From contig JALQPE010001693.1 in NCBI GenBank assembly GCA_030407315.1, positions 1 through 64,000 on the forward strand: DNA of 64,000 bases, in the 5' to 3' direction. Position numbers and translations under genes: made by a program. This document shows, piece by piece, positions 1 through 64,000 of this stretch. Numbering within the stretch: position 1 is the first letter of the stretch; the number at the start of each line of letters is the position of its first letter. The notes beneath the pieces are model-generated. The model worked only from the letters and a program-made list of their open reading frames with translations, had not been told where the DNA came from and searched no databases. The stretch comes from Asparagopsis taxiformis (lineage: Eukaryota > Rhodophyta > Florideophyceae > Bonnemaisoniales > Bonnemaisoniaceae).

Positions 1-545
1 CTACACTGGTGATGTGCAAGAAGTAGACGTTGCAGTGACAGGAAATGGACTAATAGACTGCAAGCAGTGCTAGAAGTTTGATAACCTACAATTGACGGAG
101 AACGTTGAATATATGAGAGCAGATATTGTGCTGACGATATTAAACAACGCCCAGGTGTGCGATGATGTGTAACGATATCAGCAGCGTGCAGGGTGCAGTG
201 AGATGCGCGATGATTTGCACACAATGCTTGAAAGTGCACACAATGTTGCCACCGTCCGGGTGCAGCAGGGTGAGGCGAGGTGGGGTGATGTGCACACCGT
301 GTTGCCAACGTCCAGGTGCAGTAAGGAGTGACTTCCAGTTGCGGCGAGGTGGGGTGTGTGGTGATGTGCACACGGTTTTACAAACGTCCAGGTGCAGTGA
401 GATGCGCGATGATTTGCACACAATGCTTGGAAATGTGTTCACACAATGTTGCCAGCGTCCGGTTGCAGCAGGGTGAGGCGAGGTGGGGCTGCGTGCTTTT
501 CATGCCAATGTTGCCAACGGTAATTCGGCAGGAACACTACTGTGT
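1..545. repeat. Degenerate tandem repeat tract at left edge
   Basis: Short blocks recur in the same orientation: a block around 'GTGCAGTGAGATGCGCGATG' occurs near 195 and 395, and 'GGTGAGGCGAGGTGGGG' occurs near 267, 337 (partial) and 472. Each is followed by GTGCACAC-type sequence. The unit is roughly 60-70 bp nested in a ~200-bp higher-order period. The ORFs that cross it on both strands are by-products of the repeat. No gene is seen. Confidence 0.6.
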
Positions 546-547
546 CT

Positions 548-1760
548 GAAATCGGGCCTGGGGCAGTACTGTACGGCAGTAAAATTTACTGCCTGAGGCA
601 GTAAAATTTAGTACTGTAAAAATATAAATTAATGCCCTACTTGCCGGCAGTACAGTGCACTGCCCGGAGGCAGTGGCCATGTGCTGCCGACGGCAGTAGA
701 AAGTACTGCCTGGATGTATGACGTGAGGCAGTGGTGGGAGGCAGTGATAGTTGCTGGATTTAGATTGTCTTTCTGGCAGTGATTTGTGCTACATTGGCCT
801 GTAAAATAAAGTAGTATATTGTGCTGACTTGGGCAGCACGGGGAGGGAGTAAAATATGCTGTCCAGGAATATGGCCCACGGCAGTACTATTTGGTGGCGT
901 GGGATGCACCGTGTGGCAGTAGAAGCTAGTGTTTCCGGCAGCGTGCTGTGCTGGCTGCGGGCCCGAATGACGGCAGCACATTTTGCTATATTTAGGTAGT
1001 GCCCCGATGTACTGTATGATACTGCCTGCAGGTCATGGCAGAGGCAGAGAAATGTACTGTATTCTATTATTGGACAAAGCAGTAATTTCTGCTGCTGTGT
1101 GGTGCTGCTTTTTTTGTACTTACAGGTAGTGACAAGTCTATGTTCTGGCAGTAGAGTAATGCAGTGGAATATGATGACAGCAGACATGCTTCGAGGCTGT
1201 GTATTCTACTGCCTGTGGAAGCGAGTGGGGACAGTAAATTATGATGTCTGACGAAATGTGTGAAAGCAATGAAATGAGGTGCTGATAGTCTCTGGGAAAA
1301 GCTGCCTGATAGTACTGCTTTATGATACGAAAAGTGCTACCGTACCGTGCTACTTGCCGTGGTGGAAAGTGCTGCCGTGCTCTACTACTTGCGTATGTGT
1401 AAATCACTGCCACGCTGTACTGCTCCAGGATATGTGAATTGCTGCCCCACAGCACTACAAAAAGTAGTAGATTTTGATGTATTATAGAGCTGTCCAGATC
1501 AGCGTAAAGTACTGTCTGATAGTGTTGTACTCGACAGGGGCATAGGACAGTACCAGTTACTGCCTGTGGCAGTGCAGTGTACTACCTGGAAGTGCTACCT
1601 GTGGCAGTACATTTCACTACCTGGAACTAGTGCTTGAGACAGTACAATTTACTGCCGGGAAGTCTATACTGAACCAGTAAATTGTAGTGCCTGGCGGTAC
1701 TGACTCGGACAGAACGGGAAAGTAGTAGAATATGATGCCTAGGGTAATACTTTCTAGTGC
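548..1760. repeat. Degenerate CAGTA/TACTG palindrome array (array type 1, left copy)
   Basis: About 1.2 kb is densely packed with 'GGCAGTA', 'CAGTAAAATTTACTGCC' and 'TACTGCC' words in both orientations, so the tract is made of short, partly decayed palindromes separated by 15-40 bp. The same vocabulary recurs at about 24.0-24.4 kb and 50.4-50.8 kb. The tract holds no convincing gene. It lies 1.4 kb upstream of the transposase gene. Confidence 0.65.
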
Positions 1761-3142
1761 CTACAATTGATGTTCAGGACGATAGAATGAGGTGGAAATG
1801 CCATTCCAGCCGCATGTTCAGGCATCTGGCTACGAAATGTCGGGCAGAATGGAGTATCTCTCTCGGTGGTCTTCATAGAAGTGTATAGGGATAACCAAGT
1901 GTGATCTAAAAGGATGTCAGAATTTTTATGTAGCAAGGACAACGATGCCTGAAGGATTGTTTCAGTTCTATCATTAGACTAGACTACTCATAAAATCGAA
2001 CTATCGTATCTAAAATCTTACTATCTCTACAACCAGGACTATTGTGCAAGCAAATCGAGTTCCTTGCTGTTTCAAAACTACATGTGATGTTCAGACAGGA
2101 GGGAAATAAACACCATTACAGATGATTTGCAACAGGTTAGCAATCGGATATAGAAAAGTATTGTAAAGGATGAGAAGAACATGAGTATGAATGGAATGAA
2201 CAAACTTACCATCATTGAACTATTTTTGCGTGCAAAGGTATTGGTTGTAGGTTGGAATGACGAAAGCTTGCAAGCTTTCGTCATTCCAACCTATAACCAA
2301 TACCTATGCCAGAATCATTTGCAATCAATAGACTAGAATAGGATCAGCGAAGAACGATATTTATGGTTAGTGCACTATCTTTCATGGAAAGCATGTGGAA
2401 AGAAATGAGAGAGGGGAAAGATACCTACTCGACAACGTACCAGCCTTACCTGTCATCTTCATGATAACCGGATGATGAAATGGTCCTATACGTCGCGCAT
2501 CAACAGCCTTAAATAGACAGCTCATCCACTCATAATGACCTCGTCGTAACTGGAAGGCAGATGATTTGGCAGACGATGATGTGGCAGATGATTTGGCAGC
2601 GGATGATCTGTCAAATTTTCTGGACGTGATAAATTAGCAGAAATAGAAATCATGCCCCTACGCAATGTCAAACCAACCTAAAAGTCTTGGTATTGATGTT
2701 TAGCTGCATACTGAAGGAGAAACATCGAATAAATGCTGTAAATTAGAGTAGTAGACAATCCGAAAGAGAATTGCAACCGTGTTCTCATCTATATATAGTT
2801 TATTACCATAACAAGATTACTATTGAGGCCTATTATACCATGTACTGAAGCTAAATTGTAAATGATTCGTGTATTTCATTCAGAAAAGGAAGCAGGAATC
2901 GTTGGAGGCATTAAAGATCGCTGAAGAACCCAACATGGGAAATCAAGTCACCTGTTCCTTGAGTTAGGTAGGACACTAGTCAGTGTGAAGTTTTCGATAA
3001 GATGTAACGGTAAGAAAATATAGGTACCATAAACTATTACAGTGGCCTGGTTAAAAAGAGACGGATACCATCTTATTAGTTGCCTACTAGTTGACATTAA
3101 TCCACAATTTGTGCAAGGTTCTCTCGAATCCAAAGAGAAGAG
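1761..3142. other. Gene-free AT-rich leader of the transposase gene
   Basis: No ORF with recognisable content is present. It holds a large hairpin (2237-2304, listed separately) and a short imperfect tandem repeat at about 2559-2620, built on 'GGCAGATGATTT'-type units. The rest is AT-rich sequence that presumably contains the promoter and 5' leader of the transposase gene beginning at 3143. Confidence 0.5.
2237..2304. repeat. 68-bp near-perfect zero-loop palindrome
   Basis: The arms are 34 bp with one mismatch and no loop, centred between 2270 and 2271 (AAGCTTG/CAAGCTT at the centre, GGTATTGG...CCAATACC at the ends). It lies about 840 bp upstream of the transposase start. A comparable solitary palindrome lies upstream of the second, broken transposase (28915-28978). 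It could be a terminal or recombination site, a small-RNA hairpin or a protein-binding dyad. Confidence 0.85.
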
Positions 3143-6100
3143 ATGAAACGAACAGCTGTTCGGAAGAAAGGTACACCTCGAAGAACCCGGAGAAGGTTTG
3201 AATCATTGCCAATCCCATACGAAAGTGGGACAAGGCACGAAAATGGGGAAACCCCGCTAGTTTCGAACGAAACATTCGAGGTTCACGCCGATATACCGGA
3301 CGAAAACGTCGGAAAAGCATCTGCTGAAGACGAGAATATTTCTAGTGGCAATGGAGAAGAGCACATTGGATTTTTTGAGGCTGGAAAAGTTACCAGAGAA
3401 GAAGAAACGATAGGCTCTGAGGAAAGCTCGGCCGAGAGCTGTGATGACCACGACGGAGAAGAGGCAGCGGAAGATGACCGCGGACTTGTGGATAAACTGC
3501 TGACCTGGCCAGTATTCTCTGCAATAATATTGCTTAGTGGAACGCTACGGATGAAACGCAAGGACTATGAAGGTATGCGTGAGATGTCTAATTTCAAGCG
3601 GGACATTTCGGATCAAGCACCCAGCGACTCGTACATGAGGAAAGTCATTTTACCGTTCATTCTGAAAACATGTTTCCCACAAAGCATGGATACAACGTGT
3701 GAAATAGATGTAACAAAAAGCGGCTCTAGGCTTGGAAAGATGTCTCCAGGACTGTCTAGTAGCCGTAGAGCTCATTGTACTACATCGGTACGAGTCGTGC
3801 TACCGAGCACATGGGCGGAAAGGGATATACAGACCGGACCCATTCTGGACTGCATAAAGTCTAGTAAAAGGGATAATAGTGATGAAAGAGAAGATGAAGC
3901 ATATCAAATTGCTTCAGAAAGTATTGAAAACTCTTTCATTGTCAAATGCCGTTCAGCTGTTCTGAATGACCCATTCCATCGCATTTCGGTAAGTGCATCA
4001 GATCATGACGGTCACAAGATGCACAGAAAGGTATACGCCCGACATGGAGACGAGTTGAGGATCATATGTATGCCGACGACAAATCAAGAGGCCCTGGTGG
4101 CTAAGCTGGGAGGAGCCAGAACGAAACAGGGAAAGAACATCGAAACTGGAAAGAATTCTAGGAGCAGAAGAAGTTTTACAGCAAGGAGTGACTGGAGAAT
4201 TGAAGCTATCATCATTGCAAGTTATCTTGCAACCGGAGAAGAACAACAAGAATCAAATATGGAAGATGTGATAGGCCCGCAAATCGATGCAATGGAAGAA
4301 ACTGAGAAAAGAAATGCGAGGCGTGTCGTCTCCACCACAACGCTCGACGGAGAACATTGCAACAATGATATTCGGGCAGGTGACGCTATCACTCTGTTTC
4401 GGCCAAAAAGTAAGTCTGATGGGAGCACATTTGAAGAGTTACTACTCGTGAACAGACATCTGAAAAAGGGACGCTCTGAACATGCGACTTTTCTCATTTG
4501 CTCCACAAGGGGAGCAACTGGGCAGCTACATCGCGAACAAATTCGGGTGAAAGACGTCCAGCTCATAGGAGCTCCAGACAAGAGGTCTAGATGGCACCCC
4601 GGCTCTAAACGTATGGATGCCTGCAGTGAGGGGAATCTTTCAGATGGCAGGAAATATATCGTATACCGATTTCTGCTATATGCTGATGACTTCCAGCCGT
4701 TCACAAGCCGGAAAGGAAGTTTTGGTGGCTGCTATATGCTTCCATTAGGCATACAGCCAAGCAAGAGAGCAAGCTTCCACGCAGTCCGCGTTCTTGGATT
4801 CGTTCCCCCGGGAGTTTCAACAAATGTTGTAATTGAGAGAGTTGTACCCGACATTGTGAAGGGAAGTACAGACGGTTTTCCAGCGAAAGATGCAAATGGA
4901 GAAGACGTGGTCATATTCCTGGATCCTGTTGGATTTATCGGAGATTACCCAGCTGTTTCGCATACTCTGGATGTCCGTGGACACACCAGTAATACACCAT
5001 GCCATAGCTGCATTTTCGAAAAGCAAGATATGAGCAGCAGTGGAGGTTCACGAAATGCATACACAGCATTGCTAAACAGTCAGATGAGTACGCATGCCCG
5101 AGGAATGCACCGAAACAAGCTTGTGAGGGAAGTCGCATCGCAAGATCAGCTCAAAGTTCTTGGACTAAGCCTAGATCCGATTGAGAATAAGGCACTCCAT
5201 AATTTGAGTGAATCCCTTAATCGTGTGCGGAGAGGAGTTCCTACAAACGAAGAAGGAGTTCCAGTTGTTCCTTGTCAATTCGATCCATATCGCTCTGCTG
5301 TAGTTGCCCCAGACCATCTGCTCTCCGGACTGGCTCAAGATGTGATGAATGCGACAATCACCGCAGCAACACCTGTACTTCGAAATGTTGCGGAAACAGT
5401 TCTACTGAATACCCTCCGAATGTTCTGTTTGAGTAGTCAGAGTCAGGTATTCGGGCAGAACTACCTATTATCGATGAACATGAGCGATATATTCGCTGTT
5501 CTCGTTGTAGCTCCCCAAGCATTTTATTCGGCATTTCGTATCGTCATCGGGAACTCTTGGGACGGGTATGAAAAACTTGAACGTATTCTTCGTTTGCTGA
5601 AAAAGTTTCAAATGGTTGTTGCCAGCATTCGATTCATCCCAACATGGTGGATAGATGGACTTGAGTCAACCAGGAGGTTCGAGGCCGAGAATGGCGGACG
5701 TCATGACCACATTCTAGCTCTTGTTTCAGACTATATGAAAGAACTGCATGAGGTATGCAAGAAGGATCCTATTGCAATGAAACATCTGGACAAACCGAAC
5801 TTGCATCGGTTGATAGAATTTTGCGTACATACATTACCAGCTTTTGGAGCTGCGAAACATGTGGAAGAGCTTTTATTCGAGAGAATGCACCAGCCTCTTA
5901 AAAGAGGGGTTCGAAACTCGAACCATAAGAATGAACATCTGTCATCAATGGAGCTCATCATGGCCGATGACTGGCTCGCACGAATAGCCATCACGCTGGG
6001 TGCGGTAGGTCACAATACAAAACAATGGACGTCTGCCGATTGCAGACGCGTGTATTTTGCACTAGGAAAAGGAATTTCGGAGAGTCCACATGCGACAGAA

Positions 6101-6844
6101 GAGGCAGCAAAAAGATGCTTCTTAAGTCCTGTATTCCATCTCATATCAGAGAGGAGCAGTACTATGGTGAGCACCCACTGTCCAATCACGCGGTGGCGAG
6201 GGGAATCTGTTGAAGACGCGAAAAATGTTCCGGCAGAAGAAACCGTCATGATGGCAAGGATACGTAAAGCTTCTGAAACTTTTCTCAGAACCAGACAGGT
6301 AAACGGGTCTCAACATGGTGAACGACTATGGTGGCTCACTGCTGCACAAAGAGTGCGCACTAGTCATGAGGGATCTGAGAGCGAATCGAGGTTAGGGCGT
6401 GCTGAACCTGGAAGCATCATTCAAGCAGTGTGCAAAGATGGATGGTATGATGCTGGTATAGTAGTACCCGCCCATAGCAGGACGAGCATGGAGGAATTCA
6501 CATGTTCCAGACGTGTCCTTTTCGTCACATTGTCCTTTTTTATTGTGGTAGGGCAAGGAGAGGAGAAGAAGGCAAAGAAATGGAAGCAGAAAACTCCATA
6601 TGCTGTCTGCATTCCCTTGACATGCACTGGAGACGGTATGTACCGGAAAGGTGGGAATGATACTATAGTTCACGTTGAAATGAACGACGGGGTCCGAGAA
6701 GTTTTGCACGTACATAACTGCGAGTCAGGAGTTTGTTCATACGATAGACAAAGTGGCATTGTAGAGCACAATAGTGATATTCTTTCTGGTGGTGAAGTGA
6801 GCGTCTTAACTAGAGAAGATGGATACCCACCACGTTCAGCATAG
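3143..6844 (+). CDS. TNP2/Plavaka-like transposase (CACTA/EnSpm superfamily), apparently intact
   Basis: The 1233-aa uninterrupted ORF probably catalyses cut-and-paste DNA transposition in the nucleus. The N-terminal ~130 residues are basic (KRTAVRKKG, TRRRFE) then acidic and look disordered. The core resembles TNP2/Plavaka transposases: 'YADDFQPF' with D515/D516, then 'GGCYMLPLG', then 'GFIGDYPA' with D601, then the C620-H-x-C623 knuckle of 'TPCHSC', and a C-terminal 'NLHRLIE...HTLPAFG...LLFERMHQPLKRG' block near residues 885-925. A ~150-residue tail follows that is shared with the broken paralogue at 24550-28611, and both end in REDGYPPR-(S/T)-A. The start is the first ATG of the frame. No introns are needed. 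The superfamily assignment is by motif pattern; KDZ-type transposases are an alternative. Confidence 0.72.
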   Translation: MKRTAVRKKGTPRRTRRRFESLPIPYESGTRHENGETPLVSNETFEVHADIPDENVGKASAEDENISSGNGEEHIGFFEAGKVTREEETIGSEESSAESCDDHDGEEAAEDDRGLVDKLLTWPVFSAIILLSGTLRMKRKDYEGMREMSNFKRDISDQAPSDSYMRKVILPFILKTCFPQSMDTTCEIDVTKSGSRLGKMSPGLSSSRRAHCTTSVRVVLPSTWAERDIQTGPILDCIKSSKRDNSDEREDEAYQIASESIENSFIVKCRSAVLNDPFHRISVSASDHDGHKMHRKVYARHGDELRIICMPTTNQEALVAKLGGARTKQGKNIETGKNSRSRRSFTARSDWRIEAIIIASYLATGEEQQESNMEDVIGPQIDAMEETEKRNARRVVSTTTLDGEHCNNDIRAGDAITLFRPKSKSDGSTFEELLLVNRHLKKGRSEHATFLICSTRGATGQLHREQIRVKDVQLIGAPDKRSRWHPGSKRMDACSEGNLSDGRKYIVYRFLLYADDFQPFTSRKGSFGGCYMLPLGIQPSKRASFHAVRVLGFVPPGVSTNVVIERVVPDIVKGSTDGFPAKDANGEDVVIFLDPVGFIGDYPAVSHTLDVRGHTSNTPCHSCIFEKQDMSSSGGSRNAYTALLNSQMSTHARGMHRNKLVREVASQDQLKVLGLSLDPIENKALHNLSESLNRVRRGVPTNEEGVPVVPCQFDPYRSAVVAPDHLLSGLAQDVMNATITAATPVLRNVAETVLLNTLRMFCLSSQSQVFGQNYLLSMNMSDIFAVLVVAPQAFYSAFRIVIGNSWDGYEKLERILRLLKKFQMVVASIRFIPTWWIDGLESTRRFEAENGGRHDHILALVSDYMKELHEVCKKDPIAMKHLDKPNLHRLIEFCVHTLPAFGAAKHVEELLFERMHQPLKRGVRNSNHKNEHLSSMELIMADDWLARIAITLGAVGHNTKQWTSADCRRVYFALGKGISESPHATEEAAKRCFLSPVFHLISERSSTMVSTHCPITRWRGESVEDAKNVPAEETVMMARIRKASETFLRTRQVNGSQHGERLWWLTAAQRVRTSHEGSESESRLGRAEPGSIIQAVCKDGWYDAGIVVPAHSRTSMEEFTCSRRVLFVTLSFFIVVGQGEEKKAKKWKQKTPYAVCIPLTCTGDGMYRKGGNDTIVHVEMNDGVREVLHVHNCESGVCSYDRQSGIVEHNSDILSGGEVSVLTREDGYPPRSA

Positions 6845-6987
6845 AGTGTTCCAGCACAGTGTTTAATACATCAGTAAACTTTCGTAATTCATTTAGCAGC
6901 AGTCCTGATCAAGTCTTCCAACAAATGCTATACAAAATTTGTACATGTCGTTTGAAGAATAGAGTGGGATTTTGTTCCATGCGCACA

Positions 6988-6993
6988 AATAAA
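6988..6993 (+). terminator. Candidate polyadenylation signal AATAAA
   Basis: An AATAAA hexamer lies about 145 bp after the transposase stop codon, in an AT-rich trailer. It is consistent with eukaryotic 3' end formation. Confidence 0.35.
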
Positions 6994-7095
6994 GTGTGTT
7001 TTGCGAAGAGCGTACGCACTTACGTACGTATGACGCCATTGGTACTAGAGATGGAGCCGCGAGTTGCAGGACTCCTAGTTCCACAAAGTTGAGTT

Positions 7096-7300
7096 CGCAT
7101 AATCCAATGGAGAGCTGGCACCTGGCCAATGAAGTGGAAAATAATACCCGGTATAGTTTTCTGGCTCCAGTGACAAGTGGAGTATTGTGACTGATGGCTG
7201 TCTGCTGGCCAATGGGGAGCCGGCACCTGGCCAATGAAGTGGAAAATAATACCCGGTATAGTTTTTTGGCTCCAGTGACAAGTGGAGTACTATGATTCAT
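7096..7300. repeat. Two diverged units of the TACCCGGTA palindrome family (array type 2)
   Basis: Two ~105-bp units begin near 7100 and 7207. Each carries GGCACCTGGCCAATGAAGTG, then AATAATACCCGGTATA, then GGCTCCAGTGACAAGTGGAG. The inner palindrome is imperfect here: its right half is TATAGTTTT rather than TATTATTTT. The units lie about 250 bp upstream of the ParB/dioxygenase gene at 7552 and are related to the arrays at 11.4, 15.5 and 21.8 kb. The rest of 6845-7551 shows nothing further. Confidence 0.8.
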
Positions 7301-7551
7301 GGCAATGGGATGGTTTTGGGAACGAAGGAATTGTGTGTGGGAAGTCCTTCGTCGAGGAATGACAGATGGCCGAATACAATTGGAGCGCGTGGAAGGTGAA
7401 TCAATAACTGATATTTCACGTTTAGACGTGTAGGGAGATCGTTTCCCGCCAAATACCACCTTGAAAGAGGAATATCTCTTGATCGTGTAGTCGGAGAGAA
7501 AAGGTATCTTTGTTATCCTGAACGGCTTCTCTACGCGTCCAAATCTTTGCA

Positions 7552-10500
7552 ATGGCCGGAAGCGACACTGAGCGCGCTGCGGAACCAAAGGATACCGTCG
7601 AAAGCGTTGCAGAGAGACTTGCAACGACGGTAGGCGGTGATAAAACACCCTCCGGAGGTTCTGCTGATGGAGGGGCTCCGTCTGCAGCGGGAAGGGAGAC
7701 GGCAGATAGCCAGACACCCATTCAGGGAGCAGACGCTGCCATGATAGAGGCAGCAAAAACCCTTGGTGATATATCACCATCTGGGAAAAACACTCTACGC
7801 TTTCCATCTACTCCTGGGACGGTGAAATCGAAAAACAGGGAGAGGTCTAACGTCCGTGAAGGCGAGGGGAGTCCTGCTGGCATGGAAGCATCAGAAGAGT
7901 CTGTGATGGGGATTGACATCAACATTGTCGAATGCAGGACTGAACCTAAAATGATCAATCCGCTAGATGTTGCCAAACCGGAATCAACTTCTCGTCTTGT
8001 GCAGGAGGCCAGAGTGCGCGATCTGGTCAGCAAAATATCTACCGAGGGGTTTCTGGAAACTGGCACCCGAATGACCATCTGTGAAACAATGGGGTCAGAC
8101 GGACGGAAGAAACTGCAGTGCATTGATGGAGGTCATCGTATCAGCGCTTTGCAGTCGATTGTGGAAAACAAACCGACAGTTGCTGATCGATGGAGACTGA
8201 GGAGCATTAGCGTTGACTTCATCCGACCACCTGGAACCCGTGAAATGTTTCATCCTCTTGAAGTGATGCGAATATCGCAGAAGCTGAACGAAAAGACTCA
8301 TGACGTGATAGAAGTTTCTATTGCTGACCACGTCTGTACGGTCATGAAGTTCATGATGATGAAGGGCTTGATGAAGGCGAAGGTAAATGTGTGCACAAAA
8401 GTTGTAGTCGAGAACAAGGTCATTCCAGGTTGTCAGGAAGGAATCATGATGAAGTACGTTTCGATTGCGCAGGGCTTCGGAGACGTAAATAACCCGGCGT
8501 TCGAACATTGGTCAGCTATCCCAAGTCGATTTGCAACTGAAACTAGTCCGCCAGACTCGAAGAATATGCAGGGATGCACTGTGGACGTCCTATTCGCTTC
8601 TGCGTTTCGAAAAGCTTCGGTGGACACCAAACTTGTCATTCTAGAGCTCACTGCAATGTGGACGATGTGGAAACGTAGGAAAGGAGATGGTGGTATAAGT
8701 CTAAAGACATGCGCGCAAAAGTGGTGCTACAGCATGTGTGAAATATATGACATACTTGAGAAAGCTGTACGGAAAGAAAACTCCTGGCATTCCTCACCTC
8801 ATCCATGTTTCAGGAAGTTACATGAAGTACCGGAGCCAGGTGGACGAACACGAAAAACCATACGATATCGCATTTTGACTGTCCTCAAAGATTTCTATCC
8901 TTCCGACGCACCAACTGGGAGAGGTATACGTGCAGCATTGACGCGGTCTATGATGAAAGAAATCCGTTATGTGGTTTTCAACGGCCCAATTCTATCGGAT
9001 GACTCTCTCGACCATTCCGTCGCGCCTGAAATAGGTGTGCAGGAAAGGCGGACTAGGCGAAAATCCTTGGAAGGGAATACTGCACCTCAACCACGACAAC
9101 AATCCGCATCGTATGGTGATACTTCAAATGCTGCCATTGATCGCTCGGACGTGGTACAGAGTCCAAATGTACTTACCCAACAGCAGACACAGGGCAGTCT
9201 GGAAATATCGGATCGTGTTAACGCTGAGGTCGGTGCTGCAACACAGGTTGGTGAAGAGGCGACAGGGAAAGCGGCAGATTCCGAAAGCGCAAAGCAGGTT
9301 ACAACGGACCGCGCAGTGCCTACTGCGCCTACCGAGAACAATTCTTCGAAACCTGGAGATTGTGAAGTTGGGGATGTGTTGCAGAAGAACGTAGGAACTC
9401 AAGAGCTTGAACCAACTGGTGCAAATCGAGGAAGAAATGACCACGGTGATGAAAATGACCTGCAACAATCACCTAGCCCAGTGGCAGCCGGAAGTGCCAC
9501 GCTCAGACCAGAGCAGGGTGGAAAGTCGCCGGCGAATATGTCAGTTGGTCATCCAAGAACTGGTCGAGATGGTGAAGGAGGTCCTGAATCTAGGAAGAGC
9601 GATGGGTCTGGAACGAAAGATGTCCGCGAAGAATGTCCCGAACATTCTTCTGGAAGGACAACGGAGGACCCGATGAAAGGTGTACGAAATCAGGGTGATG
9701 GCACTGGAGACGCTATGTTATCTACAGCGGATGTCGGCCTACCTGTTTTACCTGAGCTGGAGGACACGGAAACACCTGTTACCAGTTCTACGCCTAGGAA
9801 GTTGATGAAAGCCAAGCACAGCAGTGGTTTCGTGCCCTTAAAGGCAAAGCCGAGGAATACGGAGACGCCGCCAATGATTCTACGATCCAAACGGAAATTG
9901 GTGGATGTCACCCCTCAAGAGGTTATTGACCTGGTGGGAGAGGATACCAGCAGGCCGCGGCAGAAGAAGAAGCAAAAGATGCGTGAAGACGCAAATTTGC
10001 AATCCGGCAAAGACGCTGCAGTCCACGCGGTTCAAGGAGGTCAGTATTCGGACAGGCAACAAAATGATGTCCCTGACAAAGATGTGGAGGAAGGTATAGA
10101 AGCGAAACTGCCTGTTATCATTCATCCCGACAGTCGAATGAAATACTATGTGAATGGGAAACTGGTCGATACGCTTCGAGCCGAGGTCGCTGAAGCAGCA
10201 GCGAGTGCCTATTCGGCACAAAATGTTTCCGCTGAGTTTCTCTCGAGGGCTTATTTCCGAGAGAAACGAAATGAAATAGACTTGGTTGGGTTTACAATTC
10301 TGGACGGAATATTCAAGTCTTCTACTACTGCAGATGCGATCCACGAACTGCTCCTTCATTTTTCTGCGTTGTTTGAGGAACGTCTCGAGGATGCCAAGAA
10401 GAACTCTGAATCCGGTGACACCCGCAGAGATCCGGACTGGACACCGTGGTGCATGGCTATGATGGATGGGAAAAACTCTGATGAAGAAGGTGAGAAGGGC

Positions 10501-11076
10501 AGAGGAATCTTTATAACAAAGCGGAAGAGCTTATGTGATGACCTCGAGGATAACAATAATAATCTCTATCGGAAGAAGATGATTGTTGAGCTCGGTCTAG
10601 GTATTTGTGCGGAAGGTTTGGAATTGAGGACTAGTGGGAAGGACCCGATGGCCTTCCCCAGCACTGGAACTACTTTAGTGCTGACTGGAGAGCGGACTAA
10701 ACCTCGTGCTGGACATACAGACTATGAAGTGGGAATCGATGAAGTTAACAGTCCCCCTTCTCCGCCATCCTACTTCATGATGTCAAGCGGCGCAGATGGA
10801 TTCGGCCTCGTGCTTGCACCCTACAGTCATGTCTGTTTATCCCATCCCAACAGAGAGTTATACAGAGTTCCAATGAAGAGGTGTGAAGTACCACCATATT
10901 CTGTTCTTGTCTGCCGAGGGGATGTTTATCACCACGAGGAAGGATTTGAGAGCAATAAGGGTCTTCAATACAAGTTCCCGATCCGATCTCACATATTCCT
11001 CAAAACTGAGCAGCATCAAAGTGAAGAAGGAGAATATGTCGTTGGACATTGGGAGGGCAATTCGAAATTGAAGTGA
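7552..11076 (+). CDS. ParB-like domain / 2OG-Fe(II) dioxygenase-like fusion protein (copy 1)
   Basis: An intact 1174-aa ORF. After a ~120-residue low-complexity head comes a ParB/sulfiredoxin-like domain (about residues 130-250) with its signature loop at D192-G-G-H-R196 followed by ISAL. Next is an alpha-helical stretch (to ~480) conserved in the paralogues, then a long charged, disordered linker with a RSKR basic motif, a SUMO-interaction-like 'VIDLV' near 790 and the basic cluster RQKKKQKMR. The C-terminal ~280 residues carry H1055-x-D1057 ... H1127 ... R1145, the order expected for a double-stranded beta-helix 2OG-Fe(II) dioxygenase. I infer a nuclear, DNA- or chromatin-bound oxygenase; the substrate is unknown. 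Three paralogues are in the window (12.2, 30.4 and 59.6 kb). An AATAAA follows the stop by 57 bp. Confidence 0.72.
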   Translation: MAGSDTERAAEPKDTVESVAERLATTVGGDKTPSGGSADGGAPSAAGRETADSQTPIQGADAAMIEAAKTLGDISPSGKNTLRFPSTPGTVKSKNRERSNVREGEGSPAGMEASEESVMGIDINIVECRTEPKMINPLDVAKPESTSRLVQEARVRDLVSKISTEGFLETGTRMTICETMGSDGRKKLQCIDGGHRISALQSIVENKPTVADRWRLRSISVDFIRPPGTREMFHPLEVMRISQKLNEKTHDVIEVSIADHVCTVMKFMMMKGLMKAKVNVCTKVVVENKVIPGCQEGIMMKYVSIAQGFGDVNNPAFEHWSAIPSRFATETSPPDSKNMQGCTVDVLFASAFRKASVDTKLVILELTAMWTMWKRRKGDGGISLKTCAQKWCYSMCEIYDILEKAVRKENSWHSSPHPCFRKLHEVPEPGGRTRKTIRYRILTVLKDFYPSDAPTGRGIRAALTRSMMKEIRYVVFNGPILSDDSLDHSVAPEIGVQERRTRRKSLEGNTAPQPRQQSASYGDTSNAAIDRSDVVQSPNVLTQQQTQGSLEISDRVNAEVGAATQVGEEATGKAADSESAKQVTTDRAVPTAPTENNSSKPGDCEVGDVLQKNVGTQELEPTGANRGRNDHGDENDLQQSPSPVAAGSATLRPEQGGKSPANMSVGHPRTGRDGEGGPESRKSDGSGTKDVREECPEHSSGRTTEDPMKGVRNQGDGTGDAMLSTADVGLPVLPELEDTETPVTSSTPRKLMKAKHSSGFVPLKAKPRNTETPPMILRSKRKLVDVTPQEVIDLVGEDTSRPRQKKKQKMREDANLQSGKDAAVHAVQGGQYSDRQQNDVPDKDVEEGIEAKLPVIIHPDSRMKYYVNGKLVDTLRAEVAEAAASAYSAQNVSAEFLSRAYFREKRNEIDLVGFTILDGIFKSSTTADAIHELLLHFSALFEERLEDAKKNSESGDTRRDPDWTPWCMAMMDGKNSDEEGEKGRGIFITKRKSLCDDLEDNNNNLYRKKMIVELGLGICAEGLELRTSGKDPMAFPSTGTTLVLTGERTKPRAGHTDYEVGIDEVNSPPSPPSYFMMSSGADGFGLVLAPYSHVCLSHPNRELYRVPMKRCEVPPYSVLVCRGDVYHHEEGFESNKGLQYKFPIRSHIFLKTEQHQSEEGEYVVGHWEGNSKLK

Positions 11077-11132
11077 TGAAGGGCATCTGTCCAGCCGTGT
11101 TGAAGCCTTAGTTGGGTATGAATCCGTAGAGT

Positions 11133-11138
11133 AATAAA
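11133..11138 (+). terminator. Candidate polyadenylation signal AATAAA
   Basis: The hexamer lies 57 bp after the stop of the ParB/dioxygenase gene ending at 11076, a normal spacing for eukaryotic poly(A) signals. Confidence 0.45.
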
Positions 11139-11339
11139 CACAATTCCAATAGAACATGATAAAAGAGATACTGCATGGATTCTTTATATAGTCAGATCAA
11201 CTTCACAAATGTAACAAACACCACATGCAGAAAGCTATTCTCCACAGAAAGCTCTACCTACAGGAGCTGCAAATTCTAAACCTCTTCAGTAGATGCAAGA
11301 AACGATAGCAGATAGTAAAACCTGGTATTATATTACATC

Positions 11340-11795
11340 GTTCACTATCCCCGGTAAAATTTTCAGTTCCTGAGAACAGGAGTCTGGCCGGGTATAAAGT
11401 TGGGTGGGTGTAGACCAAGTGCACCAACCCCATTGCCTGGGGGTACTCCGGATAACCTCAGCCAATGGCGTTGGTGCACCTGGCTTTTGGGAGGCCAAAA
11501 TAATACCGGGTATTATTTTGGGTCGGTATAGACCAAGTGCACCAACCCCATTGGCCGAGGTTGTCCAAACTACCACCGGCCAATGGCGTTGGTGCACCTG
11601 GCTTTTGGGAGGCCAAAATAATACCGGGTATTATTTTGGGTCGGTATAGACCAAGTGCACCAACCCCATTGGCCGAGGTAGCCGGATACCTCGGCCAATG
11701 GCGTTGGTGCACCTGGCTTTTGGGAGGCCAAAATAATACCGGGTATTATTCCTAGTTTCTCAAGCCAGGTGCAGTGCACTCATTGGCCGAAGCCC
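11340..11795. repeat. AATAATACCGGGTATTATT nested-palindrome array (array type 2)
   Basis: Three good units with inner palindromes starting at 11497, 11615 and 11730 (spacing 118 and 115 bp), plus a decayed unit at the left. Each unit is a nest of inverted repeats: CCAATGG outside, TTGGTGCAC/GTGCACCAA inside that, and AATAATACCGGGTATTATT at the centre. The array lies between two ParB/dioxygenase genes, upstream of the one at 12218. The flanks (11139-11339 and 11796-12217) show only AT-rich sequence and a pyrimidine-rich leader before the ATG. Confidence 0.9.
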
Positions 11796-12217
11796 ACTTA
11801 TTCGTGGTTCATGTTGAATACAGACGCATTTGGTATGTACGCATCAGCTCCACGAGTTGGTGCAAAATGCTGGGAAGTATGTGACTTCAGCATTATGTAG
11901 TTATTACTTGAGTGGTTTTGGGGTAATCACCATGACCAACTCGTACCTGTTTAGCCACTTTGAGTATGAACTCGTCGTATAGCGATTGTATTTGGCCGCA
12001 GAAATTAACTGAATTTCGAGTATTACTCTTGATCTGAGTCAAGTGGTCTAGAAATAAACAAAAAATTGAAATCAGAGTTGAAACGGATTGTTCACGTTTG
12101 ATCCTTTATCAGACTGCAGTAGCGAAATAAATCTATCTTAATCGTCTCTGTATCGTCGTTATCGGGGTCGTACACTCAATCAAGCTTCTCTCCATTCCTG
12201 CTTTCCCTCATCCTTCA

Positions 12218-15085
12218 ATGGCTCCTCGCACTCGCTCCAAACCCTCTGCCCCCGCCCCTGCTCGCGCTTCGACTCGCGGTCGGGCCTCCGCTCGCTCTCG
12301 CGCCCCTTCTCGCTCTCGCGCCCCTTCTCGCAGCCCTGGTCACGATAACTCTGTCACCGCCGAGGTTCAGTTGTCAGACTGTCCCAAAGCTGACCACAGG
12401 CTGTCTCCCTTGGATTTGCACAGACCCCCCCTATTCTCTCGTCATATTAGGGAAGGGAGAGTGCTTGAGCTGAAGGAGAAGTTCTTGAGGGAAGGATTCA
12501 CCTCCTCAATCTCCCGAATCCTTGCCTGCAAAATGCTCCTTCCTAGTGAAGGCAGCACAACCCCCACCCTTCAAACGTTTTACATCGATGGTGGCCATCG
12601 CGTTGCGGCTCTCCAGAAGTGCATTCGTGAAGACCCGGAAGGGCAACATCCGTATGCTGCTTCATTCAGGAACATCGATGTGGCTTTGATCAGGCGCCCA
12701 GGGACAGAAGAAGTTTCCGATGAGTACTTCACACCTTTTGAAGTACTCGGGCTGTCCATTCAAGCAAACACACTCACACATGATGTTGCCCTTGTTTCTT
12801 TGGCAGACCGAGTGTGTTCTGTGGTCCAACTGCTCACGACCAAGGACATGCTGGGTGAACCGAATCGGAAGTGCATTCAGGTCATCATGGACAGCCAGTT
12901 GTCGATATCGAAACTGGGCTACCAAGCCATCAACAAGCACGTGACTGCTGCGAAAGGCTTCCGGACTGTGAACAACAAAGCGCTTGAGTTCTGGAGTTCC
13001 GTACCGAGCATGTTCACCAAGGAAATTCTCGCTGCGGAACAGGAAAGGGCCGTTAAAGAAGGCCGTGACATCAACGACGATGTCTTCAAGCAGTCCGTAG
13101 ACATGTATGGCTGCAACATGGATCTCGTTTTCATGGCAGACTTCCGTCGCGGCTCGGAGTATCAGCAAAGGTTCATCTTGCTCATAACAGCTCTCTGGAC
13201 ACGCATGCGAGATCTGCGTCAGTTGAGTAGGACGACAAGAGGATTTGGTAATCCTTTCGTTCGTGTTTTGATTGAAGTTTTCAAGATGTCCGAGCCGGTT
13301 GCTGCTCACAAAAAGATGGAGCCTCCGCTCGAACATTTCTACTCCGAGCTCAAGAACAATGGGTCAGGAACCGAGACTGTTATAGCGAACAGTATCGCGG
13401 AGACCCTCCTGCACTTCAATACCGACGACAACAGCGGTACGAAGCATGCTCTCGTCTCCGACGAAATGTATGAGCAGCTTCGCTTTTCCACGGGCGTTGT
13501 GGACATGGAAGAAGACCAAAGGGTCATTGTTCATAATGAACAGCCATCTGAAGATGCGCCGAAGCCATCTACGCCCCAATCAGATGAGCCTTCTACCCCT
13601 TCTACCCGTTCTGGTCCTACTCCTCCTGCCCCTTCTACCCCTCCTGCTCCTTCTACCCCTCCTGCTCCTCGTGCTCATTCTACCCCTTCTACCCCTTCTA
13701 CTCCTGCTCCTACTACCCCTCCTCCTCCTGCCGCTTCCGTTCCCGCCCCTTCCACCCCTCCTGCTACCCCTCCTGCTCCTGCCACTTCCGTTCCTGCAGT
13801 TGAGCAGGCTCAAGGAACCCCTGATGCCACTGTGGCAGGTTCTGAGAAGCAATTGGGATCTGTTCTCCTCCGTCTCCCTCTCAATGCACCACCGCTTGCG
13901 GTGAATGAGCCAGTCGAGACACTTCGCAGGTCGAAACGGCAGAGAACGGAGAGTCTACGGGTTGGCGGCGACAGTCAGGCAGAGTTGGAGGTAGAAGAAG
14001 AGTCCGAAGAGCCCCTTCCGAAGCGCAGAAGACTGGAAGTTAACCGTACGGTTAAACGTTCAACCGAGGAGATTCCATTGTTCAGCGATGAGCAGGAAAA
14101 TCCCCTCCCCGACAGGGTAGTCGATGAACGGATTATGGATATTCTCCCGAACACCATACCGTCAGACTCTAGGGTCAAGTACTATATCGACAGCAAGCTG
14201 TACGAAACAATCCGACAGGAGATTTTGAGTGCAGCTGCTGCCGATATGAATTGTATAGCGTGCAGTGGTCCAGCTTGCTGTGCAGAGAAGTTCTTTGCAA
14301 CAGCTAGGTCAACTCTCAATCTCTTGGGTGCCCATGTACTCAGTGGTATCTTCCGTTCTTCGACTGTGGGCAACGCAGCACATGAACTGTTCACGTTCTA
14401 CGCCCAGAAGTTCAAACCTGTTCATTCTTCTGCTGAAGACAGTTCCAATGATCCCTGGCATCAGATTCGAAACAAGGGTGAGGTAACAGCAGAGCAACAG
14501 GCCTCTCGTTTGGGAAGGTTCTCTATCTCAAGGAAGAAGATTTGCGACGATCTCGAGCAGATGGATGAACATCAATTCAAGAACAAGATGATTCTCGAGG
14601 TCGGCAAAGCAATCTGTGCCGAGCTAATGTACTTGGGCCTAGGAATCCATGAGCCTGTGGCCTTTCCTAAAACCGGTTTACGTCTTTTGCTGACCTCTGA
14701 TGGTGCTCCAGATCAAGACTTGCACACAGACCTACCGGTGGTCATCAATGATTCCGATTTCCCACCTGGAAGATCGTACTTTCTGATGGCAAGCGCGGCT
14801 GATGGGTTCTGGCTTCGTGGAGCGTATTTCAGCCACGTCTGTTTGACGCGTGCAGACGCTGAGAAGTACAAGACGCCTGTTATGGACATCTACGTGCCAC
14901 CGTATTCTCTCTTCATCGGTCGTGGTGACTTCTACCATGGAGGCAAAGGATTCAGTAGTTCAGCGGAAAATCGCCTAACATATGGTCTTCCGGTTCGTTC
15001 TCATCTCTACCTTTTAAGTGACGAAGAAGAATTGGCGGATGCTATCGAAACAGTCAACTACTGGGATGCACCTAGTGCGCGATAA
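12218..15085 (+). CDS. ParB-like domain / 2OG-Fe(II) dioxygenase-like fusion protein (copy 2, cassette A)
   Basis: An intact 955-aa ORF starting in a pyrimidine-rich context (CCTTCAATGGCTCC). The N-terminus is Ser/Arg/Pro-rich, with a repeated SRAPSRSR. A ParB-like domain (about 55-185) has the loop D124-G-G-H-R128 followed by VAAL. A conserved helical region follows, then a Ser/Thr/Pro-rich linker (about 450-530), basic clusters RRSKRQR and PKRRR (near 601) that look like nuclear localisation signals, and a C-terminal dioxygenase-like domain with H836-x-D838 ... H907 ... R927-x-H929. The coding strand is markedly C-rich compared with the 7552-11076 paralogue. It is convergent with the methyltransferase/SET gene at 15933 and bracketed on both sides by arrays of the same TACCSGGTA palindrome. 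Confidence 0.75.
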   Translation: MAPRTRSKPSAPAPARASTRGRASARSRAPSRSRAPSRSPGHDNSVTAEVQLSDCPKADHRLSPLDLHRPPLFSRHIREGRVLELKEKFLREGFTSSISRILACKMLLPSEGSTTPTLQTFYIDGGHRVAALQKCIREDPEGQHPYAASFRNIDVALIRRPGTEEVSDEYFTPFEVLGLSIQANTLTHDVALVSLADRVCSVVQLLTTKDMLGEPNRKCIQVIMDSQLSISKLGYQAINKHVTAAKGFRTVNNKALEFWSSVPSMFTKEILAAEQERAVKEGRDINDDVFKQSVDMYGCNMDLVFMADFRRGSEYQQRFILLITALWTRMRDLRQLSRTTRGFGNPFVRVLIEVFKMSEPVAAHKKMEPPLEHFYSELKNNGSGTETVIANSIAETLLHFNTDDNSGTKHALVSDEMYEQLRFSTGVVDMEEDQRVIVHNEQPSEDAPKPSTPQSDEPSTPSTRSGPTPPAPSTPPAPSTPPAPRAHSTPSTPSTPAPTTPPPPAASVPAPSTPPATPPAPATSVPAVEQAQGTPDATVAGSEKQLGSVLLRLPLNAPPLAVNEPVETLRRSKRQRTESLRVGGDSQAELEVEEESEEPLPKRRRLEVNRTVKRSTEEIPLFSDEQENPLPDRVVDERIMDILPNTIPSDSRVKYYIDSKLYETIRQEILSAAAADMNCIACSGPACCAEKFFATARSTLNLLGAHVLSGIFRSSTVGNAAHELFTFYAQKFKPVHSSAEDSSNDPWHQIRNKGEVTAEQQASRLGRFSISRKKICDDLEQMDEHQFKNKMILEVGKAICAELMYLGLGIHEPVAFPKTGLRLLLTSDGAPDQDLHTDLPVVINDSDFPPGRSYFLMASAADGFWLRGAYFSHVCLTRADAEKYKTPVMDIYVPPYSLFIGRGDFYHGGKGFSSSAENRLTYGLPVRSHLYLLSDEEELADAIETVNYWDAPSAR

Positions 15086-15420
15086 TCTGCAAGAATACTG
15101 CTTTGCCTCTCCCTCTACAGGCAGCATCTGCCAATCCTAAGCTAGCTTCGGTAGTATACTTCCTTTACCACAACTAAATCTACTCCTATTCATGACTTTG
15201 AAAATATTAGCACGGTCAGTCTACTGCACTATAAGAGTTCCTCTATAGAGGTATACCTCTCACCCCGCATAGCTTCTACACCCTACATCGTACAGACTGA
15301 TCTCTTTTCCTTTCCTACATGCATGGCACAGTTTTGCAAGACTGCCACAATTCCACATCACTCGAGTAACCAAGGTCTTGAATTGTTCTTCTTAGTATAC
15401 TAACTATAGTTGAGATGCAA

Positions 15421-15790
15421 ACCTGGCAGCAATTCCATTGGCTGCCGCTGCGTTCATGACAGCCAATGATAGTGCTGCACTTGGGCTGGCCACACCCAAA
15501 ATAATACCCGGTATTATTTTGGCATGGCAAAGCCCAGGTGCAGCAATTCCATTCGCTGCCGCTGCGTTCATGACAGCCAATGGCAGAGCTGCACTTGGGC
15601 TGGCCACACCCAAAATAATACCCGGTATTATTTTGGCATGGCAAAGCCCAGGTGCAGCAATTCCATTCGCTGCCGCTGCGTTCATGACAGCCAATGGCAG
15701 AGCTGCACTTGGGCTGGCCACACCCAAAATAATACCCGGTATTATTTTGGCATGGCAAAGCCCAGGTGCAGCACTATCATTGGACGTGGG
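15421..15790. repeat. AATAATACCCGGTATTATT nested-palindrome array, 114-bp period (array type 2)
   Basis: Three nearly identical 114-bp units have inner palindromes starting at 15498, 15612 and 15726. Each unit nests CCAATGG/CCATT(C)G, then GCTGCACTTGGGCT/AGCCCAGGTGCAGC, then the AATAATACCCGGTATTATT core. Because 114 is a multiple of three, several frames stay open on both strands; these ORFs are not genes. The array sits in the convergent gap between the ParB/dioxygenase and methyltransferase/SET genes. The stretch 15086-15420 holds only a trailer. Confidence 0.92.
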
Positions 15791-15882
15791 CTGACTGGCA
15801 CCGCTCAGCAAATGAAAGTCTGTTATTATCGCTCAGGTAGATTGTAGTACTACAACGTTGTACGAGTTCAGATGCAAGACTT

Positions 15883-15888
15883 TTTATT
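15883..15888 (-). terminator. Candidate polyadenylation signal AATAAA for the methyltransferase/SET gene
   Basis: On the minus strand AATAAA occurs 45 bp beyond the stop codon of the gene at 15933-19442. Confidence 0.45.
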
Positions 15889-15932
15889 GCTGATGGTACT
15901 CTTGATATCTGTAATTGGACGCCTAAACTGTC

Positions 15933-18900
15933 CTACTTCTCTGCAGTCCAGTAGCGCGATCCATAGTCAACGAATATCTCTTCCCCAGCTCGAACATCTA
16001 CTACAACCTGCGCTAGGATGAGATCAGGTTTTGCTACTGCATACTTGAAGTCGCAAGTAGGATTGACGTCTTTGTGAACTCGGAACTCTGCATTTTTTCT
16101 GCGTTGCACATTTGCAACTCTCTCCATTCCGTCAATGGTCCTACTGTCGTTGAGGTAGCTGCAGACATTGTATTCCGCTGGTACAAGATATATCTTGTCT
16201 ACCGGTGCTTCTTCTCCGATGACACTGGTCTCCATCTCCATGTTGAAGTTTTGGAATCTTTCACCAGTACAACCGAACCCGTCCGGTCCGTACAAGCGAC
16301 TGCGTTGCGGTTCATTCTCCCCAATCTTCCCGTATAAAATTGTCCCATTATACCATCCAACAACAGAGCCCCTCTCTAAATCTTCTGCGGCAAAAACCCC
16401 CAATCCTCCCTCTCGAACTGTCGATGCAGCAACAATAACGTTGTGAAAGGAGGCATCTACTGCAAGCATCATCTCAGGGTCAACGGAGAAAACCTTGCCT
16501 AAATCTTCTACGCCCCATTCATTCATTGGGACTTCGGCAAGTCTTCGGAGCATGCTTTGATCCCGCGCAACAGAGGAGACAAATCGCAACATATGCAGTG
16601 GTAGTGAAGATACCGACGGGAATCCATCAGGCGCATCACTTCGATGTCGAAGTCTTTCACTTCCTACATTGCTCCTTATCGAGTAATTCCATTCTTTGTT
16701 AGCGAGAATACTCGATATGTCATTTTTGGTTGCCTCCCCAAAAACTCCATCTCGACCTTGCCTAACAAAGCAATCCAGCAACAACGGCTGAGCTGATCCA
16801 TGGCATGTGGCGTCTTTTTCACATCCAATAAACTTGCGATACAGACCATCTCTCATTGTCATGCAAGCTATTGCAGTAGAATACGTTCCGGAGAATAGAT
16901 CTACCACAATGTCTCCTGGCTTTGAAAACCTTGAAATAAGCTCTCGAAGTATGGACAGAGGCTTCTGCTCCGCACGTAGCCTTTTGTCTTCGAAGTTCAA
17001 TGACTCACCAGGTCCGAGCTTTGGGCAGTTGTCGATTGCGTTCACGTACCCTGGATGTCGTGAAAGGTCACGGTTATGCAAAGAATAATCAACCATTTCA
17101 AACGCGGCAGCTCCCATCCCACGTTTGAAACTGTGCACAACAAACTCGTGAATGTTGTGTAATGAACACGATTTGTTCATTGGGTTTTGGATGAATACGT
17201 AGGGACGACGGCTTAGAATGAGAGGAACATCGTCTGTACGCATGGATTGTTCCCCGCTTTCTGCATTTTGAAGAGCTTCTCCCCACCCAACCAACTGTTT
17301 GATACTGGAAAATATCAGGGCATGTCCTCCAGGGCGCAGCATTCGAGAAATGTCCTTTCCAGTACGAAACATTTGTGCGCTATTGATGTCATCATAGTCT
17401 GAATTGGTCTTGCCTTTCTCCCTCCGCGTGTTGAAGGGTGGATCGGTGAGCACAAGTTGTGCTTGTCCATCAATAGTATTCCCTGAAAGCATGCCAATGG
17501 AATCAGTGTTAACCTGGTGCACTAACCTCGAGGCTGTACAGTTGTAAGCCACGCAAAATCTCTTCATGACCTTTTTCAATTGCACAATATGATCCGGTAC
17601 CCCCTCTTCCTCACCCACTGCCTCCGCTGACGGTGTATCCTCCGCAACATCTTGCATAACCGTGTCCATTGCGGACGAAGCCCTCCCATCCATGCTGGAT
17701 GTATACTGGGATCCAGAGTCATTGGTAGGTTTCCTTCCACCTGTACCTAAACGGCGAGTGCTGTGCTGCATTGATTCATTCGACTCAAGACGATCTCTTT
17801 CTCGAGAAAGAGATCTGGATGCTGCGTTGCGCTGTTCAGTCTCGTAGAGAATTTTCAAGTCGCAGACATCAACTGGCTTCACACGCATTTCACGGTTCCA
17901 GTTCTTCCATACCTTGAGTCTTTCGTGACCATCCAATGCGATGGATTGTTCTATTCTTGCTTCGATGAAGGCGTTCAATCCGAACCGGTCAGGCTGATGG
18001 AAAAATTTAGTGCGCAGCCCTTCCATCTGGTTCGTACTTGATCCGAATACATCAATGCCTATCATACAGTCATACACAGACACTAGTACGGCTTCTGTCA
18101 AAGACCTCAACCTTGCATCAACAGAGATATCCAAAGTGCCTGGATAACCTGCATCCTCGCGGAGTTTCACTACCGGGGACGGAAGCAGAAGATCTGAGTA
18201 GTGGTCAGGATGTGCCCACCCGTCAGTACGATTAGCAAGACAGATGAATTGGAATTTCTCAGAGTCGAAAACCATGTATGGGCGACACATCATGTAGGCG
18301 CTTTCGAAGCCCAGAATCATCGCTGTTGTATCCCAGGCAGACATGACCCTTTCCAAAACGACACCCACAGACTCTCCGTTTGCTCTTGTGCGCTGGAAAG
18401 GGGCGAATGTAGAAGTCTCTGTATCCCTCCCAGTTCTACGACGCTTCCTACCCCGGCGAATGGGTGCATTTCTGCGTCTAGTGAGGGCAATGTGCACAAA
18501 TGAAATCATAAACATCAGCCTTCCAAATACTTTGTCTTCTTCTGTTAATGTTCTACCCTGTGCACTTCTTCCAGAACGAAAATACTCACAGGTGAGGACT
18601 TCGCGACACAATGGAGAAGCAATTTCACCACTTGTAGACATCCCAAACAACTGCTCGCCGACTGATGCTCTTTTCTCGAGAGATGTGGGAAACTCCTTCA
18701 TCGCAAAATTGTTCTGAACTTCCACCGGCCTTCCCCATACAATACAGAACAACTGCCACAGACAGCGAACCATTTTGGGATTGGGTTCTTCTATGCGACT
18801 GTAGGGGCGAAGCACACGAAGAATTGACAAGCAACTCTCGTACTGTGGCTGCCTCAGCACAGTTTCTGCCAAATCTTCGCGCTGAGATCCCACGGCGAGC

Positions 18901-19442
18901 CATCGCCTAATGGATGGCATATTCACGTCGCGAATTGTAACCATGCTTGAGCTTCCTTGTTTTTCACCTGCGTTTCGCTCCCAGTACCCATCTCTAAGAT
19001 CCAAAGTAAGATTCAGGTACTCAATGAAAGTCATCCTCTTCTGCCTGGATGCCATATCGTTCGCGTTTGATGCTTTCACACTATCTAGAAGGAAAGCAGC
19101 ACTTGTAATCGGAGATATGTCGACTTCTTCTTCAATCATAGGAACAGTGAAATCACGCGGAAGCTCACCGTTCTCTATGAGCTTGATTACAGCTTTCGAA
19201 CGATGCGCACCATCCAGCACCTCTACCTCACCGGCAATGATCCGACCGGTAATTGGGTTGTTGTCATTGTAGCCGTAAACCTGAATGCTCTCGGCAATAA
19301 CATCGACGTGCCTGTAGTCGATTTCTCGAATCTCGACATATCTTTTGATCTTGAATGGGTCGATGTGCAATAGCCCATTGCGCCGCTCACCATGAAGGGG
19401 ACGCCCAGAGGTGCTCGCTGGATTTCTCTTCTCAGAGGCCAT
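15933..19442 (-). CDS. ParB-like / beta-class DNA N4/N6-methyltransferase / SET-domain fusion (cassette A)
   Basis: An intact 1169-aa ORF with three catalytic-type modules. (1) An N-terminal ParB-like domain, about 25-100: 'LHIDPFKIK', then 'ITGRIIAGE', then the 'LDGAHRSKAV' loop. (2) A DNA amino-methyltransferase of the N6_N4 (PF01555-like) circular order: motif IV D667-P-P-F near 'LVLTDPPFNTRR', and the SAM-binding motif I later at about 846-852 ('VVDLFSG'), followed by 'FIGCE'. (3) A C-terminal SET domain (about 1000-1166): 'GLGVFAAEDLERG', 'GWYNG', 'CSYLNDS' near 1098 and 'GEEIFVDYG' at the end. I infer that one nuclear protein places adenine-N6 or cytosine-N4 DNA methylation and lysine methylation. 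The middle region (100-560) is conserved in the paralogues but unassigned. It is divergent from the Tudor-like gene and convergent with ParB/dioxygenase copy 2. Confidence 0.82.
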   Translation of the reverse strand: MASEKRNPASTSGRPLHGERRNGLLHIDPFKIKRYVEIREIDYRHVDVIAESIQVYGYNDNNPITGRIIAGEVEVLDGAHRSKAVIKLIENGELPRDFTVPMIEEEVDISPITSAAFLLDSVKASNANDMASRQKRMTFIEYLNLTLDLRDGYWERNAGEKQGSSSMVTIRDVNMPSIRRWLAVGSQREDLAETVLRQPQYESCLSILRVLRPYSRIEEPNPKMVRCLWQLFCIVWGRPVEVQNNFAMKEFPTSLEKRASVGEQLFGMSTSGEIASPLCREVLTCEYFRSGRSAQGRTLTEEDKVFGRLMFMISFVHIALTRRRNAPIRRGRKRRRTGRDTETSTFAPFQRTRANGESVGVVLERVMSAWDTTAMILGFESAYMMCRPYMVFDSEKFQFICLANRTDGWAHPDHYSDLLLPSPVVKLREDAGYPGTLDISVDARLRSLTEAVLVSVYDCMIGIDVFGSSTNQMEGLRTKFFHQPDRFGLNAFIEARIEQSIALDGHERLKVWKNWNREMRVKPVDVCDLKILYETEQRNAASRSLSRERDRLESNESMQHSTRRLGTGGRKPTNDSGSQYTSSMDGRASSAMDTVMQDVAEDTPSAEAVGEEEGVPDHIVQLKKVMKRFCVAYNCTASRLVHQVNTDSIGMLSGNTIDGQAQLVLTDPPFNTRREKGKTNSDYDDINSAQMFRTGKDISRMLRPGGHALIFSSIKQLVGWGEALQNAESGEQSMRTDDVPLILSRRPYVFIQNPMNKSCSLHNIHEFVVHSFKRGMGAAAFEMVDYSLHNRDLSRHPGYVNAIDNCPKLGPGESLNFEDKRLRAEQKPLSILRELISRFSKPGDIVVDLFSGTYSTAIACMTMRDGLYRKFIGCEKDATCHGSAQPLLLDCFVRQGRDGVFGEATKNDISSILANKEWNYSIRSNVGSERLRHRSDAPDGFPSVSSLPLHMLRFVSSVARDQSMLRRLAEVPMNEWGVEDLGKVFSVDPEMMLAVDASFHNVIVAASTVREGGLGVFAAEDLERGSVVGWYNGTILYGKIGENEPQRSRLYGPDGFGCTGERFQNFNMEMETSVIGEEAPVDKIYLVPAEYNVCSYLNDSRTIDGMERVANVQRRKNAEFRVHKDVNPTCDFKYAVAKPDLILAQVVVDVRAGEEIFVDYGSRYWTAEK

Positions 19443-19689
19443 CGAGAAATAGATTCTTCACCTCAATCAGCCACCAGCAGAAAACAATCTTCTCTCCTAC
19501 CTGCCGTTAAAAACCTTCGGCAACAATCTTGATAAACCTTAAATGCACAGTTAAAGAGTTAACCTGAATATTTTCAGGTATACTTTGGCTAGGTAGGGTA
19601 CGTAATGAGGAATAATTAGGTTCTTCGGCGACCTTTCAATACAATTATTTCGCCAACGGACATTTCCATTCCATTTTTGTTTTGAATTT

Positions 19690-19761
19690 GAAGTCCCCTC
19701 GAGAGATTGAGTTTGAAATCTGCCATCGAAGATTTCAAAACCAATCTCTTGAGAGGACTTC
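19690..19761. repeat. 72-bp stem-loop in the divergent promoter
   Basis: Arms of about 32 bp (19690-19721 and 19730-19761) pair with roughly four mismatches around an 8-base loop. The hairpin lies about 250 bp upstream of the methyltransferase/SET start and 420 bp upstream of the Tudor-like start. It may be a regulatory dyad or a small-RNA precursor. Confidence 0.75.
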
Positions 19762-20053
19762 ATCTTCTGTTCGAACTTGTAGACTCGTTCTTACAACCAG
19801 TATATAAATATACACATTGATTTCACCGCATCATTCTCGATCCCTGCGTCTCTTTATACATACACGTCTAGGTTCCGTTATATTGCCACAGCGAAAAATA
19901 CACCCAATCTACTGGTAATGGCTTCGAGCAGCTCGGAATAAGATCTTTATTATATGGTGATGAATGTTCAAGAGAGATGATCATCACGATGTTGGTCTCC
20001 CATGTCGCTTGGGACAGTTGTTAGTAATTTATAACCGTTACGAGTTATGCAAG

Positions 20054-20060
20054 TATAAAA
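20054..20060 (+). promoter_or_regulatory. TATA-like element upstream of the Tudor-like gene
   Basis: TATAAAA lies about 118 bp upstream of the ATG at 20179. A second TATATAAATA lies at 19801-19810. The tract is AT-rich, so either match could be chance. Confidence 0.3.
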
Positions 20061-20178
20061 ATAGTAACCTACCAATTTTCTCTCTATCATTCCACACGGA
20101 TACAAGCTGTACAGTTTCGTCATCTTTCCTGTTTCCTCAGTCGATACCTCTTCCATTCTTTTCCTGGGAATACCCATT

Positions 20179-21570
20179 ATGCAAGACCCAACAGACTTTG
20201 TCTCCGAAGGATCAGTCATTGAAGTAGAATGGAGTTTACGAACGAGAGGAAGGAAACAGAAAAAGATTTGGTGGGGCGCCAAAGTTTTGAGTACTGCCAA
20301 GCCGGACGCGTCCGGAGAACATCGTTTGACTGGAAACTTGTTTGTTACGCTGCAATATCAATCTGAACACGGTTTCGACCAGTCAGTCTCTACAGCAAAA
20401 TTATTCAAGAACAACAATTCGCTGCTGGACATTGACTCTGGAAACATGCTACGTTGGAGGTTTGGAGAGCAACTAGCACTAGAGCAGACGATCTCGTCTG
20501 CGGGTGAAGACAGTTTCCATAAAAAAGACTGCAAACAAAACATGTTGAGTCGATCCAAGTCCGAGCCGCGCTTAGTTTGCGATGAGAGTCCTCCTGGTCC
20601 TAACATCAATGAGGACATATCCAAGCTGTTTCAAAAGGTATCCTACCTCGAAAGGCAGATTCTCAACTGTCGCGGTTCATCAAGCGCTACTGGACCCATC
20701 TTCGGAAACATTGTGTGCGACTACCTGTTCCAGAGAGTTGGCTTAAAACTGGACAAACCCCTGTCCTCCAAAATCACGAAGTCTGAAACAGGCCGGGAAG
20801 TGAGCTCCTTGGTGCAAGACTATGTGACGGCAAGAGCAGATTGCTCGCTTGAACAGTTTTTACAACTTTCCAGGCTATGCGAAGAGAAGAACAACCCAAA
20901 CACAATTTTCCTGCCGAGCGTCGAGGCGGTTCGAATTTCAACTGGGAGAGATAAAGAGCTATCGATCCACTTTGGAACATACTATGACCTCTGCAATACT
21001 TTAGCTCCTTCCATGTCTACATGCACGAACTCTACTATCCTCAAGTGGAAGAAAACACGACACGATTCTGGGTCTTCTGTCATTAGAGTTTTGGGAACTC
21101 TAGCAGACAGTGCTTCAGAAGATTCTATTCCATCTACAAAGGCTGTTCTTATTGGTTCCTCTTTATACAGGAGATCTGAAAACATGAGTAGTACTGTCGT
21201 TCTTACTCGAGAATCTGATGAATACGACTATGTCAATTGCAGCTATTCGTATCCTTTGGAAGCTCGCTTCCTCCCAAGTCGAGAAATGCAGGAGAACTTT
21301 GAGCTGCCGGACAGCAAAAATTTCAAACTGGCCAACTCGTTCTCACTGACCTGGAAACCTGTTCAAGGCCCTCGTCCATATGGAACTTTCGAGCGCGTTC
21401 TCAAGAATGTTGTGTTGAGAACTGCATACTTGAACCTCCCAGCATGCATTTTCAGTGGACACACCATCTGCAGCGAGCTAGACACAATTGGACATGACGT
21501 TATCGTTGGACAGAATAGTTCCCCTGTCGATGCACCTCATCCTACCGTACACGATGTCGCCTCCGAGTAA
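20179..21570 (+). CDS. Conserved cassette protein with possible N-terminal Tudor-like barrel (cassette A)
   Basis: A 463-aa ORF, paralogous along its length to the gene at 53084-54445, so both are real genes. The N-terminal ~90 residues ('VIEVEWSLRTRG', 'KKIWWGAKVLS', 'FVTLQYQSEHGF') have the alternating hydrophobic and Trp pattern of a small beta barrel such as Tudor or PWWP: an aromatic WW after a charged turn, then a strand with an aromatic. If correct it could read methylated lysine, but this rests on pattern alone. The remaining ~350 residues (shared 'DKPLSS(K/R)(I/M)TKSE', 'RADCSLEQF', 'PACIFSG') match no family I recognise. The gene is divergent from the methyltransferase/SET gene and convergent with the coiled-coil gene, an arrangement repeated in mirror image at 51-58 kb. 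Confidence 0.7.
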   Translation: MQDPTDFVSEGSVIEVEWSLRTRGRKQKKIWWGAKVLSTAKPDASGEHRLTGNLFVTLQYQSEHGFDQSVSTAKLFKNNNSLLDIDSGNMLRWRFGEQLALEQTISSAGEDSFHKKDCKQNMLSRSKSEPRLVCDESPPGPNINEDISKLFQKVSYLERQILNCRGSSSATGPIFGNIVCDYLFQRVGLKLDKPLSSKITKSETGREVSSLVQDYVTARADCSLEQFLQLSRLCEEKNNPNTIFLPSVEAVRISTGRDKELSIHFGTYYDLCNTLAPSMSTCTNSTILKWKKTRHDSGSSVIRVLGTLADSASEDSIPSTKAVLIGSSLYRRSENMSSTVVLTRESDEYDYVNCSYSYPLEARFLPSREMQENFELPDSKNFKLANSFSLTWKPVQGPRPYGTFERVLKNVVLRTAYLNLPACIFSGHTICSELDTIGHDVIVGQNSSPVDAPHPTVHDVASE

Positions 21571-21719
21571 AACGTTTTCTATCTTTTCTAGATGGGTCTA
21601 CAAGACTGTTCAGAGTTAGCCAACCTCGATTAAGTCGATGGTATCCATCGATACATGCTCCGTATCTTTCTGGCCTGTTCCTTCGTCCAGGGACTGTCTG
21701 CATTCTGTAACAATGATTG

Positions 21720-21880
21720 CCCTCCACTTGGCAAAATATCCCTGAAAATAATACCGGGTATTATTCTTAGGTTTCGTCCAGGGATCGCCTGTAGTCGGTA
21801 CGAATAATTGCCCTCCACTTGGCAAAATATTCCTCAAAATAATACCCGGTATTATTTTCCGCACTACTCTGCCAGGTGGA
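21720..21880. repeat. Two units of the TACCSGGTA palindrome family (array type 2)
   Basis: Two ~91-bp units (inner palindromes starting at about 21745 and 21836) each carry GCCCTCCACTTGGCAAAATAT followed a few bases later by AATAATACC(G/C)GGTATTATT. They lie in the convergent gap between the Tudor-like and coiled-coil genes. The remainder of 21571-22177 shows no gene. Confidence 0.85.
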
Positions 21881-22177
21881 GCTACGGCATTGGATGGGAC
21901 TGCACAGGCCCCGAAGCTACTAGAGGCGTGCTCAATGACAGGGTAAAACTCTTAACCGTAGTAGACATGACGCTTTCTAGTCGCAGAGTGAGCTGAAAAA
22001 TAAGAACGATAGCTATTGTTTCCAGTACACCATGTAGTACGTAGCATGCTAGGGTGCACCTTTTCCACTCATATCCTAGACAGTTTCATATCTAAAGGTT
22101 TCTATTTCTCCTCAGTCTGCCTCGTCGTAATTATTTTACTTCAAAGGTTATGAAACTTTACTTATCCGCTTCCATTA

Positions 22178-23701
22178 TCAATCTTCCTCATCAAGGAAAA
22201 CTTCAACGTAGCTTTCACTCCCATCTTCTTCATTTCCATGTCCGCTATCCTCCTCAAACGCGGTACTACGCTGTTCCAAGTGTTGTTCATCGAATTTTTC
22301 GTTAGTAATTGTCAGTACATCTTCGCAGAGATGCCTCTTACAGATTCGCTCACTCGGCAACATCGCCTTTCCTAATTGTTTGAGCTCGTCTTGTACACTT
22401 TCTTCGAAGGTCTGACCTGATTGTACCTTGAAAATTCCTAGAATCCCGGAAGCGATTGCATAGACAAATCTGAGTGAATTGCAGGAACGTCGCAGGAAAA
22501 CCATTCTACTCGTGCATTGAAGGAAAGCAATTGCAGTGTTCAGGGCTACCTCCAGGATATTGATTCTCCTTCGAATCATCCTTTTGGCCACACATCCCGA
22601 TATCTCGACTTCGTACTGAATGATGACAACCATCTCTTTCCGCTCAGCGATGAATTGTATCAAGATCTCGGAATTCTTGTCATCCACAACTTTCCGTTCC
22701 TCAGGCCTTAGATTTCCGTTGGTCACACGGGTATCGGGGATAACATCCATATCTCGAATGAGATCGTGAGTTGGAAACTCGAAAGTGATAGAGGCGTCCG
22801 TTTCCAAGACTAGAGCGAACCCCAGTTCGACAAGGAATCGATGGCGCACCTGCTCTCTAGACTTGTTCAGGAAACCGAGCACCTTTGTCAGCGCAACTTT
22901 CGTAACAGCCAAAGATATTTCACGCTTGCTCAACTGTCCACCATTTCCATCTGTTTTCCTCCGCTTCCTAGCCCCTCCGTCAATGCTTCCTGCAGGCTGG
23001 TTTCGGCCATCGCCAGTGGCACCATAAACAACTTCTTCGATTATTTTGTCCGGAATGTACTTGTTCTCCTTCCAGACGTTGAACGCATTCGAATCGCGTC
23101 CAGAGCTCGAGCCTTCCACTGTACGGCCTGTACCCGACTTTTCCTTCTGAATGTTCCGCAGGAGAGACATCACCACTTGGAATCGAAGCTCGATGTTGTT
23201 CTTTCCGGTATTGGATTGTAACACATCTCTCTTGTCATTGCTCTGCTTCGCAAACATCATTGCAGAGAGCAACCTGCACCCACGGAGGTCGTAGATTCCT
23301 TGGTTGGTGTAAATTGTCGCCCCAGCATCAATCTTGTCGACCAGCAAAGGTACAACAGTTCCAAATACTGCACACAGAAAATTGTAAGAAAACGATAGTT
23401 CTGCTGACTGCGAGATGCGCAAACGGTCCCTGTCCTTGTCAGTCATCCCCTTCTTCGAATTGCCCTGACTCTGCTGTAATAAACCATCACAGATGTCTTT
23501 CACACCCTGTAATTCCGTTACTATAAACTCGACGCGACTCATCAGCTTTTCGATTTGCTGGCGTTGGGACGTTCGATCATCGTCGATTTCATCCATCCTC
23601 TCCCCAATACGACGAACTTCCCCAGTCACTGTCCTGAATCCCTCTCGAATAATCCCTGCGAGGCAGTCGATTGGATTTTGCTCTCGACGCTGAGATTCCA
23701 T
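22178..23701 (-). CDS. Conserved cassette protein with N-terminal coiled coil, unknown family (cassette A)
   Basis: A 507-aa ORF paralogous over its whole length to the gene at 51282-52808 (508 aa). Residues ~10-75 form a heptad-rich helix ('REGFRTVTGEVRRIGERMDE' onward) that suggests a coiled coil, followed by the shared 'KGIVDGLL/KDICDGLL' region. The middle carries a basic ARKRRK cluster that could be a nuclear localisation signal, then 'REISLAVTKVALT' and 'FLNKSREQVRHRF', both conserved in the paralogue. The C-terminus is acidic. I do not recognise the family. The start is the ATG at 23701, about 300 bp downstream of a CAGTAAATTTACTG array; the same array type also precedes the paralogue. 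Confidence 0.7.
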   Translation of the reverse strand: MESQRREQNPIDCLAGIIREGFRTVTGEVRRIGERMDEIDDDRTSQRQQIEKLMSRVEFIVTELQGVKDICDGLLQQSQGNSKKGMTDKDRDRLRISQSAELSFSYNFLCAVFGTVVPLLVDKIDAGATIYTNQGIYDLRGCRLLSAMMFAKQSNDKRDVLQSNTGKNNIELRFQVVMSLLRNIQKEKSGTGRTVEGSSSGRDSNAFNVWKENKYIPDKIIEEVVYGATGDGRNQPAGSIDGGARKRRKTDGNGGQLSKREISLAVTKVALTKVLGFLNKSREQVRHRFLVELGFALVLETDASITFEFPTHDLIRDMDVIPDTRVTNGNLRPEERKVVDDKNSEILIQFIAERKEMVVIIQYEVEISGCVAKRMIRRRINILEVALNTAIAFLQCTSRMVFLRRSCNSLRFVYAIASGILGIFKVQSGQTFEESVQDELKQLGKAMLPSERICKRHLCEDVLTITNEKFDEQHLEQRSTAFEEDSGHGNEEDGSESYVEVFLDEED

Positions 23702-24009
23702 CTTCCGTCAAACTTCTCCTCTCGTTCCAATCGCAAAGTGTCACTCCAGACGATTTTCCTGCAACAAGAATGCTAGCAATAGTAACAAATAATGCCAACT
23801 ACTCTACTCATATCCTCGGAAAACGACCGATTTTCTCCTACCTTTTTTGTAACGGTCATTTCCATGTGACCATGCATCCTCTACACTTCTCACTACTAGT
23901 AGCTTCAGAATAGTTTCCTCTCTTCTCTACTTGAACTCACATGCGAACACATTGTACAACCCTATCCTGGACAACTATTGCAACATTGAATCTCAGAAAA
24001 TACCAATCA

Positions 24010-24375
24010 CCAATTACTATCAAGGCAGTACTTGCAGGCAGTACAATTCACTGCCGGAGCCAGTATATTTTACTGCCTGATTCTAATGCCAGGTCATTTG
24101 CCAGGGCAGTACTGTACGGCAGTACATTCCATTGCAGAAATCATCAAAAATCACTGCATTGCACTACTGCCCTGTGGTACCAGCAAAAATTACTAGAATT
24201 TGCTATCGTACAGTACTGCATTCTGCTACATACCGTACTGCCAGGAAATTTTGTATTTTACTGCCTGCGGCACTAGAACTGAAAAAATTAAAATAGTAAT
24301 TTTACTGCCTCAGCCACTACATTGCTCAGGCAGTGATTTTTACTGCCTCAGGCAGTAAATTTACTACATTTTTTG
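24010..24375. repeat. CAGTAAAATTTACTGCC palindrome array (array type 1, central copy)
   Basis: A run of GGCAGTA and TACTGCC words, including TACTGCCTCAGGCAGTAAA, forms a row of short overlapping palindromes. It lies upstream of the coiled-coil gene (start 23701) and downstream of the broken transposase (end 24550), so it may mark a boundary between cassettes. The flanks 23702-24009 and 24376-24549 hold no gene. Confidence 0.85.
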
Positions 24376-24549
24376 ATCTCAAAATCAGTAGTGATAGAAT
24401 AGAACATATTTTCTCACAGGTTTTGGGACAAGGGACTTAAGTATGGCCAATGTCAAGGTGGATGTATGTGACGGAAACGCTACAATATGAGTAAGTTTGT
24501 TTACGGGAAGTAATATGGTAGAGAAGCTTATGTACTAGACCCTAGAGTA

Positions 24550-27500
24550 TTATGCAGTCCTTGGCGGATATCCATCTTCTCTTGCAAAGATAGAGAAGGA
24601 ACCACCATCTATAAACGAAGGACCTCCATGCGTAATTCCTCCATTCGAAGTGCGTTGCTCCACAGAACATAATGAAGGGCTACAATTGTGGAGGAAACCA
24701 ATCTTACGAACCCCTGAAGTGAGAGGGAGAAACCAGGAGCCGGAATCGGTGTTTGGAGCAAACGTAGTGGGGGAGGACTTCTGCTTGATAACTGGAAGAA
24801 CAATAGCGTGTGGTAGAGACAGGTTTTCCTGGTGAGATTCGTCTATGCAAACGTTGAAGCAATGTTTCCATCAATAGTCAGGTCAAACACGGTGGTAACA
24901 GCCCAAAAAGAAGGCGAACAGGTCTTCTGTAGAATTCTAGAAGACGGGGAAGCTGAGTAGCAAGCTTGTACTACACAGCCAGAAGCTATTTCTTGTGGCT
25001 TTGAAAAGTCCCGAGACGCAGCAGAGGGCGAAGCTGCACAGGCAGGGTGGGCAGAACTGAGACGTGTTCCCTTGGAAGGTTTTCCACGAAGCATGACTGC
25101 ATCCGAATTCTGCCCACAGGAAAAATCCTGCTGTGGTAATGAAGAGGGAATTCCTGTCCACGAGTAATATGAATATGGAGAAGAGAAGAATGGTAAAGAA
25201 GACCTATTCAAATGTTAGAGAAGGGTTTCTTGACAGACTTCATGCAGCGTACTAGCCGGGAGGTTCTCCATGGGTTTACAGTGCGCCCGTCCGAATAGAA
25301 CACGAAGGAGAAACCGTTTAGAACGTTTTCTCTCCACAGATGCTGGAGTAGAATTGGAGAAACTTTTCAAAGCAAGATGGAGGCTTCCTTTCCAATAGTT
25401 TCCGAGTGCCGCTAACATAGCATCCAACTGTCTGTCAGCACCTCCGGAATGCTCTAGACCTCGTTTCATTTGTTGATGTGTTGCTTCGAATGATAGCTCA
25501 GCTACCTGGCGAGCGTGTCCGAGCAGAGGAACAGTGTGTTCAAATGCCTCAATGAGACGGTGCAAGTTTGGCTTATTGTCAAGAATCTTCCTTGCCCGGA
25601 ATCCAGCAGTCTTGTTTTCCATCTCAATGTGGTCATTATCATTCGTTACTATACCTTCTGTCTGCATCTTCCGTTTCTTCGAGACCGCTGTGCTCCGCTG
25701 TCTGGTAGGAACAGTCTTGAGTAGTTCATCCACTAGAGTAGCATATTCTTTCGATAGCTGCTGCAGACGACGGAGACCGTTGTGCGCAGAATTCCCTGTA
25801 GCTCTCTGTACTGCCTCAGAACCGTCGATATTTTTTCGTGGTAGGAAGTATGTAGCTGCAGAAATAGAGGACAGGAGACGAACAAGTTCTAGAGACAGAT
25901 GACGTTGCTCTTCAGAAGCCTGGAGTGACCTTGAACCGCTACCTTCGGATGACCTTGTAGTCTGCGATTGGAATTTCAGAGAAGACCTGAAGCAGTGTTC
26001 GGCGCCGAGGAGAACTGCAAATCTGTCCGAGATTCCCATTGTATGAGTTTCACCTGCGTTGAAGTTATATATCCTGTTCTGATTTGCGAGGCCCAATACA
26101 CGGAGGGCATCCACCATGAACCTGTCGGCCAGCCTTCTCACACCATCATTAGGCAAGCTTGAAAAAGCATTGTCCAGAGCATCCTTTGCCAGTCCGTGGA
26201 GGAGATGGTCAATTCCAACAAACGTCGAACGGTATGGGTCCAGAATAGCAGGCACGACAGGGATTCGTAGACCATCGTTTCCGAGTGGTGTCCCGGTTGG
26301 AACCAGCCCTTTGGACCTAGCTTCATGAAGTAGTCTTTCAATGAGATGCAATGGAGTGTCTGTGATATTTTGCACTGTTCTCAAACCCAGATACTTCAAG
26401 ATGTTTGCAGAACTTTCCGATGACTGAACAGCAGCTGTTCGCTCGGATGTGCGAAAGTGTGTATCAGAGCTCGAATGTAAACGGGTGTCCTAGCCAAACT
26501 GCGAGTTCTTCCCATATTTCCCCCCTCTTACAAAGAAACACAAATGGCATGGGCAGTCTGCGTTGTGCCCCATGACATCCAGCACATGAGAACAGGCAGG
26601 ATAATCCGATACGAAACCAATAAAGTCCAGGAAAATTAGACATTCATTGCCGTCTGGATCGACATCACGAAACCCCGACGTACATCCTTGAATAATGTCT
26701 CTAGAGATATGTCGAAGGATATGGTTTGCACTAACACCAGGACCTGTGACACCGATAACGCGCACAGCAGAACTGTTCCGGCGACAGTCCAGCGGAAGAC
26801 CCATTATCCAGCGGAAGACCCATTGGGAGCGTATAGCATCCTCCAGCACTCCCTTTCTTACCAGAGGCTTCATTGAAGTCATCGCAGTATAAAAGAAATG
26901 GATAGACGTAGTATGTGGTACCGCAGCTGAGAACCCCACGGAGATGTGTAGGATGAAAGGGGCTGGAGCTCGTGCCTGGTTTCAATAACTTGACATTATT
27001 GATTGCACGAGTTCCGCCGACAACTTTGTAATGCCCTTCAGAGTTGACGAGAAAGAGCAGTTTTTGTGATGGGCCTGGCGGTCCGGGAGAGCTGACAACA
27101 AGCCCAATGAAGAACTGTATACCACAATTTTGAGTAGGGTTGCACTCAGGACTGGGTGATAAAACTGTCAGGTGATCACCCGGCCGAGCATATTCCCGGA
27201 ACGACTCTTTCTGAAGGATGAAGGCGGACCCATATGAATGCGGGGAGACCGAAAGCCTGCTATGAAATGCGGCACCAGAGTTAATCCACGAAGAAGATGT
27301 GAGAGCTTTGAACGACTCATGGCTGGAAGATAGTGATTCCTGTTGGAAAAGGGAACTGAGAGTAGGATCTAGAGAAGAGGCGTGCTGCCCTGATGTGACA
27401 TGCAGTTCCACAATACTACCACCGAAAGGAGAAACGAGAAAGCCGTCTTTTACCGCCTCCGCCCTCATCGTGTAGTTTTGTCCTTTCAAGGAGTACTCTC

Positions 27501-28611
27501 TGAATTTTCCTAGCTTCGACTTGCACACGTTACCATGTAAACTTAGTATGTCATCCGAGTCAGAAGCATCCAATTGTGTGTTATCACGCCACGCAAGGTC
27601 GAATATATGTGGTGCAGTAATGTCTGCTCGTGCATATTCGCTTGGTGGAACGATAAGTACAGGTGCTGATTGACTAGCTTTGTTTTGTTCGACCTTGCTT
27701 CTTCGTAGAATTGCAGAAGAGGCAACACGAGCTGCACTACGCTCTGCGTTTACAGGGAAGTATACGGTTTCCGAACGTAACCATGCGTTGAAGAACAGCC
27801 ACGGTCTTACCTTCCGCATAATTGTCGAATAATGGGGTAGACTTCGCTGAACGTGTTTGTTCGTGGAACCTTGTCTAGCGAAATCGAACAACACGCGATC
27901 TTCCTGAAGGTTTGCTGCGGTGCATTTCGTCGACCCTGTCAGTTTGGCGACAGCGTACAACGTTGTCCATTCTGTCATGTAATTGCGAGCTTTGTCTGGA
28001 TTGGACGTGTTCATGATAAAGGGAGAAGAGATTAGGAGCTTCGCTTCTGCCTCCTCCTGTAGAAACAGGTCGTTGTCATCCGAATCGGAGTCGTTTGTTG
28101 CGCTGACGTTCTCATGATGGTCGGAAGCAGCGGGATGGCACAGTTTAGGAACTGTCGCAGCAGAAGTGACGGGGTCTCTGCCGGAGGATAGTACAATATC
28201 ATCGTCGCTAGGAGTAACACAAGCTTTTTGAACTTCTGGAACAATTGTTCCAGAAGTATACTTGAGTATATTGTTCTGCTGCCCACTATTGGCGTACGTC
28301 AAAGGGAGGGTGGTATCCACAGAATTGCTCCCAGGTCTGAAGATATCCTGTGAAGACGAGGAAGGGAGGACTGGATCTGGATATGGGGTCTGGGAATTGG
28401 TAGCTATGGGAGCATGGGGAGGGTTCGAAGTGCTACCATACTCTGTTGCCGGGCGAGGATGATGGGTCTCTGGTGTATTGCAGTCCATTTCCTGAACGGC
28501 AAAAGGATTTGAGACTGTTCTGGATGTCGAGCGTCTAGTCCGATTGCGGACAGGGGCTACATAGTTGAAACAGAGCCTCGGGCCATTCCTAGACTTTCTC
28601 GGTCTAGCCAT
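24550..28611 (-). pseudogene. Decayed TNP2/Plavaka-like transposase, paralogue of the gene at 3143
   Basis: The ORF pieces align in order with the intact transposase. The N-terminal part starts at 28611 (MARPRKSRNG) and runs through 'YCDDFNEASG' and 'GGCYTLPMG'. A ~20-bp tandem duplication near 26791-26830 then shifts the frame. Frame 2 continues with 'GFVSDYPA' and the 'CPCHLC' knuckle and meets an in-frame TAG near 26490. The same frame resumes through 'DPYRST', 'PNLHRLIEAFEHT' and 'LSFEATHQQMKRG' to a stop at 25215. The C-terminal tail is recognisable in another frame (about 24843-25211), and the terminal REDGYPPRTA lies just before a stop at 24550-24552. The protein has therefore lost function through at least two disabling changes plus one more frame change. 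Confidence 0.8.
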
Positions 28612-28914
28612 ATCTCGATAACCTGGATTGAGGTAGCACCTAGCTGCAAACAGCTGTTTGGAAGGGAGGTAAACGCCGGACGGCTCTATATTATGAGGAT
28701 ACAAATCTCTATAGTCTATCAATCTGTAGAAGAACGAAATTGGAAGGGGAGATCTCAGAGCTGACCGTTACAGTCGTTGCAGAGAACATGTTCTCTATTT
28801 CCATGGAAGCCAGGAAATAGGGCAAAGTACTGATGAGTACACATGAAGACTGAAAACTTCAAAGAATGACATAGTTTTTACCAGAATCGTAATTCATCCT
28901 ATAGTGTTGACTTA

Positions 28915-28978
28915 GCAAGAAACACTGTCAAGTAGTAAAGGAGATGCCTCTCCTTCACTACTCGACAGTGTTTCTTGC
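28915..28978. repeat. 64-bp near-perfect zero-loop palindrome
   Basis: Arms of 32 bp (GCAAGAAACACTGTC ... GACAGTGTTTCTTGC) have about three mismatches, centred between 28946 and 28947. It lies about 300 bp upstream of the start of the broken transposase, matching in size and placement the palindrome upstream of the intact one (2237-2304). The intervals 28612-28914 and 28979-29056 show no gene. Confidence 0.85.
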
Positions 28979-29056
28979 AGCTTCGCAACTGCAGACAGAG
29001 CACTCAGTGCATACACTATACTCCATGGAGTGGCACGGAGAAGTTCCAGACTAGTC

Positions 29057-29906
29057 TAAAAATTTGGTAATTTTTGAGCCCAAAAAATTACCAAATTTTA
29101 TGCCCCACTCGTAGTGACCGTATGGCTCGTACACCGCCCTGCTTTGTGCTCCCGTCCATATTCCATGAAACACTCACCACCATCAGTCAGCACCACGTGG
29201 GCAGCACCTTCTATAGTTCCTTTCAAATACGTTTCTGGACTGCTGGTGCACAACAGTCTCAATGTACTACGACGAACACCGTCGGAATATTCAGAAACAT
29301 ACATCATTAAAGCATCGAATGCGACGACTAGACGAAATGTGGAGCAGGAGCGGTTGTCCAAATCTGGTGCAGACGGTCGCCAGACTAGTCTAAAATTTGA
29401 TAATTTTTAAGCCCAAAAAATTACCAAATTTTATGCCCCACTCGTAGTGACCGTATGGCTCGTACTCCGTCCTACTTTGTACCAGCGACCATATGCCATG
29501 GAACACACACCACCACGAGTAAGCACCACGTGGGCAGCACCTTCTATAGTTCGGTGCAATTATGTTTATCGACTATTGGTGCACAACTGTCTCGATGCAT
29601 CACGATGACTAGATGTTCAGGATTGTATGAGGAGAGAAGTAGACGGACATAGATGCACGTCATGGTAATACCGGTTCGGTTTTGAACAGAGCTGCAATGC
29701 GCCGTCAATTGACGGCGCATTAATGTTCGTCAACGACCACCCAGCGAAGAAGCGTAGCATTTGGAATGTTTAGAAACATCAGTAAAGCATGGAATGCATG
29801 AACTTGACGTAGCCTGGGGCAGGAGCGGTTGTCCAAATCTGGAACAGGTGGGCGCCGGACGGGTCTAAAATTTGGTAATTTTTTGGGCTCAAAAATTACC
29901 TAATTT
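29057..29906. repeat. AAAATTTGGTAATTTTT hairpin array (array type 4, left block)
   Basis: Three hairpins (29057-29100, 29391-29433 and 29866-29906) have ~18-bp arms TAAAATTTGGTAATTTTT around a GAGCCCA-type loop, separated by related 340-430-bp units ('CACTCGTAGTGACCGTATGG' near 29105 and 29438; 'CACGTGGGCAGCACCTTC' in each). The block 29435-29906 recurs in inverted orientation at 46872-47332, so it forms the left arm of a pair bracketing the split ParB/dioxygenase gene. The AT-rich tract to 30364 holds no gene; it is the pyrimidine-rich leader of that gene. Confidence 0.9.
29695..29720. repeat. 26-bp perfect palindrome formed within the left type-4 block
   Basis: AATGCGCCGTCAA|TTGACGGCGCATT is perfectly palindromic. 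The inverted partner block near 47055 has only one half, so the second half was added on the left or lost on the right. Confidence 0.7.
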
Positions 29907-30364
29907 CACGCCCCTTCTTGTACTCTTTTCACGACTGTTCATTGGGTACTGATTGATTTGAACGCAACCGGTGAGTCTTTTGGCGCATGGGCGCGAATTT
30001 ATTCGCACCCCTTCAGTTAACCTTCCAAACGTTACGTCTACACGATTTCCTGTCACTCTCCTCTGCTACTCATCTACTACTCCTTGTAGTACTCCAGCAC
30101 CTCAAAGGCAATTCAGATCGTGCATCTCCCTGCTTCAGCCCAACTCCCCCTGCTTTCCAAGCTTCGCTCTTCGCATCTCTCTCTGCTTCTCCCGCTTTGC
30201 ATCCATCTGTCTCCCCACAGTGACAGTGTCCCATCCCTCTCTCTCTCTCTTCAATCCTTGCTCTCCCGTGCCCTCTCTTTCTCTTCACTCCCTGCCCTTT
30301 TCGTGCCCACTTCACCTCTATACACCGTTCAGAGTTCAAGAGCTTGTTTATCCCACCCACAAAC

Positions 30365-33041
30365 ATGTCTCATCGTCAACGCTCTCGTCTCGCAGCTGCA
30401 TCTTCCCGCGCTCCAGCTCGGGAGCTGACAGTCCCCGCGATGCCCGGGGCTGGTAGCACGCTTGCGAACTACGAGTTCCGGCAGATGACACTTCCGATTG
30501 CGGACATTCATGTCACGGAAGAAACATCGCGCGAGGTTGATGAGTCGCATGTAGATGTGTTGTTTCAGAAGATGGTTCTTGAAGGCTTTCAGACCTCTTC
30601 CGTGGGCTCCGTGACTGTCGTTGGTCTAGCCCACGAGTCCGACGAAACACGCTTCTACATCGCGGATGGTCTCCATCGTCGTGGCGCTCTTGTCCGAGCC
30701 AAAGCGGAAAGAGTTTAACGTTTGGCTTCTATTGTGGACAGCGTTCCTGTTCAGGAAGCGTTCAGGCCAGATGGACAAGCCATGACGATGGAAGACGTGC
30801 TCTACCTGAGTCAGCGGCTGAACGAACTGGTGCACACGGTTTTACCGACCACCATCCGCGACCGTATTCATGCTATCATCAGCATATACAACTGCAACTT
30901 GAAGTACACGAAGGAAGGGGAAAGGAAACTCTCCAGTATGACAGCTTCGCAGCTGTGTAACTGGTTCTTCCAGCGTCACTTCAGTGGCATACTCAGGAAG
31001 AGTACGGTGACGTCTATCGTCAATGTGGCTCTGAACATGAGACGTTCACCACGCACGTACGAGGCGTACAAGATGGCCTCTGGTAGGAAGGAAAATGAGG
31101 TTGGAATCAGCCTTCTAGTGCTGAAGGACACCGCGTTCACGAAGGCTGAGGACCGTGCCAGTGAGCTGATGGTAAGGTGCATTCACTACCGCTCTGTGAA
31201 ATTGCTCCAGTCCTTTGGTCGCATCCCAGGTCTCCAGCTCAGGGTGTATCTCAATTACATCAGAGATTTCTACCTGGTAATCCGTGAAGTCGCACCCAAG
31301 GTTGGGATGACTACGGACGAGCTGGCAGACCTGGAGGACCTCGAACCGGATGGAACGGACATGATCCCGACCTGGAAATCCGTGTTCAAGCGCATGGTTC
31401 AATATGAAGAAGAACCTGTGCCGAAACAGGAGAAGAACCACGAGCGTCGCCGAGAAGATTTCCGAACCGTCATCCTGCAACGTTTCAACATTGCACCGGA
31501 TCGTGAGACTCCGCCCCCTCCTCCCGGAGCATCTGGCGATGCAGTGCTTGCCACTGCGGCCAGTCAAGGCGCAAAAGATGTGGGGAAGGAGAGCGAGAAA
31601 GCAGCAGGGAGCGTTCCTGCTCCTGCCCCTGTGGCATCAGCCACTCCTCCGAAGTCACCATCACAGGTGACTCTGCAGGCTCGCTCTCCGACCCAATTCG
31701 GGGAGAATATCATGGAACCTCTCCCCGTTCCCCTTCCCTCACAACCCCTTCCTGAGGACGAAATCAATCCGATGGACATTTCTCCTCCTGACTCCCAAGC
31801 CAAGCCGGACTCAACAGCCCGCGCCCCTTCCCCCTCGAAGCCCAACTCTCCTCCCCCTTCCCCCTCCCCCTCACAACCCGACTCACCCCCCCCCGCTCCC
31901 CCATGGCCGTCTCCCCACCCACGTCTGCTCCTGTTCCCGACTCTGCTATCGCCACGGAACAGCAGAACCCCGAAACCTCGGTTGAAGCTTCTCAACCGCA
32001 GGGGAGTGGTGGGGGGACAGTAGTTTCACGCTCTGTGCGCATTCCGCCCGATGAAACTACGCCACGCCCCTTTCCCTGCTCGCTTGGATCACACTGTCGC
32101 TTCCCCGGCTATGCCGCTGTGCACAAATGCACAGCGTGCAACATTAAGCCAGTACACAACCTGTGCGACTATCCTCGAGTATATCACCTCATCCCCATCA
32201 AGTACCTCAACAACGGTGAGCGAGACATGGTGTTCGTCTGCTCCCGTGAGTGCTACGATGGCCGTCAACCGGATGACCCCCCTTCTTGGACCCCTCCTGC
32301 AGGGGTCACGTTACAAGAAGCGTGGGAAGGTGATGCGTACAATCCTTTCGAAAAGGGCGCGTCCTCTACCGAGTCTGCTGAAGAAAAGGATAAGCAGACC
32401 GGTGAGGCTCCGCGGAGTACGATGGGAGGGAAGGCGCCCATATCCCGGGAACCAGCCAAGAAAACTGCCTCTGGAACACCGCGGCGGGGAGAAAAGAGGA
32501 GGAGAGAGCCGACCACTCCTCCTCCGACTCGGATGACTCGGTCCAAGACCAGAAGTGCCGCTATCGCAGAGCAACTCATCGCTCTCGGTAGCCCGTCTTC
32601 TCCCCTGTCTCCCTTCCGCTTCCTGCATAGCCACCCTCATCTGGCGAAAAGGAGCGTGAATGTGAGATAGAAGACGGCGAAACCCCTACAAAGGCGAAGG
32701 TGACTTCCAAGGGGTTTCGGGTACACAGGTATGAGGACGAGCAGCCACCGCCACCTTCCTTTCTCACGGAGCAGACCACGCTTGCCCAAGCTGCTACGTC
32801 CGTGCATTTGATTTCGGGTCTGCTCCATCCTGAACACCGCTCTGGGTTCATCATGACAAGTGGGGAGGTGGAGGAGATCAGGGAGGATATCAACTCCGCG
32901 GCTGGTGGTACATCCGAGGAGAGGATTGTTTATTGGGAGCGGGCAAGGGCTAGTATTGATTTCGATGGATACATCGTCCTCGAAGACATACTAGGAGCTT
33001 CCGATGTACGGTCTGCAATCCACGAACTGCTCTCTGGGTTT
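30365..33041 (+). pseudogene. ParB/2OG-dioxygenase-like gene copy 3, 5' part (split by insertion)
   Basis: The ATG at 30365 (MSHRQRSRLAAASS) opens a ParB-like domain with the 'ADGLHRRGAL' loop. An in-frame TAA at 30716-30718 interrupts it, and homology continues in the same frame ('MTMEDVLYLSQRLNE'). The frame changes near 31890 in a run of C residues and again near 32630. The linker is Pro/Ser-rich and has a Cys/His cluster not seen in the other copies ('HKCTACNIKPVHNLC', 'VFVCSREC'; about 32120-32260) that could bind zinc, then a TRSKTR basic motif. The 5' part of the dioxygenase region ends in 'IHELLSGF' at 33041, where a 12.7-kb element is inserted; the reading resumes at 45774. Confidence 0.8.
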
Positions 33042-33426
33042 CGTCTGTGTTTTCGGAAGTGGACGCGGACGTCCAGTCTCTCTAGTACGGGTCCTAGTCG
33101 GCCCCGAGATTTACTAGAACAAATGAACGTCCGCGTCCAAAAAAAATAAAAATTTTTTGGATGCGGACGTCCACTTTCTCTAGTACATACAGCGGGATCC
33201 TAGGGCCCGACATCCACTTTCTCTAGTACATATGGCGGAATACTAGGACCCGACATCCACTTTCTCTAGTACGTTTGGCGGGATACTAGGGCTCGACATC
33301 CAGTATACAATATATCAGCGAAAACCGGAAGGGAAGAAATTACAGCGGATGGTAAATTCAGGGCCCATATCGGACCGTATTTTATTCTCTCATTTTACGA
33401 AACTGCTGGTATACAATACGTCTCTC

Positions 33427-33594
33427 TAGAATAGGAAATACATATCTGGTCAGAATAGGAAATAAATACCCGGTTAGAATAGGAAATACGTATCCAGCCA
33501 GAATACGGAATATATATCCAGTCAGAATACGGAATATGTATCCAGCCAGAATATGAAATACGTATCCAGCCAGAATACAAAATACCTGTCAGCA
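33427..33594. repeat. 24-bp minisatellite, about seven copies
   Basis: Consecutive units of the form CAGAATAnGrAATAnrTATC plus four bases repeat every 24 bp inside the 12.7-kb insertion. The ORF that runs through it on the minus strand is only the translated repeat. Confidence 0.85.
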
Positions 33595-33799
33595 TATCGT
33601 CGATCACCCATCTCCCTCACTATCGCGTTCTCCCTACCATCCGAACGCCATGCACCACCATTCGCACATACTTCAAGAACCCTCACGACCTTGATTACAA
33701 AAAATCCGCTCCTTCCTAATTCCATCCCGCTTTCCTCGACACCACCCCAGCCCATTAAATCATCAAGACATCAAACACGAACATGGTCAGCAAAATCTT

Positions 33800-35345
33800 A
33801 CACCACTTGAAACCCACTCTCACTTCTATCGTATGCCCGAAAATATACACATACCAGAAACGCCTCACAGCTTCATTCCCCATCTTCCTAGATCCCTTCT
33901 TCACTCTCCTGGAGTCCTGCCGTTCCTGTTTCACCACTCCTGCATCACATACAAAACATCAACCTCAACAGTCAGATTGAAAAGCAACGCTTACCACGCC
34001 AGATATCCTAGGAAACTCCCTTACTTACCTCTCATCCATCCTACACACAATAAAAACCATGATCCAAAAACCTTGCAATGAATAATCATAGTCAGCAGTC
34101 CATATCTTCGCAAAACACATCCTGGCGCTCAATGAAACTTACCTTCTGTCATCACCATTCCTGCATCACCTGCACAAAATCGAAATCAACAACAACAGTC
34201 GGACTCAAAACCCACATGTCCCTCTCAGCATACTCTCAAAACTTCCGCACTTTCCTTCGCTCGACACAATACGCACCATGACTGGATAAGCTTCCAATGA
34301 ATAAATATCGCATCAACTGCAATAGTCAGATTCGAAACAAACACTTCCCTCGATGCATACCCTCAGAACTCACTTACCCTCGTTTCATTCTACACACAAT
34401 ACAGACCAAAAGTCAAAAATCTCACAACCAACAAATGAAGTCAACATTCCGCATCTTCGCACCACCGGACTGCGCGCTAAATGCAACTTACCTTCCGTCA
34501 TCACCATTCCTGCATCACCTACAAAAATCGAAATCAACAACAACAGTCGGACTGAAAACCCATGCTTCCCTCGCTGCATACCCTCAGAACTCACTTACCC
34601 TCGTTGTATCCTGCACACAATAGAAACCATAAGTCAAAAATTGTACAAAAAAATGTAGTCAGCATTCCATATCTTCGCGCGACTTAACTAGGCGCTCAAT
34701 GTAACTTACCTTCCGTCATCACCATTCCAGAATCACCTACACAAAATCAACATCAACCACAGCAGTCAGACTCAAAACCCACATTCCACTCACTGCACCC
34801 CTCAAATGCTCGCCTACCTCCCTTCCACCCTTCAGCAAATATGCACCATGAATCACTAAGCTCCCAATAAATAAATATTGCATAAAAGACGACAGTCAAA
34901 TTCAAAACAAACACTTCCCTCGCTTCATACCCTCAGGACGCACTTAACCTCTTCATCTCGTTGCATCATACAAACAATACAACCAATAAGTCACAAATCG
35001 TGCAACGAAAAAATGTAGTCAGCATTCCATTTCATCGCGAAACCCGTCTTTAACCTCAATGAAACTTACCTTACTTCATCACTATTCCTGCACCACCTAT
35101 ACAACATCAAAATGAACCGGAACAGTCAGACTAAAAACCCATGCATCCCTTATTGCACACCCGCGAGACTCACTTACTTACCTGCCTCCCATCGTTCACA
35201 ACATGCAAACCATGACTCACGAAGCTTCTAATGAATCAATATCGCATCAACGACAACAGTACGACTCAAAACACACGCTTCCCTCGCTGCATACTCTCCA
35301 AACTGCCATACTCACCGTCGTTCTATCCTCTACACCAAAGAAAGG
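33800..35345. repeat. Complex satellite with alternating ~217- and ~355-bp spacing
   Basis: The block 'CTTACCTTCCGTCATCACCA' recurs near 34139, 34490, 34706 and 35067, and 'AGTCAGCATTCCATATCTTC'-type blocks near 34090, 34439, 34657 and 35013. The spacing alternates between about 217 and 355 bp. Short ORFs here are repeat artefacts. The tract 35346-35881 up to the fold-back element shows no gene. Confidence 0.75.
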
Positions 35346-38286
35346 AAACACGACCAAAGAACCTCAGCCAGTGACGGCGGAGAAGTGGAATTCCACAGGT
35401 TAACCTGCGGCGTCCACTGGACAGCTTTCAACGTCAGCTTAAGTCCTGCTGTGCATACTCCATATCATCGCCGGTATTGAGATTAATAATGGCCCAAGCC
35501 ATGGTCTCTGAACTCCCGAATGATGAGATCCGGATCGAGAACATCGAAATGGTATAATCATATATATCACAATCCATTTGCTTCCCTTAAATGATCCCTG
35601 TAATATCCACTGTAAAGCACAAACTTATTCCATGAAGTTCGCAATTAATATAATTTTATTATTTCAAATGAATTAATTGAAAATCCATCTCCCACGGCGG
35701 TCATTCGTCCTTCCAAGCACACGTTTCCAGCAAAATGTGTGACCTAGCAGTAGGTGATGATTGATCGCTCAGGCACATTCCACCATTGGGCTGCCAGAAG
35801 TGAGCACAAAACTGATACCCACAAAACCACGACAACATTACAAACGAGGTCTCGAACGCACATTTAGAATACAATATAAATACTATACAACAAACTCTAC
35901 TCGCTATCTCAGACGACGCGGCTCACAAGTGGCGTAGTCCCAATTTTCCGTAACGCCTTTCCTGATGCTTAAAAGTAAAAACATGTCAAAACGTATATCA
36001 GAAATGAGTGCGAGAGTTTTCTGCACGGGAGATGATGGGCCACCAAATTGACTTTTTGGAAATTTTAGAATTTCTGGGCTGGCCAGCAATGCAATTGAGC
36101 CGGACATCCACCAGACGTCTATTCTGGGTTGTTCGTGTGCTGCTCACATCCACGCATTACAGCAACCACGCAGGCGGGCCCACTGCTCATACGAAGTGCA
36201 CGTAGTATGTGCAGCACGATGGATGAGTAGTGTTTGTCGTGAGAAAGTGGGGTGGGAGCATGTCGAAACAAGGACCAAAACTTCGCCCTGGCGTATTGAG
36301 CCTGAGCCTGGAATCGATCCTTCGTGAGATGTGGCTTTGCTTACAGTTGATGCTTACAGAAGCCAGCGATGGCCCCGCTCGGGGCGTCGGATGGCTTCTT
36401 CTGGGGCCGTTGTGGCCAGATTAGACACCTTGATTTGAATTGAATTTTGAGCCATTCTCAAAAACATGCACATGTGAACATGTTTTTGAGATAGGGGTGT
36501 GCCGTACGGCACTTTCGACCGCCCAAATCGATATAATTTTGCAATTTTTTTTCTGACTGAAATTTTAGAATTTCTGGGCTCGCCAGCAATACAATTGCGC
36601 TGGTCATTCACCGGACGTCCATTTCCATTTTAGATCTACTGGTTGCACTAGGCCTGAAAGTGTTTCTGGATATGGCCGAATAACGACCTGGGCAGCACGC
36701 ACTGCGTAAGATGATCTGTGGGATGCAGACTGCAAGGATTGCTATGTTGATTCTGGCTGGGGAATGTGGTAAGCTTGATTGTTGCGTAGCTTTGTATCTC
36801 CTTGCCTGCCATTTTGCTTGGATATCATATCATATCATAAATGATTTACACGAGCGATCAAACCGAAGACGCCGACTCGGCACAACTACCAACTCTCCTA
36901 GCTTCGAGCTAGCGCCATCTAATAGCAACTTGTGACACTCAAGACGAATACGTTGTGCTGATCTCTGCAATGAAAATTGAGTTAGTGCTGCAGTTCTTTT
37001 GGTCGATGCCAATATGCAGGGATACTGTTTACACCATTTGGGAGTCAAGAAGTTCTCGGATTGCAAATCAAATCAGATTATGGTAGAATATCTGACTGTT
37101 CTCTCTTCCCTTCACCACATCTGCATCCGGAGCTGAGCTAAGCTGAGCTGGAGAGAACCCGGCCGCTGACCCCTGTCATTCTCATAAAAATCTTAATGCA
37201 ATACTATTCGTGTTTGGTAATGTAATTGCTAATGAAAATGTATACAAGTCTGGAATAAACGTTGCAGTGGTTTTTTGTAGCTATCGATACTTGCTAAAAA
37301 TCTGTAGCTTTTGCTTCTCGCATGGACGAGTTGCAGTAGGGGGGTTACAAAACGTATTGTTTCATATTTAGCACCGTGGCTCCGAGCTCCAGGCCGCATA
37401 CGACCGCCTTCAATTCAGATTACCTGGTGCTGCGCATCGGGGTTTGATAGGTGTCGGAACAAGACAAATCCTCCCACTTTGTGTTTGTTTGATTTCTGCC
37501 ACAAACGAGAGGCAATCAGGGTCTCTGTTCACATAGAGAAGGATTTAATATATGCGCTCATTGCCGTCGTAGATACTTTTAACAATGGCCAGTACGTTAC
37601 TCTCGGCCGCCGCCGGGTACGGTCGGACTGAAAGATCGGGGAGATGTGTGGAGAGTGGTGTTTGGATAGAGACGCACGTTGCGATGGATGGAAGGTGATG
37701 ATTTCATGCTGAAGCGATGGGAGATGGATGGATATGGTTCAATGAAATCTAGTACTCCGAAGGAGGCCTTTTCTCGAGGAAGAGGCATTATATTCTCACA
37801 AAGCATGCAGATACTGGTTTCCAGTTTGGTATGCTATTGTAGCTCAATTCATATCTTATCTACACGTACGTATGGAGAGAGATCCAAGTGTGCGTGGCAC
37901 AAGTCCAATGGTGAAACAACGCAGTATGAAACTACCACAGATAAGGCGGCGTACAAAAGCCTCGACTCAAGGCAGCTCTCAGGCTTTCGTGAGCACCGAC
38001 TTCGTTCCACCAAGATGTTGCGGAAATATGTGCTGGTCTAACTTGATACGACCATTGGACAGTTTTGCTCTCTAAGCAATGAGCGAAAAATCAATGATTG
38101 CGCGTGTCGTCGGTACGGTCTTGTAATGTTGGCTCAACCAATAACATCTAACGTTGAGTTATCCACCCTCTGCCGTGTCGCGTCGTAAATTTGCACAGAA
38201 AATTTGTTTCAAATCTTTGCTCCAATTATCAGCTCAAATACGGCATTGATCTCCAGCTTCATCTGGACAGAAACACCGATCGCGCG

Positions 38287-38393
38287 ATGTCTGTCTCAGA
38301 TAAACCGCCGTCAGACGCCATGCGGAAAGTTTCATCGCTTCCCGTTGCGACTGAATCTGCAAACGCCACACAACAATTTGCCCTTTCCGCGTC
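38287..38393 (+). other. Possible captured gene fragment interrupted by the copia element
   Basis: An ATG at 38287 opens a frame (MSVSDKPPSDAMRKV...) that continues, once the retrotransposon and one target duplication are ignored, for about ten more codons after 42566 to a TGA near 42600. The composition looks protein-like and the frame is open across the insertion site, but it is only ~47 codons long and no family is recognised. A further 117-codon minus-strand ORF at 42988-43341 is equally unassigned. Confidence 0.25.
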
Positions 38394-38398
38394 CGGAA
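38394..38398. repeat. Copia target-site duplication, left copy (CGGAA)
   Basis: CGGAA directly precedes the left LTR and is repeated at 42567-42571 directly after the right LTR. Five base pairs is the usual length for Ty1/copia integrases. Confidence 0.9.
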
Positions 38399-38608
38399 TG
38401 TTGAAGCGATGAGGATCTCTTGCCTCTTTTACTTTGATGTTTGCTGTACAATATTTATGCTGTTGGGTAAGTTTGGTTCTTGTAAATTATTTGTTGCGTG
38501 TCGTCTTTTGCCGACACTGTTGGTTGCAATTATTTCGTGGCATGAGTTAGCATCCTGGCTATCTGGCGAGCTGGCGCTTGGCGACTTTGATGAGTTAGCA
38601 TCCTGACA
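38399..38608 (-). repeat. Copia LTR (3' LTR in element orientation)
   Basis: The LTR runs from TGTTGAAGCG to CATCCTGACA. At about 210 bp it is longer than its partner because of a ~48-bp internal duplication near its right end (GTTAGCATCCTG occurs twice). A G-rich tract (ACAGGGGGG on the minus strand) adjoins it internally, as expected for a polypurine tract. Confidence 0.88.
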
Positions 38609-38995
38609 GCCCCCCTGTCGCCAAGGGTCGGTGAGTGCAATTTGTTGTGGTTGGGTTGGTGCTGGCATGATTCGTAGTAGAGCAGTCAGTTTGTCAAAGG
38701 GACGTTTTGTGAGAGGCTTAGTGAAGATGTCGGCTAGCATATCTTCCGATGGGAGATATTGAAGGTCGATTCGCTGTGTTTTGATGTTGTCTAGGACATG
38801 ATGGTGGCGAATATCAATGAACTTGCGTCTTTTGGTTGGGCCAATGCTGTTGATATTTGGAGGGTAGCTTGAGAGTCCGTGTAGGTTAATATACGTTTGT
38901 TGGGAGGAAGGATACCAAGCTCTTTTAGCATGTCACCTAACCAGTTTGTTTGTCTGGTTGCTTCGCTGGCTGCAATTGTTTCTGCTTCGCAAGTG

Positions 38996-41900
38996 CTAAC
39001 TGCAACTAACGATTGGCGTTGAGATGTCCAGTATATTGGTGCACCGTGGAGTGTGTGGACAGAGCCAGAAATTGATTTGCGAGTTTCTTTGTCGTTTGCA
39101 AAGTCGGCATCTGTATGTTATTAGTGCTTCTTTTGTTGGCTTGTTCGAATATGATATGCCATGATTGGGTGTGGCTTTGATGAATCTTATAAGCCTTTTT
39201 AGAAGCTTCCAGTGACGAGTGGTTGGTTTGTGGTTGGCACGTGCTAGGCAATTAGTGTAAAACTGTATATCGGGGCGTGTGGAATCTGTGAGGTATCGGA
39301 GCTCACCTAATACTTCGCGGTAAGTGGAGGCAATTGTGTTGTCGATCTGTTCGGAGTTGGATGGTGGTGATAGGTCAATGCCATCAGAGTGAGGAGTGTT
39401 GAGCGGTTTGGCGGTTTCCATTTTCGTTTTGGTGATCACGGATTTGACGATGTGGGGTTGGGATAGGTGAGTGCCGGATTCATCATATGATAAGTGCCAA
39501 TTGAGGTATTTGGTAGGGCGTCCAAGTCGTTTGATTTTGTACTTGGTTGCGAGCGTGGTATAAAGTGAGGTGATGAGTTGAGTATTAGAAGCGCACACGA
39601 AGAAGTCATCTATAGTGATGGCCATTATAATGTGCTGATGAGGTTTTGATTTGTAGAATAGACAGGGGTCTGATTTCGCTTGGCTGTATCCATGAGATTC
39701 CAGAAAGTGACGTGTTCCATCACAGAATATCTTTCCTGCTTGTCTGGTACCGTATAGATTGCCTTGTAATTGCCCAACTGATTCAGGGTGGATGTATGAG
39801 CCGTCGAAGAGTGGGTATTGTTTGATATAAACCGGTTGGGTATGGTCGAATTGTTCGTGTAAGAATGCGGATGATATATCAAGGTGTTCGGTAGCCAGGT
39901 TGTTGGCAGTTGCATGTGCTATGAGCATGCGAATTGTAGTTTTATCAGCTGCAAAAGTGGCAGTCTCAGATGGGTTGTAATGGGTGGTGGGAATCATAAG
40001 GTCTCCGCGAACGGCGCACCGTGCTTTTCGTTCCTCGATTGTACCGTCTGGATTGCGTTTATAGCGGTAAGTCATGGTGAGTGGGAGTGGTTTGGTATTG
40101 TTGGGAATTTTTTCCGGTTCAAGCCAGTGGATGGCTTTCATATGGTCGAGTTTGTGGAGTTCCGTATTATGTGCCTTTGCCCATAAGTGCGCGTCGGGGT
40201 ATTTTCTAGCTTGCCGGTGGTTTTTCGGTGCTGGTGTGGTTTCTGTTATAGTGCAGGGTGGTGGAAGTGTGAATCTTTGCTTGGTTCGGGCCTGGAATAC
40301 CATGTTCGTTGTTGCTGTAGGGTCAGAGCAGGTGGTGTAAGGATGAAAGTCGATTGTTGGTATTTTTATGTATTGTTGAGTAAGAGTGTTCTGGACCATG
40401 ATGGTGTCTTGGTCTATGCCATGCATGTAGCGGTATAATGTTCCCCGAGGTTCAAGTTTTGTTTTCGGAGCGAATCGCGGTGCGTATCCAAGTTGTGCGA
40501 ATGCGAATAGCTTTTTGACTTTTGCAGGAGAGTTATACCATTGGGTGTGTGGAATGGCATTGGTGGATGAATGGAGTGTGATGTTCTTTTTGAAAACAGC
40601 GTCTAGAAGTGCGTCTTGCCAGTGGGAGGCGTCAAGTCCACTGTGATGGAGTGTGGCACGTACCATATCCATGAGTGTTTGGTTAATGCGTTCCGCAATG
40701 CTATTTTGCTGAGGATGATAAGGGGCGGTGGTGATGTGCTGAATACCTCTGCTTTTGAGCTGTTCAATTGTTGCACGGGAAGTATATTCCTTGGCATTGT
40801 CTGACCTAAGGAAACGTGGATATTGGCCGAGGGTTGTATGGACATATTCCATGTAGTGCGCTACAATTTGCGGTATCGTGGTGCGGTCGGGGGTGCAGTA
40901 GACTGTAATGTACCGTGTGTTAGTGTCAATAAAGGTTGTGAAGTAGCGGTTTCCTTGTTTGGATGTGGGTGAGATTGGACCACATATATCGGAGGAGATG
41001 TGGTGTCCAATTGGGTGGCGATGGATTGTGGGTTTGTGGGTTGCTGCTTTCAGTTTTCCGGTTGCACATGAGCTACATGTCATGTGACTGGCCGGTAGTG
41101 CGTTATATGGTTCTAGGGCAGGCAATGATTTTGTCTTGCACATGCGACGGATTGTTCTCGGGTTGGCATGACCAAGTTGGAGGTGCAGATTGTGCTGCGC
41201 AGAAGGGTAGATGGGGTTTTCTGGGATAGTGAGCGGGTGTCTTTTGTTGGATTTGATATTGGTGGTGGCTTGTATCTGCGGGATTGTGCTTGTCTGCTTT
41301 GCCGTTTTGCGTCTGAATAGTGCGGGTAATGGGCGCATATATGACGATTGGTGCGCGGATAATGGTCGAGTTCCATGGTGTGGCGTGTTAAGATGAGAAG
41401 GGTTAGCACCAGAGTCGAGGATAAAGTACTTACGTTCTTCTGCAGTCTGGTCAGTGGAGTTGTGCACATTGGTGTTGTCATACAATGTAGTGTATGGATC
41501 TCTGGAGTTGTTATCCGGGTACGTTATTTCGTTCATTTGGTGCCTGTTATTGTTTTGGACTCTGCATTCTTGATTGTTGTGAGTGTTTGAATGATGATAG
41601 GAGCACCATTTTGTCTGAAGATTATGGCTGCGGTTCGGGCTGCGTTGCATTTTTGGGTTCCAATTATTATATGGATGTCTGCGGTTTGACGTGTTCCGGC
41701 GTGAGGGGTACTGGATTCGGTATGGTGGTGGGTTAAATCGTGTTGGTGTAGTTTTTGTTCTAGACTGTATGTAGTTGGCTGCTCTGTGAAGTCTGGTTGA
41801 GAATTCATTGATGGTTTGTGGCGGCGTTTGAATCATTATTTCATGTGTCGTTTGAAGAGCGTCTATATGTTGAATGCCTTGGATCATTAGTTGGACTGTT

Positions 41901-42388
41901 AGGATTTCATTCTCGATTCCGGGGAATTTTGCATTTTGCATTTTGATTCGCATTTGTTCATGTTTGGATATGTATTCCTCGATGTCTTCTGTAGATTCCA
42001 GTGAGATGTTTCGTGCAGTTTGTTCCAGTAAGCTGTGGTCAATCGTTGTTAGTTCTTGCACTGTGTTCAAGATATGATTCGTCATGAGGTAGGGTGGGAG
42101 CTGGAGGTTGTCTGGAGTGAGGCGGGATGAAATGTTTTTTGGAAGACTGGACAAGATGAGGAGAGTTAAGCGTTCTTGTTTTCGTTTGTGTTCCGCGAAA
42201 GCGGCAGGTTCGTTGGGTGCGGTAGTTGCTGCGTCCAGGAGATGCTCGAGTTGCATGTCATGAGCTGTTGCGATGAGCGTCCGGTGCCAGAATGATGCAT
42301 TATCAAGTTCCAAAGTTGGTAGGGAGGACATTTTGTGAGTTTTGCAGTATGTGAGGAGATGTTTGTTTTGGAGAGCGCAGTGAAGCAT
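38996..42388 (-). CDS. Copia gag-pol polyprotein (RNase H frameshifted)
   Basis: The 1130-codon frame encodes, in order: a Gag region ending near residue 270 in a CX2HX4HX4C knuckle ('CSYHHSNTHNNQEC', with His for the usual second Cys); an aspartic protease (LDSGA near 326); an integrase with an HHCC zinc finger and D,D,E core ('DICGPI', 'RSDNAKEY'); a reverse transcriptase with 'LDISSAFLHE' and an IDD catalytic pair ('TIDDF', near 925); and the start of RNase H. Near 39118 the frame shifts: the last ~40 codons are out of frame, while the expected 'DADFA' and 'STCEAE' RNase H motifs lie in another frame down to about 38940. This copy is probably not autonomous as it stands. The order integrase before RT is diagnostic of Ty1/copia. 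Confidence 0.9.
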   Translation of the reverse strand: MLHCALQNKHLLTYCKTHKMSSLPTLELDNASFWHRTLIATAHDMQLEHLLDAATTAPNEPAAFAEHKRKQERLTLLILSSLPKNISSRLTPDNLQLPPYLMTNHILNTVQELTTIDHSLLEQTARNISLESTEDIEEYISKHEQMRIKMQNAKFPGIENEILTVQLMIQGIQHIDALQTTHEIMIQTPPQTINEFSTRLHRAANYIQSRTKTTPTRFNPPPYRIQYPSRRNTSNRRHPYNNWNPKMQRSPNRSHNLQTKWCSYHHSNTHNNQECRVQNNNRHQMNEITYPDNNSRDPYTTLYDNTNVHNSTDQTAEERKYFILDSGANPSHLNTPHHGTRPLSAHQSSYMRPLPALFRRKTAKQTSTIPQIQATTNIKSNKRHPLTIPENPIYPSAQHNLHLQLGHANPRTIRRMCKTKSLPALEPYNALPASHMTCSSCATGKLKAATHKPTIHRHPIGHHISSDICGPISPTSKQGNRYFTTFIDTNTRYITVYCTPDRTTIPQIVAHYMEYVHTTLGQYPRFLRSDNAKEYTSRATIEQLKSRGIQHITTAPYHPQQNSIAERINQTLMDMVRATLHHSGLDASHWQDALLDAVFKKNITLHSSTNAIPHTQWYNSPAKVKKLFAFAQLGYAPRFAPKTKLEPRGTLYRYMHGIDQDTIMVQNTLTQQYIKIPTIDFHPYTTCSDPTATTNMVFQARTKQRFTLPPPCTITETTPAPKNHRQARKYPDAHLWAKAHNTELHKLDHMKAIHWLEPEKIPNNTKPLPLTMTYRYKRNPDGTIEERKARCAVRGDLMIPTTHYNPSETATFAADKTTIRMLIAHATANNLATEHLDISSAFLHEQFDHTQPVYIKQYPLFDGSYIHPESVGQLQGNLYGTRQAGKIFCDGTRHFLESHGYSQAKSDPCLFYKSKPHQHIIMAITIDDFFVCASNTQLITSLYTTLATKYKIKRLGRPTKYLNWHLSYDESGTHLSQPHIVKSVITKTKMETAKPLNTPHSDGIDLSPPSNSEQIDNTIASTYREVLGELRYLTDSTRPDIQFYTNCLARANHKPTTRHWKLLKRLIRFIKATPNHGISYSNKPTKEALITYRCRLCKRQRNSQINFWLCPHTPRCTNILDISTPIVSCS

Positions 42389-42404
42389 ATGAGGGCCGAT
42401 AACC

Positions 42405-42566
42405 TATTGAAGCGATGAGGATCTCTTGCCTCTTTTACTTTGATGTTTGCTGTACACTATTTATACTGTTGGGTAAGTTTGGTTCTTGTAAATTATTTGT
42501 TGCGTGTCGTCTTTTGCCGACACTGTTGGTTGCAATTATTTCGTGGCATGAGCTAGCATCCTGACA
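42405..42566 (-). repeat. Copia LTR (5' LTR in element orientation)
   Basis: A 162-bp LTR that matches the left LTR almost base for base but lacks its internal duplication. The outer end is CATCCTGACA; the inner end reads TATTGAAG instead of TGTTGAAG. It is followed by the CGGAA target duplication at 42567-42571. Confidence 0.88.
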
Positions 42567-44718
42567 CGGAACGAACGCCGAGTACATGTCGCCAGGTTCC
42601 TGATCAACTGGATCGATGGAGCTTGCTCTGCAGGAGAGCAGGACAGGCGGTTTGTTATGCCTGGACAATTTCCATACCGATCTCCCTTCTTGAGTGCAAA
42701 ATTATGAGTCTAGAAATTGACCTGCATCGGCTGCTGTATCACATCTGTGCTAAGGATTGATGATACCCGTACCGCCCTGAAATTGCAGCTCTGGTAACGT
42801 GGGGATGATGTGCTGAACACGCAGAACGCTGATCCATAACGGGACTGCTTCATAGGCATAGTACGGAATGTATTGAGACAGCCCAAGCGAATTCAGGAGG
42901 GAGCACCAGGGCAGTGCGCGGTGACTCAGCAGATACCAGTGGTGAGTGGTCTAAATGGGGCTACACACGAGTTTGTCAATGAACAGTCTAGTTTAGTTTG
43001 GAAATGTGTCGAATGGATGGTATGTTGTAAATGTCGACAGATTTGAGGAAGCGATAGAAGCAATCAGCATCGTGTAGTTGCATCAAGGCTTTAGTGGCCA
43101 TTGCTAGAGAACTTTCTCCAATGCCATTATTGCAGGATAGGCAGAAAACCCGGCCGGCTTCGAGATTGAAGAATTCATTGCGCAGATTGAATGAATGCAA
43201 TTGACGGAGAATGCAGAAGTATACAATGGTATCGTTTTGCAGGGTGACGTAGGGGAAACGTGTTGGGCTTGTTGGAAATGCTGAGAGCGATGATGAGATC
43301 CAGTCGTTTCCATCGTAGATGGCGGTGCTTATTTTCTGCACGGCTAGCTTGTCTGCTGGGCGACTGGGGGGTATTGGCGTACGATGAAGCGGAACTAGTG
43401 GTGTTTAAATGACATTTTTTGCTTGAAGATGGATGTATGTGTGCGACTAGAATGTAGTAAGAGGATGAAATTGTTTATGTTTGATGGGCGTCGCATGTTG
43501 GGGGACTTTATGTCGTGTGGGGCAATAATGTCTCAGGTATTTGAAGCAGACAGCAATCGCTTGAGCGCATATAGACGTCCGGTGAATGACCAGCGCAATT
43601 GCATTGCTGGCGAGCCCAGAAATTCTAAAATTTCAGTCAGAAAAAAATGCAAAAATACATCGATTTGGGCGGTCGAAAGTGCCGTACGGCACACCCTCAT
43701 CTCAAAAACATGTTCACATGTGCATGTTTTTGAGAATGGCTCAAAATTCAATTCAAATCAAGGTGTCTAATCTGGCCACAACGGCCCCAGAAGAAGCCAT
43801 CCGACGCCCCGAGCGGGGCCATCGCTGGCTTCTGTAAGCATCAACTGTAAGCAAAGCCACATCTCACGAAGGATCGATTCCAGGCTCAGGCTCAATACGC
43901 CAGGGCGAAGTTTTGGTCCTTGTTTCGACATGCTCCCACCCACTTTCTCACGACAAACACTACTCATCCATCGTGCTGCACATACTACGTGCACTTCGTA
44001 TGAGCAGTGGGCCCGCCTGCGTGGTTGCTGTAATGCGTGGATGTGAGCAGCACACGAACAACCCAGAATAGACGTCTGGTGGATGTCCGGCTCAATTGCA
44101 TTGCTGGCTAGCCCAGAAATTCTAAAATTTCGGTCAGAAAAAAATTGTGAAAAATCATCGATTTGGGCCGGTCGATTGTGCCGTACGGCAGACCCCCATC
44201 TCAAAAACATGTTCACATGTGCATGTTTTTGAGAATAGCCCAAATTTCAATTCAAATCAGGGTGTCTAATTTGGCCACAACGGCCCCGGGAACCGGCCGC
44301 CGCCCCGATCGGGGCTATCACTGGCTTCTATAAGCACCAACTGTAAGCCAAAATCGCGTCTTACGAAGGGTCGATTTCAGGCTCAATACGTCAGGGACAG
44401 GTCTTGGTTCTTGGTTCATCATGGTCCCGCCCCACTCTCGCAAGATCAACCTGAAATGGACGTCCGGTGGATGTCCAGTTCGATTGCATTGCTGGCCAGC
44501 CCAGAAATTCTAAAATTTCCGAAAAATCAATTTGGTGGCCCAGCATCTCCTGTGCCGAAAATTCCCGCACTCACTTCTGATATACTATATCGTAGTAGTA
44601 GTAGTAGTCTAGACGTGTTTCGCACTTGTACGCATCAGGGAAGGCGTCACGGAAGGTTGAGACTACGCTACTTGTGTACCGCGTCATCTGAAATAGCGAG
44701 TAGTGTTTGTTGTATAGT

Positions 44719-45738
44719 TGTGGAGTATGCGTCTAGTGGTTTGTAAAGCTTGCAGAACGGGATAGGGATGTGGGTGGCCCTATTTTATGAATACATGAGT
44801 ACCAATGTTCAGGGTTGACAAAGCGGAAAGGCATACGCTCATACATGTTTGAGATTGCATAGTGGAGAAAATATTTACATCGAAATTTACATGGAGCTGA
44901 TGGAGGTTTTAAGGATGAGGTATGAGAGGAAGAAAATTCTTCTGTGGTGTGAGGATGTGTTCTGTGGGGGAATGGAATCTTGGGATGGTACAAGGGGAGG
45001 TGGAAATGTACGGAGTGCGGGTTTAGATTGGAGTGTTATTCGGAGAGGAGTGCCGACAAGCATATTATGGGGATTGCGGAGACGCTGCGGGGTGTTGGGG
45101 TAGTGAGGGCGGAGGAGGTGTTTAGGTGGGACCGTAGGAGGGTGCGGTTGAAGGCGCCGAGAGGAGGGGGTTTAGGAAAGTGAGGAGAAAGAGGGGGAGG
45201 GGGTGGCGTCTGTTCTGGCTGTGGTGAGTGGGGATGTGATGGAGAAGAAGGGGGTTATTGTATTTGGGGAGGGAGGGGAGTGGGAGGATGGGTGTGCACC
45301 GTGGAAGCGGGGATAGATAGCTGAAAATGCGTACTAGAGTGGTATTGGGGGTGTTTGAGGTACAGTACGGGGGAGGTGAGCACCAACTGGAAGGGGGTGT
45401 GAGCGAGAGGATGAAAAAATTAAAGACGAAATTGGAGTCGACCGACAAGGAAAAATAGAGTGGTCGCCGTGATGGATGCGGACATCCATGTCGAGCACGG
45501 CGGCAGAAATTTCTGGGGTCGAAATTTTTGAATTTCTGAACCGGCGCCCGTCCTAGGTGGACATAGACATGGTGGAAGTCCATCCCGAGGGGGACATCCG
45601 TGGTACTAGAAACAATGAATGTCGCCCTAGTAATACTAGACGTACTAGACCGCATGGACGTCCGGTTCTAGGCGGACATCCAAAAATACTGGAGAGCATG
45701 GACGTCCGCCTAGTAATACTAAGTGTACTAGAGGTTGT
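44719..45738. other. Right internal and subterminal part of the 12.7-kb insertion
   Basis: 44719-45475 is purine-rich on the plus strand with no recognisable gene. From 45475 it holds repeated GGACATCC/GGACGTCC and CTAGTAC-type subterminal motifs that mirror 33060-33305 at the left end of the element. Confidence 0.6.
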
Positions 45739-45773
45739 GGACGTCCGCGTCCATTTCCGAAAACACAGACGTT

Positions 45774-46607
45774 GCCCAAAAGTTCGATGACAATGTGGAA
45801 GGGGCGTGGGGCACGATTCTGAACTCCGGTTCAGCTGCCGAGGATGCCCGGGGTGGCGCGTCTCGCCAGCGGTACATGACCCCCAGCTCGGCTGTCATTG
45901 AAGACCTCGACGGGGAGCAATCCATGTCGCTGGCTCATGACAAGGTTTCCGTGGATGTCATCCTCGCAATTATAGCGGAAATGTTGCACTTGGAGGATTC
46001 CGTTTCATCTTTGAACGGATTCAAGAAAGGCTCCAAGTTGCGCTTTGGGAGGACAGGACTTCGAATGCTCCTGACGGGTTCCAACTGTACTCGTCAGATC
46101 CCGCATCTCGACTTCACGTACCCAGGACCGCCACGCGAGGAACCGAACCGCTATTGTGGGACCCCTGCACCAGACCCAGACTATTCTTTCATAGCTACTG
46201 GTGCAGTTGGGTCCCCAATTCTGGTACGACCGCGGAGTCATTCCTTCCTCAACGCCCCTCGTGATGCCTTCCTGGCCGTCTGGCCCCATCTCCATCCAAA
46301 ATTGGTTTGGATTCCACCCTTCTCTGTTCTCGTGACTCGTGGTGACGTAGAGCACGCTGGTGTGGGATGGCAGGATTACGACTTCGTGAAGGACAAAATT
46401 TCTAAGACTGGAGTACAATACGGTCATCACATTCGAGTCCATAGCATGGCTGTACGTGATTCTTCCGAGCTAGTCAATGATCTCGTCTACGCACCGGTGC
46501 AGAGTGACGACCCCAATCGTCTGCCGAAACCTTACGAGTTCGCACACGACTTTGAGTCGGACGATGAGGTACCAGATAGTAGTGAAGATTACATCACAGT
46601 TGAGTAG
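45774..46607 (+). pseudogene. ParB/2OG-dioxygenase-like gene copy 3, 3' part
   Basis: The frame resumes at 'AQKFDDNVEGAW' directly after the insertion and runs to a stop at 46605-46607. It carries the dioxygenase-like motif set: 'TGLRMLLTG', H-L-D ('IPHLDF'), 'GDVEHAGVGW' and the 'HHIRVHS' arginine, in the same order as the three other copies. The C-terminus is acidic. The metal and 2OG ligand pattern remains intact in this piece, so the insertion may be young compared with divergence between copies. 46608-46871 shows no gene. Confidence 0.8.
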
Positions 46608-46871
46608 GTAGGATTTCACCTATAGGTTGCTCTCAACTAAAGTTTCTATTGTTTTCTTAATGTTCCTCCATTGCTTCACCTGTAGCATAGTATACTATAT
46701 ACTAACAATATACTCTTCCCCATTGCTTACTGACAACTTGTGACATTCTGTGATCTACGATATTGTTTTCCTCTCAGCCCAAACTAACGAGTGCGTATCC
46801 ATGAGCTAAGAGCGCTCCCGACCTCAGCAGTACCTCTACTTTGTCTTTTCCAGCAGCTGCTATTCAGGTCC

Positions 46872-47374
46872 TAAAATTTGGTAATTTTTGAGCCCAAAAA
46901 ATTACCAAATTTTAGACCCATCCGGCGCCCACCTATTCCAGATTTGGACAACCGCTCCTGCCCCAGGTTACGTCAAGTTCGTGCATTCCATGCTTTACTG
47001 ATGTTTCTAAACATTCCAAATGCTACGCTTCTTCGCTGGATGGTCGTTGACGAACATTGACGGCGCATTGCAGCTCTGTTCAAAACCGAACCGGTATTAC
47101 CATGACGTGCATCTATGTCCGTCTACTTCTCTCCTCATACAATCCTGAACATCTAGTCATCGTGATGCATCGAGACAGTTGTGCACCAATAGTCGATAAA
47201 CATAATTGCACCGAACTATAGAAGGTGCTGCCCACGTGGTGCTTACTCGTGGTGGTGTGTGTTCCATGGCATATGGTCGCTGGTACAAAGTAGGACGGAG
47301 TACGAGCCATACGGTCACTACGAGTGGGGCATAAAATTTGGTAATTTTTGAGCCCAAAAAATTACCAAATTTTA
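46872..47374. repeat. AAAATTTGGTAATTTTT hairpin array (array type 4, right block, inverted)
   Basis: Hairpins at 46872-46914 and 47332-47374 bound a ~460-bp segment that is the inverted copy of 29435-29906. It lacks about 14 bp that form half of the palindrome at 29695-29720. With the left block it brackets the split ParB/dioxygenase gene. 47375-47751 is the leader of the next gene. Confidence 0.9.
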
Positions 47375-47751
47375 GACTAGTCTGGCGACCGTCTGTAGCT
47401 AATGGGGCTTGAATTTAGGTGCAGTGTCTCTGTATTATTAGTGAAGCTGGCTCAAGGTTGTGGAGATTTTGTTTAATGCACTGTCATGATACAGAATGCG
47501 CCCAAGCTGCATACCCGTTCAAAACATTGCACCCCTTCACCAATCTTCAACAACAAAACTCCAAACTCTTTCATCATCCCGCGACCCCTCGTCAGAAATT
47601 GAGCCTTCCATAAATTCCAATTTCAAATTTTGCGGGCGCGCGGAAAAATCTCCTTGCCGTCCTGTCAGGCACATGTGCCAGATTGCATTGCAATCTTCTC
47701 TACCAATCTATCGCATTCTCTCTTCTCCCTCGTTCCCGAGCATCCCCTGAA

Positions 47752-50421
47752 ATGGCGCAGCCACAACCCCGGCACGGGCTTGTCGAAACGTACAGCGAAG
47801 ATGGGCCGATGCATCCATCTGACAAGTACGGAAACGGAACCATTCTATGGGTTGATCCCGCTCGCGTTGTTTCAATTCCTGCTATCGCAGGGGCTAGCAC
47901 CCCAGCCTCCGATGTCACATCCGTAGTGCATCTGGATTTCGAACGTCTCTATCTGTACGGTAGCATTGCGGACAATGGTGACGTAACCTTGGTGGGAGGC
48001 ATGGACGTGTGCGAGGAGGTATGGTCGCGCCCCCGACGGAACACATCGAGATATTTACTTCGCATGAGCTACGAATCTATTACTACCAAACCACATACGC
48101 TTGCCTCTATTCTCTTTCATCTCCTGGAGAGGGAAAGGATTATTCCGTTCTACGAAAGTGTAGCAATAGTCCCTCACATGCGAGACTGTTGGCATGAAGC
48201 TGAGAAGAAAGAGGATCATGTGCCCCTTGCAGAACGTTCGCTCACAGCGTTTCGAAAGGCTGTGAGCAGTATGTACAAGTTTGACCTGCCAGCGAATGCT
48301 TCAATCGTTCTGGATAAATGGTTCTCGTATGCCTACCATCGTCACACCTTTAACATTGTGCAAGCAGTCCGAAACTTCACCATTTCTGCTGGTGAAGATG
48401 GTAGTGTAGATATAGACACACGGGTATGGGATCTATTCCTCACGAGCTGTGGGTTGCTGGATTTATCCGTATCCTTCTTTATTCCCGTGTTTGTCCATGA
48501 GCGTGATGAGCAATCAGCAGAGGATCCACTCAAAACCTCTCAGAGTCCTGGACCACCACTTCCAGTTCAGAAAGAGTTCTACACCGAGCATAACTTCTCC
48601 CAGTCCGCGATTGGTCGAGATGCCTTCTCAAGACAATCACTAGCATGCCAATTCTTCGTTTCACAGACCCAGGAGCGCGCTTCGCATCAAAATAGCTGGA
48701 CAACTCCGAGACTTACCACAACTTTCGAGAGGGTTGTATTTCTCATGGCATTGATACAAATGGACCGAGACTGGAAGTTGCAGGCAGAATCCCGGCCACG
48801 CTCACGTACAAGAACGAGGTCTTCGAATAGACCCACGCCGCTTCTCAAGAAGGATAGTCCGTGGACTGCCCAGCGTCTTGGATATGGTATTCATGTGATT
48901 CTGAAGTCATGGGATGTATTGGCAAAGTCGCTAGGGGCTACCAATACCGAGGAGCTCTTGCAACCGTACCTTCTGTACGACCAGAGAGTATTCACGTACC
49001 ACGTCCTGGACTCGGAAAATAGGGGCTTCGCACCGCTTCGAGAGCTGAAGACTTTGTTGCACGGCAGAGGAGCTGTTCGAAGAGTGCAGCACTCGGCAAG
49101 CATCTCGAGTGCGGCTGTCCATCGTACGCTGCTGCAAGATGCTCAGATGCGCCTCTGCGCAACGTCCTTCTGGGAGCACATAATGACGATCTGTCGGCAC
49201 AAAGAATTGTTCGACCAAACCGTTTCTTCACCGCGAGCAATACCTTTCCTACAGGGCTTCCAGGCGTCGACGGGTTCCCCGGATGCTGGGAGGTTTACGA
49301 CTATTCGGGCTCTGGGTATGGTTGAAAGGCAACTCACGGCATTCAGCCTCACAGAAGAGCCACAATCAACGCCCGACCCTAATGAGGAGCTGTTCGGAGA
49401 CACTGAGAGAACAGCTTCTCCAGTACGGGATTCTCCGCCCGGCGGGAACGGAACAAGCCCGAATGCTAAACGCAGACGACTAGATGAAAGCCCTTCTGGT
49501 GCAGGAAGCTCGAGCAGGAATAGCGGTAACAGCGGTACCGCCGAAGCGGCCAGAGCTGATATAAAATCCATGCGTGCAGAAGATGAAGTGTTGATTCCTC
49601 CAGAAATGGACAACATGAAAGGATCTGTCCTGCATACTTTCAACTGCAGCTTCAGAGACCTTTTGAAGAACTATGACGCTGTTGACAATCCTCGGAAGCC
49701 GCAAATCCGGGAAGGTGCTCAGTTGGTACTCACTGACCCGCCGTACAATACTAGGCGTATGTCCGGCAGAGGAAACTCTGGTTACGATGTCCTCCGTCAG
49801 GAAGAAATCGAAGACACGGTAGCTGAAATTTCCAAGGTGACGCGCAAGGGTGGTCATGTTCTCATATTCACATCTGCTGCTCTGTTCTACAATTGGGTAT
49901 ACGAGCTTCGCAAAGTGAAATACTCTACGGGTAGTCCTATGTTCGCGGTTGATTCGCAGCCTATCGTCTGTACTCGGAGCCCCACCCATTTTACTTCGCC
50001 TCCGTATAGGATTACGACCAGTTTGTTAAATATGGTCGAGCTGGTTGTACATGCTACGAAGCTGGGTAAGGGTAAACAAGGCTGGGGGATGGTGAACTAC
50101 CGAAATGCAGGATACATCCCTTCTAGGTTCAAGGCTTGGACAAATGTCATCGACAACATCCCGCGCATCACAGCATCGGAGACAGTGGAATATTTGGACA
50201 AGGACAAGAAAAAGGTTACGTTGCGCCCCGAGCAGAGGACCGTAGCTCTCATGCAAGAGCTCATTGGATGTTTCTCAAACCAGGGAGACTTGGTCGTGGA
50301 CATGTTTGCTGGCACTTTCTCTACTGCAGTTGCATGCCTTACTATGCACCACGGTCAGTACAGGAGGTTTGTGGGCACTACGGTGTTGGGAATGAAAAAA
50401 GACAGTAAATTTACTGTCTGA
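47752..50421 (+). CDS. Beta-class DNA methyltransferase related to the ParB/MTase/SET fusions, SET domain missing
   Basis: The likely start is the ATG at 47752 (MAQPQPRHG), giving 889 aa. The middle region and methyltransferase domain match the fusion proteins at 15933 and 54959: motif IV D662-P-P-Y ('VLTDPPYNTRRM'), motif I 'VVDMFAGT' near 850, and an NLS-like AKRRRLDE. The N-terminal ParB-like region is degenerate; where the others have LDGAHR this reads 'LVGGMDVCEE'. The protein ends about 30 residues after motif I ('RRFVGTT...'), where homology stops abruptly at a CAGTAAATTTACTG array, so the SET domain and the end of the methyltransferase domain are lost. It is probably a truncated gene; whether it is active is uncertain because the end of the SAM pocket may be incomplete. 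Confidence 0.72.
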   Translation: MAQPQPRHGLVETYSEDGPMHPSDKYGNGTILWVDPARVVSIPAIAGASTPASDVTSVVHLDFERLYLYGSIADNGDVTLVGGMDVCEEVWSRPRRNTSRYLLRMSYESITTKPHTLASILFHLLERERIIPFYESVAIVPHMRDCWHEAEKKEDHVPLAERSLTAFRKAVSSMYKFDLPANASIVLDKWFSYAYHRHTFNIVQAVRNFTISAGEDGSVDIDTRVWDLFLTSCGLLDLSVSFFIPVFVHERDEQSAEDPLKTSQSPGPPLPVQKEFYTEHNFSQSAIGRDAFSRQSLACQFFVSQTQERASHQNSWTTPRLTTTFERVVFLMALIQMDRDWKLQAESRPRSRTRTRSSNRPTPLLKKDSPWTAQRLGYGIHVILKSWDVLAKSLGATNTEELLQPYLLYDQRVFTYHVLDSENRGFAPLRELKTLLHGRGAVRRVQHSASISSAAVHRTLLQDAQMRLCATSFWEHIMTICRHKELFDQTVSSPRAIPFLQGFQASTGSPDAGRFTTIRALGMVERQLTAFSLTEEPQSTPDPNEELFGDTERTASPVRDSPPGGNGTSPNAKRRRLDESPSGAGSSSRNSGNSGTAEAARADIKSMRAEDEVLIPPEMDNMKGSVLHTFNCSFRDLLKNYDAVDNPRKPQIREGAQLVLTDPPYNTRRMSGRGNSGYDVLRQEEIEDTVAEISKVTRKGGHVLIFTSAALFYNWVYELRKVKYSTGSPMFAVDSQPIVCTRSPTHFTSPPYRITTSLLNMVELVVHATKLGKGKQGWGMVNYRNAGYIPSRFKAWTNVIDNIPRITASETVEYLDKDKKKVTLRPEQRTVALMQELIGCFSNQGDLVVDMFAGTFSTAVACLTMHHGQYRRFVGTTVLGMKKDSKFTV

Positions 50422-50770
50422 GACAGTAAAAATTACTGTCTGGCCAAGACAGTGCGCGGAGACAGTAAAATTTACTGTCTGGAAATTTCAGAATACTGCT
50501 GCAGCAGTAAACTGGCACGAAATCTGGACAGTACCAAAAACAGTAAAATTTACTATCCAGAACAGTAAATTTTACTGTCTGGAAGTGTTGCCGCCAGACA
50601 GTATGTGCAGACAGTACATTTTACTGTCTGAGGCAGTACATTGTATTGTATTACTGCACTGTCTGGGGAAATCTGTAGACAGTAGTGTAGATAGCAAATT
50701 GTATTGTCTGCGGGTAGTACCGTGCATTGGTTGACAGCACTGTCTGGTGGAGTGGACTTAGAGGAAATAT
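50396..50770. repeat. CAGTAAATTTACTGTC palindrome array (array type 1, right copy)
   Basis: The array of GACAGTAAATTTACTGTCTG-like palindromes starts inside the last codons of the truncated methyltransferase gene and runs about 375 bp. It is a sequence variant (…TGTC) of the central array (…TGCC). It lies about 500 bp upstream of the coiled-coil gene at 51282, mirroring the arrangement at 23.7-24.4 kb. 50771-51281 shows no gene. Confidence 0.88.
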
Positions 50771-51281
50771 GGAGCATAGTGTTAGTGTGAAGGTAAATAT
50801 TGGAATGGTGTGTGGAATACGACTATAGTAATTGTGATGGTGCTTTACAGATAGTTGGGTGCGGGGAAGCTAGATGCTGAATAGGACGTTGTAGAAAGAA
50901 AGATAGGGAAGATTGAACATATCTCGTTTGTCTCACCGTAAGGAGAGAATGTACAGAGTAGCTATATTATGTTGAGTTTAGCATTTCAAATTATACCTAT
51001 CTATCTTTGCATTGAAAGTGTCGAGTAGGAGACGTCAGTCTGGTAGCGAGGTGTGGTATTCACAGGACGTGGGTGGTAGCAAAGGAAAGAATACGCACCA
51101 TCCACCACTAAATTATGAAAAATAACCGTTACGGAGCACCGAGAAGCATTATTATTATGTAGAGTAGAACAGGATGGATGCATCCACTGGAATGATATTT
51201 GCTACAACACTGCTGTACTAAGCGTGACACCCTTCCTTCAAAGCACTTCTCCTTTTAGCAAACTCCAATTGCAAGTTCAAC

Positions 51282-52808
51282 ATGAATCCCGAAACCTCCG
51301 TGAGCATCGCTGCATTTTCCGAAATAACGCGTGAGGGCTTTTCGAACATCACTGCAGAGCTGAAAGCCCTGAGTGATAAAATGGATGCCGTCGAGAAGAG
51401 CACCATTCAATTACGCGAGACTCTCGGAAATGTCGCCAAGACTGTCTCCATGCTAAACACCGATATGCAGGAGGTCAAGGGCATCGTCGATGGGCTTCTG
51501 AGCCAGGGACAAGGACATCCGAAGAAGATCGCCTCTGAGAAGGACAGGGAACGTCTCCGCATTGCGCAGGATGCGGAGAAATCGTTCACGTTCGAAATGG
51601 TGTGTGCTGTGCTGTGTGCTGTTGTTCCAACGTACACGAAGGCAATGGTGGATAAGAGGGATAGGCATTTCAACGGATGCGAGCTAATCAATACGCTGAT
51701 GTTCGCCAGGCAGAGCAATGAGCGAAAGGATGTGTTCAATAGGACGCTTGCCGGCCGGAACCACATTGAATTGCGCTGCCAAGTTGTGACCTCTTTAATC
51801 AAGAATACGTGTCAAAACAATTCTTTCAGACAGGGAGGAGACCGTTCCAGCTCCAATGGAACGTCGGAAGGTATCGAACGGTGGAGGGCGCGGGGGTATG
51901 TGACTACCGGGACCATTGAGGAGACAATTCGCGGAACGGACTCTGCTCGCATGGATGGAATGCATGGGACGTCCGAGGCAAGTGATGGGGCCGCTCGAAA
52001 GCAGAAGCGAAGAAAGGTTGGTGACAATGGGCCGTTGCACAGAAAGGAGGTAGGCATCACTGTGACGAAATCGGCACTCACGGCAGTGACCGGGTTTATG
52101 AACAAGTCCAGAGATCATGTGCGAAACCGGTTCATCCGAGATCTTGGATTCGTTCTATACAGTGGGTTTCAAGGTTCAGTCCGCATGGAGCATCATTTGC
52201 ACGACGGTGGGCTGGACATTGAGTCAGTTCCAAGTCTGTACTCGGCGCAGAGGAAAATGAATGCAGCGGAGCGCGCAGCAATGGATGACAAGAATATGAA
52301 GATTCTTCGCGACTTCATTGCTGTGCGAAAAGAAATGGTATTCAAAGTCGAGTACGAAGTTCAAATAATTGGAGAACCGGACAAGAGGTTTGTGACTAGG
52401 AGGATCAATTTAGTAGAGGTTGCACTGAACTTTGCAGTCGCCTACACGCAATGTTCTGATAAGAACATGTTCCTGCGACGTTCAGAATACTCCTTGCAAT
52501 TCATCTACATACTTGCATACGGGTTCCGAACGATTTTGAAATTTCAAAGTGGAGCAGAGGTGGGAGGAGCGCAAATCCGGGAAATCAATGAAGCAGTGAA
52601 ACTGCTTCTTCCCGGGGAGCGGGTGAGTAGTCGTTTTATGAATGAGGAGGTTTTGACTATATCGCGTGATAGATATGAAGAACTGAATGTAGACGATGGA
52701 GGGGACTCAGTGCTGGAGGAGAGCTTCAGGTCTATGGAAGAGGACGGAGGAGATGAAGAATATGTGAAGGTATTTGTCGATGATGAAATCGAGAATGAAG
52801 GGGAGTAG
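51282..52808 (+). CDS. Conserved cassette protein with N-terminal coiled coil, unknown family (cassette B)
   Basis: A 508-aa ORF, full-length paralogue of the gene at 22178-23701. The N-terminal heptad region (about 8-75; 'ITAELKALSDKMDAVEKS') predicts a coiled coil and leads into 'VKGIVDGLL' and 'SEKDRERLRIAQDAEKSF', matching 'TDKDRDRLRISQSAELSF' in the other copy. A basic RKQKRRK cluster precedes 'KEVGITVTKSALTAVTGFMNKSRDHVRNRF'-type sequence (only partly quoted here; conserved in both copies). The C-terminus is acidic. Function is unknown; conservation of two full-length, in-frame copies within mirrored cassettes argues for a role in the element. AATAAA follows at 52853. Confidence 0.7.
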   Translation: MNPETSVSIAAFSEITREGFSNITAELKALSDKMDAVEKSTIQLRETLGNVAKTVSMLNTDMQEVKGIVDGLLSQGQGHPKKIASEKDRERLRIAQDAEKSFTFEMVCAVLCAVVPTYTKAMVDKRDRHFNGCELINTLMFARQSNERKDVFNRTLAGRNHIELRCQVVTSLIKNTCQNNSFRQGGDRSSSNGTSEGIERWRARGYVTTGTIEETIRGTDSARMDGMHGTSEASDGAARKQKRRKVGDNGPLHRKEVGITVTKSALTAVTGFMNKSRDHVRNRFIRDLGFVLYSGFQGSVRMEHHLHDGGLDIESVPSLYSAQRKMNAAERAAMDDKNMKILRDFIAVRKEMVFKVEYEVQIIGEPDKRFVTRRINLVEVALNFAVAYTQCSDKNMFLRRSEYSLQFIYILAYGFRTILKFQSGAEVGGAQIREINEAVKLLLPGERVSSRFMNEEVLTISRDRYEELNVDDGGDSVLEESFRSMEEDGGDEEYVKVFVDDEIENEGE

Positions 52809-52852
52809 TATCGGATGAAACCGGTTTCGGTATAGTAGACGAAGAATGAAGA

Positions 52853-52858
52853 AATAAA
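52853..52858 (+). terminator. Candidate polyadenylation signal AATAAA
   Basis: The hexamer lies 45 bp after the stop codon of the gene ending at 52808. Confidence 0.45.
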
Positions 52859-53083
52859 ATTTCTGTTGAGTTGAATTTTGTAATAGATGGAAGGAGATAG
52901 ATACGAGACATCAGGAAACCAGTCAGACGATAGTGTCAAGTCGAAGGAATAGCGCAGAGACAGGTAGTGGAATAGTCGAAGTAGGAAGGGGCGAGGGTAT
53001 CCGTCTTTACTAGAAATTGATGGCCACAGGAGCTCTAGAATGAAATACCCAGGAACAGGATAACTACGGATAGATGTACTTTA

Positions 53084-54445
53084 TTATTTTTGCTCAGGAC
53101 TGCAGTTGGCAGGTGGAGGAGAGGGAGGGTGGTTAGTGGCTGAATCCGCATTGAAGCCAAGACGAGAGATAGCCTCATAGCCAATGTCTTCAAGCTCCTG
53201 GCATGTAGTAGTACCACTGAAAATACAGCAAGGTAAGCGTAGATGTAGTGTACCAAACGTCTCTGCGGTTGATAGAGGCTGGAAAGTGCTGTAACAAGCT
53301 CGGCGCTGAATACGTCTCCACAGTAACGAAAACGTTGCTCCATAGGTAACAGTAGCCTTATCACGTAGGTGGAAAGAGTCCACGATGCTAGACTGTGATA
53401 GTTGGCTAAGACATAGGGGATGTAAAAATGTATTGTTGACATGGTCAAACTCGTAGGAGTCTCTGCAAAGAACTGTCATACGTTGGTCTGGGCTGGACAG
53501 GACGTAAGCAGATGAGCCGACGAGAAATGCGGAAGAAGGAGCACCATGAGAGCAATCAACGTCGACTAGATTTCCTAAAATTCGGACAATCGATGAGCTG
53601 CCTCCATCGCGTTCCGCCCTGCTCTTCACCAATATTTTCTGGAACCCGTGTTGCGAGGTACCTATGGAGTCACATAGTGCCTGAAAGGTGGGGAAAATGA
53701 TGGAAAGATCCGACTCATTTCCAGAGGGAAAGGTGATGTCCTCAAAGGACGGCTGGAAGAGAACGTCACGATTCTCTTTCGCCTTGCATTGAATGGCAAT
53801 AGTGCGGAATTGAGCAAGGGAGCAGTCAGCCTGTACTCTGATTTCTTCTTGCGATGTTTGTCGCATTCCCCTGGAGTGCTCGGATTTTGTCATCCGGAGG
53901 GAGAGGGGCTTGTCCGTGTACACACCAAGCTTCTGAAACAGAATGCTACATACAGTCAGAGCAGAGGAGGTCATGGAGCTGTTGGAATCGAATGGAGGGG
54001 GAAGAGGATGTTTGGCAGCTGACTCCAGCTTTTCCAATCTTGCCAGCATTTCTGCTATGGTCTTCTTCATTTGATCCGCAGTGCAATCTTGAAGGATGCC
54101 GCGGTGGCGGTGGCGAGTGTGGTCAATGCCGTAGTCCGGGTCTCTCTCTGCTGGGGATGCAGGTGAGTCCATACTGCGAAGCTCACCACTTCGCCACGGG
54201 AGAACCCTTCCGGAATCCTTGTCGACGAGCTCGTTACGATCTGAAATCTTGACTTGAGAAAGGGTAGAGTCGAAACCATATTCAGCTTTGTATTCGAGCA
54301 ATGCATGGAGGAATGGGTCTGTTTCAGTCTTGACCTGAGTAATTTCCTTGACGATTGCAGACCACCACACAATTTTTCGTTTCCTCCCAAACGGCCGAAG
54401 TTCCCATTGAACTTCTATAACGTCGTTTGGAGCGAGAGGAAGCAT
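53084..54445 (-). CDS. Conserved cassette protein with possible N-terminal Tudor-like barrel (cassette B)
   Basis: A 453-aa ORF paralogous to 20179-21570. The N-terminal barrel-like segment ('VIEVQWELRPFGRKRKIVWW', 'ALLEYKAEYGFD') keeps the Trp-Trp and aromatic positions of its partner. Shared downstream blocks include 'DKPLSLRMTKSE', 'VQADCSLAQF' and 'PCCIFSGTT'. On the minus strand an AATAAA overlaps the stop codon. The gene is convergent with the coiled-coil gene (275-bp gap, no palindromes here, unlike cassette A) and divergent from the methyltransferase/SET gene. Confidence 0.7.
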   Translation of the reverse strand: MLPLAPNDVIEVQWELRPFGRKRKIVWWSAIVKEITQVKTETDPFLHALLEYKAEYGFDSTLSQVKISDRNELVDKDSGRVLPWRSGELRSMDSPASPAERDPDYGIDHTRHRHRGILQDCTADQMKKTIAEMLARLEKLESAAKHPLPPPFDSNSSMTSSALTVCSILFQKLGVYTDKPLSLRMTKSEHSRGMRQTSQEEIRVQADCSLAQFRTIAIQCKAKENRDVLFQPSFEDITFPSGNESDLSIIFPTFQALCDSIGTSQHGFQKILVKSRAERDGGSSSIVRILGNLVDVDCSHGAPSSAFLVGSSAYVLSSPDQRMTVLCRDSYEFDHVNNTFLHPLCLSQLSQSSIVDSFHLRDKATVTYGATFSLLWRRIQRRACYSTFQPLSTAETFGTLHLRLPCCIFSGTTTCQELEDIGYEAISRLGFNADSATNHPPSPPPANCSPEQK

Positions 54446-54958
54446 GTTGGGATAGCTATGGGATAGAATTGTTGTATTAGTGAAAGCCTAACCGTTACCT
54501 TCTGCTAAAGAGTAGTATATACTAGGAGGATTGGAAAGGTCGAGAAGAGATGTTTAGGTGGTGTAGAAATAGAATGGACAATTGACAAAATTGACACGTC
54601 AGTGTGGATGATGTCTGCCATGAACTGATTGCAGCATAAAATTTGATGTGAATAATCGTTCTAGAAGTGAATGTCGGATGCATACGATTGGACTACAAAG
54701 ATACGTTTAGAGATGTTACGGGGCCCAATAAATTGCATGGAAAAATATTTTGAGTATTACTTTAGTATTACATTGATTATTGAGCTAACAGTCGATGTAG
54801 TTATCTTGTAAAGGTTCGGACAGGGGTGGAAAGGAAACAGCCACCGAAGTGCTACCACTCGCTGACACTTTGTTTTAAACAACCAACTTCTGCTTTGCGC
54901 CACCCTGGTCAAGCAGCAACCAACTATCCCTTTCTTAAAAACTCTACCTTTGTTCGCC
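54446..54958. promoter_or_regulatory. Divergent promoter region between Tudor-like and methyltransferase/SET genes
   Basis: A 513-bp AT-rich gap between divergent starts, equivalent to 19443-20178 in cassette A. I see no hairpin comparable to 19690-19761 and no clear TATA element in a decisive position. Confidence 0.4.
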
Positions 54959-57900
54959 ATGGAAGGAACGTTCCACAATCACGGTGAAAAGCACGACGGA
55001 TGGGTGTTCATCGACCCCAATCAAGTCAGCAAATTCGTATCGATTCGCGATGTTGATGCAAGTCATGTGGAAGCGCTCATGGAGAGCATTCGCAACAGCG
55101 GTTATGACACAGCTCATCCCGTGACTGGCAGGTTTCGAGAAGGCGTTCTGGAGATATTGGATGGAGCGCACCGCTGCATGGCAATTGTACGTGGAATGGA
55201 GAAGGGCGTCTTTCCTCCTGGCGTTACGATTCCTATGCGAGAAGAGTCTATCGTGGCGGACACCAACAGCAGTACTGCTGTTGTGCTGGACCGTGTGAGA
55301 GCGACGACATCCAACGACATTGCAGGCCTGCAAAGGCGCATGATGTTTGTTGAGTATCTGATGATCGCCGTTGATCTCAGAGACGAGTACTGGGTCCAAA
55401 ACGGAAAGGACAAGTACGCTCACATTTCGTCTGTGAGGATGGCTGATGTGTTGGGCTGGATCAAATCCTGCGATCCAAGCGGCCAAATTGCTTCAAGCCT
55501 GAGTGGTAAACCGCAGTACAGCTCATGCATGTCTATCCTGGCTGTGCTTCGGCCGTATCACCGAGCAGAAGATTCGAGTGCGATTGATTTGCGTCTGTGG
55601 CAAATGTTTTGTCATGCATGGGGACTCAATGCAGAGATGGGTGATTCTCCGAGGATGGTTGAGTTTCCGAAACAGGTGGGGGTGACTAGTTCTCGTGCCG
55701 TCGAAATGTTTGGCAAGACACCCCGCGGAGAATTGTCCTCTCCACTGAACCGCGAACTGCTTTCGAGCAGGTACTTTCTGGACGGCGCTACATCCGACAT
55801 GCAAGATTCTTTGCAGGCTAGCCAGAAGCGGTTCAGGAGGCTGATGGTTATGATGTGCCAGTGTATCTTGGCTATTCGCAGTAAGGAGATGGGCAGTGTG
55901 CCATCTAGGCGGGCCAGAGCCACATCCGGGGCCATTGGTGGTGGTGGAATGGTTGGAATTGCAACATCCAGTGCGCAAGCCAACCAGCTTGGATTTGTTG
56001 TCGACCGTGTGTTAGCTGCATGGGATACCGGGGCAAGAGTGTTGGGGTATGAGGATGTTGAATCGATGTGCTGGCCGTTCATGGTATTCGATCCCGCGAG
56101 CCTTTGCTTCAGGTCACTCCCGAATCGGTCTGATGGCTGTGCGGTCGAGGAGCATCGGAAAAACCTGACCATTGTCCCGAAAACTGTAGACAGTGAAAAC
56201 GGGTTCTGTGCCGACCTTCCAGTGGCTGTGGATGCAAGGCTGCGATCATTGACAAGCGCCTTCCTGCTGTCGATACGCCAATGTGTCACTGAGGTGAATG
56301 TGTTCGCCGAGCGTGGTCAGCTGATGCAGAGACTTCGAGCCTTGCTTTTCGACACTCCTGACAAGTTCGGATTGAACTCGTTCATGCGAGCCAAGTTGAA
56401 CACGTCTCATGCCCTGGATGGTCAGAGGAGGCTGAAGGCTTGGTTATTGCGAACCCGAGAGCAACGAAAGCTTCCTCTGACCATGGATGAGTTGCACAGT
56501 CTTGAGGATACGCCCGAGCCTGGCATCCTTGAAGGTGCACCTGCGCAGATGGAAATATCCGCAGCAGTGCCAAACAATGGCAGCGAGGATATAGAAGAGG
56601 ATAGTCTGGAGCCACAGAGGAAGAAGGCTAGGCTGGAGCGCGGTGGTGGAGAGGACGATAATGCGGCGGTTGCTAGCGAAACAGCAACAAGAGAAGGTGC
56701 GGCCGAGGATGACGCTATGGAGGTTGACACTGTATCGCCTACAGAAGCACCGCTCGTTGACGTCGGAAAGGAAACCAAGCCAGAATATGTCACCAAGCTG
56801 GAAGCTGTGATGGGGCGTTACATTCACACTGTGAATTGTGACGCCACTGATGTAGCCAAAGAGGTGGAGGACAAAATTAGTTTCCTGGAAGATGGCGTGT
56901 TGGAGGACAGTGTTCAGCTTGTGCTCACTGATCCTCCATTCAACACGAGGCGGGAAGGCGGCAGAGAAAACTCGGAGTACGATATTCTGGAGCCGGAAGA
57001 GTTGGCGAGTGTTGCGTGTGAAATAGTTCGAGTTCTTCGGCCTGGCGGTCATGCTCTAATCTATTCCAGCGTGCGCCAACTCGTGGCATGGATGGATGCA
57101 ATCAGAAATGCCGAGCCTGGCAAGATGATTGTGGACAGTGTTCCAGTCGTGCTATCTCGCCGACCACACAGCTTTACGTCCAATCCATCGACGAAAACGT
57201 GCACACTGCATAATATGCACGATTTCGTTATCCATGCGTATAAGCGGGGGAAGGGTATGGCTGCATACGATATGGTGGATTACAGGTTGCACAATCCGGA
57301 CATATCGAGGCACCCTGGGTTCACCAACGCGATTGACAACGTTCCGAGGTTGTCGGCTGGTGAAGCTCAATACGATGGGCAGAACAACCGACTGCGCCAT
57401 GAGCAGAAGGCGTTGACCACTCTTCGTGAGCTTCTGGAACGATTTTCGAAGCAGAACGATATCGTGATGGATTTCTTCTCGGGAACATACAGCACAGCCA
57501 TAGCGTGTATGACGTTGAGGGATGGTACGTATCGTCGGTTCATTGGGTGTGAGAAGGAAAAAAGGTGCCACGATGCATCGCAGGAGTGGATACTGCATGC
57601 TTTCGTCAGTGAGGTGAAAGCCGGGCGATATGGGGGGATCTTGCAGCGTGAGGTGGAGAGTATTCTTGGGGACGAGTCGGTACCGGTCACAGGAAAAGCT
57701 CCAAGGCTTCGTCAGAAGCACATCTCAGATGCACCAGAAGGTTTACCTGCTGTGACAGCATTGCCGAACCATCTGCTTGTGTTCGTTGCGTCAATGAAGA
57801 AGGACGGGTCTATGCTTCACAGATTGAGCGGGGTGCCTATGGACCAGTGGCCGGCCGAGGACATGCACTCGTTTTGGAGCATAGACCCGGACGCGATTCT

Positions 57901-58426
57901 GGCTGCTGATGCCGCATTCTACGGTGTCTATGTTTCGCAATCGGAGGTAAGAGGTGGTGGGTTTGGCGTATTCGCGGCGAAGAAACTGAAGAAGGGGACG
58001 GTCATTGGCTGGTACAACGGGACGATTTTCTATGCGAAGATTCGAGACTCGGAACCGCAGAGATCAGTGATGTACGGCCCGGAAGGATTTGGGTGCACAG
58101 GAGAGAGGTTCCAGGACTACAACATGGAATTGGAAACCACGTACATAGGGAGGGGTGCACCTGTTCGGAAGGTTTGGCTCGTTCCAGCGGTCTATAATTG
58201 TACCAGCTACCTCAATGATTGTCGGGTCATTGACGGAACGGAGAAAGCGACCGAGGTGAGTCGAACACAGTCAGCCGAGTTTCGACAAGGCGATGCCATA
58301 GACAAACCGGACTTTGCTTCAAATATCAAGAATCCCCATGCTGTCAAGGTCGTTCTGACCAGAGACGTTGAAGCTGATGAGGAGATATTTGCTGACTATG
58401 GTAGAAAATATTGGCCAGCTAACTGA
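54959..58426 (+). CDS. ParB-like / beta-class DNA N4/N6-methyltransferase / SET-domain fusion (cassette B)
   Basis: The start is chosen at the ATG in GCCATGG (54959), giving 1155 aa; the frame opens slightly earlier only at a TTG. The modules match the gene at 15933-19442. The ParB-like domain (~15-90) has 'FIDPNQVSKF', 'PVTGRF' and the 'LDGAHRCMAI' loop. The methyltransferase has D658-P-P-F and motif I around D838 ('VMDFFSGT'), then 'FIGCEKE'. The SET domain (~995-1155) has 'GGFGVFAAKKL', 'GWYNGT', 'TSYLND' and 'DEEIFADYG'. Between ParB and methyltransferase lie a conserved unassigned region and an acidic linker with a basic PQRKKARLE cluster. All catalytic-type motifs are present in both copies, so purifying selection is likely. 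It is divergent from the Tudor-like gene and convergent with the ParB/dioxygenase gene at 59636. Confidence 0.82.
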   Translation: MEGTFHNHGEKHDGWVFIDPNQVSKFVSIRDVDASHVEALMESIRNSGYDTAHPVTGRFREGVLEILDGAHRCMAIVRGMEKGVFPPGVTIPMREESIVADTNSSTAVVLDRVRATTSNDIAGLQRRMMFVEYLMIAVDLRDEYWVQNGKDKYAHISSVRMADVLGWIKSCDPSGQIASSLSGKPQYSSCMSILAVLRPYHRAEDSSAIDLRLWQMFCHAWGLNAEMGDSPRMVEFPKQVGVTSSRAVEMFGKTPRGELSSPLNRELLSSRYFLDGATSDMQDSLQASQKRFRRLMVMMCQCILAIRSKEMGSVPSRRARATSGAIGGGGMVGIATSSAQANQLGFVVDRVLAAWDTGARVLGYEDVESMCWPFMVFDPASLCFRSLPNRSDGCAVEEHRKNLTIVPKTVDSENGFCADLPVAVDARLRSLTSAFLLSIRQCVTEVNVFAERGQLMQRLRALLFDTPDKFGLNSFMRAKLNTSHALDGQRRLKAWLLRTREQRKLPLTMDELHSLEDTPEPGILEGAPAQMEISAAVPNNGSEDIEEDSLEPQRKKARLERGGGEDDNAAVASETATREGAAEDDAMEVDTVSPTEAPLVDVGKETKPEYVTKLEAVMGRYIHTVNCDATDVAKEVEDKISFLEDGVLEDSVQLVLTDPPFNTRREGGRENSEYDILEPEELASVACEIVRVLRPGGHALIYSSVRQLVAWMDAIRNAEPGKMIVDSVPVVLSRRPHSFTSNPSTKTCTLHNMHDFVIHAYKRGKGMAAYDMVDYRLHNPDISRHPGFTNAIDNVPRLSAGEAQYDGQNNRLRHEQKALTTLRELLERFSKQNDIVMDFFSGTYSTAIACMTLRDGTYRRFIGCEKEKRCHDASQEWILHAFVSEVKAGRYGGILQREVESILGDESVPVTGKAPRLRQKHISDAPEGLPAVTALPNHLLVFVASMKKDGSMLHRLSGVPMDQWPAEDMHSFWSIDPDAILAADAAFYGVYVSQSEVRGGGFGVFAAKKLKKGTVIGWYNGTIFYAKIRDSEPQRSVMYGPEGFGCTGERFQDYNMELETTYIGRGAPVRKVWLVPAVYNCTSYLNDCRVIDGTEKATEVSRTQSAEFRQGDAIDKPDFASNIKNPHAVKVVLTRDVEADEEIFADYGRKYWPAN

Positions 58427-58716
58427 GCTACTTTGATAGATTTGAGTAAACACGCATTGGCAGAGACAATAGACTGTGCATCATCTTGCAAGAGCGCTAG
58501 ATATTATAGACTAGACTACAACAATCGTGACATGACTGCAGGAAGGCATCTGCGGCCTGGAGTGCAAACTATCCACTTTTCTACTGCTTTACCTATGGAT
58601 ACGAAAAGGAGAGAAACTAGAAAGATGTGAGTGAGAAATTGTGTAGCAACGCAGCATGTAGAACACCAGTAAGAGAGCGATGTAGGAGAAGCAGTCACCC
58701 CATTACAGTGCGGGCC

Positions 58717-59146
58717 GTTTACCGGGGATGCTGACAGCAAAGTCATCGTTACGATGACTTTGCTGTAAGAAAACAAATCATTACAGCAGCCACGATTTCT
58801 TTACCGGGTAAAAAAATTGTGGCCGCTGTAATGAAACGTTTTCTTACAGCAAAGTCATCGTTACGATGACTTTGCTGTAAGAAAGCAAATCATTACAGCG
58901 GCCACAATTTTTTACCCGGTAAAAATTCTTGCTGATTTTTTACCCGGTAAAAAATTCTTTGGCCACTGCAAGGAAACGGTTCCTTACAGCAAAGTCATCG
59001 TTACGATGACTTTGCTGTAAGAAAGCTTATCATTACAGCGGCCACAATTTTTTACCCGGTAAAGAAATCGTGGCTGCTGTAATGTTTTCTTTTCTTACAG
59101 CAAAGTCATCGTAACGATGACTTTGCTGTAAGGAACCCTGGTAAAC
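58717..59146. repeat. Alternating palindrome array, CAGCAAAGTCATCGT type (array type 3, left block)
   Basis: Four copies of a ~37-bp palindrome (half-site TTACAGCAAAGTCATCGT, single T/A at the centre) lie at about 58734, 58844, 58984 and 59095. They alternate with a second palindrome built from CATTACAGCGGCCACAAT around TTTACC(C/G)GGTAAA. The whole block is bounded by inverted GTTTACC (58717) and GGTAAAC (59146). It occupies the convergent gap between the methyltransferase/SET and ParB/dioxygenase genes. 58427-58716 and 59147-59635 show no gene. Confidence 0.93.
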
Positions 59147-59635
59147 GGCTTCGGCTGTAAGCAGCAGGGAGTTTCGTCGTTCTCCCATCTTAGTAAAGGT
59201 GAGAAGCGAAGTGTGAAGTCGGGAAAATTGCTCAGCAAAGGTCTGTACGGCTGTGAGCAGCTCTCAGGAGTATTTTACCTCACGTGGTCTCTGTTCAGGT
59301 TATACCCTGTATATATATAGGTAGCCTAGTGTAGGTGGGAAGATAGACGAAAATTCTACCAATAATTTATCACAGTGACGGCTCTCGTAGTCGAAATGTG
59401 CGCGTTGTCAAGGGTTGAAACTAGTCTCCCCCTACGGCCTAGCTAGTAAAATCATACAACGTTGTCGACTAATATTAAAAAGTAGCAAGCAATCTGCTGA
59501 GTAGCACTAAACTATGAGATGAAGGCCAGATGTATAGATGAAAACCGAAAAGTGGGCTAAGATAACAATGTTGAGATGAGAAAGACAGAACTTTTAGCAG
59601 GGAACAGTAGTATAGGTTTTAATACTTCTGGTATG

Positions 59636-62600
59636 CTATCTATTGCTCCTATCGTACTTGTAATATTCGACGGTGTGGATGTGGTCCGTGAGGACGTCCT
59701 TCTCCGTCTTCAAGTAGATGTGGCCGCGCGTGGGCAGGCCATAGACTAACTTCTCGCCTGCAGGAAGATCTCCTCGGCTGAAGCCGACCCCGTAATGGTA
59801 AAGGTCACCGCGACCAACCAATACGGAATAGGGTGGCACCCAAAAGGTGAGAGGGGGAACCTTCCACATATCGGCGTCCGGATTGACCAGGCATACATGA
59901 CTATAAGGGGCAACTACTATAAAGAACCCATCGGCTCCGCTCGACATCATGAAATATGATGGAGACTTGGTAGGACTTCCAACACTATTCGTCGATACCT
60001 TGAAGTCCGTGTGCCCATCCTGGTCCGCAGCCCCATCTGCTGTAAGAAGCAGCCGCAATCCTGTCTTCGGGAAGAAGACAGGATCCTCACCCTCCATTCC
60101 CAGCTTCAAGAACTCCGCACAAACACCAAGAGCAAGCTCTGCCACCAACTTGTTCTTATACATCTCCAAATTCCCCTCCTCCAACTTGTCGCACAACTCA
60201 CGCCGCGGCAGAGAGAGGCGCCCACGACCACCATCCATGCGGTCCTTCGCATCACCCACGTTGTGGATGAACTGCCACGGCGAAGGATCGAAGCCGGGCT
60301 TTGCGAAAGCTGGCGGCTCGTCCTGTGGCTCCCTGTCGTCATCGTTAGAATCAGACTGCTGGGAGGGTTTTTCAACCTCCTCAACCAGCGGGAACTGCCT
60401 AGCGAAGTGACCGAACAACTCATGCGTCGCATTACCAGCCGTGGACGATGCCAACAGGCCTTCCATAACAATAACCCCCAAGTTTTCCAACAATGCCTTC
60501 TTCACCGCAAAGTACCTGTCCACCACCGTATCCTCAGCACCCGGCGATGCAGCTGCCTGGAATGCTGCCGCCCTCATTTCCGCCCGAACCGTCTCCACCG
60601 TCGTACTTTCCATATAGTACTTCATCCGGCTGCCAGACGCAATTGCGCTGGGGAGAACGGCGGCCACATTCTCATCGACGATACTGTCGGGAATGGGATT
60701 CTCCTGGGCGTCGTCGAACTGGAGAACCGGCTCCCGAGAGCGACCTCGGGAAGCCGACTTGGATTTCTTTGACGACGACTTTGATGAAGTCTCACCGAGC
60801 CTTCTCTTTTTGGTAGAAGGCTCGGGCGTCGCAGAAGCGCTTCCAAGTTACGCTTCCCGAGGATGGAGTTTTCACCCGCATCCTCGGGGGCGCTCTCCAG
60901 CTCGACGACCTCCACAGCACCACCCGCCGTTCCACCACGACCGGAACGACTCGCTTGCAGGCGGGTACTCCTTCTGGGCATCACTTTCCTCCCAGAAGTT
61001 TCCACTCCGGGCGGTGCAGAATCACTGACTTCAATGACATCTTCGTCAGGATCTGCACCGCCCTTCGCACTGCTGCCCTCGACCACATTCTCGGGAGTAG
61101 GGCCCTCCGTCGAAATCCTCGCAACCGTCTTCTGTCCAACCCCACCGGATGGTGAAGGGACGAAACTGTCATCGCTGGAGCTTCCCGAACTGCTAGCAGA
61201 TGCAGAACGGGAAGCTTCGACAGCGGGGGCCGGAGCAGCAGGGTGCTGCTCGGCAGCCGGAGTCGCAGGCTCAGGCTGCGAAGCCGGTGAGACCTGCTCC
61301 TGCGCGGCTTGGACAGGACGGTTGGGGGTACCAGTCCCGGCGTGGGAAACTGGACCAGAGCGTTCGCTGCCATCCTGGGGACCACGCGCAGTCGGCTTGA
61401 CCGGGGTCACCGCAGGGGAGGATGCCGACACGGCAGGGGTAGAGACAGGAACAGGGGCAACCTCGGAATCGCTGGAAGATTCCAGTTGAGGTGGTGGGGG
61501 CAAAGGAATGGAGGATGAAGGGATGGGCAAGGAATTGGAAGAGGAAGGGATGGGGGCATCATCACCACATGTGGCTGGGAGCGCAGCATGTGGGATGTCT
61601 GGGTACATCGCGTGAAAGCGTTTCCGCATAATCATGTCGCGGTACCCAGTGACGCGCAGGAGCATTTTCCTGGCGTCCTTCCCGAAGACAGACTTCTTAC
61701 GGGGAAAAATGTTCTCCGACTTGTAACCATCGGGGGGGCCTTCCTTGGGACGGAAGTCTGCCCAGCACCCCTTCTTGGGGACCATCTGAGCAAGAACTTC
61801 GACAACGCGCGAGCGAATGTCGAAGCTCTTGCTCGGGTCACCCACGCTGGGAATTGAGCCATCCAGCATCCTCATCACATCCGACACGTTCCAGTACTCG
61901 GCCACCTCCTTCACGTACCCGAAGATTTCCAACAAACCAGCAATCCATTCCTGCCCAATGGTACCAACCGAGTACGGTTTCAGCCCGGCCGACCGACGGC
62001 TACAAGTGTAGCGCGCCGTCATCTCCAGGATGAAACACTTCTGTACATCCGGAGCACTCCTGAACGACCCATTGAACAACAAGTTCACCGTACACCCAGC
62101 CAGATCCTCTGTGGAAGAGAACTGCACGAACTCCGGCCTGTTCGGGATGCTCGACCAGTATTTGAAAGCAGGGCTTTCAATGGTCTTGAACCCTCGCGCG
62201 ATCGAGACGTAGCGCATGAGCTGTCTCGGACGAATCCAGCTCAGCGCTTTCCGTTCTTTAATGTATTGAACGGTCGGCTCGATCTTCTTCTTTCCCAGGC
62301 GGTGGATATTGATGAACTCCATCACAGAGCACACATTGTCAGCAACTGTTACCTCGCTGACATTGTGGGTGTGGAAGTTCATCAGCCGTGAAAGCGGGAG
62401 TACTTCTTCGGAGCAGAAGACATCCCGGCCAAGCCGAGTCGGTGGGAGGAGAAAGTCGACTGGAATAGTTCCAAAGCGACGGTAGATGTCAGACTTGACA
62501 AACTCCTCCCACTCTGGACTGTCCTTCGCAGGAGCAGGTCCAGCCGACTCGAGAATGGCCTTCAACGCGGTCACTCGGTGAGATCCATCGACGTATTGCA

Positions 62601-63280
62601 GTCGTACTTTGGCATTGGAATCAATCACCTCGCAGACGGACACGCGTGAAGCAATCACGGAAAATCCCTGAGTGAGAAACGTTTTCTTCAACTCATCAAC
62701 GCGATGCGGCCTGACCACCCTGGACACGACTGCCGGAGGAGAAACATCCAGGGGGAAATGAAGACTGGAATGTTTCGGCAGCTCTCCGGACTTATGTCGT
62801 AGTCCACATCCACCGGGATGGGCACTGTGCCAGGGTAGGCCAGCCTGGTGCTGCGGAGAGGCTTGTTCGGTACGATGTCACGAGCGTTGTGATCATCGAC
62901 CTTCTCCGCATCCTCTGCCAAGTCGCTGCCGGACGCGATGATCATGTCCGGAGCAGGCGAGCTAGGCAGAGGAGCACCAGATCCCTCGACGGCTGGCGCC
63001 GCTTCGGCAGATTGAGCCGGAAGCGGAGTTGCGGGAACGCCAGCGTCGATTGTCGGGACAACCGCGGGATCGGAAGCGGAAGGGGGGGAGGGGACGGGCT
63101 TAGGTGCTGGGCTGAGCTGGGTCAGCGCTGCAGCAGCTTCGCAAACGTCCATGGGGACAGGGGGGGCAGAGAAGGAGAAGGAGAGGGAGAAGGAGAGGGA
63201 GAAGGAGTGGGAGAATCGTTGTCACGGCGGCTGGCAGAGCGCACCTGGCGGTCGAAAGCGTTGGGGGATTGTTGAGCCAT
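59636..63280 (-). pseudogene. ParB/2OG-dioxygenase-like gene copy 4 (cassette B), three apparent frame breaks
   Basis: Homology to the other copies runs from an ATG at 63280 (MAQQSPNAFD) to a stop at 59636 but needs three frame changes: near 63150 in a run of C's, near 62745 in another run of C's, and near 60850. Modules in order: SP-rich head; ParB-like domain with 'VDGSHRVTAL'; conserved helical region; Ser/Pro linker with a SUMO-interaction-like 'DVIEVSDS' and the basic motifs RRSTRL and TKKRRL; dioxygenase-like domain with 'GHTDF', 'GDLYHYGVGF' and 'PTRGHIYL'. All motifs are intact and two breaks are single-base changes in homopolymers, so the gene may be functional in reality (assembly error) or very recently inactivated. 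It is flanked on both sides by type-3 palindrome arrays. Confidence 0.72.
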
Positions 63281-63499
63281 TGCTTTGATGAGTGATTGAC
63301 AAACGAAGAGTGAAAGATTGAGAAAGAGAGAAGAAGATCTGAACGACAAGCTGTTTTGCTGCGTAAGCTGAGTAAGATAGGCGAAACTCAGAGAACTGAC
63401 ATATTCCTATTAGTATACACCCTGGTAATGATATTCAGCGGTTGACCAATCCGAACCTTCCACATCACTTTTCGTTGTACGACAATTACAGCTCAGGCA

Positions 63500-63793
63500 G
63501 TTTACCAAGGATCCTTACAGCAAAGCCATCGTTACGATGACTTTGCTGTAAGGAAACGTTTCATTACAGAGGCCAGGAATTTTTTTACCGGGTAAAGAAA
63601 TCATGGCTACTGTAATGTTTTGTTTCCTGACAGCAAAGTCATCGTTACGATGACTTTGCTGTAAGAAAACGTTTTCATTACAGCGGCCAGGAATTTTTTT
63701 ACCGGGTAAAGAAATCATGGCCACTGTAATGAAACCTTTCCTTACAGCAAAGTCATCGTAACGATGACTTTGCTGTAAGCATCCCTGGTAAAC
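63500..63793. repeat. Alternating palindrome array, CAGCAAAGTCATCGT type (array type 3, right block)
   Basis: Three copies of the ~37-bp palindrome begin at 63515, 63628 and 63742 (period about 114 bp). They alternate with the TTTACCGGGTAAA-centred palindrome. The block is bounded by inverted GTTTACC (63500) and GGTAAAC (63793), the same boundary words as the block at 58717-59146. It lies about 220 bp upstream of the ParB/dioxygenase start. 63794-64000 shows no gene. Confidence 0.93.
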
Positions 63794-64000
63794 TGCTCCA
63801 TCTGTAAGCCGTTGGTCTCAACCCTCGCTCTCATTTCTGTTGTCCTCCTTCATCATCTCCACCTACCTTCCCCCTACACACCACCTCTCTAATGTCACTC
63901 TGCCCACCCTTTGGTGCATGAAATATTTTCTTACCACTGCCATAGTCTACACATACTGCTGCCTTCATACTTCTGCATGCCTACCCTTCAATCTTTCTTC

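Follow-up and report, generated by a model that had tools for sequence, protein, structure and literature searches.

Does a long open frame in the 64,000-nucleotide stretch of Asparagopsis taxiformis DNA analysed here (the window) encode a genuine fusion of a ParB-like domain, a DNA amino-methyltransferase and a SET domain, and if so, to what does such a protein belong and what might it do? The frame, which we call MTSET1, begins with ATG and continues for 1169 codons without a stop, as the first-pass annotation had claimed; since the longest stop-free run in 20 dinucleotide-Markov shuffles of 24 kb was 214 codons, a chance open frame is ruled out. All motifs listed in that annotation (LDGAHR, DPPF, VVDLFSG, GWYNG, YLNDS and EEIFVDYG) are found in the frame, and sequence profiles agree with it on the identity, order and coordinates of the three domains (Table 1).

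Table 1 Features of the two transposons in the window (positions in the window; a dot marks features without strand).
Feature	Position	Strand	Size	Remarks
Element A, giant CACTA-type DNA transposon	535..24393	.	23,859 bp	termini CACTACTG...CAGTAGTG
Left subterminal repeat region	540..1700	.		GGCAGTA/TACTGCC motifs
Transposase-like gene	3143..6844	+	1233 aa	by motif order
Palindrome array	7140..7263	.		2 TACCSGGTA sites
PO1	7552..11076	+	1174 aa	ParB-like N-terminus (IDGGHR) and C-terminal HxD...H...R, motif level
Palindrome array	11388..11750	.		3 TACCSGGTA sites, 118-nt units
PO2, second gene of PO type	12218..15085	+	955 aa	
Palindrome array between PO2 and MTSET1 3' ends	15426..15773	.		3 sites, 114-nt units
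MTSET1, ParB-like / N6-N4 DNA methyltransferase / SET fusion	15933..19442	-	1169 aa	
SET domain of MTSET1	15960..16406	-		residues 1013-1161; PF00856, E 2.2e-5
DNA methyltransferase domain of MTSET1	16806..17459	-		residues 662-879, DPPF then DLFSG; PF01555 (N6_N4_Mtase), E 1.2e-13
ParB-like region of MTSET1	19050..19361	-		residues 28-131, LDGAHR at 76-81; PHROG, phage and hhalign matches
S463, accessory gene	20179..21570	+		33% identical counterpart S453
Palindrome array between S463 and C507 3' ends	21682..21858	.		2 sites
C507, accessory gene	22178..23701	-		40% identical counterpart C508
Right subterminal repeat region	24000..24393	.		11 of 49 window motifs in 24001-24500
Element B (only its start in the window)	50376..64000	.		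begins CACTACGGTG inside a third methyltransferase gene
C508, counterpart of C507, element B	51282..52808	+		
S453, counterpart of S463, element B	53084..54445	-		
MTSET2, ParB-like/methyltransferase/SET, element B	54950..58426	+	1158 aa	
Palindrome array, element B	58682..59174	.		4 TACCSGGTA sites and 4 long palindromes
PO3, ParB-like and dioxygenase-like, element B	59636..62727	-		split over two frames here
Palindrome array past PO3, element B	63485..63821	.		2 TACCSGGTA sites and 3 long palindromes

The methyltransferase and SET matches lie over the curated Pfam cut-offs both in MTSET1 and in a second protein of the same type in the window, MTSET2 (PF01555, E 2.3e-16; PF00856, E 4.1e-6). 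Both proteins have the beta-class order, with motif IV before motif I (DPPF then D(L/F)FSG), and the four top-ranking methyltransferase relatives of solved structure are all adenine-specific (DpnA twice, CcrM and MboIIA). The SET scores are 25.3 bits for MTSET1 and 27.6 bits for MTSET2, against a PF00856 cut-off of 22.4, and the catalytic tyrosine is invariant in the two copies (Y1160, in (V/A)DYG). NHS, the usual SET motif, is absent, its place being taken by NDS in MTSET1 and NDC in MTSET2, with the asparagine kept and the histidine replaced by aspartate. A SET-domain profile (A5) gave partial matches to KMT2D/KMT2C, EZH2-like and SETD8 chains (best E 0.0014), and an AlphaFold2 model of the SET region, built from two sequences only, was unusable (mean pLDDT 27.5, pTM 0.17).

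For the MTSET1 N-terminus, Pfam ParB_N gave no match at E<1. Residues 38-131 resemble PHROG 1033, annotated as 'ParB-like partition protein' (E 6.3e-5; MTSET2 N-terminus, E 0.003), residues 11-106 resemble phrog_4272 (E 1.6e-6; MTSET2, E 1.7e-5), and seven Leptospira phage records align inside residues 28-106 (best E 1e-4); plasmid records match the corresponding region of MTSET2 weakly (best E 4e-3). Comparison with hhalign gave a probability of 96.8 over 87 columns for a profile of four Leptospira phage proteins and of 0.2 for six viral proteins of ParB-methyltransferase type. LDGAHR, a loop of the DGxHR type carrying the conserved arginine of the active-site pocket, is present in MTSET1 and MTSET2. 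Profile searches have thus upheld two of the three domains in Pfam, with ParB_N failing there and PHROG and hhalign supporting a ParB-like region, and we regard the joining of all three in the predicted MTSET1 protein as confirmed at the level of sequence.

MTSET1 lies within element A, whose ends are of the CAC/CACTA type. The left terminus is exact in 29 of the 30 left-end loci examined, the window being one of these, with 27 distinct 15-bp upstream flanks, and the right terminus is found in 27 of 30 right-end loci. Flanks at the two ends read TA/TA and TA/TT in two other copies with both ends, and AA/AT in the window copy, the target-site duplication in the clade being 2-5 bp. Subterminal motifs of the form G[GA]CAGTA/TACTG[CT]C number 49 in the window, 19 of them at 501-2000 and 13 at 50001-51000, and the right subterminal region shares 25-nt inverted and 21-nt direct matches with the left. 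No Pfam family matched the transposase-like gene at E<1; its motifs (ADDF514, GDYPA600, CHSC620, HARGMH651 and VEELLFE907) fit, by order alone, the D, D, C(2)C, H(3-4)H, E arrangement described for CACTA/EnSpm transposases (PMC12730594). In the 141.5-Mb assembly, all 40 scored genome copies of MTSET1 are open and 99-100% identical, as are all 40 scored copies of MTSET2. Genome copies and element termini exclude MTSET1 as a host gene, and a phage or bacterial contig is excluded by the CACTA-type and copia-like elements and by phycobilisome genes that sit on further contigs of the assembly. The predicted MTSET1 protein is thereby placed as cargo of element A, a high-copy CACTA-type transposon.

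MTSET2 belongs to a second such transposon, element B, the start of which was set where the methyltransferase homology ends, its first bases being read on the window copy alone. The gene order around MTSET2 is that of element A, and the two MTSET proteins are 43.7% identical. Identity is highest in the SET (55.5%) and methyltransferase (54.5%) regions and lowest in the linker (21.5%), suggesting purifying selection on all three MTSET regions; synonymous sites are saturated (pS 0.80, pN 0.39, from our own Nei-Gojobori script with no formal test). From sequence, the putative MTSET fusion is shown to be conserved, intact cargo of high-copy giant CACTA-type transposons in a genome of red-algal character.

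Searches for relatives recovered only MTSET1 itself, whether with the 1169-aa query (among 7,879 candidates) or with a profile of the two copies (among 7,980), and viral contigs scanned with the queries MTSET1, A1 and A3 yielded no confirmed relative. NCBIfam matches were all under their curated cut-offs. When the methyltransferase region was used by itself, 339 phage records matched, 168 of them across at least 80% of the region. A profile of the methyltransferase core found 4 loci in genome contigs and 7 in viral contigs; the open frame was inspected at all 11, and the five viral frames scanned with Pfam gave a methyltransferase in all five, ParB_N in three and SET in none. The three phage proteins with both domains resemble MTSET in the order of ParB-like domain and methyltransferase, and differ in their length of 411-457 aa and in the SET domain.

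Among the open-licence papers listed in a survey by titles and abstract starts, we found no ParB/methyltransferase/SET protein. The first-pass annotation knew of no described protein with such an order; within the survey this holds for the fusion as a whole and not for its ParB-methyltransferase half: such cargo has been reported in transposons of green, red and brown algae (PMC12477816). In that account, the Ectocarpus element Sola1-1_Ec32 encodes a 1104-aa accessory protein with ParB-like and N4C/N6A methyltransferase domains, so that both systems place a ParB-like domain and an amino-methyltransferase in one long chain within a giant DNA transposon; Sola1, however, is not CACTA-type, and the available description of the element does not mention SET (PMC12477816). 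A SET histone methyltransferase gene is likewise cargo of Phytophthora HarbingerS and MuDR transposons, which belong to other superfamilies and are described, in the text available, without mention of ParB or a DNA methyltransferase (PMC12730594). The bdelloid N4CMT is similar in that it joins an amino-methyltransferase captured from bacteria to a chromatin module (PMC8885841); its chromodomain reads a histone mark, whereas the SET domain of MTSET would write one, with a DNA-binding domain choosing the site. Because ParB-methyltransferase cargo was already known from algal transposons, MTSET extends a known type, the apparent novelties being a SET domain joined to these two, a putative dioxygenase-like partner and candidate target arrays.

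The putative partner is encoded by the PO genes of both elements, in which H217, D219, H288 and R308 are invariant in all four window copies. HxD...H...R is the metal and 2OG motif of 2OG-Fe(II) dioxygenases, which the C-terminal region of the PO proteins may thus resemble, at motif level only. No Pfam match at E<1 was obtained for the PO proteins, a PDB profile search gave 0 matches, and a structure model of the dioxygenase-like region was unusable (mean pLDDT 38). The PO N-terminus resembles ParB only weakly, with hhalign values of 28.8 against the phage set and 4.0 against MTSET. No relatives of PO2 were found among 8,000 candidates scored; within its own genome, 120 of 120 scored copies of its C-terminus are 97-100% identical, all except one of them stop-free. 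Fungal transposons, including Plavaka and EnSpm, carry TET/JBP 2OG-Fe dioxygenases as cargo, for which an escape from silencing has been proposed (PMC12730594); PO differs in that its dioxygenase-like region, recognised by motif, is fused to a ParB-like N-terminus.

Candidate targets are suggested by the palindrome TACCSGGTA, which occurs 16 times in the window against 0.16 expected, always between genes and always within element A or B. Its arrays occupy equivalent gaps beside a PO gene in the two elements, and the gap between MTSET1 and S463 is free of the site. Two of four arrays in element A and one of two in element B lie between convergent 3' ends, which excludes a purely promoter role. 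The elements have the core in common and differ in its flanks, as would be expected if binding specificity had diverged along with the protein. The longer, family-specific palindromes number 2,365 and 6,822 genome-wide, versus 0 and 1 for reversed controls; these counts are for the whole assembly, and the placing of sites within elements is for the window. Candidate sites of the two families are AATAATACCSGGTATTATT and TTTACCSGGTAAA. Arrays are tandem and variable, with 25 units at one locus, and among viral contigs the core was found in one. Co-occurrence alone ties these candidate arrays to the ParB-like domain. Another, degenerate copy in the window is flanked by palindromes of other sequence (29053-29914 and 46867-47395).

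Taken together, we lean towards MTSET being a self-addressed chromatin writer that would keep element chromatin permissive and so counter host silencing. The ParB-like domain, as a dimer, would recognise the palindromes of the element through their TACCSGGTA core; the beta-class methyltransferase would then methylate element DNA, at N6-adenine more probably than at N4-cytosine; and the SET domain would act on the nucleosomes of this DNA by methylating a histone lysine, leaving both marks at one address. PO proteins, encoded nearby, might go to sites of this class as well and take off an opposing mark. The first-pass annotation had proposed that DNA amino-methylation is coupled to histone methylation; its interpretation is partly supported overall, and we infer, reasonably in our view, that MTSET1 may do this. 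It had passed over the high-copy transposon, the paralogue MTSET2, the neighbouring PO partner and the candidate recognition arrays. Self-modification has likewise been proposed by the authors describing the algal ParB-methyltransferase proteins (PMC12477816), and in several eukaryotes the location of 6mA coincides with that of H3K4me3 and of permissive chromatin, according to a source whose available text has 0 occurrences of 'red alga' and 'Rhodophyta' (PMC12695648). The net effect that we think most likely, permissive element chromatin set against host silencing, would parallel that of VANC for Arabidopsis VANDAL, with other enzymes. VANC is also transposon-encoded and sequence-specific, with fast-evolving tandem repeats in non-coding regions as targets, and differs in that the available text does not describe ParB, a methyltransferase or SET for it (PMC5735166).

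The same self-addressed writer could instead deposit repressive marks, by which the element would limit its own copies or shut down competitors sharing its sites. Bdelloid N4CMT deposits 4mC, which is proposed to reinforce silencing together with H3K9 methylation (PMC8885841), and the weak SET matches are of both kinds, to KMT2 (H3K4) and to EZH2/SETD8; many near-identical copies of both families are, however, unlike effective self-restraint, and we consider repression unlikely. We see about as little likelihood in the arrays being unrelated satellites or nested foldback elements, with MTSET acting without a sequence address, an explanation that overlaps the other alternatives, so that the likelihoods do not sum to unity. 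The tandem, variable make-up of the arrays and the different palindromes around the degenerate copy would fit it, yet TACCSGGTA is common to two families with diverged proteins and different flanks, in equivalent gaps beside PO. Somewhat less likely still is a role as transposition factor, in which ParB-like binding or nicking and DNA methylation would time or license excision after replication, with SET only opening chromatin locally: a Bacillus cereus ParB-adenine methylase fusion is reported to nick DNA (PMC5512222), and the arrays are not confined to promoters, some sitting between convergent 3' ends, but they are internal, and the termini carry a different, GGCAGTA-type repeat, the target expected on the transposase side. 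That separate genes were joined in MTSET1 by chance or by misassembly has next to no likelihood, as we found no point in its support, and two diverged copies fused alike, with every scored full-length copy of each open, refute it at the sequence level.

Beyond the self-addressed, permissive writer, we tentatively suggest, as a possibility well short of probable, a transposon-encoded epigenetic addressing system, in which MTSET, its DNA methylase of bacterial type, would be the writer, PO an eraser-like partner that has a ParB-like reader itself, and the palindromes, co-evolving and thousands in number, the addresses, each family using its own variant to maintain a private chromatin state. With MTSET intact in all scored copies of each family and a candidate target at hand, the idea is directly testable. 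If true, a single polypeptide would mark DNA and histones alike at a sequence of its own recognition, doing in nature what epigenome editors are meant to achieve, and this may help to explain the rise of two giant transposon families to many near-identical copies in a genome of 141 Mb.

The fusion proposed in the first-pass annotation is encoded by MTSET1, a single frame of 1169 codons from ATG at 15933-19442 (-), where chance stop-free frames reach at most 214 codons (20 Markov shuffles of 24 kb). Pfam searches bore out the predicted amino-methyltransferase and SET domains, scoring E 1.2e-13 for N6_N4_Mtase (residues 662-879) and E 2.2e-5 for SET (residues 1013-1161), both past the curated cut-offs; an AlphaFold model of the SET region, from a very shallow alignment, had a mean pLDDT of 27.5 and a pTM of 0.17, too low to bear on the fold either way. 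Pfam gave no ParB_N match in MTSET1 at E<1, and profile comparison of the N-terminal region with six viral ParB-methyltransferase-type proteins gave no match, whereas PHROG 1033 (ParB-like partition protein) matches residues 38-131 (E 6.3e-5), phrog_4272 matches residues 11-106 (E 1.6e-6), and the first 240 residues retrieved seven phage records by tblastn, all from Leptospira phages, with a ParB-like or ParB N-terminal annotation in five. When four of these phage proteins were aligned and compared with the N-terminus by hhalign, the probability was 96.8 over 87 columns; the four are themselves only weakly ParB by Pfam (PF02195 in one, HTH_ParB in two, all below cut-off). Because these PHROG and phage matches are mixed with the Pfam and viral-comparison negatives, we call the N-terminus ParB-like.

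A paralogue, MTSET2 (1158 aa; 54950-58426, +), contains both Pfam domains above cut-off and has the same PHROG matches; its N-terminal region matched five plasmid records (best E 4e-3), one annotated as ParB N-terminal. The two proteins are 43.7% identical over 1,142 aligned codons, with identity highest in the SET (55.5%) and methyltransferase (54.5%) regions, followed by the ParB-like part (41.3%), the middle (37.9%), the spacer before SET (37.5%) and the linker (21.5%). DGAHR, the methyltransferase motifs DPPF and FSG, and the SET motifs WYNG, LND and DYG are invariant between them, and the position of the usual SET motif, NHS, reads ND(S/C). Since synonymous sites are saturated (pS 0.80), pN is 0.39 and identity peaks in SET and methyltransferase, the pair appears to fit long purifying selection as a working protein.

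MTSET1 lies in element A, a CACTA-type transposon of 23,859 bp whose limits, 535-24393, follow from the recurrence of both termini at other loci with differing flanks (40 of 352 or 315 candidates scored in its own genome, 30 loci examined per end). The left end, CACTACTGTG at 535, was exact in 29 of 30 loci, the window included, with 27 distinct upstream 15-mers among the 29; the thirtieth locus begins at a contig end. The right end, CAGTAGTG at 24393, was present in 27 of 30; of the three exceptions, one had no seed word and two, including one at a contig end, had no exact terminus. The DNA beyond the right end mostly differs between loci, with a common flank in two pairs. A check for target-site duplications gave flanking bases of AA/AT for the window copy, and of TA/TA and TA/TT for two other copies. 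GGCAGTA/TACTGCC-type motifs number 49 in the whole window, against 11.6 expected under a Markov model, with 19 in 501-2000, 11 in 24001-24500, 13 in 50001-51000 and 6 elsewhere.

Coding sequence makes up 69% of element A, in the order transposase-like (+), PO1 (+), PO2 (+), MTSET1 (-) and the accessory genes S463 (+) and C507 (-). The transposase-like protein (1233 aa), for which no Pfam match was found at E<1, carries ADDF514, GDYPA600, CHSC620, HARGMH651 and VEELLFE907, an arrangement (D, D, C(2)C, H(3-4)H, E) described for the CACTA/EnSpm, Plavaka and Transib clade (PMC12730594). Reversed, the order C(+), S(-), fusion(+), PO(-) recurs at 51282-62727 in element B, which extends past the window edge; its start, CACTACGGTG at 50376, is placed from the window copy only, where a third methyltransferase gene loses homology. 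As read from its translation, that gene lacks a DGxHR loop, and the part preceding the cut contains no SET.

Further features of the window
Feature	Position	Strand	Description
Second transposase copy	24553-28722	-	frame-broken; just past element A
Third ParB-like/dioxygenase-like copy	29053-47395		apparently split; pieces 30482-30880 (ParB-like), 45735-46607 (dioxygenase-like)
Minisatellites (several)	33166-35311		43-nt, 24-nt and longer units, one stretch
Inverted repeats flanking copia-like element	35993-36622 and 43571-44585		88-99% complementary, ~7-8 kb apart
Copia-like LTR retrotransposon	38401-42563		RVT_2, rve; direct repeats of 157 nt (38401, 42407) with 98% identity
Third methyltransferase gene	47683-50376		divergent; apparently cut by element B start
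Second palindrome family of element B, CTTACAGCAAAGTCATCG...	58731-59135 and 63512-63781		7 copies, alternating with TACCSGGTA

Other elements sit between the two pieces of the split copy. On either side of this copy are palindromic repeats in inverted orientation, with complementarity of up to 98%, whose sequence differs from that of the TACCSGGTA arrays.

Searches of the 141,494,207-base assembly, of which the window is one contig, indicate that these genes are abundant, the counts being lower bounds from the best candidates only. All 40 best-scored MTSET1 places (of 3,787 first-look candidates), on 40 contigs, are open, 99-100% identical and full length, except one without the last residue; all 40 for MTSET2 (of 3,828) are full length, open and 100% identical. 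The 120 best-scored places for the PO2 C-terminus (of 4,115) are 97-100% identical, 119 of them without a stop. Phycobilisome proteins (PF00502) occur at 13 places, 11 on a single contig that reads as a red-algal plastid contig.

The partner proteins PO1, PO2 and PO3 have an N-terminal loop of DGGHR/DGSHR type and weak N-terminal similarity to ParB-like profiles (hhalign). H217, D219, H288 and R308 (A3 numbering) are invariant in all four sequences compared, the three C-terminal regions and one further window piece; HxD...H...R is the pattern of 2OG-Fe(II) dioxygenases, and at motif level the region appears dioxygenase-like. No match was found for the proteins in Pfam at E<1 or for the region in the PDB, and a model of the PO2 C-terminus (AlphaFold, very shallow alignment) had a mean pLDDT of 38, again too low to speak for or against the fold.

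The palindromic core TACCSGGTA occurs 16 times in the window, against a mean of 0.16 and a maximum of 2 in 100 shuffles. All 16 sites are intergenic and within an element, spread over four gaps in A and two in B; none was found in the MTSET1/S463 gap. The element A form of the core is the longer AATAATACCSGGTATTATT, exact at 8 of 10 sites and with two mismatches at the other 2, and the palindrome reaches up to 27 bp. Element B has TTTACCSGGTAAA-like forms, which alternate with another palindrome of ~39 bp. Across the whole assembly, with placement on element copies known within the window only, TAATACCSGGTATTA has 2,365 places and TTTACCSGGTAAA 6,822, versus 0 and 1 for the patterns read backwards; one genomic array has 25 units. 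Two of the four element A arrays sit between convergent 3' ends, so promoter function alone would not account for the arrays. They resemble the targets of VANC proteins in that the families have a core in common but flanks of their own, and in their tandem dynamics (PMC5735166). A near-perfect 70-nt palindrome with 35-nt arms lies at 2236-2305, upstream of the transposase-like gene, and the 19-nt core palindrome occurs once, at 560-578, in an IMG/VR contig of 8,260 nt (L003).

Read from sequence, our analysis establishes an intact, conserved three-part protein as cargo of abundant CACTA-type transposons with element-borne palindromes. ParB-like plus methyltransferase, SET and dioxygenase cargoes are each already known from transposons: a 1104-aa protein reported from the Ectocarpus Sola1-1 transposon joins ParB-like and amino-methyltransferase parts as MTSET1 does (PMC12477816), and SET cargo is described for Phytophthora and dioxygenase cargo for fungal transposons (PMC12730594). 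No ParB/methyltransferase/SET fusion was found among the literature matches listed, and Petroll et al. 2025 may describe one.

In the mechanism we propose, the ParB-like part would read the element palindromes, SET would mark a histone, and the PO proteins would oppose or reset the marks. Marking of DNA would fall to the methyltransferase, whose nearest relatives of known structure are adenine-specific enzymes. One writer for both marks would be sensible because 6mA is co-located with H3K4me3 in several eukaryotes (PMC12695648). As a fair rival, the SET and methyltransferase marks might be used repressively rather than permissively, as proposed for bdelloid 4mC (PMC8885841). Of the two directions, we think the permissive one more likely for the net effect of the marks on the element.
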